In this document: piece by piece, positions 1 to 43,907 of the stretch
Layout of the letters: each line of letters starts with the position of its first letter
Position numbering within the stretch: position 1 is the stretch's first letter
Virus record (IMG/VR): IMGVR_UViG_3300037071_001703
Coordinates: 1 to 43,907 of that record
DNA from: a virus
Strand: one strand, 5' to 3'
Length of the DNA stretch: 43,907 nucleotides
Notes under the pieces: generated by a model
Seen by the model: the letters and a program-made list of their open reading frames with translations, nothing else
The model's database searches: none
What the model was told of the DNA's origin: nothing
Translations under genes and position numbers: made by a program

Positions 1-26
1 GGATCTCCAGGGCGCTTAGGGCCTGA

Positions 27-34
27 GTGATACC
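27..34 (+). promoter_or_regulatory. GTGATACC box near the left edge
   Basis: The 8-base box GTGATACC, found in most promoters of this window, lies 37 bases before the first gene. No matching -10 hexamer is seen at the right distance, so it is more likely a regulator-binding box than a promoter. The rest of bases 1-70 shows nothing else. Confidence 0.35.
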
Positions 35-70
35 TTGGTACGGCCAGCTAAACCCCGATATGGAGATGAA

Positions 71-256
71 ATGAGCGAAGAGCCAGAGCAGGAAGAAGCC
101 GTTGATCCGGAGATGGCCGAAGCCGAGCGCCAGGACGCCGCCGCCGAGCAACTGAACGAGGTGCTCCCCGAGGGCGTCAACCAGGAGCTTCCCTCCGACG
201 CCGTCAAGCGTCTGCGGGGCGAGGACGAGGGCGAAGAAGCACCCGAGCCGGTCTGA
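71..256 (+). CDS. Small acidic protein of unknown function
   Basis: A 61-residue, strongly acidic protein (many Glu/Asp, no Cys or Trp) starting MSEEPEQEEAVDPEMAEAE. The ATG at 71 is chosen over one at 35 because a GGAGATGA ribosome site lies directly upstream and the 12 extra residues would be basic, unlike the rest. It is probably largely disordered or a short helix. It is the first gene of the forward virion-gene block and ends 16 bases before the next gene. No family is recognised. Confidence 0.6.
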   Translation: MSEEPEQEEAVDPEMAEAERQDAAAEQLNEVLPEGVNQELPSDAVKRLRGEDEGEEAPEPV

Positions 257-272
257 TCCACGGAGTCGATGA

Positions 273-680
273 GTGGCCATTCGTGTTGACCGGGAGGTCT
301 TCGACCCGGCAGCGGTTGGCCACTCAACCGGTGGCACAGCGGTCTACGACGACGGCACCCGCCAGGACGCCTGGCAGCCCAGGCCGTTCGCCACCCGTGC
401 CGAGTACGCCATCTCCGAGGCCCTGCGCCTGATGAGCATTCCCGCCGATGTGATCCGGGAGACGCGGCCGATGCAACCCCAGCAGTTGTTCCCACCGATA
501 TACGGCTATGACAACACCGAACTGACCATTGACGACGTGCTCGACACCGACCGCTGGTCGCCACAGATCCGCTCCTGGATCTCCGGGACTCCACGGCAGC
601 CTCGCCGTGTCGACAACATCGAAGACATGTGGTCAGGCACATTGAGAGGCTTCAACGCCTCTCCGAACATGGCAGGCTGA
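273..680 (+). CDS. Hypothetical protein, virion-gene block
   Basis: A 135-residue protein read from a GTG with a CGGAG ribosome site 7 bases upstream; the nearby ATG at 269 is in another frame and closes after six codons. It is rich in Pro, Arg and aromatic residues (stretches such as QQLFPPIYGYDN and DMWSGTLRGFNAS), suggesting an elongated structural or adaptor protein rather than an enzyme. It stops one base before the next ATG, so the two are probably co-translated. No family is recognised. Confidence 0.65.
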   Translation: MAIRVDREVFDPAAVGHSTGGTAVYDDGTRQDAWQPRPFATRAEYAISEALRLMSIPADVIRETRPMQPQQLFPPIYGYDNTELTIDDVLDTDRWSPQIRSWISGTPRQPRRVDNIEDMWSGTLRGFNASPNMAG

Positions 681-681
681 G

Positions 682-1581
682 ATGACTACAGGCCGTGGTG
701 ACTGGATCTACGAGATCGGTGGCCCTCCCGACCGTGGCAACCATCCCAACCGTCAGGTCCACAAGGCCAGATACGTCCCCGGCTCCGACAACGAGCACAC
801 CGAGCAGCTCAAGCTGTTCGTCACGCCCAAAGAGGTCATGGCCAACTATCGGCCTTTGGAAGGCGACCGTGAGGGGAGCGACGACATCGACTCCGAGGTG
901 GAGCGGATCTACGGCTCCGGTACCAACGCCCGGTACAACACCTACGGCTATCCCAACCATGCCAGGAACATGTTCGGGCCTACCGATGAGGCCACCCACC
1001 GCTACACCCGAACCAAACGGGGCCAGATGGAGTCCGACGAGCAGGTCTGGGACCGCAAGGCCACGGAGGCCGACGACCCGTATGGCCGTCAGGGCGCCCT
1101 CAGCGACCGTTGGGGTGGAAGGCGCGGAAGAGGCATGGGTGTGGAGCCTCATCTCACCGAGCGTTCGTACGACACCTTCGGTGAGCGGATGGACATCACC
1201 GAGCAGGACAGGACTGCCTCCAACTACACGCTCCCCGGCCAGACGGACTCGGACTTCGACCCCGAGGAGAACCGGGTACCCCTGTATCGCCACCCCGGCC
1301 GGGAGGGCAAGTTCGGGGGGCATGAGACGCTGGCCCAGAACCTCCGGGCCAGCGGCTACGACTGGTCGCGCTACGACGATGACGACTACAAGTACCCCGT
1401 CCCGCTCCAGTTCGAAAAGGAGGGGGTCGAGGCCGGGAGCCACCTGGGCTACGACAGGCCCCAGGTGCTCGGCGCCCACCACCGGGTCGCCGCGATGAAC
1501 CAGATCAACCCCGACGCCTTCATGCCGGTCGAGTACCACCCCGACTTCTGGTCGGCACACGCCAAGGGGCGCTACAAGTAA
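682..1581 (+). CDS. ParB/sulfiredoxin-fold-like protein, distal member of a phage paralogue family
   Basis: 299 residues. Residues 41-49 read EQLKLFVTP, the motif that starts the family domain in the tandem genes at 12579-16383 (QFKLFVDP, QYKLFVNP, QLQLLINP). Near residue 263 it has GAHHRVAAM followed by a PVEYH strand, the G-x-H-R signature and strand order of ParB-type nuclease/sulfiredoxin folds. The middle is Tyr/Asp/Arg-rich and probably an insertion. It differs from the tandem copies in its longer N terminus and in sitting among tail-region genes 11 kb away. Either it binds DNA or nucleotide, or it is a virion protein sharing this fold. The fold is an inference from motifs. Confidence 0.6.
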   Translation: MTTGRGDWIYEIGGPPDRGNHPNRQVHKARYVPGSDNEHTEQLKLFVTPKEVMANYRPLEGDREGSDDIDSEVERIYGSGTNARYNTYGYPNHARNMFGPTDEATHRYTRTKRGQMESDEQVWDRKATEADDPYGRQGALSDRWGGRRGRGMGVEPHLTERSYDTFGERMDITEQDRTASNYTLPGQTDSDFDPEENRVPLYRHPGREGKFGGHETLAQNLRASGYDWSRYDDDDYKYPVPLQFEKEGVEAGSHLGYDRPQVLGAHHRVAAMNQINPDAFMPVEYHPDFWSAHAKGRYK

Positions 1582-1592
1582 GGAGGCCCACC

Positions 1593-1835
1593 ATGGCCGT
1601 CAACGACAGTCGGAGCATGAATGCCGACTTCAACCAGGGCACCGTCGACAACACCTACATCCAGCTCACCCCTGGTCGGGCCAACGTCGAGTGCCCACCT
1701 GTCGAGCGCCTGGCCTGGCCCAACTTCATGGCGTGCGAGAAGTACGACGAGTCGCCCTTCCTGGAGGCAGGTATCCGCAAGTCGATGCATCCTCATGAGG
1801 TGAAGACCACGTACGGTGGCGATCGCCGCTTCTGA
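1593..1835 (+). CDS. Hypothetical protein
   Basis: 80 residues, with a strong AAGGAGG ribosome site before ATG 1593. The sequence has a Pro/Glu/Trp centre (CPPVERLAWPNFMACEKYD) and a basic C terminus. Two Cys are present but no paired zinc motif. It sits between the ParB-like gene and a small Cys-rich gene with 2-11 base gaps, so it belongs to the same transcript. No family is recognised. Confidence 0.65.
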   Translation: MAVNDSRSMNADFNQGTVDNTYIQLTPGRANVECPPVERLAWPNFMACEKYDESPFLEAGIRKSMHPHEVKTTYGGDRRF

Positions 1836-1837
1836 CC

Positions 1838-2050
1838 ATGCCCTCCACTCGACGCCAGGATGCCTTCGCCTATGGCATGGGCATCGAGGACCCCTCCTAC
1901 TCCTGCTCTGAGTGCGGGTACAAGTCGGGCAACCGCAAGAACTACCGGCGCACCGAAGACGGTGACGGCCACACTTGTTCCACTGGGCACTACACCGACA
2001 AGAACGGTGAGTTGAAGCGCCAGAAGAACCCCTACGCCAAACCTAGGTAA
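1838..2050 (+). CDS. Small zinc-binding-like protein
   Basis: 70 residues. A CSECG pair near residue 23 is followed about 25 residues later by HTCSTGH, enough to form one small zinc site; the remainder is basic and polar. It starts 2 bases after the previous stop and ends 6 bases before the HNH gene. It could be a nucleic-acid-binding accessory or a structural zinc protein; no named family is recognised. Confidence 0.6.
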   Translation: MPSTRRQDAFAYGMGIEDPSYSCSECGYKSGNRKNYRRTEDGDGHTCSTGHYTDKNGELKRQKNPYAKPR

Positions 2051-2056
2051 CTCATC

Positions 2057-2566
2057 GTGCCACGCATCGCCTCCATCTGTTCCGTCTGTGGTCGGAAAGC
2101 GCAAGCTCGCAAGCTGTGCTCGACCCACTACTCCCGGTGGCGTATCCACGGTGATCCTCTAGTGGTCGAGGGCAGTCGGCAGCTTCCTGACCTGGACATT
2201 TGGAAGAACGCCGAGAAGTTCGGTCGCTGCTGGGTGTGGCAGGGTCGATTGAACAACAAGGGCTACGCCAAGCACGGTGCTCGATACGCCCATATCATCG
2301 CCTACGAGTTGACTTACGGCCCAGTGCCTGAGGGGTTGGAGATCGACCACACCTGTCGGAACCGGGCCTGCATCAACCCCTACCACTTGGAAGCGGTCAC
2401 CCACGGGGAGAACAACCGCAGGGCCAGCCTGCTCCAGCGAGGCGAGTGTCGTAGAGGTCATCTGATCCGAGGGATCGAGGACGTGTATGTACGCTCAAGT
2501 GGTTCATTCATGTGTCTTGCTTGCGTGAGATACCGCACCAGGAGGAAGTCGTCATCCCACGCATAG
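2057..2566 (+). CDS. HNH endonuclease (free-standing, homing type)
   Basis: 169 residues from a GTG. An N-terminal zinc segment has CSVCG and CSTHYSRWRIHGDP. The HNH core reads EIDHTCRNRACINPYHLE then VTHGENNRR, the usual D-H, N and H residues with the structural Cys of HNH_3-type phage endonucleases. A further Cys set (CRRGH, CLAC) lies at the C terminus. Such enzymes nick or cut DNA and often spread as selfish genes. There is no clear ribosome site. Its 3' end overlaps the next gene, and its first codons resemble that gene's beginning, indicating insertion at the start of a pre-existing gene. Confidence 0.88.
   Translation: MPRIASICSVCGRKAQARKLCSTHYSRWRIHGDPLVVEGSRQLPDLDIWKNAEKFGRCWVWQGRLNNKGYAKHGARYAHIIAYELTYGPVPEGLEIDHTCRNRACINPYHLEAVTHGENNRRASLLQRGECRRGHLIRGIEDVYVRSSGSFMCLACVRYRTRRKSSSHA
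2060..2090 (+). repeat. Imperfect direct repeat flanking the HNH gene (left copy)
   Basis: The first coding bases of the HNH gene (CCACGCATCGC then ATCTG, CGT and TGTG) match, with gaps, bases 2557-2584 (CCACGCATAGC then ATCTG, CGT and TGTG). Both encode PRIA followed by IC and VC. The two copies bracket about 500 bp of HNH coding sequence, as expected if the element arrived by recombination at this site. Confidence 0.55.
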
Positions 2567-3129
2567 CTATCTGCAACGTGTGCATGCTCATACAGAGGTT
2601 CCCCGATGTCACCAAGGGGACGCCGATGGTTCCTGCCCGCCTGGAGTGGACCTCCGGAGAGACGTACACCTACAAGGACGACAAGGGCCATCCGGTGATG
2701 GTCCCGGCCTTCGATCCGGCTGTCGAGGACTTCGTGGAGCGGCACGAGCACGGGATCGATGACAACACCGCCCTGCGCGGATCGATACAGGTGTATGAGG
2801 TCGACCAGAAGACCTGGGACTCCGTCGATGTCGTCACCAAGATCAAAGCCGAGATGCATGAGATGACCGGCAAGTGGTACGAGGACCGCGACACCTACCG
2901 CGAAGGGGCGATCGCCTGCTACAACGAGCACGGCAACCCCGACGCCACGACCGGCTGTCGAGACTACATGGACGACTCCAAGCGCATCGGCCGTGTCCAC
3001 TACCGCGATGACCGGGGCCGGGAGCACACCATCCCCCAGAAGTTCCGCCAGTACCTGTGCTACCAGTGCCCCTACCAGCAGGCGTATATCAACGTCGAGC
3101 TTCGTAAGCGGAAGAAGTTGTATGCCTGA
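2512..3129 (+). CDS. Hypothetical protein with split Cys pairs; start disturbed by the HNH gene
   Basis: The open frame from ATG 2512 gives 205 residues, but its first 14 codons lie inside the HNH gene and ATG 2512 has no ribosome site. A strong AGGAGG at 2540-2545 instead points to codons near 2551-2557 that are not ATG or GTG (GTC, ATC). The conserved body begins IPRIAICNVC. The N-terminal CNVC and C-terminal CYQC pairs could form one zinc knuckle. The middle is acidic and polar. It stops at the TGATG that starts the tail protein. Function unknown; probably tail-associated by position. Confidence 0.65.
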   Translation: MSCLREIPHQEEVVIPRIAICNVCMLIQRFPDVTKGTPMVPARLEWTSGETYTYKDDKGHPVMVPAFDPAVEDFVERHEHGIDDNTALRGSIQVYEVDQKTWDSVDVVTKIKAEMHEMTGKWYEDRDTYREGAIACYNEHGNPDATTGCRDYMDDSKRIGRVHYRDDRGREHTIPQKFRQYLCYQCPYQQAYINVELRKRKKLYA

Positions 3130-6089
3130 TGCCCACTGTCTACGACTGGCGTACCGATAGCTCGCAACTGAGCACCAGCACCTACGAGACGTTCCTCGAC
3201 CCGGTGACGGGCAACTTCACCGTCTCGACGGTGCTGGTCTTCCCCCCTCCCAAGGGGGCGACAGGTGTGAGGATCTCGACGGCTGGTGGCTACGTGCTGC
3301 ACTTCGCCGTGGGCGATGTCACCGGCCTGACCGGCACTGTGGTCCAGCCCGACATCGTCCAGTTGTCCACCACCCTGGTCCTCCAACAGGTCGGTACCAC
3401 TGCGTCGCTGTGGTACAGCATCGATGACGAGGCCACCTGGACGTTGCAGACGACGATCACCACGCCAGCGGCCCCCAACCAGGCCGGGGCCTTCGTCTAC
3501 ACCTCGACACCGGGAACTTCGGTGACGGGCCTGATCGCTGAACCAAGACTGTTGCCCGGTGAACTGCTCAGCGGGGGCCTCCCTTCCTCCCCTGCTGAGC
3601 GGTTCCTCGACATCGGCACGGCCCCCGTCGTCCAGCCCCCGGCCCTGACCCTGAGCCAGGAGTCGATCATCCACGGCATCGTGGGCGCCCAGTTCGGGGA
3701 CTTGGAACTGGACGTGGGCAAGAGCGTCCATGTCACCCAGCGGTACGTGGACGACATCTTCATCACCGACACGGCGGCTGGTGTCCAGCGGTACTGGGTG
3801 ATCAACTGGGCGAAGTCGTTCCCCCAGGCCAACTGGGCCTTTGCCGAAACCAACTACTTCAAGGCTCCCGCCACCTACCGCCGGGAACAGTGGGCCAAGG
3901 CTCAGGCAGCAGCGACTCTGGCCTTCGATGACAACGACTGGGTGATCTTCGTGGACGCCCATGAGGGGCTGAGTTCCGACACCCGCTCCAAGCCCGACGA
4001 CTACCTGGTGGCCCCTTACGCCTCGTACCTCTACCGGGAGATCGCCAGGGCCAACGCCGCTGGGCAGGACCGCATCGTCCTGCCCTTCTTCGTCTACGTG
4101 CGGGGGTCGATCCCCCAGAACGTGCAGTACAACGACCCGTACTGGGCACAGTTCAGCGCCAAGGCCACCCAGGTCGCGTCGGCTCCGTACTACTTGCCAT
4201 ATCAGGGTATGACCAGGATCATCAAGGTATCGGCGCTGAAGAACCCCGCCTTCGACTGGACCCTCCTCGACACTCCGGTGCCGATCCCGGCCAACCAACT
4301 TCCCGAAGCCCCGTATCTCAACGCCGTTGTCGGCACTGCTACGACACCAGACCCCGGTCCGCTCCCCCGTGAGCACTGCTTCATCTTCAAGGTCCGCGGC
4401 CCTGACCTCGCCGGTAACGCCAATCAGACGGTCGTCGCCCAGTACGACGCTGACTCGCAACGCTCCTGGTTGCTGCGTCGCAGCGAGACATCTGGCGCTT
4501 TCAGCTTTGGGATGACCCCGAATGGGACAGCGGCGGGCAACCTCCTACGAAACGTCAATGCTGTCGCACCGACCGGGGCTGACGAGTGGTTGGCGATGGC
4601 CGTCAAGCTCAACGACGGCAGCAACATCTGCCGACTCACCTCGTACTCGTCCACCAACGGCACGACGTGGACACCGCTCACCAGTGACTTCAACTCCGGT
4701 GCGTCGGTCGTTCCGTTCGACAGCAACGCTGTGGTACGTATCGGTGCCTACACCACTACCGGGGATACTTGGAACGGCCGGATCTACTCGGTCGAGGCCC
4801 GGACAGGATTGGACCCCGCTGCTGGCGGCTCCGCTGCGGCAGTACCGGGGTATGTCAGCTTCCCCAACCCGAACACCTCATCGTCGCTCACCCTCCCCAC
4901 TATCACAACGCCGACCAACCTTGACGTGATGCTTCGGATCAAGAACGGCAACACACTGGCGGCTCAGTATCCGATCGGCAACTTCGGCACCAACCTCTCC
5001 TGGGGTGTGCTCACCGACGCCAGTGGTGGCCTGAGCCTGATCATGAAGAACGCTGCGGGGGGGAACGTCACCGCTGCTTACGGATCGGCGCTCAGTCCCA
5101 CCGGGTACAACTGGTGGAGGATCACCCACACAGCAGCCACTGGTGTGGTGGATATCTTCTGCCAGCCCGACTCCGATCAGGTGCCGACCACCTGGGGCAC
5201 GGTACGTGCCTCGACAACCACCAGCTTGACCGCCGCACTCTCGTCTACGACGCAGGTCAAGATTGGCGTTGGAGGGAACTTCTGGGCCGGTGAGATCCGT
5301 CAGGCGATCCTGCCCAACCACGGCTTCGATTTCAACGCTGCGACCGATCTGCCTCCCAGCATGAACCCGGCCACGGTCCCCACCATCGTGTCGAGGAGTG
5401 GACACTCGATGACGGTGACCCGTGGAGCGACACCGTTGACCATCGTGCCGACGACGGTCGGTCAGCTTTGGAAGTTCGATGCCAGCGAGTACCCCGGTAC
5501 CGGTACCAGCTACGTCGATCCGCGAGGCCGCACTTGGACACTGACCAGCGCAGCGGCGGTGGTCCCGTACCAGCCCCTCCTGGTGAAGCTGCAACTGATC
5601 ACCTACGGCTACGCCCATTGGAACCTCCAGGACATCGTGCCCCCGGCCACCGAGGTACCTGCACTGACAGCGGCCAACGACCTGGGATGGCAACAGCGGT
5701 GCCTGATGTCCAGGGTGCTGCCGATCACCGGCCTGCCCTATGGCAACCACCTCGACCCGGTCGCCACCTGGATCTCCCCGGCCTCCGATGTCGGCGGCAC
5801 GCGAGGACCGTGGTGTCTCGACCTCAAGCCCACGACAGGGGCGACGTTCCCCTTCCCACCCGAGACGCTCACAGCCGCGACGGCGATGGTCCTGTCCCCC
5901 CTGTACGACCTGATCTTCCGGCTCAACGTCCGTGACGGCCTGTGGTACGAGGCCGGGGGCCTGGGCACCGTGCCCATGTACTGGGACGCCAACGTCTCCC
6001 GTTGGGGTCCTGTGGTGGACACCAACCAGTGGCACAACACGTCCAACTACGTGCAGCCCACCCTCAACTACGTGGCGATCATCCAATGA
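3129..6089 (+). CDS. Large minor tail / receptor-binding-type protein with glycosyltransferase-like and lectin-like domains
   Basis: 986 residues, the largest gene in the window. Residues 1-150 are beta-rich. Residues about 175-420 look like an inverting glycosyltransferase (GT2) fold: FDDND then WVIFVDAHEG at 271-280, where a GT2 enzyme has its metal-binding D-x-D; here it is D-A-H. Residues about 415-560 and 575-735 look like two concanavalin/LamG-type sandwiches (for example FIFKVRGPD, LDVMLRIKNGN, WWRITHTA). The last 230 residues are Trp/Tyr-rich. Overlap with the following gene by ATGA shows coupling. It probably lies at the phage tip and binds host surface sugar. The GT-like domain may be only a binding module, and domain limits are estimates. 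Confidence 0.7.
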   Translation: MPTVYDWRTDSSQLSTSTYETFLDPVTGNFTVSTVLVFPPPKGATGVRISTAGGYVLHFAVGDVTGLTGTVVQPDIVQLSTTLVLQQVGTTASLWYSIDDEATWTLQTTITTPAAPNQAGAFVYTSTPGTSVTGLIAEPRLLPGELLSGGLPSSPAERFLDIGTAPVVQPPALTLSQESIIHGIVGAQFGDLELDVGKSVHVTQRYVDDIFITDTAAGVQRYWVINWAKSFPQANWAFAETNYFKAPATYRREQWAKAQAAATLAFDDNDWVIFVDAHEGLSSDTRSKPDDYLVAPYASYLYREIARANAAGQDRIVLPFFVYVRGSIPQNVQYNDPYWAQFSAKATQVASAPYYLPYQGMTRIIKVSALKNPAFDWTLLDTPVPIPANQLPEAPYLNAVVGTATTPDPGPLPREHCFIFKVRGPDLAGNANQTVVAQYDADSQRSWLLRRSETSGAFSFGMTPNGTAAGNLLRNVNAVAPTGADEWLAMAVKLNDGSNICRLTSYSSTNGTTWTPLTSDFNSGASVVPFDSNAVVRIGAYTTTGDTWNGRIYSVEARTGLDPAAGGSAAAVPGYVSFPNPNTSSSLTLPTITTPTNLDVMLRIKNGNTLAAQYPIGNFGTNLSWGVLTDASGGLSLIMKNAAGGNVTAAYGSALSPTGYNWWRITHTAATGVVDIFCQPDSDQVPTTWGTVRASTTTSLTAALSSTTQVKIGVGGNFWAGEIRQAILPNHGFDFNAATDLPPSMNPATVPTIVSRSGHSMTVTRGATPLTIVPTTVGQLWKFDASEYPGTGTSYVDPRGRTWTLTSAAAVVPYQPLLVKLQLITYGYAHWNLQDIVPPATEVPALTAANDLGWQQRCLMSRVLPITGLPYGNHLDPVATWISPASDVGGTRGPWCLDLKPTTGATFPFPPETLTAATAMVLSPLYDLIFRLNVRDGLWYEAGGLGTVPMYWDANVSRWGPVVDTNQWHNTSNYVQPTLNYVAIIQ

Positions 6090-6526
6090 TGACCCTCATC
6101 GTCATCGAGAACGTCTTGGCCCGCGGCGAGGACCTGAAGACGGCCCAGCCGGTCAAGACGGCCAAAGCCATGTATGACGGGTGGCGAAGCCAGAACAACA
6201 CGATCGGTTTAACGAGAGCCGATCCTGATATCGCCAGATGGTGGCTCCGCCGGGAGCACCTCGACAAGTGGTCTTCGGTACTGACATACCCCGGTAACAG
6301 CACCTGGGATCACTGGCGGGTCGACCAGGTACGCGGCTTCCTCGCTGACGGCTGGGAGATCTTCGCCTACGTCGATACCAACACGTACGTGATCGATGAG
6401 GTGAGAGAGATGGGTGTGACAACGATGTGCGTGTCATACCCCCATCAGCCACCGGGTTGGAAAGAGGTCGCCGCCCCGAGGGAGTGGGCTAGCGTCGTTG
6501 GAAGCGATCCCTGGAGTACGCCATGA
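6086..6526 (+). CDS. Hypothetical tail-region protein
   Basis: 146 residues. ATG 6086 overlaps the tail protein stop (ATGA); the frame is open further upstream but that part shadows the tail gene. The protein has a DIARWWLRREHLDKW helix and a DGWEIFAYVDTNTYVID segment that could be an alpha/beta core. Four-base overlaps on both sides tie it to the tail protein and the 660-residue protein, so a virion or tail-assembly role is likely. No family is recognised. Confidence 0.65.
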   Translation: MMTLIVIENVLARGEDLKTAQPVKTAKAMYDGWRSQNNTIGLTRADPDIARWWLRREHLDKWSSVLTYPGNSTWDHWRVDQVRGFLADGWEIFAYVDTNTYVIDEVREMGVTTMCVSYPHQPPGWKEVAAPREWASVVGSDPWSTP

Positions 6527-8505
6527 GCAGGTTGGATGAGTTTCTCTCCGGTATCAGTGACCGGCGTGAAGACGAGCCTCAGCCACCGCCGACCGGTACC
6601 ACGTTGCCCCCGCAACAGGTGACGGACCGGCCCGAACAGACGCCGACGCCTCCTCCACCGCAGCCGACGACAGGGACCACCCTGCCAGCGAACCCGGAGA
6701 GCCATCCCCCGGCTCGGCGTGTGTACGAACAGCCTCGGTTCAACATGCCCGACTACGACCGCCCACCTCCCCGCAACAGCTTCAACTCCGAGATGATCGA
6801 GCAGACGCAGGCCGCTGGTGTACCTGCGCCCAGAACTCCGACATATGAGCAGCCTCGGTTCCGGATGCCTCAGGGGACGCAGTATGACGCTGCTGGTAAC
6901 GCCATTCCTGACTCCGGTGGAACCGTCACCGGGCCGAACGCCAACCAGGCTGTCGAGGTCAACCCGTCCACCGGTTTGCCCAATGATCCGGAAGAGTATT
7001 CAGGATCGTTGGCGCCTGACTGGGTGAGCAACCTTCAACATGAGGTCAGTGAGGGCCTCGGGCTTCCCACGATCGGTGGTGCCGCTCAAACTGTTGGCGG
7101 CGCTGTTGCTGGTGCTGCTGGAGCTACCGGTCGAGCGATTGGCGGGGCCGCGAACTGGGTCCAGCGGGCAGCCCGTGGTGAGCTTGAGATGTCTCCGGAG
7201 ACGGCCGAAGCGGTCAACGAAGCGGCCCAAGGTCCGGCCGATGCTTACCAGGACATTGCTGGGGTAACCGGAGGAACCACCGAGGGTCCGCCCAATTGGC
7301 AACGGGGGTTGGGCTGGTACGCCGATACCAGCGGGGCGACTGATCTCTGGAACACCAGCCGCTCGGTCATCAGCGATCCGACCGGTGCGGCCCAGAACGT
7401 CTGGACCGCCGCCGACACAGCGGTGACCAACCCCACCGAAGTCTGGCGGGGGGCGCAGCGAATCGTTCCGATGGTGTGGGACTACTACAAGGAGAACCCC
7501 GAAGAGATCGGCAGGCTGGCCTGGGGGGCAGCCATCTCCGCAGGGACCGGTGCCATCGTCAGGAGCGGAGTTGGTGCTGCTACCTCCGCTGTTCGTGGTG
7601 CCGCAGCGTCGAGTCGTCTGGCCCGAGGTGCCACGAAGGCGATTGATGTTGCTGAGGATGCGGCACGGATCACCCGGCCTGCCCGGAGGGTCCTTGACCG
7701 GGCCGAGGATGTGGAGGATGTCGTCAACGCGGCACGTAGGGCGGCACCTCCCACAAGAGTGGCACGTCCCACGATTAGGGGGGCACTGGCCGAAGGAGCC
7801 GACACGGCCATTGAGCGGCTCGATCGCGGTCTAAATCGAGCGATTGCCACTCGGGAGGGGATTCGGAATACGGTCATGAACCTCCCCCGGCGTGCTCTCG
7901 GTATGGAGGAGAAGGATCTTCGTATTGGGGCAGTGGCTCGTGCTCGGGAGCGGGCGGCGACCCACATCACCCAGGGGGCAGGGGTTGAGGGCACCGACTC
8001 AAATTTGAAGCAATTGCTCAGCAGCCGTGTCGGTCCCACACGGCAGATGCCCGAGTTGCCCGAGGGCGTTGGTCGTCGCACCCAGGCCAACATCGAGAAC
8101 TACTGGCGCAAGAGTGCGTTCAACAAGGTGCTGCCGGGAGGTAACCCGACAGGTGAGATCAACAACGCCATCGCCATTGCCGAGGACCCCCTGGGCTATC
8201 TGGCCGACAGGTTCCTCCACGGTGGTGGTGGTGGAGAAGACGACTGGGCCACCGGTAGGTACATGACGCCTGGTCAGGCCCGTGGGTACTCCCGCTCCAG
8301 GGCGCCGGTCCAGAGGTCGGCCACCCCGACGACGCAGTCTGCCGACCAGGCGGGTTTCTACCAGAGGACGCCGGCGGCGACCATCTCACTCCAGAGTGGC
8401 ACGTCCAACCCATACACGGGTAACAGCGGCTATCAGCCGGGGCGGGGTTGGAAGATGGCGAACTCACCGATGTACCAAGACGAACAGGAACCGCTGTATG
8501 GCTGA
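6523..8505 (+). CDS. Large Pro- and Ala-rich probable virion protein
   Basis: 660 residues. Residues 1-65 are Pro/Thr-rich and disordered. The motif YEQPRF followed by MP occurs twice (near residues 68 and 107), separated by polar linker. The middle (about 175-460) is Ala/Gly/Arg-rich with long amphipathic helices such as AARRAAPPTRVARPTIRGAL. The C terminus has a GGGGG stretch and low complexity. The composition resembles internal virion or tail-tip scaffolding proteins, not an enzyme. It overlaps both neighbours. A DNA-packaged (ejected) protein is a reasonable guess from helix content and basicity. Confidence 0.65.
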   Translation: MSRLDEFLSGISDRREDEPQPPPTGTTLPPQQVTDRPEQTPTPPPPQPTTGTTLPANPESHPPARRVYEQPRFNMPDYDRPPPRNSFNSEMIEQTQAAGVPAPRTPTYEQPRFRMPQGTQYDAAGNAIPDSGGTVTGPNANQAVEVNPSTGLPNDPEEYSGSLAPDWVSNLQHEVSEGLGLPTIGGAAQTVGGAVAGAAGATGRAIGGAANWVQRAARGELEMSPETAEAVNEAAQGPADAYQDIAGVTGGTTEGPPNWQRGLGWYADTSGATDLWNTSRSVISDPTGAAQNVWTAADTAVTNPTEVWRGAQRIVPMVWDYYKENPEEIGRLAWGAAISAGTGAIVRSGVGAATSAVRGAAASSRLARGATKAIDVAEDAARITRPARRVLDRAEDVEDVVNAARRAAPPTRVARPTIRGALAEGADTAIERLDRGLNRAIATREGIRNTVMNLPRRALGMEEKDLRIGAVARARERAATHITQGAGVEGTDSNLKQLLSSRVGPTRQMPELPEGVGRRTQANIENYWRKSAFNKVLPGGNPTGEINNAIAIAEDPLGYLADRFLHGGGGGEDDWATGRYMTPGQARGYSRSRAPVQRSATPTTQSADQAGFYQRTPAATISLQSGTSNPYTGNSGYQPGRGWKMANSPMYQDEQEPLYG

Positions 8506-9373
8506 CCCGAAGGCGCAGTACAACTCAGGCCGGGGCTTCCAAGACATCAACTTCGGTGACTACGTCATCCGCCAGAGGTCGGGCTACCGCACCCAGAGCC
8601 TGTGGCAGGGCCGCTCCAACTTCCTCCAGACCTCGGGCAGCGAGGACCGCTCCATCATGCCCAACACCACGGTCCCCCGTGGCACGGGCAGGGGTGGGCC
8701 GATGGCCCAGGCGGCGTGGAGGTTCGGCAAGGACTACGCCAAGACGAGGCTCGGCGTCCCCGACATCTCGTTGGGTGACTGGGGCAGCGGCGGATACAAG
8801 GTCAGCGACGTGGTGGCGGCGGTGAAGTCCCGCAACGCTGGCACCAACTTCATGTTCAACCAGCCTGTCGGCCCATCCCACGGACCGCTCAAGCCGCCCC
8901 CCGGCTTCGGTCCTCCTGCTGGTCCTGCGGCTGGTCCTGGGCCTGGCCCTGGTCCCCTGCCCAATCCCAGTGCTCTTCCCAAGCCTGTCGGTGTGCCGCC
9001 CCACCCCACGATCGGCCCCATCGGCGGCGGCGGCGCAATCCGTTTCGGTACCCCGACTCCTGGTGGGGCCACTGGCATGCCTCATCCCACGATGGGTCCG
9101 ATCGGTTCGACAGGCCGACCCAGGATTGACATCAACGACCCCCGAGTCCTCGGTGGTGTCAACGCTGCGGTGAAGGCTGGCCAAGCCGTGACTGGTGTCC
9201 TCGGTGGTGAGGGCGCCGTGTCGAAGGCGGCGAGGGCCGGTGTGGCAGCGGCGACAGGTGGTTGGGTGCGCCCGAGTGTCACCAAGGCTGCGGCCCAAGC
9301 TGGTGGGAGGGCTGTCAACGCTGCGGCGGGCAAGGTGGCCAAGACCGCCAACATCGACCCGTTCCGAACCTGA
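8498..9373 (+). CDS. Structural-type protein with Pro/Gly collagen-like segment
   Basis: 291 residues from ATG 8498, which overlaps the previous gene by 8 bases; the longer open frame upstream is a shadow. Residues 1-125 are mixed and likely folded (FQDINFGDYVIRQRSGYR). Residues about 130-160 are almost only Pro, Gly and Ala. HPTIGPIG and HPTMGPIG form a short repeat, and an Ala-rich helical C terminus follows. Position between two probable virion genes suggests a tail or capsid accessory protein. No named family. Confidence 0.65.
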   Translation: MADPKAQYNSGRGFQDINFGDYVIRQRSGYRTQSLWQGRSNFLQTSGSEDRSIMPNTTVPRGTGRGGPMAQAAWRFGKDYAKTRLGVPDISLGDWGSGGYKVSDVVAAVKSRNAGTNFMFNQPVGPSHGPLKPPPGFGPPAGPAAGPGPGPGPLPNPSALPKPVGVPPHPTIGPIGGGGAIRFGTPTPGGATGMPHPTMGPIGSTGRPRIDINDPRVLGGVNAAVKAGQAVTGVLGGEGAVSKAARAGVAAATGGWVRPSVTKAAAQAGGRAVNAAAGKVAKTANIDPFRT

Positions 9374-10740
9374 TGCAGATCTACTTTGCCGGGGCCGAGA
9401 TCTCGTCCCACCTCGCTGTACTGCGGGAATGTGGCGTCGAGCGGGTGGCCGTCTCCATCTCCAACCTGGCCCGCACCGGCACCAACGACCTCGCCACCTG
9501 GGCCACCCACAAGAGGCTCGACGGCTTGGAATGGGTGCTCTACGCCGATGGCCCAGCAGTCCCATCTGGTCCAGTTTTGGAACTGCTCCAGAGTGCCGAG
9601 GTGCAGCCAGAGATCGTCACCGGACCCATAGCGTGGTACGAGAACACCTGGCTGTCGAACACGGATCTTCTGTTCCTGCCCACCTGGGACGCACAAGATC
9701 CGACGATCCTGCGGGACTTCACCGAGAACTACGACGGCGTCACGTTGCCCGACGCCGTCGTAGACAATCCCACCGCCGTGCGCCAGGCCCGCGCCTCGAT
9801 CAACCGCCTGGGCCAGCTTGCCGCCATCACCGGCAGGACCAAAGGACTAGAGAGGTTCGACACGCTGGTCAGTTCGGCCTGGTGGGCCGTCCAGAAGTAC
9901 GGCGAAACACAGGTATGGGCGGGTAACCGGATGGTCCGGATGAACGCCGAGGACAAGCGCCTCAAGCGTGAGCGGTACGCCTCGGCGGTCGAGGAGCTGG
10001 GCTGCGATCCGGGCAAGGTCATCGATGACGACCCGACCGAAACGGTCAAGGTGTCGGTGCTCTCCTGGCTCGCTTTGGAACGCCATCTGGCCCTGGGAAG
10101 GTCCCAACACCCCGTACTAGTTACTAATCCGGACCCCTTGGGCCTCCCAGCAAACGTGGTTCCCCTCACCCCTGGAGTTGCTAAGGCACCACCCCGAACC
10201 CGGCACCACATGCTGCCTGTGATGGCCTCGATGTCCACGACGGTGAAGCAGCTCGATGAGCACGGCAAGGAGATCGACGTTCAGCAGAACACGATCACCG
10301 TGACGCCGATCTCGCTGCGCCAGTGCAACACCTGCGCCCTCGCCATCGCCTGCCCGTCTCATTCCCCAGGCTCTTCGTGCAGCTACGAGATCCCTGTGGA
10401 AATCCAATCGAAGAACCAGCTCACGTCGGTCTTGAGAGCTGTTACCGAGATACAGACCCAAAGAGTCCTGATGGGGAGGTTCGCGGAGGAGATCCAGGGA
10501 GAGCCGAACCCCGATCTGGGCAAGGAGATGGACCGGCTGTTCTCCATGGTCGAGAAGTGGCGGGCCATCGAGGACAACCGGGACACGGTGCGGATGACGT
10601 TGGAGGCCCGAGGCCACGAAGCGGCCAGCATGGGTGTCCTGAGCAGGCTGTTCGGCTCTCAGGTGGGCCAGAACGCCGCCCGTCTGGACACCACCATCGA
10701 CTCCAACGACGTGATCGAAGAGATGAGAGAGGACGACTGA
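9373..10740 (+). CDS. Conserved-looking phage protein with TIM/Rossmann-like N terminus and Cys cluster
   Basis: 455 residues, starting in a TGATG overlap. It opens MQIYFAGAEISSHLAVLREC, a strand-helix pattern typical of an alpha/beta barrel or Rossmann start. Near residue 317 it has CNTCALAIACPSHSPGSSC, a C-x2-C-x5-C-x8-C cluster fit for zinc or an Fe-S site. The C-terminal 130 residues are helical with an IQTQRVLMGRF segment. The mix of a possible enzyme fold and metal cluster is unusual beside structural genes. A packaging or DNA-modifying role cannot be told apart from sequence alone. Confidence 0.65.
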   Translation: MQIYFAGAEISSHLAVLRECGVERVAVSISNLARTGTNDLATWATHKRLDGLEWVLYADGPAVPSGPVLELLQSAEVQPEIVTGPIAWYENTWLSNTDLLFLPTWDAQDPTILRDFTENYDGVTLPDAVVDNPTAVRQARASINRLGQLAAITGRTKGLERFDTLVSSAWWAVQKYGETQVWAGNRMVRMNAEDKRLKRERYASAVEELGCDPGKVIDDDPTETVKVSVLSWLALERHLALGRSQHPVLVTNPDPLGLPANVVPLTPGVAKAPPRTRHHMLPVMASMSTTVKQLDEHGKEIDVQQNTITVTPISLRQCNTCALAIACPSHSPGSSCSYEIPVEIQSKNQLTSVLRAVTEIQTQRVLMGRFAEEIQGEPNPDLGKEMDRLFSMVEKWRAIEDNRDTVRMTLEARGHEAASMGVLSRLFGSQVGQNAARLDTTIDSNDVIEEMREDD

Positions 10741-10946
10741 TGCCACCGGTAGGACCGCAACGACGAACCACCGAGATCAACCAGGAGGGCGCAAAGTCTT
10801 GGGGACCTCGGGGGATGCAGCCCGGTAGAGCGGCCGGGAAGGCTGAGAGGCGGGGCGACGGGGGACGCTCGCAGATGGTCGAGATCAAGGGTGGACAGGC
10901 CACGACCTGGGGGCCTCAGGGACCACGGAGAGGCCGTCCCGCCTAG
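10740..10946 (+). CDS. Small basic protein with two WGP repeats
   Basis: 68 residues in a TGATG overlap with the previous gene. Two similar units are visible: TEINQEGAKSWGPRG, then MQPGRAAGK, and VEIKGGQATTWGPQG, then PRRGRPA. The protein is rich in Arg, Gly and Pro and probably flexible. It is the last gene before the terminators, so it is the tail end of the left forward operon. No family recognised. Confidence 0.6.
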   Translation: MPPVGPQRRTTEINQEGAKSWGPRGMQPGRAAGKAERRGDGGRSQMVEIKGGQATTWGPQGPRRGRPA

Positions 10947-10962
10947 TTGCTAATGATCGGCT

Positions 10963-10982
10963 TGTCCCCATGGTTGGGGACA
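10963..10982. terminator. Terminator-like hairpin 1
   Basis: Perfect 8-bp stem TGTCCCCA / TGGGGACA with a TGGT loop, 17 bases after the stop of the left forward operon and followed by TCTT. The U tract is short, so termination may need the next hairpin too. Confidence 0.6.
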
Positions 10983-10992
10983 TCTTGTGGAT

Positions 10993-11031
10993 GGGCCGCA
11001 CCGCTCCACCCCCGTGAGGACGGTGCGGCCC
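10993..11031. terminator. Terminator hairpin 2, between convergent operons
   Basis: Perfect 11-bp GC stem GGGCCGCACCG / CGGTGCGGCCC with a 17-base loop. It lies between the forward operon ending at 10946 and the reverse operon ending at 11110, so it can serve both strands. No U run follows. Confidence 0.65.
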
Positions 11032-11109
11032 GCTGGGTAGCTCTCCGTTTGAGCCTTACTGCGCCTCATGAGCAACAGGCCGGGTCCGAACCGGCAACCA
11101 CCCAACAGG

Positions 11110-11514
11110 TCAGGCCGGGACGGCCACCCGCTTGCGGACGATGCGGTGCTTCGCCGGGGGAGCGGTCATCTTGCCGTTGGCCTTGGCATTGGCTGCCTTG
11201 GTTGCCGCCATCTTGGCTGCCTTGGCTTCCTTCTTGACCTGGGTGGGTCCGTCGATGTCGGTGCGCTGGATGACGAGGATGCCCCAGGGATCGCCGTTCA
11301 TCGGCAGGTGGCGCAGGCTCACCTTGGCATGACGCCCGGTGGCCCGCGTCCTGATGATGCGCTCCATCATCAGAGGGTGGCCGTGGAAGTCCTCACCCCA
11401 GGTGAGTTCCCACACATCTCCGTCGAACCACTGCTCCCAAGGGTAGACCGCCTTGTCGGTGGTGGTGAGGGTGCTCGGCTCCGAGAAGTCGAACTCCTTG
11501 AGTCGTTGTGCCAT
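11110..11514 (-). CDS. Hypothetical protein with Lys/Ala-rich tail
   Basis: 134 residues. The ribosome site GAAGGAGA stands 9 bases before ATG. Residues 1-90 form an acidic, aromatic domain (YPWEQWFDGDVWELTWGED). The last 45 residues are Lys/Ala-rich, histone-like (KKEAKAAKMAATKAANAK). The tail suggests nucleic-acid or membrane contact. It is downstream of the membrane protein gene in a two-gene reverse unit read from the promoter at 12216-12244. Confidence 0.65.
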   Translation of the reverse strand: MAQRLKEFDFSEPSTLTTTDKAVYPWEQWFDGDVWELTWGEDFHGHPLMMERIIRTRATGRHAKVSLRHLPMNGDPWGILVIQRTDIDGPTQVKKEAKAAKMAATKAANAKANGKMTAPPAKHRIVRKRVAVPA

Positions 11515-11538
11515 GTTGCTGCTATCTCCTTCGATATC

Positions 11539-12210
11539 TCAGTATAGAGCTGTCGCCCGGTCGAGGAAGTCCTCGGGGATCACATGCATCTGGTTATACA
11601 GGATGATCGGCATGAGTGGAGCTACCACGGCCAGCGAGTGGAGCACCCACCAGGGAATCCAGTGGGTCGCCCACTCGATGGGCGCCAGCACCTTGTACAA
11701 CATCCGACGCTTGAAGAAGCATTCCTGAACGCAGCGGTTGTAGGTCAGGCCCACCGAGAACAGGCCGATCACCATGTTGAGGCACCACAACAGTCTCGGG
11801 GTCGTCAAGTCGAACGGCCTCAGCATGATCATCGAGCGGAAGATGTTGTTGGCGCTGCCGTAATCCCAGAACCCGACGTACCCGTTGTCGAAGCTCGGCG
11901 GCTCGTAGAACAGCCACTTGTCCACGACCATGGTCGAGTCGAGGGCCATCCAGATGCCGAAGCTGACCCACAGCATCACGGTCACGGCCCAGATCCTCCA
12001 GCGCATCGCGCAGTAGACGCCGTGCAGGGCAGCCACCGCCATCGGGGCGCCCTGTCGGTAGAGGTTGCGCCCAGCCAGGGCGCCCAGTCCTCCGAAGATG
12101 ATGGCGTTCCCGGCGTGGAACTTTTGGCTCAGGTCGTTGGGGTCGAAGTACGGCGGATGCTGACCGGGTGTGGCGATCTGGCTCCGTTCGTTGGGGGTGT
12201 AGAAGCTCAT
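11539..12210 (-). CDS. Multi-pass membrane protein of unknown function
   Basis: 223 residues. A polar N terminus of about 35 residues is followed by hydrophobic stretches near 36-55, 74-92 (WAVTVMLWVSFGIWMAL), 141-158 (LLWCLNMVIGLFSVGL) and 185-208 (WWVLHSLAVVAPLMPIILY). A Cys-bearing basic loop (CVQECFFKRR) is present. The promoter -10 ends five bases before the ATG, so the mRNA is probably leaderless. Such proteins may alter the host envelope or exclude other phages; this is not shown by the sequence. Confidence 0.65.
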   Translation of the reverse strand: MSFYTPNERSQIATPGQHPPYFDPNDLSQKFHAGNAIIFGGLGALAGRNLYRQGAPMAVAALHGVYCAMRWRIWAVTVMLWVSFGIWMALDSTMVVDKWLFYEPPSFDNGYVGFWDYGSANNIFRSMIMLRPFDLTTPRLLWCLNMVIGLFSVGLTYNRCVQECFFKRRMLYKVLAPIEWATHWIPWWVLHSLAVVAPLMPIILYNQMHVIPEDFLDRATALY

Positions 12211-12215
12211 GCTTC

Positions 12216-12244
12216 ATTGTACAGGTAATGATGTGATACCACAA
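12216..12244 (-). promoter_or_regulatory. Sigma70-like promoter, leaderless, for the membrane protein
   Basis: On the reverse strand: TTGTGG, 17 bases, TACAAT, then five bases and ATG. The spacer begins TATCAC, so the -35 edge reads GGTATCAC, the inverted form of the box seen in the other promoters. Confidence 0.75.
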
Positions 12245-12312
12245 CGCTGAACCCCAGGTTGGAACGTCACAGCTATCTGTAACAGGCGGGTGCGCTAAGG
12301 TCATACCTTGAT

Positions 12313-12582
12313 ATGCCCAGTCCCCCGCCTGACCGGGGCAAAGACCCCAAGCGCAGGCCGCAACCCCTGAACCTCGTCCGAGGCGGCGGGATCTGTGACC
12401 CCGGTGAGAAGGCGGGGCACGTCATGAAGGGCAGCTACAAGCCCGCGGTGTGCATGCCCACGGCTGGTTCCGATCCCCGGCCCCGCTGGCGTCAGGCGGG
12501 CAAGATGGGTCAGAAGTCCCGGCACACGCTGCACCACACGCAGCACCGCAAGGGCGGTCGTCCATACGGGAGCACGCAATGA
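12313..12582 (+). CDS. Small basic protein, first gene of the ParB-like operon
   Basis: 89 residues rich in Pro, Arg, Lys, Gly and His, with two Cys (GGGICDPGEK and YKPAVCMPT). It has little hydrophobic core and ends KGGRPYGSTQ in an ATGA overlap with the first ParB-like gene. A CATACC sequence sits five bases before the ATG but no clear -35 is seen. Overlap and shared direction support it as a real gene. Confidence 0.5.
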   Translation: MPSPPPDRGKDPKRRPQPLNLVRGGGICDPGEKAGHVMKGSYKPAVCMPTAGSDPRPRWRQAGKMGQKSRHTLHHTQHRKGGRPYGSTQ

Positions 12583-13142
12583 GCCGACATGTCCTCAACC
12601 CGATGCAGACCGAGGGATACCAGTTCAAGCTGTTCGTGGACCCCGAAGAGCACATGGCCGAGATGAAATCGTCCAGCGATGCATACGGGGGTACGCCCGA
12701 GCACCTCCATCGGACCATGCGCTCCAAGCTCCACGAGGCCCAGTTGCCCAAGGGCATGGCCCACGGTGGTGGCCTCTTCGAAGCCATCCACCATGGTGGC
12801 GAGCAGATCCGCAAGCCCGCCCACGTCATCATCGACCCGGTCAACCGTGGTGAGGAAGACCCCTACGGCCGGGAGGGTCCGATGCAGTGGGAGGGCCACC
12901 ACCGCATCGCTGTCGCCGCCGAGTCACAACGCTTGTCCCGCGCCGAGGGCGTGCAGAACTACCACAAGTACGTGCCCATCCAGTACCACGAAACGGCTGG
13001 TGATGCCATCAAGGCCAGGTACTCGTCGTCCTGGCCCAAGTCGACTCAAGACCCACACCAGACGACCAGCGGCCAGGACTGGATCTCCACGGACTACGAA
13101 GACGACTACGAACCCGATGACGACTGGGAGAGCTACGGATGA
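12579..13142 (+). CDS. ParB/sulfiredoxin-fold-like protein, tandem copy 1
   Basis: 187 residues. Residues 15-22 read QFKLFVDP followed by EEHMAEM. Residues about 65-90 (GGLFEAIHHGGEQIRKPAHV) and 105-112 (EGHHRIAV), followed by KYVPIQYHE, give the helix, strand, G-x-H-R helix and final strand expected of a ParB N-terminal/sulfiredoxin fold. The acidic tail (DYEDDYEPDDDWESYG) is unusual. It starts in ATGA overlap and ends in ATGA overlap with copy 2. ParB-like folds bind nucleotide (CTP or ATP) and DNA, and some cut DNA; activity here is unknown. Confidence 0.65.
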   Translation: MSRHVLNPMQTEGYQFKLFVDPEEHMAEMKSSSDAYGGTPEHLHRTMRSKLHEAQLPKGMAHGGGLFEAIHHGGEQIRKPAHVIIDPVNRGEEDPYGREGPMQWEGHHRIAVAAESQRLSRAEGVQNYHKYVPIQYHETAGDAIKARYSSSWPKSTQDPHQTTSGQDWISTDYEDDYEPDDDWESYG

Positions 13143-13963
13143 GCGCCGCCGATCATCTCCAGCCAGCCCAGCACGACCCCAACCAGTTGTCGTTGTTCGA
13201 CATGCCCGAGTCGGAGGCCCCTGCTGCGGCGGCGCCCCAGGCCAGAGGAGGTGGGCGCAACAGCGGCCCCCACAACAAGGCCGGGAGGTCCGCTCGCAAG
13301 GGTGGGCAGTCACAGCAACAGGTTCGCCCCAACCCGATGATGCAGGAGGGGTACCAGTACAAGCTCTTCGTCAACCCGGAGGAACACCTGGCCGAGATGG
13401 CCGGGTCGACTGATGCCCCTCCCGGTACCTCATGGGCTGCGGTCAGGGCGAACAAGCTGGCCGAGGCCAAGACGCCGAAGAAGGACCCGCAAGGGCGCAT
13501 ATCGAGGTATCCCCGAGGTCATCCGTACGCGGGCGAGCCGGTTCACGGTGCCGGCCTCCACGAAGCCTTGGTGGGCCGGAACGAGCAGGTCGAGGACCCC
13601 CTCCACGTCATCATCAACCCTGCGGCCCACGGCCGTAAGGGTCCGTTGCAGCATGAGGGCAACCACCGCTTGGAAGTCGCCCTGGACAAGCAGAACGCAC
13701 TCAAGGCGCAGGGAGTCGAGAACTATCACCAGTACGTCCCCGTCGAGCACTTCGAAACCGGGTTCGAATCAAAGAAGGCAGCCGACATGAAGGCTGCGGC
13801 CAAGATGGCGAACATGACCACCGGGCCTGGCCTCACGACGCCTGAGTACCGCCCACCTCCGCTCCCGGCCATGAACGCTCTCGACACGCCTGCTTCCGCA
13901 GGGAAGCGGCGGTGGTTGCGGGGTGGACATGAACCGGGGACTTGGAACTCCAAGGCGTACTGA
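13139..13963 (+). CDS. ParB/sulfiredoxin-fold-like protein, tandem copy 2, with QLSLF motif
   Basis: 274 residues. An N-terminal disordered extension carries NQLSLFD (Q16-F20), matching the bacterial sliding-clamp binding consensus QL(S/D)LF. The family domain starts with QYKLFVNP (73-80), very close to copy 1 including the preceding NPM and EGY. Near residue 174 it has EGNHRLEVA in place of GHHR, then QYVPVEHFE. The AGEPVHGAGLHEAL segment matches the HGxG step in copies 3-5. The Asn in the G-x-H-R site is the main deviation. It ends in a TGATG overlap with copy 3. Confidence 0.65.
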   Translation: MSAADHLQPAQHDPNQLSLFDMPESEAPAAAAPQARGGGRNSGPHNKAGRSARKGGQSQQQVRPNPMMQEGYQYKLFVNPEEHLAEMAGSTDAPPGTSWAAVRANKLAEAKTPKKDPQGRISRYPRGHPYAGEPVHGAGLHEALVGRNEQVEDPLHVIINPAAHGRKGPLQHEGNHRLEVALDKQNALKAQGVENYHQYVPVEHFETGFESKKAADMKAAAKMANMTTGPGLTTPEYRPPPLPAMNALDTPASAGKRRWLRGGHEPGTWNSKAY

Positions 13964-14484
13964 TGGGGGCCTGGCACTACCTCAACACCGACCAGTCGGG
14001 CATGTGGGTAGACCCCGAGGAGCACATCCAGAACCTCAGGCACTCCAACGACCAGAAGTACATGGGAATGCCCATGGAACACATGTGGATGGTCAAGGAG
14101 GCCGAGTCGATGGAGCCTGAGGGCACCCGTCATGGTGCTGGCATCTACGACTCACTGATGCGTGGCTCTGACATCCACGAACCCATCGCCCTCCTCCACC
14201 ACGACGATCTGACTACCAGCCCCACCCAGATCGACGGTCACCATCGGGTGGCGGCAGCGGCGGCAGCCCAGCGTGCTCTGGGGCGGCAGATCAGGGTGCC
14301 GGTCGAGTATCTCCACCCTCGATACGGAGCAGATTCGGCCAAGGAGAACATGACGCGGAAGCGTCGGGAAGGGCAGGGAATGGCTGCCAGCATTCCGATG
14401 GACTCGTATCCGGGTATCGATTGGAACAGCCCTGAGCGACCCATGCGCTCTGAGCCTTACGAATGGACCTCAGGGGAGTACTGA
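13963..14484 (+). CDS. ParB/sulfiredoxin-fold-like protein, tandem copy 3
   Basis: 173 residues from ATG 13963 in a TGATG overlap (an in-frame TTG lies 21 bases upstream). The family N motif is degenerate here: DQSGMWVDPEEHIQNL. HGAGIYDSLMRGSDIHEPI and DGHHRVAAAAAAQRA (near residue 90) followed by RVPVEYLHP are the clearest match in the array to a ParB/Srx domain. The C terminus is a polar tail. It ends in TGATG with copy 4. Confidence 0.65.
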   Translation: MGAWHYLNTDQSGMWVDPEEHIQNLRHSNDQKYMGMPMEHMWMVKEAESMEPEGTRHGAGIYDSLMRGSDIHEPIALLHHDDLTTSPTQIDGHHRVAAAAAAQRALGRQIRVPVEYLHPRYGADSAKENMTRKRREGQGMAASIPMDSYPGIDWNSPERPMRSEPYEWTSGEY

Positions 14485-15068
14485 TGAGCGCCCAACACAT
14501 CAACCCCAACCAGTTGCAACTGCTGATCAACCCGACCGAGCACATCGCCCGCATGCACAGCAGCACCGATGCCTACGGCCTCTCCACAGACAGCTACTCC
14601 GACAGCTACGGCGGTAACAACGGCGGCTACGGCGACTACGAGTACGCCCACAATGCCGGGGACAACCCGGCCCCCACCGGGACCATGAGGAAGCTGTGGC
14701 AGGGCAAGGAGGGCGAAGCCTTGGAACCAGAGGGTTCATACGCCCACGGTTCGGGCATGTACGACCTCATCGCCTCTGGTGAGCAGATCCGCAACCCCGT
14801 CCAGGTCAACATGGGCATGCGCCCTGAAACCGACGTGCAGTACGAGGGGCACCACCGGGTGGCCGCAGGCCACGCCGTGCAGCGTGACACCGGCCGAAGC
14901 GTCTGGCTCCCCATCCAGTACAACGAGAACTACCACGTCAGGACAGAGCGGGAGCGCAAGGAGCGGGAGTACACCGCCCACATCGAGAGCATCAAGGCGC
15001 AGCGGGCGCAGCCCCCGACCCCAGATCCGAATCGTCCCAAGCGGTTCTCGGGGATGACCAGTGCCTGA
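14484..15068 (+). CDS. ParB/sulfiredoxin-fold-like protein, tandem copy 4
   Basis: 194 residues. NQLQLLINPTEHIARM stands at residues 9-24. A Tyr/Ser/Gly-rich insertion (about 32-55) is unique to this copy. HGSGMYDLIASGEQIRNPV and EGHHRVAAGHAVQRDTGRS (near 121), then LPIQYNE, match copy 5 closely. The tail is basic and helical. ATG 14484 is used because of the TGATG overlap; an in-frame ATG at 14463 is less likely. Confidence 0.65.
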   Translation: MSAQHINPNQLQLLINPTEHIARMHSSTDAYGLSTDSYSDSYGGNNGGYGDYEYAHNAGDNPAPTGTMRKLWQGKEGEALEPEGSYAHGSGMYDLIASGEQIRNPVQVNMGMRPETDVQYEGHHRVAAGHAVQRDTGRSVWLPIQYNENYHVRTERERKEREYTAHIESIKAQRAQPPTPDPNRPKRFSGMTSA

Positions 15069-16383
15069 CGAACAGCTCTCCCTGTTCGGTGACCTTGGAA
15101 CGAGCCGACACAAGCGGGTGCTCAACCAGCAGCAGACCAGTCCTGTCTCGGATGCTGCCCCGGCCAAACCTGCCTATGACCACAACCAGCTCCAACTGAT
15201 CGTCAACCCCACCGAGCAGGTGGCCCGCACACACAAGAGCACCGACATCGGTGTCCTCGGTGGTCGGGAGCGCAGCTACGGCCTCACTCAGGCTGACATC
15301 GACAAGGTCGGGGCGCCTACCGAGGAGATGCGGAGGGTCGGGGCGGTCAAGGAGTACGAGGCTCGCCAGCCTGTTGACTCCGGACTCCACGGCTCAGGTG
15401 TGGCCGAGATCTTCTCCAGCGGTGATCAGGTCCGCAACCCGATCGAGGAGTGGATCGAGGGCGATGCCCCCGAGGACCGCAGGCAGTACCAGGGCCATCA
15501 CCGGCTGTTTGCCGGCGCCGCTCACGAACGTGACACGGGCCAGCAGGGCAGCATCTGGATGCCCATCAGCTACACCGACAGGTCGCCCAAGCCACCTCCA
15601 CCCGAGAAGGACTTCAAGGGGCGGCGCGTGGGCGCCTGGGCCGACCCCCGGCACACCGATGTGGCCGCAGGGGCTGAGCAGGTGTACGGCGGGCCAGACC
15701 GCAGGGTTGGAACAACCGAGGGATTCCGTTTCGCCAAGGACGTGGATGTAGCCCGCAAGGCCATCGAGCACCGTCAGAAGTTCGCCCGCCCTCGCCTTGA
15801 GGGTGACGTGGAGGTCCTGCAAGGGCGTGCCCGTGCCGGTGACCGACAACAGGCTGACCCCAAGCGTGGCTGGGCCACCAACCGACAGGACGCCATCGCC
15901 GCCGCCGTGATCTACGGCCGGGGCAAGGACGACTCCGACCCTCCCGGCATGCACACGGTGGTCGGTGGGGTGGTCGCTGGGCGCGGTGCCAAAGATGTCA
16001 GGGGTGTCGTCGGTGAACCTCGACCGGCAGGGGGCCGACCCGGTTCGATAGCAAGGAACATGGCGATCATCGCGGGCAATGCCCGCTTCGGTGAGCCTCG
16101 ACCGGCCTTCCAGCCGCCGTTGCCGAGAGGTCGCAGAGCCGAGCCTGCTGGGTCATCGGACATGCCCGGATGGGTCAGGCGACGAGCGCCCGACCCGTTC
16201 AAGGCTGACTCGGCCTTGGAACGGCTGCTCAACGAGGAAGAGTCGATCGCTCGGAAGATGCACCGACCGCCGCCGCCCAATGTCCAACCGGGGACCAACA
16301 CACGTCAGGTCCAGGCTGACTCGATGGCACGGCGGCAGGCCAGACACCAGCATCTCCTGGGAGGTATCGATGGCAAGGGGTGA
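15061..16383 (+). CDS. ParB/sulfiredoxin-fold-like protein, tandem copy 5, with QLSLF motif and long C-terminal extension
   Basis: 440 residues from a GTG overlapping copy 4. EQLSLFGDL at residues 4-12 is a second canonical clamp-type motif. The family motif NQLQLIVNPTEQ follows at 42-53. HGSGVAEIFSSGDQVRNPI and QGHHRLFAGAAHERDTG (near 143), then WMPISYTD, complete the domain. A 260-residue extension follows: an Arg-rich part with HTVVGGVVAGRGA, then a Pro/Arg-rich tail (RRAPDPFKADSALERLL). The extension has no recognised family and may be the working part of this copy. Confidence 0.65.
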   Translation: MPDEQLSLFGDLGTSRHKRVLNQQQTSPVSDAAPAKPAYDHNQLQLIVNPTEQVARTHKSTDIGVLGGRERSYGLTQADIDKVGAPTEEMRRVGAVKEYEARQPVDSGLHGSGVAEIFSSGDQVRNPIEEWIEGDAPEDRRQYQGHHRLFAGAAHERDTGQQGSIWMPISYTDRSPKPPPPEKDFKGRRVGAWADPRHTDVAAGAEQVYGGPDRRVGTTEGFRFAKDVDVARKAIEHRQKFARPRLEGDVEVLQGRARAGDRQQADPKRGWATNRQDAIAAAVIYGRGKDDSDPPGMHTVVGGVVAGRGAKDVRGVVGEPRPAGGRPGSIARNMAIIAGNARFGEPRPAFQPPLPRGRRAEPAGSSDMPGWVRRRAPDPFKADSALERLLNEEESIARKMHRPPPPNVQPGTNTRQVQADSMARRQARHQHLLGGIDGKG

Positions 16384-16717
16384 GAGGACGGAGAACCATC
16401 CGGGCCGGTACGGCGGTCGGGACCGCTTTGAGGCGAACTACCCAACCAAGTCTTCGATGTCGCTCAACACGTATCGACGCAACGAGACTGCGGCCTCCAG
16501 GTCGGTGACGGACTCCAAGATCGGCGCGACGGCCAGGCCGTACGCCTCGACGCCCGAACGACGTAAGGCCAACATCGCCTCTGGTCTGACCGCCCGTGCT
16601 CAGGAGCGCAGCGTGAACGAGCGCGAGGACGAGCTGCATGGTCCTGAGGGCGCCCTCCCGGAACACGTCGTCCGCAAGCAGCGCAACAGAATGCTCAACC
16701 TCTACCCGTTGGGCTGA
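16370..16717 (+). CDS. Small basic protein downstream of the ParB-like array
   Basis: 115 residues. ATG 16370 follows a GGGAGG ribosome site and overlaps copy 5 by 14 bases; the longer frame upstream is a shadow. It is rich in Arg, Ser, Asn and Glu with an ERRKANIASGLTARAQERS helix. It lacks Cys and Trp. Likely an accessory DNA- or virion-associated protein; no family recognised. Confidence 0.6.
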   Translation: MARGERTENHPGRYGGRDRFEANYPTKSSMSLNTYRRNETAASRSVTDSKIGATARPYASTPERRKANIASGLTARAQERSVNEREDELHGPEGALPEHVVRKQRNRMLNLYPLG

Positions 16718-16723
16718 TACGGA

Positions 16724-16735
16724 GGTATCACAACC
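16724..16735 (-). promoter_or_regulatory. Inverted GTGATACC box over a ribosome site
   Basis: GGTATCACAACC, the exact complement of GGTTGTGATACC, begins inside the GGAGG Shine-Dalgarno and ends at the ATG of the first holin-like gene. A protein bound here would block either transcription or, if the box acts in RNA, translation of the putative lysis genes. Confidence 0.45.
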
Positions 16736-16951
16736 ATGACCATCCTGTCCGCCATGTTCGCCGAGATCATCGACAACTCCGACTTCGCGGAGATCATGTT
16801 CTTGGTGGCGTTCATCCTGTTCGTCATCGAGTTCGTGCGTCTGATGCTTCGACCGGCAGCGTGGGACTTCCACTGGCTGCTCGTCGTCGCCGGTCTGGCC
16901 TGCATCGCCCTGGGGTTGCTGGCTCTACCTACAGGTGTGGATACGCCGTGA
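16736..16951 (+). CDS. Holin-like protein with two membrane segments
   Basis: 71 residues: an acidic amphipathic N terminus (FAEIIDNSDFAEI), a first membrane segment (IMFLVAFILFVIEFVRLML), a short basic loop and a second segment (WLLVVAGLACIALGLLAL). Size and topology fit small phage holins, which permeabilise the inner membrane at lysis. The next gene overlaps by GTGA and encodes a one-segment protein, a common holin/antiholin arrangement. No endolysin is recognised nearby, so the lysis role is inferred. Confidence 0.55.
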   Translation: MTILSAMFAEIIDNSDFAEIMFLVAFILFVIEFVRLMLRPAAWDFHWLLVVAGLACIALGLLALPTGVDTP

Positions 16952-17061
16952 ACCGCGACGCGATGTGGGGGATGGTTGCTGACGGCCTGTACGTCGGCGG
17001 CGGTGTCCTCGTCATCATTTTGATCATCATCCTGGTGCTGATCCTGCTCAGACGGGTCTAG
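16948..17061 (+). CDS. Tiny one-segment membrane protein, possible second holin
   Basis: 37 residues from a GTG in GTGA overlap. MNRDAMWGMVADGLYVGGG is followed by VLVIILIIILVLILLRRV, a single long hydrophobic helix with a basic end. Coupling to the two-segment gene suggests a pair acting in the same membrane step. It is too short for family assignment. Confidence 0.5.
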   Translation: MNRDAMWGMVADGLYVGGGVLVIILIIILVLILLRRV

Positions 17062-17261
17062 GAAGGGTCGAACAGCTCGCATTCGCAGAGGCGGACGGGC
17101 GCCCCCATCGTCTTGGGGAACTGACAGCCGCCCTCGCCGTCATAGTGGTGTTCGATACCGTGGTTACAGGTGCCACACACCAGCGTCATGCGGTTGCCGT
17201 GGACCACACGTTGCAGCGTTTCAGCCACCCACACCAGGGTGCGTTTCGTCTCATCGTCCAT
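17058..17261 (-). CDS. Small zinc-ribbon-like protein
   Basis: 67 residues from ATG 17261 (a longer start at 17294 lies within the terminator). After an N-terminal helix, residues VCGTCNHGIEHHYDGEGGC, then CECELF, give a C-x2-C and further Cys/His, fit for one zinc site. It is convergent with the holin-like genes, overlapping by 4 bases, and lies downstream of the CobT-like gene beyond its terminator. Confidence 0.6.
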   Translation of the reverse strand: MDDETKRTLVWVAETLQRVVHGNRMTLVCGTCNHGIEHHYDGEGGCQFPKTMGAPVRLCECELFDPS

Positions 17262-17282
17262 GGCTCCGGAGGCTAGAACGAC

Positions 17283-17324
17283 AAGTGGCCCCACCCCCTA
17301 AGTTGTCGGGGGGTGGGGCCACTT
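17283..17324. terminator. Strong hairpin after the CobT-like gene
   Basis: Perfect 16-bp inverted repeat: left arm AAGTGGCCCCACCCCC, 10-base loop, right arm GGGGGTGGGGCCACTT. On the reverse strand it follows the stop of the VWA gene by about 11 bases. The reverse strand continues GTCGTT, a weak U tract. Confidence 0.8.
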
Positions 17325-17335
17325 CGTTGTGGTGG

Positions 17336-19459
17336 TCAGGCCATCTCTGGCAGGACTCGCTCCAGGACCTTGGGGATCATCATCAGATCCTCGATCTGGA
17401 AGGCGTCCTTGAAGCCCATCTGCTCCAGCGCACTGGCGCTGGTGCCGTAGCCGAACCCGATCAGGCGACGGCCTGGCGTTTGGTACGCCATGACCGACCG
17501 CTTGCCGCTGGTCCAGTTGCCGTCCCAGCAGCCGTCCGTCATCACCAGCACCAGATGCTGCTGCTTGTCGAACCGCTGGTTGTCCAGGTCGGCCAGGGCC
17601 ACCGATGGGTCCGTACCACCAGCCGAGTTGAGGATCGGCAGGCCAGGGGCCTGCTCGTTCCCGTCCCACAGCGTGGCAGCCGAGGTGTCCCACAGGGTCA
17701 CCGTGCAGGGGATGCCCAGCCGCTGGCAGGCCAGCTTGGAGGCATACGCCGCCTGGGCCAGCTTCGCCATCGATGTCTGCATCGAGCCGCTGTAGTCGAG
17801 CAGGATCGACACGGCCAGGTTGTACCCCGGCTGATCGTCGTCGGTCCACTGCTTGAAGTACTCGACATCGCCAGCCTGGCGGGTCATGTAGCGGTTGACG
17901 TTGAGCACGCCACGACGCTGCTGTTCGACCCATGCGGGCATGCGGTCCATGGTCATCTCCATGAACGTGTCCTCGATGGCCTGGGCCGCGGCCTCGGCCT
18001 GACCGGCCTTGGCTGCGTCCTGGGAGACGCCGCCGACGTAGACGGGGAGCATCGAGTGCCCCTGGTCCATCGCCTGACGGAACGACTCCACGTCGCCGTC
18101 GAGCGCCGCATCGCTGTCGCGAGCGGCCTCGGCCTCTGCGATGGCCTCATCGATCTGGCTCTGGAAGTCCTTCGCCACATCGTGATTGCCCTCGCCCGAA
18201 CCAGCAGTCGGCTCGGCGTTGGGCTGGCCCTCGTCGGGGCTGTCGCCACCGTCGTCGGTGGGTGAGCCTTCGCCCTCGTCGTCGCCCTCGTCGCCCTCAT
18301 CCTCGGCATCGCCGGGGACAGGAGCGTCCTTGGAGGACTCGTCCTTGGACTCGCCAGGGGTGGAGGCGACCACGTCGCCCTCTTCCTTCTGCTCGTCGTC
18401 CTTGGAGGCTGCGCCCTCACCCTGCTCGCCCGATTCCTCGGACTCGCCCTGGGTGACGTTGGTGGGCACGGGCTGGCTCTCGCCATCCTCGTCGTCGTCG
18501 TCCTCGTTCAGCATGTCGGGGCTGATCGGGACTTCGATCACGTCCTTGCCGTCCCTGTCGTAGCGGTACCGCTGCTGGCCGTGACCCGAGTCGTCCAGGT
18601 CGAACGCCAGGTTGTGGCGTCGGAGCAGAGCCTCCATGACCATGACCGCCTCGACCATGGTCTGCGAATCGGTGGCCGTCACGTACTTCGTGATGGTCGC
18701 CTCAAACGCCGACGCCAGGTCCAGGCCGTCCTCGCCGTGCAGCATGATGAATGCCTGACGAGCGGCCACCCGGATGTGACGGGGCAGGTAGCGCCGCCAG
18801 ATCAGGAGGGGATAGTTGGCAGCCGCCTCGATGGGGTTGGAGGCCAGCTTGGTGAGGATGACCGGCGTGAAGTAGCCCGCCTTGCGGGGGGAGTCCGACA
18901 CGACGGCTGTCTCCATGCGCTGGTCTTCCAGTGCGTTCCACGCCTGGTGGAACTGGGAGGCGTGGAAGTCGGTGACCTGATAGGTCGCCAACAGCCGTTG
19001 CCACGCCTCATCACCCATGCGATTGCGGGTGACGTTGAGGAGGTTGACGTAGGGGGTGGTCCAGCGGACGTGGCCCCCTTCGTGGTACAGCATGCCTCGC
19101 AGGACAGCAGCGGTGAGCCGCACGTCGTTGTCGAGGCCGGGGTACTGGACGGTGATCGACCCGAAGTCGGTCCACGCCGAGAACGGTCCTTGACGGACCG
19201 AGATGGCTGGGGTGACGCCTTCGGAGGCGAGCACACCGGCCACCCGGCGCAGGATGCCGCGGGACACAGCGTTGAACTCAGGCTTGTAGCGGAGTTCGAT
19301 CAGCGACTGAGCCTGCTGGGCCTGGCGCGCATCGTTGACGATGCGCTCGCCCAGTGCGGCCTGCTCACGGTTGAGCCGCTGGCGCTGCTGGTTGAGCAAC
19401 GAGCGACCGGCATCGGTGAGAGCCTTGCGGCGCTGGCGCTTTGCGGGTGCGTTGGACAT
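17336..19459 (-). CDS. CobT-like protein: zincin motif, acidic linker and VWA domain
   Basis: 707 residues; ATG 19459 follows an AAAGGA site. N-terminal half: helical, with YHEGGHVRW where HEGGH (126-130) is a zincin H-E-x-x-H. Residues about 315-470 are a very acidic linker of Asp/Glu/Ser/Gly. The C-terminal domain (about 545-707) is VWA with a full MIDAS: DYSGS (555-559), GGTD (Thr 616) and MTDG (Asp 642). Acidic linker plus VWA is the layout of cobaltochelatase CobT and related phage proteins that work with MoxR/CobS AAA+ partners; that partner gene is divergent at 19650. No CobN or cobalamin genes are present, so a remodelling or protease-like role is likelier than chelation. Confidence 0.8.
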   Translation of the reverse strand: MSNAPAKRQRRKALTDAGRSLLNQQRQRLNREQAALGERIVNDARQAQQAQSLIELRYKPEFNAVSRGILRRVAGVLASEGVTPAISVRQGPFSAWTDFGSITVQYPGLDNDVRLTAAVLRGMLYHEGGHVRWTTPYVNLLNVTRNRMGDEAWQRLLATYQVTDFHASQFHQAWNALEDQRMETAVVSDSPRKAGYFTPVILTKLASNPIEAAANYPLLIWRRYLPRHIRVAARQAFIMLHGEDGLDLASAFEATITKYVTATDSQTMVEAVMVMEALLRRHNLAFDLDDSGHGQQRYRYDRDGKDVIEVPISPDMLNEDDDDEDGESQPVPTNVTQGESEESGEQGEGAASKDDEQKEEGDVVASTPGESKDESSKDAPVPGDAEDEGDEGDDEGEGSPTDDGGDSPDEGQPNAEPTAGSGEGNHDVAKDFQSQIDEAIAEAEAARDSDAALDGDVESFRQAMDQGHSMLPVYVGGVSQDAAKAGQAEAAAQAIEDTFMEMTMDRMPAWVEQQRRGVLNVNRYMTRQAGDVEYFKQWTDDDQPGYNLAVSILLDYSGSMQTSMAKLAQAAYASKLACQRLGIPCTVTLWDTSAATLWDGNEQAPGLPILNSAGGTDPSVALADLDNQRFDKQQHLVLVMTDGCWDGNWTSGKRSVMAYQTPGRRLIGFGYGTSASALEQMGFKDAFQIEDLMMIPKVLERVLPEMA

Positions 19460-19493
19460 GTGCGTTCCTTTCTGTGTTGGTGGGTGTGGTGAC

Positions 19494-19522
19494 AGTGTAC
19501 ACGACCGGCGATGGTAACACAA
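19494..19522 (-). promoter_or_regulatory. Promoter of the CobT-like gene
   Basis: On the reverse strand: TTGTGT, 17 bases beginning TACC, TACACT. It lies 35 bases before the ATG and is arranged back-to-back with the forward promoter at 19567-19595. Confidence 0.75.
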
Positions 19523-19566
19523 CGTCGAGGTTGGAGAAATCTTCCGAAAGTTCTTGTTGTGATAGG

Positions 19567-19595
19567 TTGCTATCGTATGGTGATACCAGTACACT
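19567..19595 (+). promoter_or_regulatory. Promoter of the CobS-like ATPase
   Basis: TTGCTA, 17 bases, TACACT. The GTGATACC box (19580-19587) lies in the spacer rather than at the -35, unlike the other units, so this promoter may respond differently to the box-binding factor. Confidence 0.65.
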
Positions 19596-19610
19596 GACTC
19601 CACACCCACC

Positions 19611-19627
19611 GGGAGCGCCCTGCTCCC
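19611..19627 (+). promoter_or_regulatory. Leader hairpin before the CobS-like gene
   Basis: GGGAGC, a GCCCT loop, GCTCCC in the 5' untranslated leader, just upstream of the GAAAGGACTCTC ribosome site. It may stabilise the mRNA. Confidence 0.45.
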
Positions 19628-19649
19628 GCCTACCGAAAGGACTCTCGAC

Positions 19650-21029
19650 ATGGCTCTTGCCAACGGCCTGCTCCCAGGTTTCACCTACACCATCACATCC
19701 GGCGCCCTCGCAGGCGAGGAAGTCGTCATCGTGGACAACACACCGTTCCCCGACACCGACGCCACCCGCCGCCGCAAGGTCACCGTCCAGTTCTCAGACG
19801 GCACCCAGGGCTACATCCTGCCCCGCCAGTTGAGCGACATGCCTGTGGGCCAGGTCCCGGCCTTCATGCCCCCGGCGTCAGCCGCCCCGGTCCCCACCGT
19901 GGTCGTCGGCTCCTGGGCACCGCCCACCCAGCCGCTGTCCTCTCTACCTGCGCCGCCCATGCCGCTCAAGGCGCCTGCGACCCTCACGGTCGCGGCCCCC
20001 GGTGGCGTCACGGTCGCTGTCGCTGGTGGTCGGGTGCTCAACCCCATCACCGACCCGATGGACCCCCGCCTGGACCACCTGCGTCCGAACACCGGCCGTG
20101 GCTCCAACGTGTCCAAGTACGTCAACCGGATCATGGCGAACGGCCAGACCGACGTGGAGTTCTTCCTCACGTTCGCCTCCGACGCCTACCGGGCCGAGAA
20201 CAACGCACACCCCATCAACTGCGCCCTCAAGGGTGAGACCCAGGCTGGCAAGACCTTGCTGGTCGAGGTGCTCGCCGTCGAGTGGGCCAAGATGTTGGGC
20301 CTGCCCAAGCCGATGCCGATCTTCACGCTGTCTGGTTCCAGCGGCGTGACCGACTTCGACCTGTTCGGCCAGACCACCAGCTACACCGACCCGGCGACGG
20401 GCATCGAGAGCCTGATCTGGCTTCCGGGCATCGTGGAGCTGGCCGCTCAGTGCGGCGGCATCCTCTACCTGGACGAGATGAACGCCATGGGCGAGAGGGT
20501 GACCTCCAGCCTCCACCCGGTGATCGACCACCGGCACATGTTCATCAACCGGAACAAGCCGGTGTGGAAGGACGGACAGTTCATGCCCGAAGTCGTCTAC
20601 ACCAGCCCCGACACCTGGGTCATCGCGACCTACAACGAGGGGTACCGGGGTATGGGCCAGATGAACGAGGCGTACGCACAGCGTTTCGAGCACATCGTGT
20701 GGGAGTACGACGAGGCTGTCGAGCGCACGCTCGTCAAGTCTCCGACCATCCTCCTGCTCGCCCAGGCCCTGCGCCAGGCCCGCCAGTCGGCCATGGGCAT
20801 CCGCACCCCGTTCGGGACCAGCGCGATGCAGCGGTTCAAGCGCAACGTCGACACGTTCGGACCCGAGATGGCTGCTCAGATCCTGTGCGGCATGTTCCCG
20901 GCCAGCGAGCGTGCGGTGGTCGAGTCGATCCTGACCGACCGCTCGATCATCCTGCTGCTCCAGGAAGAGGAGAAGGCGGCGGCGGCTCACGCTGCGGCCC
21001 TGGCCTCCTCTCAGGACGAGCCGATCTGA
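19650..21029 (+). CDS. MoxR/CobS-like AAA+ ATPase
   Basis: 459 residues. Residues 1-62 look like a small SH3/KOW-type beta domain (EEVVIVDNTPFPDTDATRRR), and 65-115 are a Pro/Ala linker. The AAA+ core has Walker A GETQAGKT (195-202), Walker B ILYLDEMN (271-278), sensor-1 Asn in ATYNEGYRGMGQ (about 329) and AQRFEHIVWEYDE with a likely arginine finger (Arg 345). This matches MoxR/CobS ATPases, which form hexamers that act on a VWA partner; the CobT-like gene is divergently transcribed 190 bp away. The N-terminal beta domain is an extra that may bind the substrate. Confidence 0.85.
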   Translation: MALANGLLPGFTYTITSGALAGEEVVIVDNTPFPDTDATRRRKVTVQFSDGTQGYILPRQLSDMPVGQVPAFMPPASAAPVPTVVVGSWAPPTQPLSSLPAPPMPLKAPATLTVAAPGGVTVAVAGGRVLNPITDPMDPRLDHLRPNTGRGSNVSKYVNRIMANGQTDVEFFLTFASDAYRAENNAHPINCALKGETQAGKTLLVEVLAVEWAKMLGLPKPMPIFTLSGSSGVTDFDLFGQTTSYTDPATGIESLIWLPGIVELAAQCGGILYLDEMNAMGERVTSSLHPVIDHRHMFINRNKPVWKDGQFMPEVVYTSPDTWVIATYNEGYRGMGQMNEAYAQRFEHIVWEYDEAVERTLVKSPTILLLAQALRQARQSAMGIRTPFGTSAMQRFKRNVDTFGPEMAAQILCGMFPASERAVVESILTDRSIILLLQEEEKAAAAHAAALASSQDEPI

Positions 21030-21038
21030 TCACACTCG

Positions 21039-21070
21039 CTCAGGGGTGGGGAGAAATCCTCACCCCTGAG
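21039..21070 (+). terminator. Terminator of the CobS-like gene
   Basis: 14-bp stem (one G.T pair) CTCAGGGGTGGGGA / TCCTCACCCCTGAG closed by a GAAA tetraloop, 9 bases after the stop. It abuts the next promoter, so the Ku-like gene is a separate unit. Confidence 0.75.
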
Positions 21071-21071
21071 G

Positions 21072-21100
21072 TTGTGATACCACCCTCACTGTGGTACAAT
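21072..21100 (+). promoter_or_regulatory. Promoter of the Ku-like gene
   Basis: TTGTGA, 17 bases beginning TACC, TACAAT. A second GTGATACC box follows at 21102-21109, at the expected transcription start, so a regulator could bind both sides of the -10. Confidence 0.85.
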
Positions 21101-21109
21101 GGTGATACC

Positions 21110-21130
21110 GGGCGGGAACTGTTCCCGCCC
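21110..21130 (+). promoter_or_regulatory. Leader palindrome before the Ku-like gene
   Basis: GGGCGGGAAC, one base, GTTCCCGCCC in the 5' leader, followed by the AAAGGA ribosome site. As RNA it would form an 8-bp hairpin; as DNA it is a possible operator. Confidence 0.5.
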
Positions 21131-21153
21131 ATCTAACCCGAAAGGACCTCCCT

Positions 21154-21948
21154 GTGTACGCATCAGCAATCGCCCCCAACAGGGCCACGTACAGCTTCAC
21201 GCTGTCCGCTGGCATGATCGCCATCCCCCTGTCGGCCTACACCTCCACCGAGGACACCAAGGTCGTCCGCAAAGAGTTCTTCAACGGTGACGCCTCCATC
21301 CCCCTGGGTCGGGCCGTCATCCGCAAGGACACTGGCGAGGTCGTCCAGCAGTCCGACGTGACTCGCATGGCCCAGGCCAGCAATGGCAACTGGGTCGTCT
21401 TGACCGACGACGAGATGGCCGCGGCCACCACCAAGGGTGTGGCCGAGATCGTCGCCTTCGTCCCGATGGACGAGTTCGACGCCTACCTCACCGAGAACCT
21501 GTACCAAGTGCGGGTCAAGCGTGAGAAGGGCAAGATCAACGTCGCGGCCGAAAAGGCCCTGTCCATCCTGTTCTCCGGGATGCGTGACCGCAAGGTCGGC
21601 GCCCTCGTCAAGCTGGCGATGCGCGGCCCTGCCCGCTACGCCATCCTGACCGTCGAGGGTGACCTGTTCATGGTCCGCTCGGCCGATCAGGTGCGCCAGC
21701 CCCTGCCCCTGTCCGACGTGGCCGTCACGGCTGCCGAGGCGGCTCTGGCGACGGCCCTGATCGACGCCATCGGCATCGACAGCCCCGTCATCACCGACGA
21801 GACAGCCCCCATCATCCAGGCGTTCGTGGATGCCAAGGCCGGTGGTGCTCCCGCACCCGTGGCCCCGGTCATCACGTCCGCACCCGACGACCTGCTGGCA
21901 GCATTCCAGGCCAGCATCGATGCGGCCAAGGCCGCGAAAGCAGCGTGA
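21154..21948 (+). CDS. Ku-like DNA end-binding protein
   Basis: 264 residues from a GTG with an AAAGGA site. The order fits the bacterial Ku core: an N-terminal sheet (YSFTLSAGMIAIPLSAYTST), an acidic extended region with WVVLTDDEMAAA, a FVPMDEFDAYL strand-helix, a YQVRVKREKGK segment, then ALVKLAMRGPARYAIL and a final helical Ala-rich tail. Mycobacteriophages Omega and Corndog are known to encode Ku; there it joins genome ends with a ligase. No ligase is seen in this window, so a host LigD-type ligase or another phage gene may be the partner. Assignment rests on pattern, not alignment. Confidence 0.6.
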   Translation: MYASAIAPNRATYSFTLSAGMIAIPLSAYTSTEDTKVVRKEFFNGDASIPLGRAVIRKDTGEVVQQSDVTRMAQASNGNWVVLTDDEMAAATTKGVAEIVAFVPMDEFDAYLTENLYQVRVKREKGKINVAAEKALSILFSGMRDRKVGALVKLAMRGPARYAILTVEGDLFMVRSADQVRQPLPLSDVAVTAAEAALATALIDAIGIDSPVITDETAPIIQAFVDAKAGGAPAPVAPVITSAPDDLLAAFQASIDAAKAAKAA

Positions 21949-21953
21949 TCATC

Positions 21954-22217
21954 ATGACCAACACACCCAATCCCCCCGACACCAACGGTCCCGTGTTCAA
22001 GCCAGCCCCGGCTGGCCCACCGGCCAGCAAGCGTGCTGGCCGGTACGACGACCTCTACAAGTGGCTCGACGCCAACCCTGGCGAGTGGGCCGTGGTCGAA
22101 GGTCAGAAGACCTCGACCATCATCTCCAAGTGGAAGACGCAGGGCTACGAGGCCCGCAGCGTCTGGCAGGGCCAAGGTCGATACGACCTGTACATCCGCA
22201 AGCCGGTGGCGCCGTGA
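21954..22217 (+). CDS. Small conserved-looking phage protein
   Basis: 87 residues from ATG 21954 (GTG 21945, in GTGA overlap with the Ku-like gene, would add three residues). A Pro-rich N terminus leads to RYDDLYKWLDANPGEWAVVE, then SKWKTQGYEARSVWQ and RYDLYIRKP, a compact alpha/beta pattern with a basic surface. It is translationally linked to the Ku-like gene upstream and a small acidic gene downstream. It may aid DNA binding; no function is known to me. Confidence 0.65.
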   Translation: MTNTPNPPDTNGPVFKPAPAGPPASKRAGRYDDLYKWLDANPGEWAVVEGQKTSTIISKWKTQGYEARSVWQGQGRYDLYIRKPVAP

Positions 22218-22402
22218 CCTACATCTCAGCCGTCCCCATCGAACAGGTCGACGCGATCTTCGCGGCCAACGCCGCACGACGTGTGGGCCTCGATCAGGTC
22301 ATCGTCCTTGCCGAGGACGAGACAGACACACCCGGTGACTACATCACCATCCACGGCCAGGTGCTGTGGGTGGACCCGGCCACCAAAACATATTCAGCAT
22401 GA
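22214..22402 (+). CDS. Small hypothetical protein
   Basis: 62 residues from a GTG in GTGA overlap. It has a helix (VDAIFAANAARRVGLDQ) and two strands (VIVLAEDE, YITIHGQVLWVD), a small folded domain. Third gene of the Ku-like unit; the next promoter begins right after its stop. Confidence 0.6.
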   Translation: MTYISAVPIEQVDAIFAANAARRVGLDQVIVLAEDETDTPGDYITIHGQVLWVDPATKTYSA

Positions 22403-22404
22403 GG

Positions 22405-22433
22405 TTGTGATACCAGCGTACGCCCTGTATACT
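22405..22433 (+). promoter_or_regulatory. Promoter of the HAD-like gene unit
   Basis: TTGTGA, 17 bases beginning TACC, TATACT, followed by GGTATTACACC. The GTGATACC box and downstream GGTATTAC form an imperfect inverted pair around the -10. Confidence 0.85.
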
Positions 22434-22473
22434 GGTATTACACCCCCCGACAACGAAAGGACTCTCATGAGTT

Positions 22474-22725
22474 ATGACACTCGCAACAATCCCACCGCCG
22501 CCTCCGAACTGGAATGGTCGGCCCCCAATCGCTCCTCGCTCGTCCAAGCGCAGGTTCTGGCGGCTCGTTCGCAGGGCATCAGCCTTGCTGATCGTGTCGC
22601 TGACGCTGTTCGTGATCTTCGAGCCGGTCAGGATTCTGATGGTCGGTCTGTGGATCTTCTGGACCGTAGCGATCTTTCCGATGCCCCATATGTCAGTGAT
22701 TCACTGGTGGAAGGGTCGGGAGTGA
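22474..22725 (+). CDS. Small membrane protein
   Basis: 83 residues: Pro-rich start, basic stretch (RSSKRRFWRLVRR), then SALLIVSLTLFVIFEPV and ILMVGLWIFWTVAIF, a likely membrane hairpin, ending HWWKGRE. Third codon positions in this frame are mostly C or G, supporting it. However, the standard GAAAGGACTCTC leader puts ATG 22467, in another frame, at the usual distance. That frame stays open into the HAD-like gene (255 residues in total). I favour this frame for the middle and 3' part of the region. Confidence 0.5.
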   Translation: MTLATIPPPPPNWNGRPPIAPRSSKRRFWRLVRRASALLIVSLTLFVIFEPVRILMVGLWIFWTVAIFPMPHMSVIHWWKGRE

Positions 22726-23234
22726 TCGCCAACCCGCGGGCCTACATGTTCCTCGATGTCGACGGCATCATCAACCCGATGGCGGGCGAGCTGTACGGCG
22801 ACTGGCAGATCTACAAGATCGGCCGCTTTGAGGTCTGGCAGTCCGACTCTGTCTCGGCCTGGCTCAACAGCCTGATCGACCAGGGTGTCCAGATCGTGTG
22901 GGCCACCACCTGGGTCGAGTCACCGGCCAACCTGGACGAGCTGTCCATCCTGTGGGACCTGCCCGCCGACCTGCCCCGCATCAACGGCCTGTCCTGGCCC
23001 ACCGTCGAAGAGCGTTTCTACGACTGTGGCAAGGCTCCAGGGGTCAACGACTGGCTCAACGACAACAACGTCGACTCTGCGGTCACCCCGATCGCCTGGG
23101 TCGATGACATGCTCGGCCCCGGTGACCAACGGTTCGCCCGCACCTGGGACATCAACCCCGTCTTTGTCGAGCCGTACTACGGCCTCGCCAATCCCATGGT
23201 CCGCGACCAGATCGAGAGGATCGTCCTGTCATGA
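22722..23234 (+). CDS. HAD-like hydrolase
   Basis: 170 residues from a GTG overlapping the membrane protein stop (GTGA). Motif I FLDVDGIIN has the D-x-D-G pair (residues 12 and 14), motif II is the Thr of WATTW, Lys of GKAPGVNDW may act as motif III, and AWVDDML gives the acidic motif IV. This set is typical of small HAD phosphatases related to polynucleotide-end or nucleotide phosphatases; the substrate is not predictable. An in-frame ATG at 22467 with a good ribosome site would add 85 residues of poorer codon bias. Confidence 0.7.
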   Translation: MIANPRAYMFLDVDGIINPMAGELYGDWQIYKIGRFEVWQSDSVSAWLNSLIDQGVQIVWATTWVESPANLDELSILWDLPADLPRINGLSWPTVEERFYDCGKAPGVNDWLNDNNVDSAVTPIAWVDDMLGPGDQRFARTWDINPVFVEPYYGLANPMVRDQIERIVLS

Positions 23235-23410
23235 ACTACATCACCATCACCATCACCGACGAGGATGTCCTCGACCTGGCCGAGGATCTCGGCATCGACA
23301 ACGACACGGCTCTGCTCAGAGCGGCCAGTTGGGGCAAGTACATCGAGGAAACGGCCCAGTCGCTCGTCAACGAGCAGCTCGCCAGCGTGATCGAACACGA
23401 CCAGCCATGA
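23231..23410 (+). CDS. Small acidic protein
   Basis: 59 residues, ATGA overlap with the HAD-like gene. MNYITITITDEDVLDLAEDL is followed by helices rich in Glu/Asp. Probably a small folded accessory protein; no family recognised. Confidence 0.6.
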   Translation: MNYITITITDEDVLDLAEDLGIDNDTALLRAASWGKYIEETAQSLVNEQLASVIEHDQP

Positions 23411-23432
23411 ACACAACCGAAAGGACTCTCCC

Positions 23433-23882
23433 ATGAACAAGCAAGTGCTCCAGATCAAACCTGACGGCACCGTCACCGCTTTCCCCTGCTCGTACTCCGG
23501 TATCAGCGCAGGGGTGGGCGCCCCGTTCGACTTCATCGGCGGCAACGGCATCGGCATGTACGTCGATGACGAGGGCCTGCTCAACGGCTCACGCTTCAAC
23601 GGCGCGGCCTCGATGATCACCGGTCGAGCCATCTACGGCAACGCCGTGCTGTGCCACGACACGCCTGACAGCGAGGGCAACACCTTGCCCCCGTCCGAGC
23701 ACACGCGCCAGTTCGCAGAGCTGCTCGCCAAGCTGTGGCGCAACGTGGTGCTCAACGCCGAACAGGTCGGCCAAGACGTGATGCCCAAGTCCAACGAGGC
23801 TACCGTCCCGGCTCAGACCATCACGTCGTTCGACAACCTCGATGACTTCTTCAAGGCCATCGGCATCGATGGCGATGACTGA
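23433..23882 (+). CDS. DUF3846-like phage protein
   Basis: 149 residues with the local GAAAGGACTCTC ribosome site. The pattern IGMYVDDEGLLNG, then RFNGAASMITGRAIYGNAVL, matches the DUF3846 pattern common in actinophages and plasmids, where an early strand-helix is followed by a Y-x-D-E-E-G-L and an N-x-A-A motif. The C-terminal third is helical and acidic. Molecular role unknown in the family. Confidence 0.6.
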   Translation: MNKQVLQIKPDGTVTAFPCSYSGISAGVGAPFDFIGGNGIGMYVDDEGLLNGSRFNGAASMITGRAIYGNAVLCHDTPDSEGNTLPPSEHTRQFAELLAKLWRNVVLNAEQVGQDVMPKSNEATVPAQTITSFDNLDDFFKAIGIDGDD

Positions 23883-23896
23883 CATCATGGTGGTAT

Positions 23897-23923
23897 CACG
23901 GTATCACACGTTGTGATACCGTG
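23897..23923. promoter_or_regulatory. Palindromic GATACC operator-like site overlapping a -35
   Basis: Perfect 12-bp arms CACGGTATCACA and TGTGATACCGTG around a 3-base centre. An extra GGTATCAC lies directly upstream (23892-23899). The right arm contains the -35 of the promoter at 23911. Binding here would occlude RNA polymerase; the RNA form could also end the previous transcript. Confidence 0.7.
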
Positions 23924-23939
23924 GTCCACCCTGTACACT
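23911..23939 (+). promoter_or_regulatory. Promoter of the small-gene cluster at 24053
   Basis: TTGTGA, 17 bases beginning TACC, TACACT. The -35 lies in the palindrome at 23897-23923, and the RNA would start just before the structured leader. Confidence 0.85.
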
Positions 23940-23949
23940 GATAACTACC

Positions 23950-24020
23950 GGAGGGCTGGACGGCGGGAGTGGTAACCCGCCTCCAGGCCCATGACGAGCG
24001 CATCGTCTGTCCAGCCCTCC
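23950..24020 (+). ncRNA. Three-way-junction leader RNA (candidate cis-regulatory element)
   Basis: Starting about 10 bases after the -10, GGAGGGCTGGAC (23950-23961) is exactly complementary to GTCCAGCCCTCC (24009-24020). Enclosed are hairpin GGCGGG-8 bases-CCCGCC (23962-23981) and hairpin GACGA-GCGCA-TCGTC (23993-24007). This makes a closing helix with two side hairpins and an 11-base single strand between them. It ends 33 bases before the ATG of a small gene. It matches no riboswitch I know; a ribosomal-frame reading of this stretch gives nothing. Confidence 0.6.
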
Positions 24021-24052
24021 ACCACTCAACTACTAGAAAGGACACCCAACAC

Positions 24053-24268
24053 ATGTGGAACTACCGAGTTCTCCAGTACGCCGACTTCGCTGAAATCGTT
24101 GAGGTCTACTACAACGACGACGGTGACATCTATGCCTGGTCCCGCGCCAGCCTGGTCCAGGACAGCGTCAACGACCTGCTTCGTGACCTCGCGGCGATCC
24201 AACAGGCTTTCGCCGCCCCCATCCTCAAGATCGAGGACATGCCCGGAGGAGAGGAGGTGGCGTCATGA
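24053..24268 (+). CDS. Small protein behind the structured leader
   Basis: 71 residues; AAAGGA lies 11 bases before ATG 24053. WNYRVLQYADFAEIVEVYYN is a beta pattern followed by a helical part (VNDLLRDLAAIQQAF). Such short beta-alpha proteins are common in actinophage early regions. Its expression would be controlled by the promoter and leader above. It ends in ATGA with the next gene. Confidence 0.65.
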   Translation: MWNYRVLQYADFAEIVEVYYNDDGDIYAWSRASLVQDSVNDLLRDLAAIQQAFAAPILKIEDMPGGEEVAS

Positions 24269-24408
24269 TCACCAAGTACCAAGCCACCATCACGTTCGAC
24301 TTTGAGGTCGACACCGACGAGTGCGACGCCGAGGTGTTCGTCATCGACGCCTTGCCCGATCTGGTCGAGTTCGACTACACCCTCAACGTCAGCAGGGACC
24401 CACGATGA
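24265..24408 (+). CDS. Small beta-type protein
   Basis: 47 residues with a GAGGAGG ribosome site inside the preceding gene. ITKYQATITFDFEVDTDEC is amphipathic beta. ATGA overlaps on both sides put it in the same unit. Function unknown. Confidence 0.55.
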   Translation: MITKYQATITFDFEVDTDECDAEVFVIDALPDLVEFDYTLNVSRDPR

Positions 24409-24674
24409 GCGACCAACAGTTCTCACTCACCGATGGACTGTCCGAGCCATGCCCCCATGGCGTGGACCTCCACTACTTCATCTGCACCGTGTGTGGCAAC
24501 ACACCGGACCAGACCATTGCCACCACACGCGAGCGCACCTACACCCGCACGTTCACCGAGCGTGAGCAGCAGGTGCTCACCAACGCCCTGTTGGCGTACC
24601 GTCGAGGTGCCATCTTCAACCCCGACGAACTCGATGTGGTCGACGGCATCATCCGCGATGGGTGGTCGTCATGA
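24405..24674 (+). CDS. Small zinc-binding protein
   Basis: 89 residues. PCPHGVDLHYFICTVCGN near residues 15-32 offers Cys/His and a C-x2-C pair for one zinc. The rest is a polar helix (FTEREQQVLTNALLAYRRG) and an acidic end. Overlaps both neighbours by ATGA. Confidence 0.6.
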   Translation: MSDQQFSLTDGLSEPCPHGVDLHYFICTVCGNTPDQTIATTRERTYTRTFTEREQQVLTNALLAYRRGAIFNPDELDVVDGIIRDGWSS

Positions 24675-24751
24675 CCATGGGAATGATCGTCCCCATCATC
24701 ATCGGCCTCATCGCCGGGGTGTGCTTCGTCCTCCTGGTGGTGGGCGAATGA
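24671..24751 (+). CDS. Tiny membrane peptide
   Basis: 26 residues: MTMGMIVPIIIGLIAGVCFV and LLVVGE, a single hydrophobic helix. ATGA overlaps at both ends support translation. Possible membrane regulator or lysis helper; unproven. Confidence 0.45.
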   Translation: MTMGMIVPIIIGLIAGVCFVLLVVGE

Positions 24752-24798
24752 TGCGCTCGATCATCAAGTGGCTCATCCTCATGATGGGCGGTCAGTGA
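24748..24798 (+). CDS. Very short membrane-type peptide
   Basis: 16 residues (MMRSIIKWLILMMGGQ), between two coupled genes by ATGA and TGATG overlaps. It could be a real micropeptide or only a spacer that keeps ribosomes moving to the next gene. Confidence 0.3.
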   Translation: MMRSIIKWLILMMGGQ

Positions 24799-25196
24799 TG
24801 CTCGCCACCCCACATGAGATCCAGCAGGTGCTGTGGGCCAGGCTGCGTGACGGCACGGCTCAGAGCACCAACTGGGGCACGGCCATGGACAACAGCATCT
24901 GGCACGTCGGCACCCACACCTACATCAACGGCATCATGCTTCACGTCGACTTCGACTACGAGGGCATGTGGCTGCTTGAGGTGTGCCACCGTGACCCCGA
25001 CAACAGGGTCAACGACCCCACCCTCACCACCTGGCTGGCTGTCGCCACCACCACTGAGAAGGACCACTGGGCCTGGTACCCAGCCCCGCCTCAGCCGTTC
25101 TTCGGTCGCACCACCACAGCCTGGGACGTGATCGCCTGGGCCTGCGAGTGGTACAAGAACATCGACATGAGCAGGACCAACGATATTTCTTCCTGA
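24798..25196 (+). CDS. Hypothetical protein
   Basis: 132 residues in a TGATG overlap. It is Trp/His-rich (VLWARLRDG, SIWHVGTHTYINGIML, EKDHWAWYPAPP), with a compact beta-rich look and DVIAWACEWYKN at the end. Last gene of this unit; a new promoter starts 6 bases after its stop. No family recognised. Confidence 0.65.
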   Translation: MLATPHEIQQVLWARLRDGTAQSTNWGTAMDNSIWHVGTHTYINGIMLHVDFDYEGMWLLEVCHRDPDNRVNDPTLTTWLAVATTTEKDHWAWYPAPPQPFFGRTTTAWDVIAWACEWYKNIDMSRTNDISS

Positions 25197-25201
25197 GTAT
25201 G

Positions 25202-25230
25202 TTGTGATACCTGTGTATCGCCTGTACACT
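25202..25230 (+). promoter_or_regulatory. Promoter with full GATACC dyad
   Basis: TTGTGA, 17 bases, TACACT. GTGATACC at 25204-25211 and GGTATCAC at 25231-25238 form exact inverted half-sites flanking the -10. Bases 25206-25219 read GATACCTGTGTATC, which recurs reversed at 30963-30976. Confidence 0.88.
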
Positions 25231-25265
25231 GGTATCACACCCACCCACTACTCGAAAGGACTCTC

Positions 25266-25472
25266 ATGACACCCACACTTGCTCAGGCCCAACGGGCCGT
25301 CAACCTCCGCTTTGCCCGCCTCGACGTGAACGTCGGCCTGGTCGGCACCGATGAGGATGATGTGTTCATGGCTCGCGGCAAGGCCATCAGGGCCAGAGAC
25401 AACGGCTTCAATTGCACCATCAACCCCGGCGTGGTTCGCTTCGTCCGCTCGATCCCTGGGCGGCTGTCATGA
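25266..25472 (+). CDS. Small basic protein
   Basis: 68 residues right after the GAAAGGACTCTC ribosome site. LAQAQRAVNLRFARLDVNVG, then DDVFMARGKAIRARDNGF, is basic and helical, ending IPGRLS in ATGA overlap. Possibly nucleic-acid binding; no family recognised. Confidence 0.6.
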   Translation: MTPTLAQAQRAVNLRFARLDVNVGLVGTDEDDVFMARGKAIRARDNGFNCTINPGVVRFVRSIPGRLS

Positions 25473-25729
25473 TGAACCGACCTCAAGGCCCCACACCCGT
25501 GGGCCAACGCAACCGTGCTCAGACCATCAACGGCATCCGCTTCGACGGCCCCAGTGCCAGCGAGTGGGATGACATCACCACCACCCAACCTGAAAGGACT
25601 TCCATGACTGACAACCCCATCCAACGCGCCGATGCCCTCCGCTGGGCCACCTATGGTGACATGACCGACGCCGAGATTCGTGAGTACCTCGGCATCGAGG
25701 ACGACGACAACGACGACGACGACGACTGA
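25469..25729 (+). CDS. Small protein with an internal start site
   Basis: 86 residues from ATG 25469 (ATGA overlap). An in-frame ATG at 25604 has the local GAAAGGACTTCC ribosome site at ideal spacing and would yield a 41-residue product ending in a poly-Asp tail. The N-terminal part is Pro/Asn/Arg-rich; the C-terminal part (TDAEIREYLGIEDD) is acidic and helical. Both forms may be made from one gene. Confidence 0.55.
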   Translation: MMNRPQGPTPVGQRNRAQTINGIRFDGPSASEWDDITTTQPERTSMTDNPIQRADALRWATYGDMTDAEIREYLGIEDDDNDDDDD

Positions 25730-25735
25730 CTCACT

Positions 25736-25819
25736 GGGCCAGATGGACAATGGTGTCCAACAGACTGTAACTCTGCCGCTATTGCAGCACCGGGGGTTCG
25801 ATTCCCTCCTGGCCCACCA
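25736..25819 (+). tRNA. tRNA-Tyr (GTA), CCA encoded
   Basis: 84 bases. Acceptor GGGCCAG pairs fully with CTGGCCC, then A and encoded CCA. D stem GGAC/GTCC; anticodon arm CAGA-CTGTAAC-TCTG, anticodon GTA; a longer variable arm holds TGC/GCA, as in bacterial tRNA-Tyr; T arm GGGGG-TTCGATT-CCCTC. Base 27 pairs poorly. It is the only tRNA seen, lying seven bases after the poly-Asp gene and before a phage promoter. Confidence 0.88.
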
Positions 25820-25838
25820 CAATTTAATCACCAACACG

Positions 25839-25867
25839 TTGTGTTACCATGCTATGCCCTGTATACT
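25839..25867 (+). promoter_or_regulatory. Promoter after the tRNA
   Basis: TTGTGT, 17 bases beginning TACC, TATACT, followed by GGTAAGACACC. The half-sites GTTACC and CTATG lean to the GATACC pattern but are diverged. Confidence 0.8.
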
Positions 25868-25907
25868 GGTAAGACACCAACCAACCAGAGCCGATAGGAG
25901 GCCCACC

Positions 25908-26963
25908 ATGTCCACACCCACTTCCGCACTCACCGCTGAGTACAAGAAAGTCATCCCCGCCAAGTTCGTGACCAAGCGCGACGGCAAGCCGATGGCCTGT
26001 ATGACCTGCGGCAACGATCTCGTCATGGGCGCCTCGTACGCCGCCACCAACGGCGACGGCTGGGTGAGCTACTGCTCCGCCTGCGCCTCCTCCCCCCTCG
26101 CCCAGGTCGCTGGCCTGGTCAGCCGTGTCGAGGCCCTCGTCGCCCCCCTGGGTGATGACGTGCCCACCGAGGTGACCACCCTGGTCCTCGCGGCCAGCCC
26201 CCTGATCGGCACCGTCCTCGGTGGCGACACCACCAACTGGCTGGGCGCCAAGCGTCTCCTCCTCTCCATCCGCGAGCAGGTCGGCATCGCCAACAAGAAC
26301 CAGCGTGCCATCGCCGCTGCCGATGCCCAGGTCAACGATCCCCTGTACCAGGCTCTCAAGGCTGTTGCCGGTGGCCTCAACTGCCGTGACGCCGCCAATG
26401 CCAACAGCCTGCTCGACGGCTGGAATCGCTTCGGCTCCCTGACCGAGCGCCAGCAGGCATGGGCCGAGAAGCTCACCGCTCCTGCTGCTCCCCCGGTCGC
26501 CAACGGCCTGTACGTCTGCACCCTCGACGGTGTGATCCGCAAGGTGTACACCACACAGAACGGCAACGCCGGGGTCAAGCGGCTCAGTGTCATCAACGGC
26601 AAGGGCAGCTTCAACTACGAGAAGGGTGGCGTCGCCATCGTTCGCGGTGGCCTGGCCTCCGGTGCGGTTCGCATCCTCACCCAGGCCGAGGCCCAGGCGT
26701 TCGGCCGTCAGTACAGCTTCTGTGTCAACTGCGCCATCACCCTGACCGACGACCGTTCGCTCGCTGCGGGCTACGGCGAGACGTGCGCTGGCAACAACGG
26801 CTGGTTCTACCCGAACAAGGCCGAGGCTGCCGAGATGTTGGCCCGCCCAGCCGGTGTGCTCATGGCCCCGCCTGCCGGCCCCGCGGTCAACCTGCCTGCC
26901 CCGGTCAGCCCCCAGCAGGAGCGTGCCGAGTACGAGGCCCGCGCCGAGTTCGGCCTCAACTGA
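25908..26963 (+). CDS. Zinc-binding protein with DUF6011-like tail
   Basis: 351 residues; AGGAGG site. An N-terminal zinc pair, CMTCGNDL (near 31) with YCSACASS (near 56), is followed by a long helical middle (VEALVAPLGDD, AKRLLLSIREQVGIANK). A beta domain has GLYVCTLDGVIRKVY. Near 285 comes FCVNCAITLTDDRSLAAGYG, then ETCAGN, close to the C-x2-C, LTD-x-x-S, G-x-G-x-x-C pattern of DUF6011. Actinobacterial phages use it in early proteins; zinc ribbon plus DUF6011 hints at nucleic acid binding. Confidence 0.65.
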   Translation: MSTPTSALTAEYKKVIPAKFVTKRDGKPMACMTCGNDLVMGASYAATNGDGWVSYCSACASSPLAQVAGLVSRVEALVAPLGDDVPTEVTTLVLAASPLIGTVLGGDTTNWLGAKRLLLSIREQVGIANKNQRAIAAADAQVNDPLYQALKAVAGGLNCRDAANANSLLDGWNRFGSLTERQQAWAEKLTAPAAPPVANGLYVCTLDGVIRKVYTTQNGNAGVKRLSVINGKGSFNYEKGGVAIVRGGLASGAVRILTQAEAQAFGRQYSFCVNCAITLTDDRSLAAGYGETCAGNNGWFYPNKAEAAEMLARPAGVLMAPPAGPAVNLPAPVSPQQERAEYEARAEFGLN

Positions 26964-26975
26964 TCCCCCTGTTAC

Positions 26976-27015
26976 GCCGGTATCACAACCTCTGCCAGTA
27001 GGTTGTGATACCGGC
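26976..27015. promoter_or_regulatory. Perfect 16-bp palindrome with GATACC half-sites
   Basis: GCCGGTATCACAACCT, 8 bases, AGGTTGTGATACCGGC. The right arm contains the -35 of the promoter at 27003. As RNA it could end the previous transcript; as DNA it is a strong candidate operator. One element may do both. Confidence 0.75.
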
Positions 27016-27031
27016 CCACACCCTGTACACT
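27003..27031 (+). promoter_or_regulatory. Promoter of the helicase unit
   Basis: TTGTGA, 17 bases beginning TACC, TACACT, then GGTACTACACC. It drives the 51-residue gene and probably the helicase. Confidence 0.85.
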
Positions 27032-27063
27032 GGTACTACACCACGAACGAAAGAGCACCCGAC

Positions 27064-27219
27064 ATGAGTAACGCAACCGGCCCCTTCTACCGCCCTGATG
27101 GCGACGAGTATGTCATCGCCCTCGACGGTGCTGTCCGCTTCACCGGCTTCAACGCCTTCACCAACCCCCGCCCCGTGCGTAAGGCCCCCAAGGGCCGAGG
27201 TCGCTTCGCTGGCGTCTGA
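27064..27219 (+). CDS. Small hypothetical protein upstream of the helicase
   Basis: 51 residues, first gene behind the promoter at 27003. YRPDGDEYVIALDGAVRFTG could form a beta hairpin; the end (RPVRKAPKGRGRFAGV) is basic. 36 bases before the helicase ATG. Confidence 0.6.
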   Translation: MSNATGPFYRPDGDEYVIALDGAVRFTGFNAFTNPRPVRKAPKGRGRFAGV

Positions 27220-27255
27220 TCCAACCACAACCCGTTCCGATAGGAGGAACCCCAC

Positions 27256-28926
27256 ATGTCACTGTTCAAGTCCAACATCACGCAGGCTGCCACCCAGGCC
27301 CTCGCCAGCGTGATCGTTCCCCCCACCCCTCTGATCATCATCCCCGGCCTGGGCGCCGACAACGTGCTCGCCGCGTCCAAGGCCCTCGCCGCCATCGCCC
27401 ATCCCCAGGGCATGCTGCGGCCCTTCCTGCCCCACCAGGCCGCTGCCTACCTCTACGCCCGTGACAGCATCGCCCGCTGGGGCTGCTCGCTCATCGGTGA
27501 CGACATGGGCATGGGCAAGACGCAAGTCCTGCTGGCGCTGGTTGCCGATTCAGTCGCCAACGGTGGCTACGCCGTCATGGTCGCCCCTCCGGTGTGCAAG
27601 GCGGGCTACCAGGCCGACCTGCAAGCGGCCTTCCCGGCGCTCCGGTTCCACCACCTCTACGGGCGCAAGGCTGACTTCGCCAACCTGCCCACGGCCGACA
27701 TCTACTTCATCTCCGATGACGCCCTCACCATGAAGGCGTGGCTTGTCGAGTCGGCCCCGGCCAAGCAGCTCCCGGTGATCAACGCCTTCGCTGCTGGCGC
27801 CACCATCGTCGTCCGTGATGAGATCCACCGTGACAAGGGCAACGAGGACAAGCCCAGCGCCAGGGCCAAGGTCATGCTCGCCCTGGGCGCAGCGATGAGA
27901 GCCAACAACAGGCCCATCATCGGTGCCACCGGCACGATCCTGACCAACAAGCCCGTCGAGGCGTTCACGCCTCTCCAGATCCTGGGTGGCGAGGCTCTCG
28001 TCAAGGCCATCACGCCCGGTGGCAAGTCTGTTCGCTCGTTCCTCTACCGCTACTGCGGTGCGGCCGACAACGGCTACGGCTGGTCCTACAAGGGCGTCGA
28101 CATGGACCGCATGGGCGAGCTGCATGAGTACCTGCGGCGCACTGTCTACGTGCGTCGAGAGAAGGGTGATCTTGGTGAAGCACTCCCGCACAGCGGCTGG
28201 ATCATCAAGCCCATCGCCCTCAACGGTGTGCTCGACCGCTACCAGGCCCTTGAAGACGACTTCCGAGGCGTGGTGCTCCAGGAGAAGGGGCCAGAGGCGA
28301 TGTGGCGTGCAGCCCGCGCTGAGGCCATGAACCGGATGATGGCGATGTGGCAGGAGGCTGGCCGAGCCAAGGCTCAGGTCACCGTCGAGTACGTCAAGGA
28401 CTTGGTCGACCAGGGCCGCAAGGTCGTCCTGTTCTACTACCACAAGAGCGTGCAAGAGGCTCTGATCGTCGGCCTGTTGAAGGCCAAGATCGAGCTGACG
28501 GTCATCGACGGATCGATCACGGGCCAGGCCCGTGAGGACGCCATCGAAGACTTCCAGAACGGCACGCCCAGTGTCCTGGTGGCTCAGATCAAGGCGGCTG
28601 GTGTCGGCGTGACGCTCACCGCTGCTGCTGACGCCGTCTTCGTCCAGGTGCCCTGGTCGGCCGGTGACCTCAAGCAGGCTGCCGACCGCATCCTCCGGGT
28701 CGATGACCGCACACGCCAGCGGGCCATCGATGGCGAGGCCATCACATGGCACGTCCTCCAGGCTGCCAAGGCCAACGGCGACGCCACGTTCGACATGGCG
28801 ATCTGGGATGTCCTGGAGCGCAAGGCCATGGTCTGTGACGCTGTCAACGCGGGCCAGCCAGTCACGATGTCTGACGAGTCGATCATGCGTCAGGCCCTCG
28901 ACCAGTGGTTCGCCAACGGATCATGA
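27256..28926 (+). CDS. SNF2/superfamily 2 DNA-dependent ATPase (helicase)
   Basis: 556 residues; ribosome site TAGGAGGA. Walker A DDMGMGKTQ (82-90) sits after an LPHQAAAYLYARD Q-motif-like segment. The Walker B box is DEIH (188-191) and motif III GATGTIL (223-229). The second RecA lobe shows KVVLFYYHKSV, LTVIDGSITG, GVGVTLTAAADAVFVQVPW and the arginine motif QAADRILRVDDR. The D-x-M-G-x-GKT and the last motif are typical of SNF2-type translocases used in phage replication, recombination or transcription. It lacks a bromo/chromo domain and is shorter than most SNF2 proteins. Confidence 0.88.
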   Translation: MSLFKSNITQAATQALASVIVPPTPLIIIPGLGADNVLAASKALAAIAHPQGMLRPFLPHQAAAYLYARDSIARWGCSLIGDDMGMGKTQVLLALVADSVANGGYAVMVAPPVCKAGYQADLQAAFPALRFHHLYGRKADFANLPTADIYFISDDALTMKAWLVESAPAKQLPVINAFAAGATIVVRDEIHRDKGNEDKPSARAKVMLALGAAMRANNRPIIGATGTILTNKPVEAFTPLQILGGEALVKAITPGGKSVRSFLYRYCGAADNGYGWSYKGVDMDRMGELHEYLRRTVYVRREKGDLGEALPHSGWIIKPIALNGVLDRYQALEDDFRGVVLQEKGPEAMWRAARAEAMNRMMAMWQEAGRAKAQVTVEYVKDLVDQGRKVVLFYYHKSVQEALIVGLLKAKIELTVIDGSITGQAREDAIEDFQNGTPSVLVAQIKAAGVGVTLTAAADAVFVQVPWSAGDLKQAADRILRVDDRTRQRAIDGEAITWHVLQAAKANGDATFDMAIWDVLERKAMVCDAVNAGQPVTMSDESIMRQALDQWFANGS

Positions 28927-28933
28927 CCAACAC

Positions 28934-28959
28934 GGGGGGCGCCCAACCGGGCGCTCCCC
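28934..28959 (+). terminator. Hairpin after the helicase
   Basis: GGGGGGCGCCC, AACC loop, GGGCGCTCCCC: 11 bp with one G.T pair, eight bases after the helicase stop and 28 before the next ATG. No U run follows, so it may lower rather than stop read-through. Confidence 0.5.
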
Positions 28960-28987
28960 TCCAACCCACAACAACAGAAAGAGACCA

Positions 28988-29422
28988 ATGACCACCTACA
29001 CCATCACCATCGAGGCCACGCTCGACGCGGCCGACCAGGCCGAAGCCCTGGATCAGCTCACCGAGTGGCTGACCGACCCCAACAACGTCCTCAACAACAC
29101 GGTCATCGTGGACACCGACGCCGACCGTGAAGCGGCCTGGACTGAGCACTACGAAGCCGAGGACTTCATCGACATCGTCACCGCCTACGAATCGCCCGAG
29201 ATCCAGGCGTACCGCAACGGCGGCACCCTCTACCTCGATGAGATGTTGGCCCCCGTCGACATCGAGCGCCAACAGGCCGAGGATGAGGCCATCGATCACA
29301 TCGAGGACGCCCTCGCCAAGGCCCAGCACCAGGGCTACACCCAGGGCTACCAGGCCGGTGTCAACGCCGCCCTCACGGGCATCGCCAACAGGCTCGACCA
29401 GTTGCGCCACGACCTGCGCTGA
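28988..29422 (+). CDS. Hypothetical acidic protein, end of the helicase unit
   Basis: 144 residues. Beta start (TYTITIEATLDAADQAEALD), then acidic helices (IERQQAEDEAIDHIEDALAK) and a C-terminal helix with YTQGYQAGVNAALTG. Last gene before the strong terminator, so it closes the 19.6-29.4 kb forward block. No family recognised. Confidence 0.65.
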   Translation: MTTYTITIEATLDAADQAEALDQLTEWLTDPNNVLNNTVIVDTDADREAAWTEHYEAEDFIDIVTAYESPEIQAYRNGGTLYLDEMLAPVDIERQQAEDEAIDHIEDALAKAQHQGYTQGYQAGVNAALTGIANRLDQLRHDLR

Positions 29423-29447
29423 TAGCCTGACCACACTCATCACGAGG

Positions 29448-29483
29448 ACAAAGCCCCTCTCCATCACTGGAGGGGGGCTTTGT
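29448..29483 (+). terminator. Strong intrinsic terminator
   Basis: 16-bp stem (one T.G pair) ACAAAGCCCCTCTCCA / TGGAGGGGGGCTTTGT with a TCAC loop, 25 bases after the last gene of the block. The arm runs in T-rich sequence. Confidence 0.85.
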
Positions 29484-30293
29484 TACGCGCCCCCCTTCAA
29501 TCACTGTCTGGTCTGTCCAACCTGCCCAAGCGCAGCTCAAACGCTTTTGGGGCCAGCCCAGTAATCGGCCCAAGCTGTACTCCCCAGGTCAGACCATACC
29601 CCCATATGCCCTTAGCCACCATCACCACACGCGGCCTTAAGTCCGCGGCTATGCGGTACAACAACCTCTCCCTTCCCCCAAGGCCACCAAGTCGGCGGCC
29701 CTGAGCGTGAGCGTCCAAGCTCATCAGAGTAGCCATGTAGGCAGTCACTGTGGTCACCATGGCCGTACTAGTTGCTAGTCAGCCGACCATACCCCCTCCG
29801 AAAATACAGACAGTTGGGCCTGTCTGTGCCCCTCATTAGCCACTGACGTGCCTAATCCATACCTCGCTAAGCGCTTGAGTTGCTAGCGTTAGCAACTCAA
29901 AGCCATACACAGGTATGGCCAACGGCCATACCGCTGTCAACTCGTTCACCCCAAAAGCGACCACCCGCCCACTACCCCACCATTAAGGTCGCTGGGCCGG
30001 GGGCACCCGGCGTAACCTTCGGGAGTGGTTTGAGGCTATAAAATAGAGCCAGTAGTGCATGAAATGGGGGGTTTATACCCTAAAAGTCCTGCGTGACACC
30101 ACTTTTCCTGTTCAGGGATGGCTGTGAGATGGATACCTCTCTATACCTCTGTAGAGGGAAGTCAGCTCTCAGGGGCGCCAAAAGGGCGTTCCGAGATGAG
30201 AAGGCGCCGCGTAGTGGTGTTGGTGGTAGTGATCTCTAAGAGATTGAGGCCCTCAGAGGCACTCAGTTGCTAATCGTGTGATACCATGGCGCC
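29484..30293. other. 0.8-kb region without a confident gene: palindromes and ATACC boxes
   Basis: No frame here has both normal codon use and a ribosome site. It holds CCATACC boxes at 29594, 29787, 29857 and 29926 with inverted GGTATGG at 29912; palindromes ACTAG-TTG-CTAGT (29767), ACAGACAG/CTGTCTGT (29806-29827), TTGAGTTGCTA/TAGCAACTCAA (29875-29900), CCATAC-ACAG-GTATGG (29903-29918), GGTATGGCC/GGCCATACC (29912-29932) and GCCGGG/CCCGGC (29996-30011); an AT-rich stretch (GGCTATAAAATAG, 30033-30045); more ATACC boxes at 30075, 30132 and 30143; and GTGATACC at 30278. This looks like an origin, an immunity/control region, or both. Confidence 0.6.
29875..29900. repeat. Palindrome with GTTGCTA half-sites
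   Basis: TTGAGTTGCTA, GCGT, TAGCAACTCAA: 11-bp perfect arms. The half-site GTTGCTA also occurs at about 10947, 19566, 29771 and 30266, all outside genes or at gene starts. Confidence 0.6.
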
Positions 30294-30953
30294 ATGAGTA
30301 GCAACAAGAAGGCGATAGTCCACTTCGGCAGCGATGAGCTGGGGATTCTCTGCAAGCGTGGGATGGAGGCTGGGAAGGCGATGGCCGTGTCGTGGGAGGC
30401 GGTGACGTGTAGGAAGTGCCGGGGGGCCAGTTTGGAGGCCGCTGGGTTGTCGGACGAGGTGGTTGTCGGGTGGTTGGAGAGCAGGGTGGCGCCCAACCGG
30501 CAGTGGAAGGCCAAACTCGCTCAGCGACAGCGTGAGATGGACCAGTGGAGGCGGCGCTGTGAGCGTGAAGAGGGCAGGATGCTGGACGAGTTGGGGGGCG
30601 CCCTCCTGACTGCGGACGGCAACGTGATGGCCACTGTCGGTGTTGTGGGGGAAGAGGCGCGGTGGCCGAGGGCGACGAAGAGGTTGAAGGTGCTGAGCAA
30701 GGCGAGCCTCGACTGGATGGAGGTGGTCGTCTACCTGGTGCGTGACGCCGAGCTGTATCGGGTCAGGGTGACGTGGCGCGACGTGCTGGTGGGTGGCAGG
30801 CAGGTGACAGTTGACGAGGGGCTGGACATGGAGGTGGACGGCTACAGCCACGACCGGCTCGTGGCGATGTGGTTGGAGGGGGCGGCAGCGGCGGGGCGGC
30901 GGTACGAAGAGAAGATGGCTGAGATGGAGGCGATCGAAGACCTGCTCAGATAG
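30294..30953 (+). CDS. Hypothetical protein with unlike codon use
   Basis: 219 residues. It has one Cys pair (VTCRKCRGAS) and then long basic helices (QWKAKLAQRQREMDQWRRR, AAAAGRRYEEKMAEMEAIED). Third positions prefer G over C, unlike its neighbours, suggesting a different origin. It begins 9 bases after a GTGATACC box, with no good ribosome site. The C-x2-C, a nearby GLSDEVVVGWLES helix and the basic helix suggest DNA or RNA binding, so it could even be the factor acting on the adjacent boxes. That is speculative. Confidence 0.6.
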   Translation: MSSNKKAIVHFGSDELGILCKRGMEAGKAMAVSWEAVTCRKCRGASLEAAGLSDEVVVGWLESRVAPNRQWKAKLAQRQREMDQWRRRCEREEGRMLDELGGALLTADGNVMATVGVVGEEARWPRATKRLKVLSKASLDWMEVVVYLVRDAELYRVRVTWRDVLVGGRQVTVDEGLDMEVDGYSHDRLVAMWLEGAAAAGRRYEEKMAEMEAIEDLLR

Positions 30954-30960
30954 GGCGCCG

Positions 30961-30978
30961 CTGATACACAGGTATCAG
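30961..30978. promoter_or_regulatory. GATACACAGGTATC operator-like palindrome
   Basis: CTGATACACAGGTATCAG follows the stop of the 219-residue gene by 7 bases. Its 14-base core is the exact complement of the core in the promoter at 25202, and its 12-base centre ATACACAGGTAT is repeated at 29905-29916. Confidence 0.65.
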
Positions 30979-31028
30979 AGAGTGGGCGCTCTCTTAGCGA
31001 TCTTTAGGTGCTGTAATGTCAAACTCGT

Positions 31029-31051
31029 CCTGGCCACCCCAACTGGCCAGG
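31029..31051. terminator. Terminator-like hairpin (first of two)
   Basis: CCTGGCCA, 7 bases, TGGCCAGG, between convergent genes ending at 30953 and 31097. Confidence 0.55.
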
Positions 31052-31056
31052 GCAAC

Positions 31057-31093
31057 CCACCTCCTGGAAGTACCGCCGACTTCCAGGGGGTGG
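31057..31093. terminator. Bidirectional terminator
   Basis: 15-bp stem (one T.G) CCACCTCCTGGAAGT / ACTTCCAGGGGGTGG with a 7-base loop, ending 3 bases before the stop of the reverse operon. It separates that operon from the forward gene at 30294. Confidence 0.75.
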
Positions 31094-31096
31094 AGA

Positions 31097-31375
31097 TCAG
31101 TCGTCACCGAGCATGTAGGCGGTGACTTGATCCACCCAGGGGACCATGTCGGCGTGTTCTGCGGCCAAGACCTGGCCCATGGTGAGGAGGCGGATGGCGG
31201 CGCCGTACTTGCCCGGTTTGACGCGGAGGTCAGCGACCAGAGGGTCCTTGATGTAACCGGCGGCGATGAGGGCGTCGGCCATCACCATGGCCTCTCCCCG
31301 CTTCAGCTCGGTGAAGCCCTCGATGATGAGGAACTGTTCCAGGCGTTCTCTAAGAGAATTGGCGCTCATTGCCAT
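31097..31375 (-). CDS. Small helical protein
   Basis: 92 residues from ATG 31375. NSLRERLEQFLIIEGFTELK and AMVMADALIAAGYIKDPLVA are alpha-helical; the end is acidic (DQVTAYMLGDD). Last gene of the reverse cluster, just before the terminator. No family recognised. Confidence 0.65.
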   Translation of the reverse strand: MAMSANSLRERLEQFLIIEGFTELKRGEAMVMADALIAAGYIKDPLVADLRVKPGKYGAAIRLLTMGQVLAAEHADMVPWVDQVTAYMLGDD

Positions 31376-31377
31376 GG

Positions 31378-31476
31378 TTACTGCCAGATGTCCTGGAAGA
31401 TGTCGACCAGGACCATCACGACCATGATGACGAAGAGGAGGCCGAGACAGGCCAGGACGTAGTGGGCGATGTTCAT
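31378..31476 (-). CDS. Tiny membrane peptide next to the lipoprotein
   Basis: 32 residues: NIAHYVLACLGLLFVIMVVM and VLVDIFQDIWQ, one hydrophobic helix. It starts in ATGA overlap with the lipoprotein and ends 2 bases before the next gene, so all three are one unit. Possible membrane partner of the lipoprotein. Confidence 0.5.
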   Translation of the reverse strand: MNIAHYVLACLGLLFVIMVVMVLVDIFQDIWQ

Positions 31477-31754
31477 CGGGGGCCATCCTGGCAGTTGGGC
31501 GAGTCAGCGACGATGGTCAGCGAGTCACTGGCCCGAGTGGTGGCGTAGATCTGGTTGGCCCCGTCACACCATGTGACAACGTTGGGGAAGGCGTCGTAGT
31601 TGACGTACACCTTGCGCGGCTCGCGATCGTAGGTGGCCTCCGACTCGGGGAGGTCATCGAGGGGCTTGGGGTCTTCGGCGCAACTGGTGAGGGAGCCGAG
31701 GCCGAACAGGGCCAGGAGGACGGCGATCAGCGTCTTCAGGGGGAACCCGGTCAT
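31473..31754 (-). CDS. Phage-encoded lipoprotein
   Basis: 93 residues from ATG 31754; the longer open start adds a non-secretory segment. A signal peptide (MTGFPLKTLIAVLLALFGLG) ends in lipobox LTSC, so Cys 25 would be lipid-anchored outside the membrane. The mature part is acidic then mixed (RKVYVNYDAFPNVVTWCDGA) with two more Cys that may form a disulfide. Surface lipoproteins in phages often block superinfection; this is inferred from position beside a membrane peptide, not shown. Confidence 0.7.
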   Translation of the reverse strand: MTGFPLKTLIAVLLALFGLGSLTSCAEDPKPLDDLPESEATYDREPRKVYVNYDAFPNVVTWCDGANQIYATTRASDSLTIVADSPNCQDGPR

Positions 31755-31993
31755 AGCGCCGTCTCCCGCTTGTTGCACCACACGCAGTAGCGGTGCTCTG
31801 GGATGTTGCACTGGTCGTCCACGATCTCATGATCGAAGTGCTCGCAGAGGAGAGTGTCAACGGCGACCTCGATGCGGTCGAGCAACTCTTCATCGCTGTC
31901 AGGGCCGTCCTCGGGCCAGTACTTGTCTTGGAGGACCCCGTCATGAACGAAGCTGTATAGCGCCCGTGCCCAGGGCGGTCGCTTGCTGCTCAT
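31751..31993 (-). CDS. Small Cys/His protein
   Basis: 80 residues from ATG 31993 (TGATG overlap). An acidic helical middle precedes CNIPEHRYCVWCNKRE, a Cys/His set for one zinc. Coupled to the lipoprotein by ATGA. Confidence 0.6.
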   Translation of the reverse strand: MSSKRPPWARALYSFVHDGVLQDKYWPEDGPDSDEELLDRIEVAVDTLLCEHFDHEIVDDQCNIPEHRYCVWCNKRETAL

Positions 31994-32577
31994 CACCACA
32001 CCTCGGGCTTGTTGATCGTGGGCTGGTAGTCCTCAGCCTTCGGTATCCAGCCACGGGCTGCACTGTTGCGGTCCTCCGGCTGCGGCGTCGGCTCATTGTC
32101 CTCGGCCATGTCGGCCAGCCGGGTCATCAGCCCCGGCTCGGGCTGCACGGCGTCGCAGATGGTGCAGGCGAGTCCCCCGCCGAACAGGACTCGGTCGAAG
32201 TTGTGTTCGTGATCCTCTTCTTCATCGAACTGCGGCCCGTAGTCGATGACGTTGCCGTGCTCGTTGGTGCGCTCGGGGTACTCAACTGTTCGGGCCTCCC
32301 GGTAGCGGGCCATCACTTCGACAATCTCTGCTATCGGGGTGTCCTCTTCCCAGATGAACATGCCCTTGTCGTTGAAGTTCTTGTCCAGCACGTTGAAGAG
32401 GGCGTCGGCCAACGCCTGCAACCTGGGCATCTCACAGCGCACACACCCCATCCCCGCTGTCGGGTAGCACCACTCGCCGCAGTCGAAGCACCAGGCCCGG
32501 TGCGACCCGACCGTCCTGTGCTCACCACAATCACGGGGCTGGTGGCCTTCGAAGAGCGTCTCCTCCTCCGTACTCAC
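31993..32577 (-). CDS. Cys-rich acidic protein
   Basis: 194 residues from a GTG with GAGGA upstream and GTGA overlap; longer starts shadow the next gene. WCFDCGEWCYPTAGMGCVRC offers several zinc ligands near residues 28-47, and CTICDAVQ another C-x2-C near 136. Acidic linker regions follow. This layout is typical of phage zinc proteins of unknown role. No family recognised. Confidence 0.65.
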   Translation of the reverse strand: MSTEEETLFEGHQPRDCGEHRTVGSHRAWCFDCGEWCYPTAGMGCVRCEMPRLQALADALFNVLDKNFNDKGMFIWEEDTPIAEIVEVMARYREARTVEYPERTNEHGNVIDYGPQFDEEEDHEHNFDRVLFGGGLACTICDAVQPEPGLMTRLADMAEDNEPTPQPEDRNSAARGWIPKAEDYQPTINKPEVW

Positions 32578-32735
32578 TCCAACTCCTCGGGCATCTCCCG
32601 GGCCGTGACGATCACGGCCTCCTGGGCGTCGAACCAACTGGGCAGCTTGGCCTTCAGCTTCCCCTTGGCCTCGTCCTCGTTCTCGGCCTCCACGATCACG
32701 CTGCCCTGGAGGATGTAGCCGACCAGGTACTTCAC
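32574..32735 (-). CDS. Small acidic protein
   Basis: 53 residues from a GTG with a strong GGAGG site and GTGA overlap. KYLVGYILQGSVIVEAENED, then KLKAKLPSWFDA, is a beta-alpha pattern. Function unknown. Confidence 0.6.
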   Translation of the reverse strand: MKYLVGYILQGSVIVEAENEDEAKGKLKAKLPSWFDAQEAVIVTAREMPEELE

Positions 32736-32926
32736 AACCCCTCCTTCTCCAAGGCGAGGAACTTGGTGGTGAACTGTTCGGCCAGGGCGCACTGGCGGGC
32801 CGTCAGGCCCGCGGGGCGGTCGTCGGCGTCTGGTGGCAGGTGTCCGTAGGAGATCAGCATCTTGACGACGGCTCGGCCGTCGCCGTCCGTGTCGATCACT
32901 GAGTCGATCATCTCAGAGAGGTTCAT
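32732..32926 (-). CDS. Small helical protein, head of the reverse cluster
   Basis: 64 residues from ATG 32926. NLSEMIDSVIDTDGDGRAVV is followed by an Ala/Arg/Gln helix. A TACCAT ends six bases before the ATG, but no -35 in the local consensus is seen. It may be leaderless. Confidence 0.6.
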   Translation of the reverse strand: MNLSEMIDSVIDTDGDGRAVVKMLISYGHLPPDADDRPAGLTARQCALAEQFTTKFLALEKEGL

Positions 32927-32979
32927 GGTGACATGGTATCTTCTCTGAGCGACTTGTTGTGATACGTACTGGAGCACTC

Positions 32980-33078
32980 ATGGACTTCCTCGGAACGGAC
33001 GGCGCCCGCGTGCTGGCCGTCACCATCCTGGCCGGTCTGGCCCTCATCGACGTGTTGTGGGAGTGGTTCCGCCGTTAG
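32980..33078 (+). CDS. Possible tiny membrane peptide on the forward strand
   Basis: 32 residues: MDFLGTDGARVLAVTILAGL, then ALIDVLWEWFRR, one hydrophobic helix with a basic end. GGAG stands five bases before ATG. It lies between two reverse genes and overlaps one by 4 bases. The frame and ribosome site are good, but direction against the cluster lowers confidence. Confidence 0.35.
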   Translation: MDFLGTDGARVLAVTILAGLALIDVLWEWFRR

Positions 33079-33236
33079 GCGGGTAACAGGTCGTCGTCTT
33101 CTGGGCACAGCAGGCCCAACCATGTCTCACCGTCGAACGATCCATGTATGCGGCCGTGTGAGGGGGCCTCGCGGTCCTCCACGTCATGGTCCTCCATCCG
33201 GTGACCGCACTGGTCACACACCAGCGGGTCGCTCAT
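33075..33236 (-). CDS. Small zinc-finger-like protein
   Basis: 53 residues: SDPLVCDQCGHRMEDHDVED near the start gives C-x2-C-G-H-x3-H-type ligands; CPEDDDLLPA ends it. ATGA overlap with the mucin-like gene. Probably one zinc; function unknown. Confidence 0.6.
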   Translation of the reverse strand: MSDPLVCDQCGHRMEDHDVEDREAPSHGRIHGSFDGETWLGLLCPEDDDLLPA

Positions 33237-34699
33237 GCCGTGGCGGGGAGGATTCCGGGGCCGATCGGCGGGAACGGACCGTCTGGGTTGGCGCAGGCCG
33301 AACTCTCGGGCGGATACGTGACGAGCACCGGCCCCGCTGTCGGGTTCACCTCAAAGGTCAGGAAGATGCCGTCTCGGAGGAAAGCATCACTCGGGTCTTG
33401 AATCCAGAAGCCGTCGTCAGTGAGAATCCATCCCGGTACGTCGTCAATCGAACCATCGGGATTGACCGAGGTGCCCGGATAGAGAACGTCCACGGTTGCT
33501 CCGGGTTGGTAGACCAGAGGTTGGGTCGAAACCAGATTTCCGTTGATGTCACGCATGGTGAGAGTACCAGTGACACCGGCCAGACTGGGGAAGCCGGGGG
33601 TCTGGAACGTGATCCGGATCACTGGCACCTCACGCACGCAGACCGTGCCCGCCGCCCCGAACGTGAACGTCTCAGGCAGGGTGCTCGTCGTTGTCGATGT
33701 CGATGACGAAGTAGTTGTCGTAGAGGGGGTCGTGGACGACGTGCTCGACGTGGACGTGCTTGGCCCCGATGTCGTCGTTGTAGGGGTAGTTGTCGTCGTA
33801 GTCGTAGACGTGGTGGATGGTGCGACGGTCGTCGTCGTTGAGGACTCGGGGACCGTAGTTGGGGCGACGGTGGTCGACGTACTCGTAGTGGGTGCCGTCG
33901 TCGTCGTGGGTGGTGCGGAGGTGGTAGTGGTCGACGGCGGGACAGTCGTGGTCGTGCTCGGGGCCTGGGTGTCCGGGACGCAGTCCGGGCATGTCGTCGT
34001 TGTCGTGCTCGTTGATGTCGTCACCCCTGTCGTAGACGTGCTTGTAGGCGGCACGGTGGAGGTCGTCGTAGAGGGAGCGGTAGTCGATGTAGTCGATGTC
34101 GTCGTTGTACCCGTTTGCGGCAGGCACTCCGACACGCTCGGCTCAGGCTGGCCCACATCGAAGGCGATGACCAATGAGCGGCCCTGGGCGTCAGCGAAGA
34201 ACTCCCCGATGGTCCCTGACCAGTTGGGGATCGCGTTGACGCTGACCGAGATCGGGTTCTGGCCGGTCTGGAGCCGCTCGTCAACCCCCGGCGTCCCCAC
34301 GAACTTGCAGACGAAGACCTTCTTCGGCGCCTCCGTCGTCGTGGTGGTCGGAATAGTGGTCGAGGTCGTAGTCGTGGTACCTGGGAGGGTGGTAGTCGTC
34401 ACCCCTTGGGGTGTCGTCCCCACCACCGTCGTGGTCCCCACCTCGGTCGTCGTAGTTGTCGAGGGGGATGTCGACATAGTCGTGGAAGACGTGGGTGACG
34501 ATGTCGTAGTAGGTGTGGTTGTAGATGTGGAGGTACCGCTCGTTGTTGATGTCGCCGCCCCTGTCGTCGTCGTGTAGGCCCGATGCGTGGTCGTGGTGGT
34601 GCCATAGCTCCCGCCACCCTCAGCCCCAACAGCAGTCGCGATGACGACTCCCAACGTGAGTGCTGTTGCTAGCGCTGCGGTGAACTTGGCCACCCGCAT
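33233..34699 (-). CDS. Secreted or surface mucin-like Thr/Ser-rich protein
   Basis: 488 residues, GGAGG site before the ATG. A signal peptide (AALATALTLGVVIATAVGA) leads to a Thr/Ser stalk, a folded domain near 127-198 (KKVFVCKFVGTPGVDERLQ; SVSECLP; two Cys), a longer second Thr/Ser/Pro stalk, then a C-terminal domain of about 145 residues (TVCVREVPVIRITFQ; VNPTAGPVLVTYP). Such stalks are O-glycosylated wall or surface proteins in actinobacteria, notably in Acidimicrobiia-type genomes. In a phage it may coat the infected cell, alter adsorption, or be a virion decoration. No cell-wall sorting signal is seen at the end. Confidence 0.7.
   Translation of the reverse strand: MRVAKFTAALATALTLGVVIATAVGAEGGGSYGTTTTTHRAYTTTTGAATSTTSGTSTSTTTPTTTSSPTSSTTMSTSPSTTTTTEVGTTTVVGTTPQGVTTTTLPGTTTTTSTTIPTTTTTEAPKKVFVCKFVGTPGVDERLQTGQNPISVSVNAIPNWSGTIGEFFADAQGRSLVIAFDVGQPEPSVSECLPQTGTTTTSTTSTTAPSTTTSTVPPTSTSTTGVTTSTSTTTTTCPDCVPDTQAPSTTTTVPPSTTTTSAPPTTTTAPTTSTSTTVAPTTVPESSTTTTVAPSTTSTTTTTTTPTTTTSGPSTSTSSTSSTTPSTTTTSSSTSTTTSTLPETFTFGAAGTVCVREVPVIRITFQTPGFPSLAGVTGTLTMRDINGNLVSTQPLVYQPGATVDVLYPGTSVNPDGSIDDVPGWILTDDGFWIQDPSDAFLRDGIFLTFEVNPTAGPVLVTYPPESSACANPDGPFPPIGPGILPATA
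33680..34560. repeat. Low-complexity Thr/Ser codon repeats
   Basis: On the reverse strand the DNA repeats ACN/TCN codons (forward GTCGTCGT-type) in two blocks, about 33680-34130 and 34325-34590, encoding the two stalks. Such tracts can expand or shrink by slippage. Confidence 0.7.
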
Positions 34700-34757
34700 C
34701 TCCGCCTCCTACCTGTGTTGTGAAAGTCGGAACCCTAGCAGAAATCACCTGCAAAGG

Positions 34758-34786
34758 GTGTGGTATCTCTTGCAGTGTGGTAGTAT
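34758..34786 (+). promoter_or_regulatory. Leaderless promoter of the zinc-finger gene
   Basis: GTGTGG, 17 bases, TAGTAT, then six bases and ATG 34793. The -35 differs from TTGTGG by one base. Confidence 0.5.
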
Positions 34787-34792
34787 GTCAAC

Positions 34793-35899
34793 ATGAACGA
34801 CGACCTCAATGAGATCCTGTTTGACGAGAACCTCGTTGGCGAGGAGGTCATGGCCGAGATCCGCAGCATGCGCTATCTCGACGCCAAGATCCTGATCGGC
34901 GTGGCCGTAGGGCTGGGCTGGCACTGGCAGCGGGCCAAGGCGTTCCACTTCATCTCCCACGACGGGATCAAGGTGGACATCCCCACCAACACGGCCCTCA
35001 ACGCCAAGGTGTTCCGCAGCCGGGTCAACACCCTGGTACGCCACCGCGACCCCAAGTCCGACCTCCACAGCGCCGTCGAGCAGATCATCGCCCACCCCAA
35101 CTTCAAGGTTGATCCGGACCGTGCTCGGGTACTTCGGGAGGCTGTAGCTTCGGCGCTCCCAGTGGAATCGACTCCGGCTCCCATCAGTGGCGGGAACCAT
35201 GAGCCGGAGTCGGTTCCAGTGGCAGCGGCGCCGACGCGCCGCAAGGTCCGCGTCACCAAGGAGGAGCCGTGGAGCGCCCACCGTAACGCCAAGGGCGAGA
35301 CGTACCCCTCCGAGGCCGTGATGGAGCGTGTCTGGTCCAACGACACCACCGACTACGCCTGCCGCTGGGAGGGGTGCGACTTCACCGACGACTCTCCCCG
35401 TTCGGTGGCCGCTCACTACGGCCCCGCCCACCGTCACGGTGAGGGCATCCAGCCCCAGGCCGAGGTGGACGGCATCGACCCGACGTGGGTGACCAACCCC
35501 CGGCGTGCCACCCGCATCCGCAACCTGGCCCGTGAGATCGACGGTGCCTTCGGTGCCGCCTTCTCGGAGGGAATCGCCCTGGACCCGGACTGGCTGGCCC
35601 AGTGGATCATCGACCACCGCATCGAGGCCCTGCCCTCCGATACCCCGGTACCGGCCGAGCCTCTGTCCACCGAGGAGATCCTCGACAAGATCGCCGCCCT
35701 GGTCGACCGTGGCCGTGGCAAGGTGCTGCGTGAGCAGGTCGACATCCTCCAGCGCCAGGTCGACGGCTACATCGATGAGCGTGACCACGTCCGTGACACC
35801 ATGCAGGACGCGCTGGATGCGGCCAACGAGCGGGCCTCCAAGGCCGAGGGCTACGTCCAGGCCCTGCGTGATCTGATCAACGAGACGCAGGGGAGCTGA
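34793..35899 (+). CDS. C2H2 zinc-finger-containing protein
   Basis: 368 residues. The first 110 are alpha/beta (MRYLDAKILIGVAVGLGWHW; KVFRSRVNTLVRHRD). A basic Pro linker follows. Near 186, YACRWEGCDFTDDSPRSVAA, then HYGPAHRHGEG, has the C-x4-C and H-x3-4-H spacing of a C2H2 finger. A helical C terminus is coiled-coil-like (REQVDILQRQVDGYIDERD). A DNA-binding regulator or a replication/recombination accessory is plausible. The gene is first in its operon and its mRNA is likely leaderless. Confidence 0.65.
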   Translation: MNDDLNEILFDENLVGEEVMAEIRSMRYLDAKILIGVAVGLGWHWQRAKAFHFISHDGIKVDIPTNTALNAKVFRSRVNTLVRHRDPKSDLHSAVEQIIAHPNFKVDPDRARVLREAVASALPVESTPAPISGGNHEPESVPVAAAPTRRKVRVTKEEPWSAHRNAKGETYPSEAVMERVWSNDTTDYACRWEGCDFTDDSPRSVAAHYGPAHRHGEGIQPQAEVDGIDPTWVTNPRRATRIRNLAREIDGAFGAAFSEGIALDPDWLAQWIIDHRIEALPSDTPVPAEPLSTEEILDKIAALVDRGRGKVLREQVDILQRQVDGYIDERDHVRDTMQDALDAANERASKAEGYVQALRDLINETQGS

Positions 35900-35905
35900 G
35901 ATACT

Positions 35906-36097
35906 GTGAAGCTCATGCCCCAATTGCCCGTCACCCAACTGGTGGACATCAACGCCCCTATCGATGACATCCAGGCTGCCAGCCTGGAACAGATCCGGGC
36001 CATCCGTCGATACGTCGACCGGGCCAAGGACTACGTGGCAATGTGGCAGCCCCGTCCCATGCCTGCCGACTTCGAACGAGAGGACCCCCGATCATGA
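35906..36097 (+). CDS. Small protein
   Basis: 63 residues from GTG 35906 (ATG 35915 would remove three). It is helical in the middle (AASLEQIRAIRRYVDRAKDY). ATGA overlap with the next gene. Confidence 0.55.
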   Translation: MKLMPQLPVTQLVDINAPIDDIQAASLEQIRAIRRYVDRAKDYVAMWQPRPMPADFEREDPRS

Positions 36098-36384
36098 CCG
36101 AGCCGATCCGTGACGACAAGTACATCGTGTTCCACCGTGACGAGTTCCTGGAGCACCTGGGCAACGCCTCAGGGTTCCAACATCTCGTTGTCAAGGACGC
36201 TGTGGTGATCAGGCGCCAGGACAAGATCGCCTCCCCCGCCCTGGCCACCTACGCCAGCATGATCGCCATCGCCGCCAGCCTCACCACCGACGAGGAGGCC
36301 CGTAAGGGCCTCCTCAAGGTGGCCGACTATTTCGAGGACCAGGCCAGGGCCGCGGCTGATGAAGGCCACAAGCTCCCAGACTGA
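36094..36384 (+). CDS. Small hypothetical protein
   Basis: 96 residues; the upstream extension is a shadow of the previous gene. YIVFHRDEFLEHLGNASGFQ, then a helical part (ATYASMIAIAASLTTDEEAR). Ends three bases before a new promoter. Confidence 0.6.
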   Translation: MTEPIRDDKYIVFHRDEFLEHLGNASGFQHLVVKDAVVIRRQDKIASPALATYASMIAIAASLTTDEEARKGLLKVADYFEDQARAAADEGHKLPD

Positions 36385-36386
36385 GG

Positions 36387-36415
36387 TTGTGTTACCAGCA
36401 ATGGGCCTGTACGCT
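36387..36415 (+). promoter_or_regulatory. Leaderless promoter before the C-x2-C-LHVGH gene
   Basis: TTGTGT, 17 bases beginning TACC, TACGCT, six bases, ATG 36422. Confidence 0.75.
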
Positions 36416-36421
36416 GGGGTT

Positions 36422-36616
36422 ATGCCCCAACCACCTACCATGCCCATCGGCTTTAAGCACCGCTCCCACTACAACAAGGCGGGATTGCCGAAGAAGCCCC
36501 TGACCATCCAGCAGGCCCAGGCACTCCTGACCGAGAACCCGGCCATGGAGATGTACACCTGTCACGTCTGCCGCTGCTTACACGTCGGCCATCGACCCTA
36601 CAAGGGGGGAACATGA
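36422..36616 (+). CDS. Small zinc-binding protein (C-x2-C, H-x2-H)
   Basis: 64 residues. A helix (TIQQAQALLTENPAMEMYTC) precedes CHVCRCLHVGHRPYK, which gives a compact Cys/His zinc site of a type often seen in actinophage small genes. The mRNA starts at or next to the ATG. ATGA overlap with the next gene. Confidence 0.65.
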   Translation: MPQPPTMPIGFKHRSHYNKAGLPKKPLTIQQAQALLTENPAMEMYTCHVCRCLHVGHRPYKGGT

Positions 36617-36828
36617 TCCAGTTAGAACCCGACATGAGGGTGGATGTCCACTTCGGACAGACCATCCTCCCCGGTCGGATCACCAAGTTCGTCCGCACCA
36701 GGGAGAGGTCGTACAAGGTGGTCTTCGATGATCCCCTGGTCTACGGTGGGTCCGGTGCAGGATGGTTCCCCCGAGAGATGGTCGCCCTCCCCGGACAACT
36801 CCCCGAAGAGGTTCCCGATGACCGTTGA
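36613..36828 (+). CDS. Small beta-barrel-like protein
   Basis: 71 residues in ATGA overlap. MRVDVHFGQTILPGRITKFV, then YKVVFDDPLVYGG, is an SH3/OB-like strand pattern, often nucleic-acid or protein binding. Overlaps the next gene by 11 bases in another frame. Confidence 0.6.
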   Translation: MIQLEPDMRVDVHFGQTILPGRITKFVRTRERSYKVVFDDPLVYGGSGAGWFPREMVALPGQLPEEVPDDR

Positions 36829-36955
36829 GGAACTGATCACAGCCCTGGGTGACCTGCCTGCTGACGCCAGCGTCAGTCTGGCGATCGGTCTGGCCGAAGC
36901 CCAGGAGTTCACCGTCGAGGTGGCTGACGACGGCTGGGTCGTGCTGGAGGGCTGA
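36818..36955 (+). CDS. Very small acidic protein
   Basis: 45 residues: TVEELITALGDLPADASVSL and AQEFTVEVADDGWVVLEG, a helix then a beta hairpin. TGATG with the next gene. Confidence 0.5.
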   Translation: MTVEELITALGDLPADASVSLAIGLAEAQEFTVEVADDGWVVLEG

Positions 36956-37368
36956 TGCCCACACCTGGTGACATACTCGCCGCTCGGATAGCCGAGTATG
37001 TCACTAGCGTGGTCCCCCAAGAACACGCCAAGGCCGTCTTCGAAGCCACATGCAGGGCCATCGCGACCCTGATGAACGACCCGTACTTCGTCAACCATCT
37101 TCAAGTCGTCAACCAGTTGCAGGAGGAGAACCAGTGGCTGAAACACCAGGTAGTGACCCTCACCGCAGCCGTAGCTTTGAAGAGATCCGCCGCGCCACGG
37201 AAGCGATCCTCCGCAAAGAAAGCCGCCTCTCCCACCAGCGCCAGCTCTTCCAAGACTCCGGCCCCCAGCAAGGGAACCACTACCAGCAGGGCCTCCACGG
37301 TCCGAGCGCCGAAGACGGCCTCCGCAGCCTCGGCGTTCCGAAGTGGGTTCAAACAGGCCCGGAGGTGA
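36955..37368 (+). CDS. Protein with histone H1-like tail, overlapping another gene
   Basis: 137 residues. Residues 1-70 are helical (NHLQVVNQLQEENQWLKHQV, leucine-zipper-like). The tail (SAAPRKRSSAKKAASPTSA) is a Lys/Ala/Pro/Ser-rich H1-like stretch suited to binding DNA. The last 235 bases are also read in another frame by the next gene; both frames have good third-position bias. Confidence 0.6.
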   Translation: MPTPGDILAARIAEYVTSVVPQEHAKAVFEATCRAIATLMNDPYFVNHLQVVNQLQEENQWLKHQVVTLTAAVALKRSAAPRKRSSAKKAASPTSASSSKTPAPSKGTTTSRASTVRAPKTASAASAFRSGFKQARR

Positions 37369-37664
37369 GTTGCTCGATGCTGGGCCACAAGTGGGTCCCG
37401 GCATTCTCCTCGTCAGCGATGGAGTGCGCCCGTTGCGGGTTGACCCGTACCACCCAGGGTCAGCAGATCACCTACAACACCACTGCCACCGTCATCCCGC
37501 AGTGGACCGGCACCCTCACCACCAAAGCCCAGATCACCGAGATCACCGACGAGATGGCGGCGTTGGAGAAAGCGGCCAAAGAGGCCCTGCTCTGCATCTG
37601 GTGCGGCAGGGCCTGTGCTGACGCCGATGATCTCGATGCTCATGAAGAGGAGTGTTCGTCGTAA
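37134..37664 (+). CDS. Zinc-binding protein starting inside the H1-like gene
   Basis: 176 residues from GTG 37134, with AGGAGG seven bases upstream. SFEEIRRATEAILRKESRLS is helical. HKWVPAFSSSAMECARCGLT gives a zinc pair and LCIWCGRACADADDLDAHEE a second Cys/His set near the end. The first 78 codons share DNA with the H1-like tail. Confidence 0.65.
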   Translation: MAETPGSDPHRSRSFEEIRRATEAILRKESRLSHQRQLFQDSGPQQGNHYQQGLHGPSAEDGLRSLGVPKWVQTGPEVSCSMLGHKWVPAFSSSAMECARCGLTRTTQGQQITYNTTATVIPQWTGTLTTKAQITEITDEMAALEKAAKEALLCIWCGRACADADDLDAHEEECSS

Positions 37665-37753
37665 GGAAGAGATGCCCGCTGGCCTTGGTCTTCTCCTCAG
37701 GGAGTTCTTTCCCTTGTGCCTCTTCCTCCCTCGTCTACGGGGCGACAGGCGGG

Positions 37754-38032
37754 CTAGTTCAGGTGACCGTGGATGCGGGTGATGATCTTGTCCATCGCCG
37801 CATCCCGGTCATCGAGGGGCACGGCCTCCAGCTCGTCCTCCATCGCCTGGGCCTCGATGGCCCGAGCCATCATCGTGGTGGCGATGTCACGGGCCTTGTC
37901 AGCAGGCAGCACGATGAAGCTCGCCGCGTCGTCGTCCCCCTCTTCCTCATGGAGGGAGAGGATCACGCCCGCCTTGTAGTTCTCGGGCTTGATGGTGAGG
38001 CCGATGCCGACGCCTTTGCAGATCACATTCAT
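37754..38032 (-). CDS. Hypothetical protein, divergent from the KTSC-like gene
   Basis: 92 residues from ATG 38032; upstream frame is shadow. GVGIGLTIKPENYKAGVILS, then an acidic helical half (AMEDELEAVPLDDRDAAMD). It faces away from the 38066 gene across 33 bases, so the two starts share one short control region. Confidence 0.6.
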   Translation of the reverse strand: MNVICKGVGIGLTIKPENYKAGVILSLHEEEGDDDAASFIVLPADKARDIATTMMARAIEAQAMEDELEAVPLDDRDAAMDKIITRIHGHLN

Positions 38033-38059
38033 ATGATACCAGTTCCTTTGTAGTAGACT
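38031..38059 (+). promoter_or_regulatory. Probable leaderless promoter of the KTSC-like gene
   Basis: ATATGA, 17 bases beginning TACC, TAGACT, six bases, ATG 38066. The box reads ATGATACC. The -35 is weak; it lies partly in the reverse gene's start codon. Confidence 0.5.
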
Positions 38060-38065
38060 GGAGCT

Positions 38066-38515
38066 ATGGCAGAGCGTAAAGCCGGTTTGGGAGCGAAGGG
38101 CTTGGCCCGCTCCCGCCAGAACATCTCCGAAGCGATCGCCGCCGCTGAGAACAACAAGGGCGGCTCGGTCAAGAAGAAGGTCCACGCCGGTACGTACGTC
38201 CACGACGAGGCGTACAACATCGACCAGCACGACCTCTCACCGTGGGCCGAGACGCCCCAGAGCACGCGGGTCAGCCGGTACCGCTACGACCATCTCAACA
38301 AGGCCCTCCAGGTCCAGTGGCGCAACAACAAGAACCGGGGCTACATCTACCTGGAAGTCCCCTACGAGACGTACCGGAACTTCGCCAGAGTCGTGTCCAA
38401 GGGCCGACGCATCAACACCGACCTCAACGACTACGACTACCGGGTGATGACGGTGGACGAGGTGGACGCCCCGAGCAACATCAGCCGGGGCCTGACGAGC
38501 CGGACGCGGGCTTGA
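38066..38515 (+). CDS. KTSC-domain-like protein
   Basis: 149 residues. A basic N terminus (ERKAGLGAKGLARSRQN) is followed by a domain near 80-135: VSRYRYDHLNKALQVQWRNN, then YIYLEVPYETYRNFARVVSK and a Gly-Arg-Ile-Asn / Tyr-Arg pattern, matching KTSC (Y-D, L-x-V-x-F, Y-x-Y-x-x-V-P, S-x-G-x-x-x-N). KTSC occurs in phage and lysyl-tRNA synthetase-linked proteins, with unclear function. Confidence 0.65.
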   Translation: MAERKAGLGAKGLARSRQNISEAIAAAENNKGGSVKKKVHAGTYVHDEAYNIDQHDLSPWAETPQSTRVSRYRYDHLNKALQVQWRNNKNRGYIYLEVPYETYRNFARVVSKGRRINTDLNDYDYRVMTVDEVDAPSNISRGLTSRTRA

Positions 38516-38961
38516 TCGTTGTACATTCGGTCGGGCCATACCTGGGTATCGAGGTGTACTGGGGTATGGACCACGAGGTCCTATCTGAGGACCGCAAGTA
38601 CATCTCGTATGCCTGGCTGGTCGAAGATATGCCACCATTCAGACGGTCCAGGTGGGGGATGCGGCTTCGGCTTGGTCGTCAAGCCCTCCACCTGGGCCTC
38701 TGCAACCGGGGCGAGGACCCGTACCGTCGTGACATCGCCCAGGTGGACGAGATCAGCGAATGGAGGCGTCCTCATGGTGTTCAGACTGGTGGGGCGCAAA
38801 CTGCCCCCTCCCCCTCTGGAGCCGACGAGGCTGGACCGGCTGACGAGCGAGGATCTCTACCTGGCGATGGAGACGGCGCTGGCCAACTCGACCCACCTGG
38901 CCGACCGGTACCGGTCGGAACGGGACAACAGGGCACAGATTTTGGCCCTGCTGGAGACTGA
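38512..38961 (+). CDS. Hypothetical protein overlapping the next gene
   Basis: 149 residues from a TTG that overlaps the previous stop. The first 87 residues look real (VGPYLGIEVYWGMDHEVLSE, DMPPFRRSRWGMRLRLGR). From about 38774 the frame also encodes the next gene, and its own sequence there is Gly/Pro/Asp-rich with lower confidence. The true C terminus is uncertain; a frameshift could join the two. Confidence 0.45.
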   Translation: MIVVHSVGPYLGIEVYWGMDHEVLSEDRKYISYAWLVEDMPPFRRSRWGMRLRLGRQALHLGLCNRGEDPYRRDIAQVDEISEWRRPHGVQTGGAQTAPSPSGADEAGPADERGSLPGDGDGAGQLDPPGRPVPVGTGQQGTDFGPAGD

Positions 38962-39025
38962 GGCCCTCACCACCCTCCAGTCGTGCCAGGCCCTGCGGAG
39001 GAAGCACGCTCGCGTTGCGGATTAG
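38774..39025 (+). CDS. Small helical protein
   Basis: 83 residues; GGAGG site seven bases upstream. PPPLEPTRLDRLTSEDLYLA, then a long helix (STHLADRYRSERDNRAQILA). It begins inside the preceding frame. No family recognised. Confidence 0.6.
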   Translation: MVFRLVGRKLPPPPLEPTRLDRLTSEDLYLAMETALANSTHLADRYRSERDNRAQILALLETEALTTLQSCQALRRKHARVAD

Positions 39026-39043
39026 CAAAGGAAATGGTATCCT
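39015..39043 (+). promoter_or_regulatory. Leaderless promoter with its own palindrome
   Basis: TTGCGG, 17 bases, TATCCT, six bases, ATG 39050. Palindrome AGCAAAGG-9-CCTTTGCT (39024-39048) covers the spacer and -10, a likely operator. Confidence 0.7.
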
Positions 39044-39049
39044 TTGCTC

Positions 39050-39304
39050 ATGACTGATATAACCACCGATCACTACACGATCGAGGTGTACAGGGACACC
39101 GAACGGGTCCGCAGCCACACGGCGGCGAACACCGTCGATGCCCTGAGCCTCCTCGACGGCCTCCGCGAGTCCTATCGGCAGCGCAACAACGTGACCTGGG
39201 ACAGTGACGAGGTCGATGAATCCGGGCGATTGCCGGGAGTCGGTTACGACCTCGTCCCCTGGCAACTCAAGGTGACCCCGCCCCTCGGCGCCCTCCCGGA
39301 GTGA
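39050..39304 (+). CDS. Small hypothetical protein
   Basis: 84 residues; ATG 39050 fits the leaderless promoter. DHYTIEVYRDTERVRSHTAA and DALSLLDGLRESYRQRNN give a beta-alpha fold. GTGA overlap with the next gene. Confidence 0.6.
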   Translation: MTDITTDHYTIEVYRDTERVRSHTAANTVDALSLLDGLRESYRQRNNVTWDSDEVDESGRLPGVGYDLVPWQLKVTPPLGALPE

Positions 39305-39558
39305 CCATGCCCAGCCTGGAAGAGCGTGTCGCTGCCCTGGAGCAGCGCATGAGCACCGTCGAGGCCAAGCGACCCGGTCGCAAGAGCCTCCCCATCGTCG
39401 TCTCCGAGGCCGGGGTCTGCGGCATCGACCCCGATCGTGACTCGGCGTCCTGCGAGGACGCCTCCCTCTACCGCCGTCAGAAGGGGTGCAAGGGCACCGC
39501 CTGCACGAACATCAGCACGGCCTACTGGGCCAACTACCGGAGCAAGGAAGCGCCGTAG
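39301..39558 (+). CDS. Coiled-coil and Cys-motif phage protein upstream of terminase
   Basis: 85 residues from a GTG (ATG 39307 possible). A short coiled coil (LEERVAALEQRMSTVEAKR) precedes a Cys region: VCGIDPDRDSASCEDASLYR, then RQKGCKGTACTN. This Cys/RQ pattern recurs in actinophage genes near terminase, role unknown. It may act as a packaging partner, given its place 17 bases before the large terminase gene. Confidence 0.65.
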   Translation: MTMPSLEERVAALEQRMSTVEAKRPGRKSLPIVVSEAGVCGIDPDRDSASCEDASLYRRQKGCKGTACTNISTAYWANYRSKEAP

Positions 39559-39575
39559 TGGTATGACTGTGGTGC

Positions 39576-41156
39576 ATGTCGATCACGGATCTGGGCTACG
39601 GGCCTGACCCCGAAGACCTCCTGGAAGAGGAGCACCCTTCTCCCGACGAGGTAGTGGAAGACGAGATCCAGGATCTCGACCCCACGATGCAGGGGTTCCT
39701 CGATGACCTGATCAGCCGGATCGTGCTGTTCTGCGAAGAGCTGTCGGGCTTCCCGATGTACCCCTACCAGCGGGCCGTGGCATACCGGGTCATCGAGTCG
39801 ATGATCCTGGCTGACGCCGAGGAGATCACGGCGTTGATGGCCCGCCAGGCGGGCAAGTCCGAGTCCTTGGCCACCACCCTGGCCGGGTGCATGGTGCTGT
39901 TCCCCAAGCTGGCCAAGACCTTCCCCATCATGGAGCGGTTCAAGCGGGGCCTGATGATCGGCATCTTCGCCCCCACTGACGAGCAGAGCGACATCGTGTT
40001 CAGCCGCATCGTCAGTCGCCTCACCAGCGACGCCGCCGAAGAGATCATGTTCGACCCCGAGATCGATGACCGGGTGGAGGGCAAGTCCAAGATCGTGCGC
40101 CTCCGTAGTGGCTCCTTCTGCCGTCGTCAGACGGCCAACCCGAGGGCCAAGATCGAAGGCTCCAGCTATCACATCATCGTCATCGATGAGTGTCAGGACG
40201 CCGACGACACGGTGATCCGCAAGAGCATCCACCCGATGCTCGCCGCCTATGCGGGCACCATCGCCAAGATCGGCACCCCTGGGTATCACAAGGGCGACTT
40301 CTACAAGGCGATCAACGTCAACAAGCGGCGCCAGAGCAACCGGCGTGCCCGTCAGAACCACTTTGAGTACGACTACAAGGTGGTATCGAGGTACAACGCG
40401 AACTACGCCAAGTTCATCGCCAAGGAGAAGATCCGCCTGGGCGAGGACTCCGAAGAGTTCCAGATGTCATACGCCTTGAAGTGGATGCTGGAACGAGGCA
40501 TGCTCGTCACGGAGGACGAGCTTGACTACCTGGCAGACCCATCAATGCAGTTGGTCCGAGGATGGCACCGCACGCCCTGTGTGGTTGGTATCGACCCAGC
40601 CCGAGTCAAAGACTCCACCGTCGTCACCGTCATGTGGGTCGACTGGGACTTCCCCGACGCCGCCGGATACCGAGAACACCGAATCCTGAACTGGCAGGAG
40701 ATCGGTAACACAGCCTGGGAGGAGCAGTACTTCCAGATGATGGACTTCCTCGACCCCTACGACATCGCCTTCTGCGGAGTCGACGCTCAGGGCATGGGCA
40801 GTGCGGTGGCCGACCGGATGCAGCGCCTGATGGGGTCCCGCTGTGAGGTGATCCCGTTCTCCAGCGACTCCAAGAACCAGAGCGAACGCTGGAAGCACCT
40901 GATTCAGCTCATCCAGCGCCAGATGCTCGTCTACCCCGGCCACTCCAAGGCCCGCCGTACCCGTGTATGGCGCCGGTTCCGCCAGCAGATGGTCGACGCC
41001 GAAAAAGTCATGCGTGGGCAGTATCTGCTCATCCAGGCCCCCGAAGAGCGTGAGGCCCACGACGACTACGTTGATTCTGCGGCACTGGCCTGCGCCTGCT
41101 CGATGTTGGAGACGGTGCCGATCGTGGAGTCAATCGATTCACCGTTCTATCGGTAG
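39576..41156 (+). CDS. Terminase large subunit
   Basis: 526 residues. ATPase: Walker A-type RQAGKS (90-95), Walker B IIVIDECQD (200-208), coupling motif near KIGTPGYHKG (231-240). RNase H-like nuclease: GIDPARVKDS with Asp 340, VDAQGMGS with Asp 403, and HDDYVDSAALA with Asp 497 and Asp 500. It cuts concatemeric DNA and drives it into the procapsid through the portal. No HTH small subunit is recognised upstream; the 85-residue gene may take that role. Confidence 0.93.
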   Translation: MSITDLGYGPDPEDLLEEEHPSPDEVVEDEIQDLDPTMQGFLDDLISRIVLFCEELSGFPMYPYQRAVAYRVIESMILADAEEITALMARQAGKSESLATTLAGCMVLFPKLAKTFPIMERFKRGLMIGIFAPTDEQSDIVFSRIVSRLTSDAAEEIMFDPEIDDRVEGKSKIVRLRSGSFCRRQTANPRAKIEGSSYHIIVIDECQDADDTVIRKSIHPMLAAYAGTIAKIGTPGYHKGDFYKAINVNKRRQSNRRARQNHFEYDYKVVSRYNANYAKFIAKEKIRLGEDSEEFQMSYALKWMLERGMLVTEDELDYLADPSMQLVRGWHRTPCVVGIDPARVKDSTVVTVMWVDWDFPDAAGYREHRILNWQEIGNTAWEEQYFQMMDFLDPYDIAFCGVDAQGMGSAVADRMQRLMGSRCEVIPFSSDSKNQSERWKHLIQLIQRQMLVYPGHSKARRTRVWRRFRQQMVDAEKVMRGQYLLIQAPEEREAHDDYVDSAALACACSMLETVPIVESIDSPFYR

Positions 41157-41185
41157 GCTACTGCGACGTACGATATCATCGTGCA

Positions 41186-41728
41186 ATGACCAAGGTCAAG
41201 CACGGTGACAACATCACGGGGAAGCGCACGAAGCTCTACCAGGTGTGGGTAGGCATGCGAGCGAGGTGCAACGATCCGAACCACATCTCCTACAAGAACT
41301 ACGGAGCCAAGAACATCCGGGTCTGTGAGGAGTGGGATGACTACGCCGCCTTCCGTGACTGGTCGTATGCCAACGGCTACATCGACCACGACGGGCCTGG
41401 CCGGAACCCGTTGTGGATTGACCGCATCGACTCCAGCGGCGACTACTCCCCTGAGAACTGCGAGTGGACCACCGCCAAGAAGAACATCCGCAAGATCTAC
41501 ACGGTCTACGAGATCTTCGGGGAGTCCAAGACACTGGTGGAGTGGTCCGAGGACCCACGTTGTGCTGTCAACTACAACGCTCTCCGCAACCGCATCCAGC
41601 GAGGCTGGCCGTTGGAGGACGCTGTCACGGCCCCGAAGGGCGCGAAGAGCTTTCAGGCCCACAACTGGAAGGGCCAGTTGCTGCCGGGAAGGAAGCCACT
41701 CCGGGGCCGCATCCCGTTCTACCGATGA
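41186..41728 (+). CDS. AP2/HNH-like homing endonuclease
   Basis: 180 residues. LYQVWVGMRARCNDPNHISY, then YGAKNIRVCEEWDDYAAFRD, IDRIDSSGDYSPENCEWTT and KKNIRK follow the G-M-x-x-R-C, Y-G-x-x-x-I-x-V-C, W, L/I-D-R-I-D-x-x-G-x-Y-x-P-x-N-C-x-W order of phage AP2/HNH endonucleases. It sits directly after terminase, a common site for these selfish genes. The C-terminal basic tail likely binds DNA. Own codon use is near the phage norm. Confidence 0.85.
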   Translation: MTKVKHGDNITGKRTKLYQVWVGMRARCNDPNHISYKNYGAKNIRVCEEWDDYAAFRDWSYANGYIDHDGPGRNPLWIDRIDSSGDYSPENCEWTTAKKNIRKIYTVYEIFGESKTLVEWSEDPRCAVNYNALRNRIQRGWPLEDAVTAPKGAKSFQAHNWKGQLLPGRKPLRGRIPFYR

Positions 41729-41790
41729 ACCGGACTTCCGAGGGGGATAGTGGTCTAAGCTCGCCCTGATACCCCGATAAGGAGGTGCCC

Positions 41791-42156
41791 ATGGGTTACC
41801 CAGACCCGGAAGTCCAGTATGAGCGAGCCATCGCCGTCAACAACGTGCGGCGCGGACCGTTGCGCTTCGAAGAGGGAATAGCGACAGACACCGACATCCC
41901 GAATGATTTCGGCCTCGGTGCCTACGGTGATACTCAGGGTGACGGCCGTGGTCGTCCGTTCACGGTGATCAAGGACCCGGCCACGACCATGCGTGAGCGT
42001 GCCCACGTCGGCTCGGCCACCTGGATCGAGGCCCCCACCATGCTCCAGGACTTCGTCATCGGGGCATCGATCGGCCAGGGACCCTCCAGTTTCGAGATGG
42101 AGATGGGTTCCGAGCGTCGGCTGATCCGCATCAACCCGGCGATGGTCCAGGACTGA
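41791..42156 (+). CDS. Hypothetical virion-region protein
   Basis: 121 residues; AAGGAGG precedes ATG 41791 (a GTG six bases earlier overlaps the site). GYPDPEVQYERAIAVNNVRR, then mixed acidic and Gly segments (GASIGQGPSSFEMEMG). First gene after terminase and the endonuclease. No family recognised. Confidence 0.6.
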   Translation: MGYPDPEVQYERAIAVNNVRRGPLRFEEGIATDTDIPNDFGLGAYGDTQGDGRGRPFTVIKDPATTMRERAHVGSATWIEAPTMLQDFVIGASIGQGPSSFEMEMGSERRLIRINPAMVQD

Positions 42157-42159
42157 CCC

Positions 42160-42564
42160 ATGCGAAGGGCCGTGCCCTACCTCACGGTGGGCTTCGGCAC
42201 TCGGCCACAGCGCCTCAAGCAAGCTGAGGGGGCCAAGCCGTACCAGGCTCCCAAGCCACCGAAGCCGTCCGTAGTGGTCAGCCCCACCCCTGGGGCTGGG
42301 GCGGTGACCACCTCGACGGTGCCGGTCGGCAACGCCCCGGCTGGCAGGCCACCTGAGGACAACGGCAAGTTCCTGATCAGGCCCAGCGGGAACACGGACA
42401 CTGGCTACGAGATGCGGAACACCAAGCCCGACGTTCTCAAGGCGGTCGAGGACAACCTTGAGGCGGTGGGGATGCCCAAGAACCTGCGGCCCAAGCTGTA
42501 CAAGCCCCAGGCGTTGAAGACCACCCGGTCCAAAAACATCAGTCGTGGGATGACGCACAAGTGA
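42160..42564 (+). CDS. Pro-rich small protein
   Basis: 134 residues. Basic start, a long Pro/Thr/Val linker (PPKPSVVVSPTPGAGAV), then a charged end (AVGMPKNLRPKLYKPQALK). Likely structural or linker. No family recognised. Confidence 0.55.
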   Translation: MRRAVPYLTVGFGTRPQRLKQAEGAKPYQAPKPPKPSVVVSPTPGAGAVTTSTVPVGNAPAGRPPEDNGKFLIRPSGNTDTGYEMRNTKPDVLKAVEDNLEAVGMPKNLRPKLYKPQALKTTRSKNISRGMTHK

Positions 42565-42571
42565 TCGCCCG

Positions 42572-43528
42572 ATGCCGAACTTGACAGGACGCGGCTCAAG
42601 TTCTGGCTTGGCCATGCCGACCATGCGGGAGACGTTCCAGATCAACGACCCCCGTCACCAGGCCCGAGCCGTGGCCAGGCTGACGAAGTGGGGCCTGGAG
42701 GGCACCCCTCAAGAGCGCCGCCAGGGCAAAGAGTGGTATGGGATGGGCCATGAGGCCGTGCGGGCCAACCAGGGAGATCTCTCCTTGCGGACGGCGACCG
42801 GCATCGCCGCGGCCCTCTCACCAGGTCAGGACTGGTCGAAGCGCAACATCCCCTCGATCGGTGAGTCCCAGGTGCTGGACACCAACGACTGGGAGATGAT
42901 CCAGCGCACCTACGCCGGGGGCATCGACGCTCTGCGGGGCCGTCGTGCCCGAGGTGAGAAGGGCGTGCCCTCCCTGCCCAACCGCCACCCCGAGGTGGCG
43001 GCGATGTTGGCCGAGAAGGCTCCCCACCTGTCGGGGAACTCTGACCCGATGCTGCTCAAGGCCCACTCGATGCTGCGTGGGGCTGACCCCGAAGAGGTCA
43101 TGACCCGCTACGACAACCCCAAGACCAACGCCTTCTTCCACGGCCTGCTCGACCCCACCCATCAGGAGAGCCATCTGGCTGTCGACTACAAGATGGCTGA
43201 TCTCACCAACAACTCGATGCAGGCCCCAGCGGCATACCGGGCTTTGGGCAAGGGCTACTACAAGCAGGCGAGCCGGGGGAAGACCAACTACCAGCACTAC
43301 GAAGACACCATCGCCATGGCCGGTCAGGCGATGGCCCAGAAGGGTGGGCGCAGCTTCGCGGCCTTCCGCCAGCCCCTGGGTGCCCAGTCGTATCTGTGGA
43401 ACATCGCCAAGAACTACGAACTGGGCCACCCCGAGCGCAAGATGAGCCAGCAGAACCCTGGTGAGGCGTTCTCCGGGCCTGTCCGCAAGGGCCAGCGCTA
43501 TATGTCCCCCACCGGAGGTCGGTTGTGA
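42572..43528 (+). CDS. DUF7178-like phage protein
   Basis: 318 residues. KEWYGMGHEAVRANQGDLSL, then TATGIAAALSPGQDWSKRN, matches the W-Y-x-x-A-H / G-I-x-A-A-L-S-P-x-x-x-W motif I associate with DUF7178 and related HhH-like phage proteins; later come DNPKTNAFFHGLLDP and AVDYKMADL, in the positions of the K-T-x-x-F and D-R-H steps, here D-Y-K. A glycosylase or lyase-like fold is possible. Overlaps the reverse gene at 43498 by 31 bases. Confidence 0.55.
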   Translation: MPNLTGRGSSSGLAMPTMRETFQINDPRHQARAVARLTKWGLEGTPQERRQGKEWYGMGHEAVRANQGDLSLRTATGIAAALSPGQDWSKRNIPSIGESQVLDTNDWEMIQRTYAGGIDALRGRRARGEKGVPSLPNRHPEVAAMLAEKAPHLSGNSDPMLLKAHSMLRGADPEEVMTRYDNPKTNAFFHGLLDPTHQESHLAVDYKMADLTNNSMQAPAAYRALGKGYYKQASRGKTNYQHYEDTIAMAGQAMAQKGGRSFAAFRQPLGAQSYLWNIAKNYELGHPERKMSQQNPGEAFSGPVRKGQRYMSPTGGRL

Positions 43529-43731
43529 GCGGCCACCTCCTGGAGCAGCTCAAGGGCGAGCAGTTGACACGCCACGATGGTTGGCGTGCCTGTCTCGTCC
43601 TCCATAGAGACGTAAGCCTCGTTCGTCTCCAGGATGAAGTCGAATACGTCACGGGGCATCATCACCATCTCGGTACTTCGCGGGTCCTTCTTGAAATGCC
43701 TGCTCCAGCCCTTGAAGTTGATGGTGGTCAT
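43498..43731 (-). CDS. Small hypothetical protein
   Basis: 77 residues. TTINFKGWSRHFKKDPRSTE and VFDFILETNEAYVSMEDETG, then a helix. Reverse strand, tail-to-tail with the 42572 gene. A GATACT lies 10 bases before the ATG, without a clear -35. No family recognised. Confidence 0.55.
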   Translation of the reverse strand: MTTINFKGWSRHFKKDPRSTEMVMMPRDVFDFILETNEAYVSMEDETGTPTIVACQLLALELLQEVAAHNRPPVGDI

Positions 43732-43751
43732 AGCACAGGAGTATCACACTG

Positions 43752-43904
43752 ATGCCTGCCAGCGAGCACACCAAGAAGGCCAACACGGCGAAGAAGAGTC
43801 GTCAGTGGCAGCACGTCCGCGACTCGGCCGAGGCCCAGGGTGACTCACCGGGCAAGGCCATCAAGAAGGCGTCAGGCGTCCTCAAGAAGGAAGCGAAGAA
43901 GTAG
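43752..43904 (+). CDS. Small Lys-rich basic protein
   Basis: 50 residues: SEHTKKANTAKKSRQWQHVR, then GKAIKKASGVLKKEAKK. The charge suggests DNA binding or packaging with the genome. It ends three bases before the window edge; ATG 43752 follows an inverted GTATCACAC box. Confidence 0.6.
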   Translation: MPASEHTKKANTAKKSRQWQHVRDSAEAQGDSPGKAIKKASGVLKKEAKK

Positions 43905-43907
43905 CCT

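Follow-up and report, generated by a model that had tools for sequence, protein, structure and literature searches.

A tandem array of ParB/Srx-fold genes

What use a phage might have for a row of five adjacent, related genes sharing a QLxLF motif is the question raised by the window analysed here, a 43,907-nt stretch of DNA from an uncultured virus. The first-pass annotation had described the five as translationally coupled paralogues of ParB/sulfiredoxin (Srx) type, which all-against-all phmmer comparison confirmed, every pair among them giving E-values of about 3e-4 to 2e-34. The open reading frames (ORFs) lie head to tail, and neighbours overlap by 1–8 nt (overlap sequences ATGA, TGATG and GTGCCTGA), as expected for translational coupling; third-position GC is 0.76–0.86. 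The array and the ORFs overlapping its ends are as follows.

12313–12582, + strand: 89-aa ORF overlapping the start of copy 1, a possible first gene of the operon (ORF call, sequence)
12579–13142, + strand: copy 1 (p1), 187 aa, ParB/Srx-fold protein (phmmer vs p2 2e-34; family profile)
13139–13963, + strand: copy 2 (p2), 274 aa, additional N-terminal QLSLF, core QYKLF and GNHR (phmmer, motif scan)
13963–14484, + strand: copy 3 (p3), 173 aa, variant motif QSGMW; orthologue in a related record at L003:9986-10423 (phmmer; tree support 0.99)
14484–15068, + strand: copy 4 (p4), 194 aa (AF2 model, pLDDT 82.8)
15061–16383, + strand: copy 5 (p5), 440 aa, GTG start, ParB/Srx domain at about residues 40–175 (phmmer, sequence)
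16370–16717, + strand: 115-aa ORF overlapping the end of copy 5 (ORF call)

The C-terminal extension of copy 5 matched no family in searches of Pfam, NCBIfam and PHROGs. A sixth copy had also been proposed and is borne out as a remote member:

682–1581, + strand: remote sixth copy (g0), 299 aa, with a long insert, adjoining a homologue of LuckySocke gp183 at 2584–3129 (iterated profile, synteny, tree)

Pairwise comparison of this gene with the array copies gave only E 0.001–0.15, while in an iterated profile it enters the family at 1e-19 to 1e-26. A seventh copy lies on a contig 100 % identical to the window across 11,230 bp, so that this soil phage has at least seven copies, five of them consecutive.

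Fold and class assignment

Two independent AF2/Foldseek runs, on copy 4 and on a 113-aa minimal relative (pLDDT 85.9, pTM 0.78), support the ParB/Srx fold and bear out the earlier idea of a phage family built on it. For copy 4 all 41 PDB matches ranked above the first unrelated one belong to the ParB/Srx superfamily, as do all 50 PDB matches listed for the minimal relative (prob 1.00, E 0.016); although probabilities reach 1.00, individual E-values of the PDB matches are 0.02–0.1. The top BFVD match is a phage 'ParB/Sulfiredoxin' (4.5e-8). The six window proteins gave no match in Pfam (ParB_N PF02195 included), NCBIfam or PADLOC and sub-threshold matches only in PHROGs, while relatives showed weak matches to ParB-like PHROGs (phrog_21912, 2.7e-6; phrog_4715, about 1e-3).

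Sulfiredoxin identity or activity was rejected because the catalytic Cys of the G-G-C-H-R position is replaced by H or N, and all six window proteins lack Cys altogether. Canonical ParB, the segregation CTPase with a central helix-turn-helix and a C-terminal dimer domain, was likewise rejected, since the copies are short (173–194 aa) and sequence-family searches of the window proteins detected no helix-turn-helix. A close likeness is to short, free-standing, single-domain phage members of the ParB-CTPase fold, which have the same helix-loop of Box I (SIxxxGxxxP) and, as Box II, the phosphate motif GxxR, present here as GxHR (PMC12704722); unlike these, the family has an extra helix with an invariant Lys, a putative N-terminal docking motif and as many as five copies in tandem. 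Serine kinases of the SerK/SbnI type, which are among the fold matches, share GHHR and the Box I/Box II region (P 3e-5 in a pairwise hhalign comparison spanning 40 columns), but the alignment stops short of E19, the SerK catalytic Glu being E30, and the family lacks the SerK-specific C-terminal domain.

Conserved residues and motif positions

Over 38 relatives the Q of QxxLF (36 of 37), an acidic residue after strand 1 (E19; 35 E, 3 D), a Lys in the next helix (38 of 38) and the HR of GxHR (38 of 38) are invariant or nearly so. The x of GxHR may be H, N, Q, M or Y, and the GNHR of copy 2, previously read as an altered active-site-like residue, is therefore ordinary variation; that candidate was rejected. 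The HGxG step once ascribed to all copies is not family-wide, being absent from the 682 gene, with G89 in 20 of 37 alignment rows. Copy 3 had been called degenerate: its motif is indeed divergent (DQSGMWVDP), but it is a conserved variant, since its orthologue in L003 has DQTGIYVDP. A further QLSLF, matching exactly, lies in a linker N-terminal to the domain in copies 2 and 5. Motifs in the window were located as follows, GxHR being assigned from sequence and alignment.

805–819, + strand: QLKLF, 682 gene
12621–12635, + strand: QFKLF, copy 1
12894–12905, + strand: GHHR (phosphate-binding P motif, GxxR), copy 1
13184–13198, + strand: additional exact QLSLF (DPNQLSLF), copy 2
13355–13369, + strand: core QYKLF, copy 2
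13658–13669, + strand: GNHR, copy 2
13993–14007, + strand: QSGMW variant, copy 3
14236–14247, + strand: GHHR, copy 3
14511–14525, + strand: QLQLL, copy 4
14847–14858, + strand: GHHR, copy 4
15073–15087, + strand: additional exact QLSLF, copy 5, present if translation begins at GTG 15061
15187–15201, + strand: core QLQLI, copy 5
15493–15504, + strand: GHHR, copy 5

Distribution and history of the family

Relatives were missed by single-protein scans of viral contigs and recovered with a family alignment (A2). Of 45 related records of uncultured viruses 22 contain the family, copy number ranging from 0 to at least 7 per virus; it was not detected in 50,697 phage records, in which tblastn with copies 4 and 1 and one relative (L029) gave no match and another relative (L117) gave weak matches only, including a Microbacterium 'ParB-like' protein at E 0.2. 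By synteny its commonest sites are just upstream of the portal gene, between homologues of the head-tail genes gp82 and gp83 ahead of the tail genes, and near gp183/gp189. In the tree, copies tend to cluster by genomic position, the array includes one orthologous pair, and the copies are old lineages each conserved separately, which fits the earlier impression that they are specialised. The ParB/Srx NTP-binding fold gains a multi-copy branch that was not found in the family libraries searched, with at least seven diverged paralogues in one virus.

These data bear on the possibility that the gene is selfish or moron-like and spreads between phage loci in the manner of free-standing homing endonucleases, with the array as a by-product. 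Its several intergenic sites and variable copy number would suit such a gene, and ParB/Srx domains can be nucleases (PMC5512222); however, the recurrent positions, the grouping by position and the orthologous pair point to vertical, functional retention, and we consider this origin very improbable.

A short motif common to unrelated proteins

QLxLF had been taken for an element of the shared domain. We found instead a short linear motif common to many unrelated proteins of these phages: P-x-Q-x-x-[LM]-F has 31 matches in 12 non-homologous protein clusters, compared with 1.8 (maximum 5) in shuffled sequences, and 11 of these clusters lie outside the ParB/Srx family. Replacing Q by N, E or K, replacing F by V, or changing the spacing brought the number of clusters close to background. 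Exactly at the C-terminus, 15 ORFs have Q-x-x-[LM]-F, while nine control residues gave 0–3. Because it is common to at least 11 unrelated protein groups of the clade, QLxLF looks like a common docking tag and not part of one enzyme. The residues just before strand 1 are nonetheless predicted to be ordered (pLDDT about 94), so that in the ParB/Srx family the motif may also serve the fold.

In most carriers no domain could be recognised. DUF7178 and phrog_3170 proteins with a C-terminal tag both have homologues within gp205 of Rhodococcus phage E3, where the two are fused; this protein bears the annotation 'structural protein', and its DUF7178 part was recognised by eye. A by-eye ADP-ribosyltransferase reading of another tagged protein (L037:16365-17198) gained no support. 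Confinement of the tag to late genes likewise found no statistical support, with 0 of 80 replication-block proteins tagged against 11 of 712 others (p = 0.61).

A proposed role as docked late accessory proteins

In the most probable reading, the copies are NTP-binding accessory proteins of the late phase, which a common docking tag brings to the virion or to the clamp of the host. The first-pass annotation had suggested that the copies might act on DNA, on nucleotides or as ejected proteins. The best single explanation, which we hold tentatively and at somewhat less than even odds, is that they dock on a virion component and are ejected as nucleotide-regulated effectors. The lineage would consist of small, late-expressed proteins, each with a ParB/Srx domain predicted from its fold to bind a nucleoside phosphate through GxHR and, N-terminal to it, a docking motif [DNH]-P-x-Q-[LMG]-x-[LM]-F. 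Since unrelated proteins of the clade carry the same motif N- or C-terminally, several accessory proteins probably share one docking partner. This would most likely be a virion component, by which the proteins would be loaded into or onto the head, to act early after ejection on DNA or nucleotides. The tandem array would have arisen by old duplications, and its copies, being separately conserved, probably differ in their targets. Late-gene positions and the link to the E3 protein annotated as structural lean towards virion association.

P1 offers a parallel in DdrB, a DdrB-like ParB protein, and DarB, both head proteins, DarB having an N-terminal capsid-targeting sequence (PMC9024508, PMC5512222). 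The Dar set and polyvalent proteins resemble the present family in ParB/Srx domain, late-gene context and accessory character, and separate tagged polypeptides would here do the work of Dar proteins or of the large polyvalent proteins of other phages. In the Dar set a short targeting sequence occurs in one member, whereas here one tag is common to separate small proteins; unlike DdrB-like and polyvalent ParB proteins, the family consists of separate short proteins with no fusion to a metallopeptidase or other effector domain.

The main competitor is that the tag binds DnaN, the β sliding clamp. Its carriers, the ParB/Srx proteins among them, would then travel on the host's clamp, acting at intermediates of phage replication or packaging or, should they be ejected, attacking or capturing the replisome of the host; we regard this as rather unlikely, though not far behind virion docking. 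Judged by sequence, the tag seems to fit the clamp motif no worse than it would a packaging signal. That motif, Q-φ-x-[L/M]-[F/L] with QL[S/D]LF as the best form, occurs at C-termini (Pol II, Pol IV), in disordered N-termini (Hda) and in loops (PMC11139829). Correspondingly, QLSLF, QLRLF, QMALF and QMKLF stand at exact C-termini after basic tails, QLSLF is also N-terminal in copies 2 and 5, and copies 1, 2, 4 and 5 and the 682 gene have the sequence or nearly so, copy 3 having QSGMW and the core motif being predicted as ordered. The host clamp would be the target, as no phage-encoded clamp was detected in 17 records. Yet Gly is frequent at position 2 (QGTLF, QGQLF) and makes clamp binding weaker (PMC11139829), and the conserved Pro two residues ahead of Q is foreign to the clamp motif. 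The carriers are late-region proteins, unlike polymerases and repair proteins that bind DnaN, and none was found in DnaB-to-Cas4 replication blocks, although this is not significant. The tag is also missing from cultured relatives of the carriers: among the ORFs of LuckySocke, E3 and Wally that were searched, there were only three loose matches, none with the Pro. The copies might alternatively work wholly within the infected cell as NTP-dependent switches or nucleases in packaging, partition or late transcription, QxxLF being part of the fold, other tags being separate, and neither virion nor clamp being involved. ParB/Srx domains do bind CTP, ATP or GTP, short single-domain phage versions are known (PMC12704722), the motif directly adjoins strand 1, and copies lie next to portal and terminase. 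This is improbable in our estimation, given that the near-invariant Q lies outside the strand, that the motif recurs in the further non-homologous clusters and that several members have a second, separate copy in a linker.

Returning to docking on the virion, we propose, with more doubt than confidence, that an uncultured, probably actinobacterial phage clade marks unrelated accessory proteins (ParB/Srx, DUF7178, phrog_3170 and others) with P-x-Q-x-x-[LM]-F as an address tag for joint delivery, which would make the set a modular equivalent of polyvalent proteins. Were the tag to bind DnaN as well, effectors released on ejection would be drawn to the replication fork of the host. Most accessory proteins of phages lack annotation, and a shared tag, if true, would connect many uncharacterised ones, from sequence alone, with a single partner and a single stage of infection, and would give a simple search handle for further members. 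Two strict DNA patterns for the tag gave zero matches; a scan of 2.9 million viral contigs with the C-terminal pattern DPxQGTLF returned 7 stretches, including new contigs with LuckySocke-like portal genes.

Paralogy and copy number

The 43.9-kb window is a piece of an uncultured virus. Its terminase (39576-41156) shares 46-47 % identity with the terminases of Streptomyces phages that have genomes of ~112-116 kb (LuckySocke, Alone3, pSt2308, GiJojo and BRock); a tail sheath gene is present in LuckySocke. The 11,230 bp of window 32675-43904 recur at 100 % identity on viral contig G010 (also labelled L011, L141 and L144), which extends past the window on the right and there carries portal, scaffold and capsid genes; we take the two to be the same virus. 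The first-pass annotation had described five tandem ParB/sulfiredoxin-like paralogues in the window sharing a QLxLF-containing domain, and the array itself was confirmed, with corrections, and its interpretation is supported in part. The family members are as follows:

682-1581 (+), 682 gene, 299 aa, sixth copy
12579-13142 (+), copy 1
13139-13963 (+), copy 2
13963-14484 (+), copy 3
14484-15068 (+), copy 4
15061-16383 (+), copy 5

Neighbouring array genes overlap by 1-8 nt and phmmer detects homology in each of the ten pairs (E 3e-4 to 2e-34), the 682 gene being a remote family member. A seventh copy lies on G010 (L141:2230-2829) between gp82 and gp83 homologues. Profile searching placed the family in 22 of 45 related records, with one to several copies each, where two table rows can represent one protein; tandem triplets occur in L003/L139 and L135. 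A search of 50,697 phage records gave no family match at useful E-values, and the one relative in a cellular collection is on a 3.2-kb contig from a Kiritimatiellia MAG bin, possibly viral in origin.

In a FastTree phylogeny of 40 cores, several deep nodes of which are weak, copies 1 and 2 pair (0.97), as do copies 4 and 5 (0.95), and copy 3 groups with its L003 orthologue (0.99). The array clade also takes in L003 copies and those of L001/L002, so that the array did not arise by recent amplification and its members were retained separately.

Fold and conserved residues

AF2 models of copy 4 (38-row alignment, mean pLDDT 82.8) and of a 113-aa relative (pLDDT 85.9, pTM 0.78) were compared with the PDB using Foldseek. 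The first 41 matches to copy 4 (single E 0.09) and all 50 listed matches to the relative (single E 0.016) belong to the ParB/Srx superfamily, among them sulfiredoxin, SbnI, SerK, KorB, PadC, Noc, ParB and Spo0J. Although single E-values are modest, this unanimity makes the fold call decisive, and that part of the earlier interpretation stands. The best viral-model match was to a phage 'ParB/Sulfiredoxin' (4.5e-8), relatives gave weak ParB-like PHROG matches, and a pairwise profile-profile comparison with SerK, using a stretch checked against PDB 1vk1 and 5x0b, aligned both Box I and Box II (P 3e-5).

Q10, F14, E19, K75 and H124-R125 (copy 4 numbering) are invariant or nearly so, and that E, K, H and R persist despite such divergence within the family suggests a genuine active or binding site. 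A PNAS 2025 survey describes GxxR as a phosphate motif in a fold that binds CTP, ATP or GTP, and notes short single-domain phage versions (PMC12704722); the family proteins would thus be expected to bind nucleotides. Sulfiredoxin chemistry is excluded because none of the six window proteins contains a cysteine. Within this known fold the family forms a new branch, which gains interest from a motif also found outside it.

A motif shared with unrelated proteins

The motif had been read as a family feature; a search of 1158 non-redundant called proteins from the window and related loci showed a wider distribution, with occurrences in unrelated proteins as well. The relaxed pattern Q[LMFYGPIV]x[LM]F was observed 58 times against 11.7 in shuffles, 28 times against 1.95 within the first 40 residues and 11 times against 0.15 at the C-terminus, counts to which ParB-family members and a tail-tube strand contribute. 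Requiring Pro two residues before the Q left 31 matches in 12 clusters against 1.8 expected (maximum 5), clusters being groups without a BLAST link at 1e-4, some of which may be remotely homologous. Controls (Q replaced by N, E or K; F replaced by V; shifted spacing) stayed at background in cluster number, and 15 ORFs end exactly in Q..[LM]F compared with 0-3 when any of nine other residues takes the place of Q; discovery and testing of the pattern drew on a single sample, which weakens the result.

Across 2.9 million viral contigs one C-terminal form of the tag recovered only seven stretches, comprising the known ones and three additional contigs, each of which has LuckySocke-like portal genes (51-55 % identity). 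The searched ORFs of LuckySocke, E3 and Wally (~113,000 aa, part counted twice) held few loose matches and none with Pro. Tag frequency in replication blocks (0/80) did not differ significantly from that elsewhere (11/712).

Other carriers include DUF7178 proteins (L001, L039) and phrog_3170 proteins (L001, L035); others have no known domain. The phrog_3170 homologue of Rhodococcus phage E3, gp205 (L145:43367-45943), is annotated 'structural protein' and has a domain with 'FRAVHDxFGH'; its C-terminal half appears DUF7178-like by eye, fused to the phrog_3170 domain, and in Mycobacterium phage Wally the two parts are neighbouring genes, 104 and 105. Should proteomics underlie the E3 annotation, at least the DUF7178/phrog_3170 part of the tagged set would be tied to virions. 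The window's own DUF7178 protein (42614-43528, +) lacks the QxxLF tail present in its L001 and L039 homologues. One contig (L031:3083-4689 (-), L198:2988-3746 (+)) encodes three proteins ending in DPxQGTLF, two of them adjacent related paralogues, each also with an internal Q-x-x-LF; a second tagged family therefore also expands in tandem.

Recurrent late positions and a candidate docking partner

Three sites recur among family copies: one directly upstream of portal, a second between the gp82 and gp83 homologues, which precede the tail genes, and a third beside a gp183 homologue or downstream of a gp189 homologue near the lysis region. A few copies occur at other places, e.g. upstream of terminase. 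The window's 682 gene adjoins the gp183 homologue (2584-3129) and the array comes after the gp189 homologue (9373-10740); the 682 gene clusters in the tree with L110 and L117 copies, which lie near gp183, and the gp82/gp83-site copies likewise cluster together. At the latter site, copies in L111, L112, L113 and L121 have a common insert with DR-[ML]-[YW]-HGT, some additionally with DPRAGE-x-T-x-R-x-x-RTD.

We infer that the tagged proteins share a docking partner. Tentatively, this would be a virion component, the tag acting as a capsid-targeting signal as in P1 DarB and the T4 internal proteins; P1 DdrB, a head protein, resembles the family in having a ParB/Srx domain (PMC5512222, PMC9024508). 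Somewhat less probable is the host sliding clamp (DnaN); its ligands bear Q-phi-x-[L/M]-[F/L] at termini of this kind (PMC11139829), and a search of 17 related records found no clamp gene. The clamp is favoured by C-terminal occurrences of exact QLSLF and by its N-terminal presence in copies 2 and 5; a virion component is favoured by the conserved Pro and by Gly being frequent at position 2. The two readings are compatible, as a protein that has been ejected could dock on the new host's clamp.

Other features of the window

2057-2566 and 41186-41728 (+), HNH/AP2-type homing endonuclease look by eye, one directly after the terminase gene
9373-10740 (+), the gp189 homologue, also homologous to phrog_887, a phage queuine tRNA-ribosyltransferase-like family (5e-23); possibly a DpdA-type DNA deazaguanine transglycosylase
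17336-19459 (-), 707 aa, VWA/CobT-type look by eye, divergent partner of the next
19650-21029 (+), AAA_5 ATPase, CobS/MoxR-like (Pfam 9.5e-10)
21154-21948, Ku-like protein (Pfam Ku 3e-14) adjoining this divergent pair
33233-34700, low-complexity, Asp/His/Tyr-rich on one strand and Val-rich on the other
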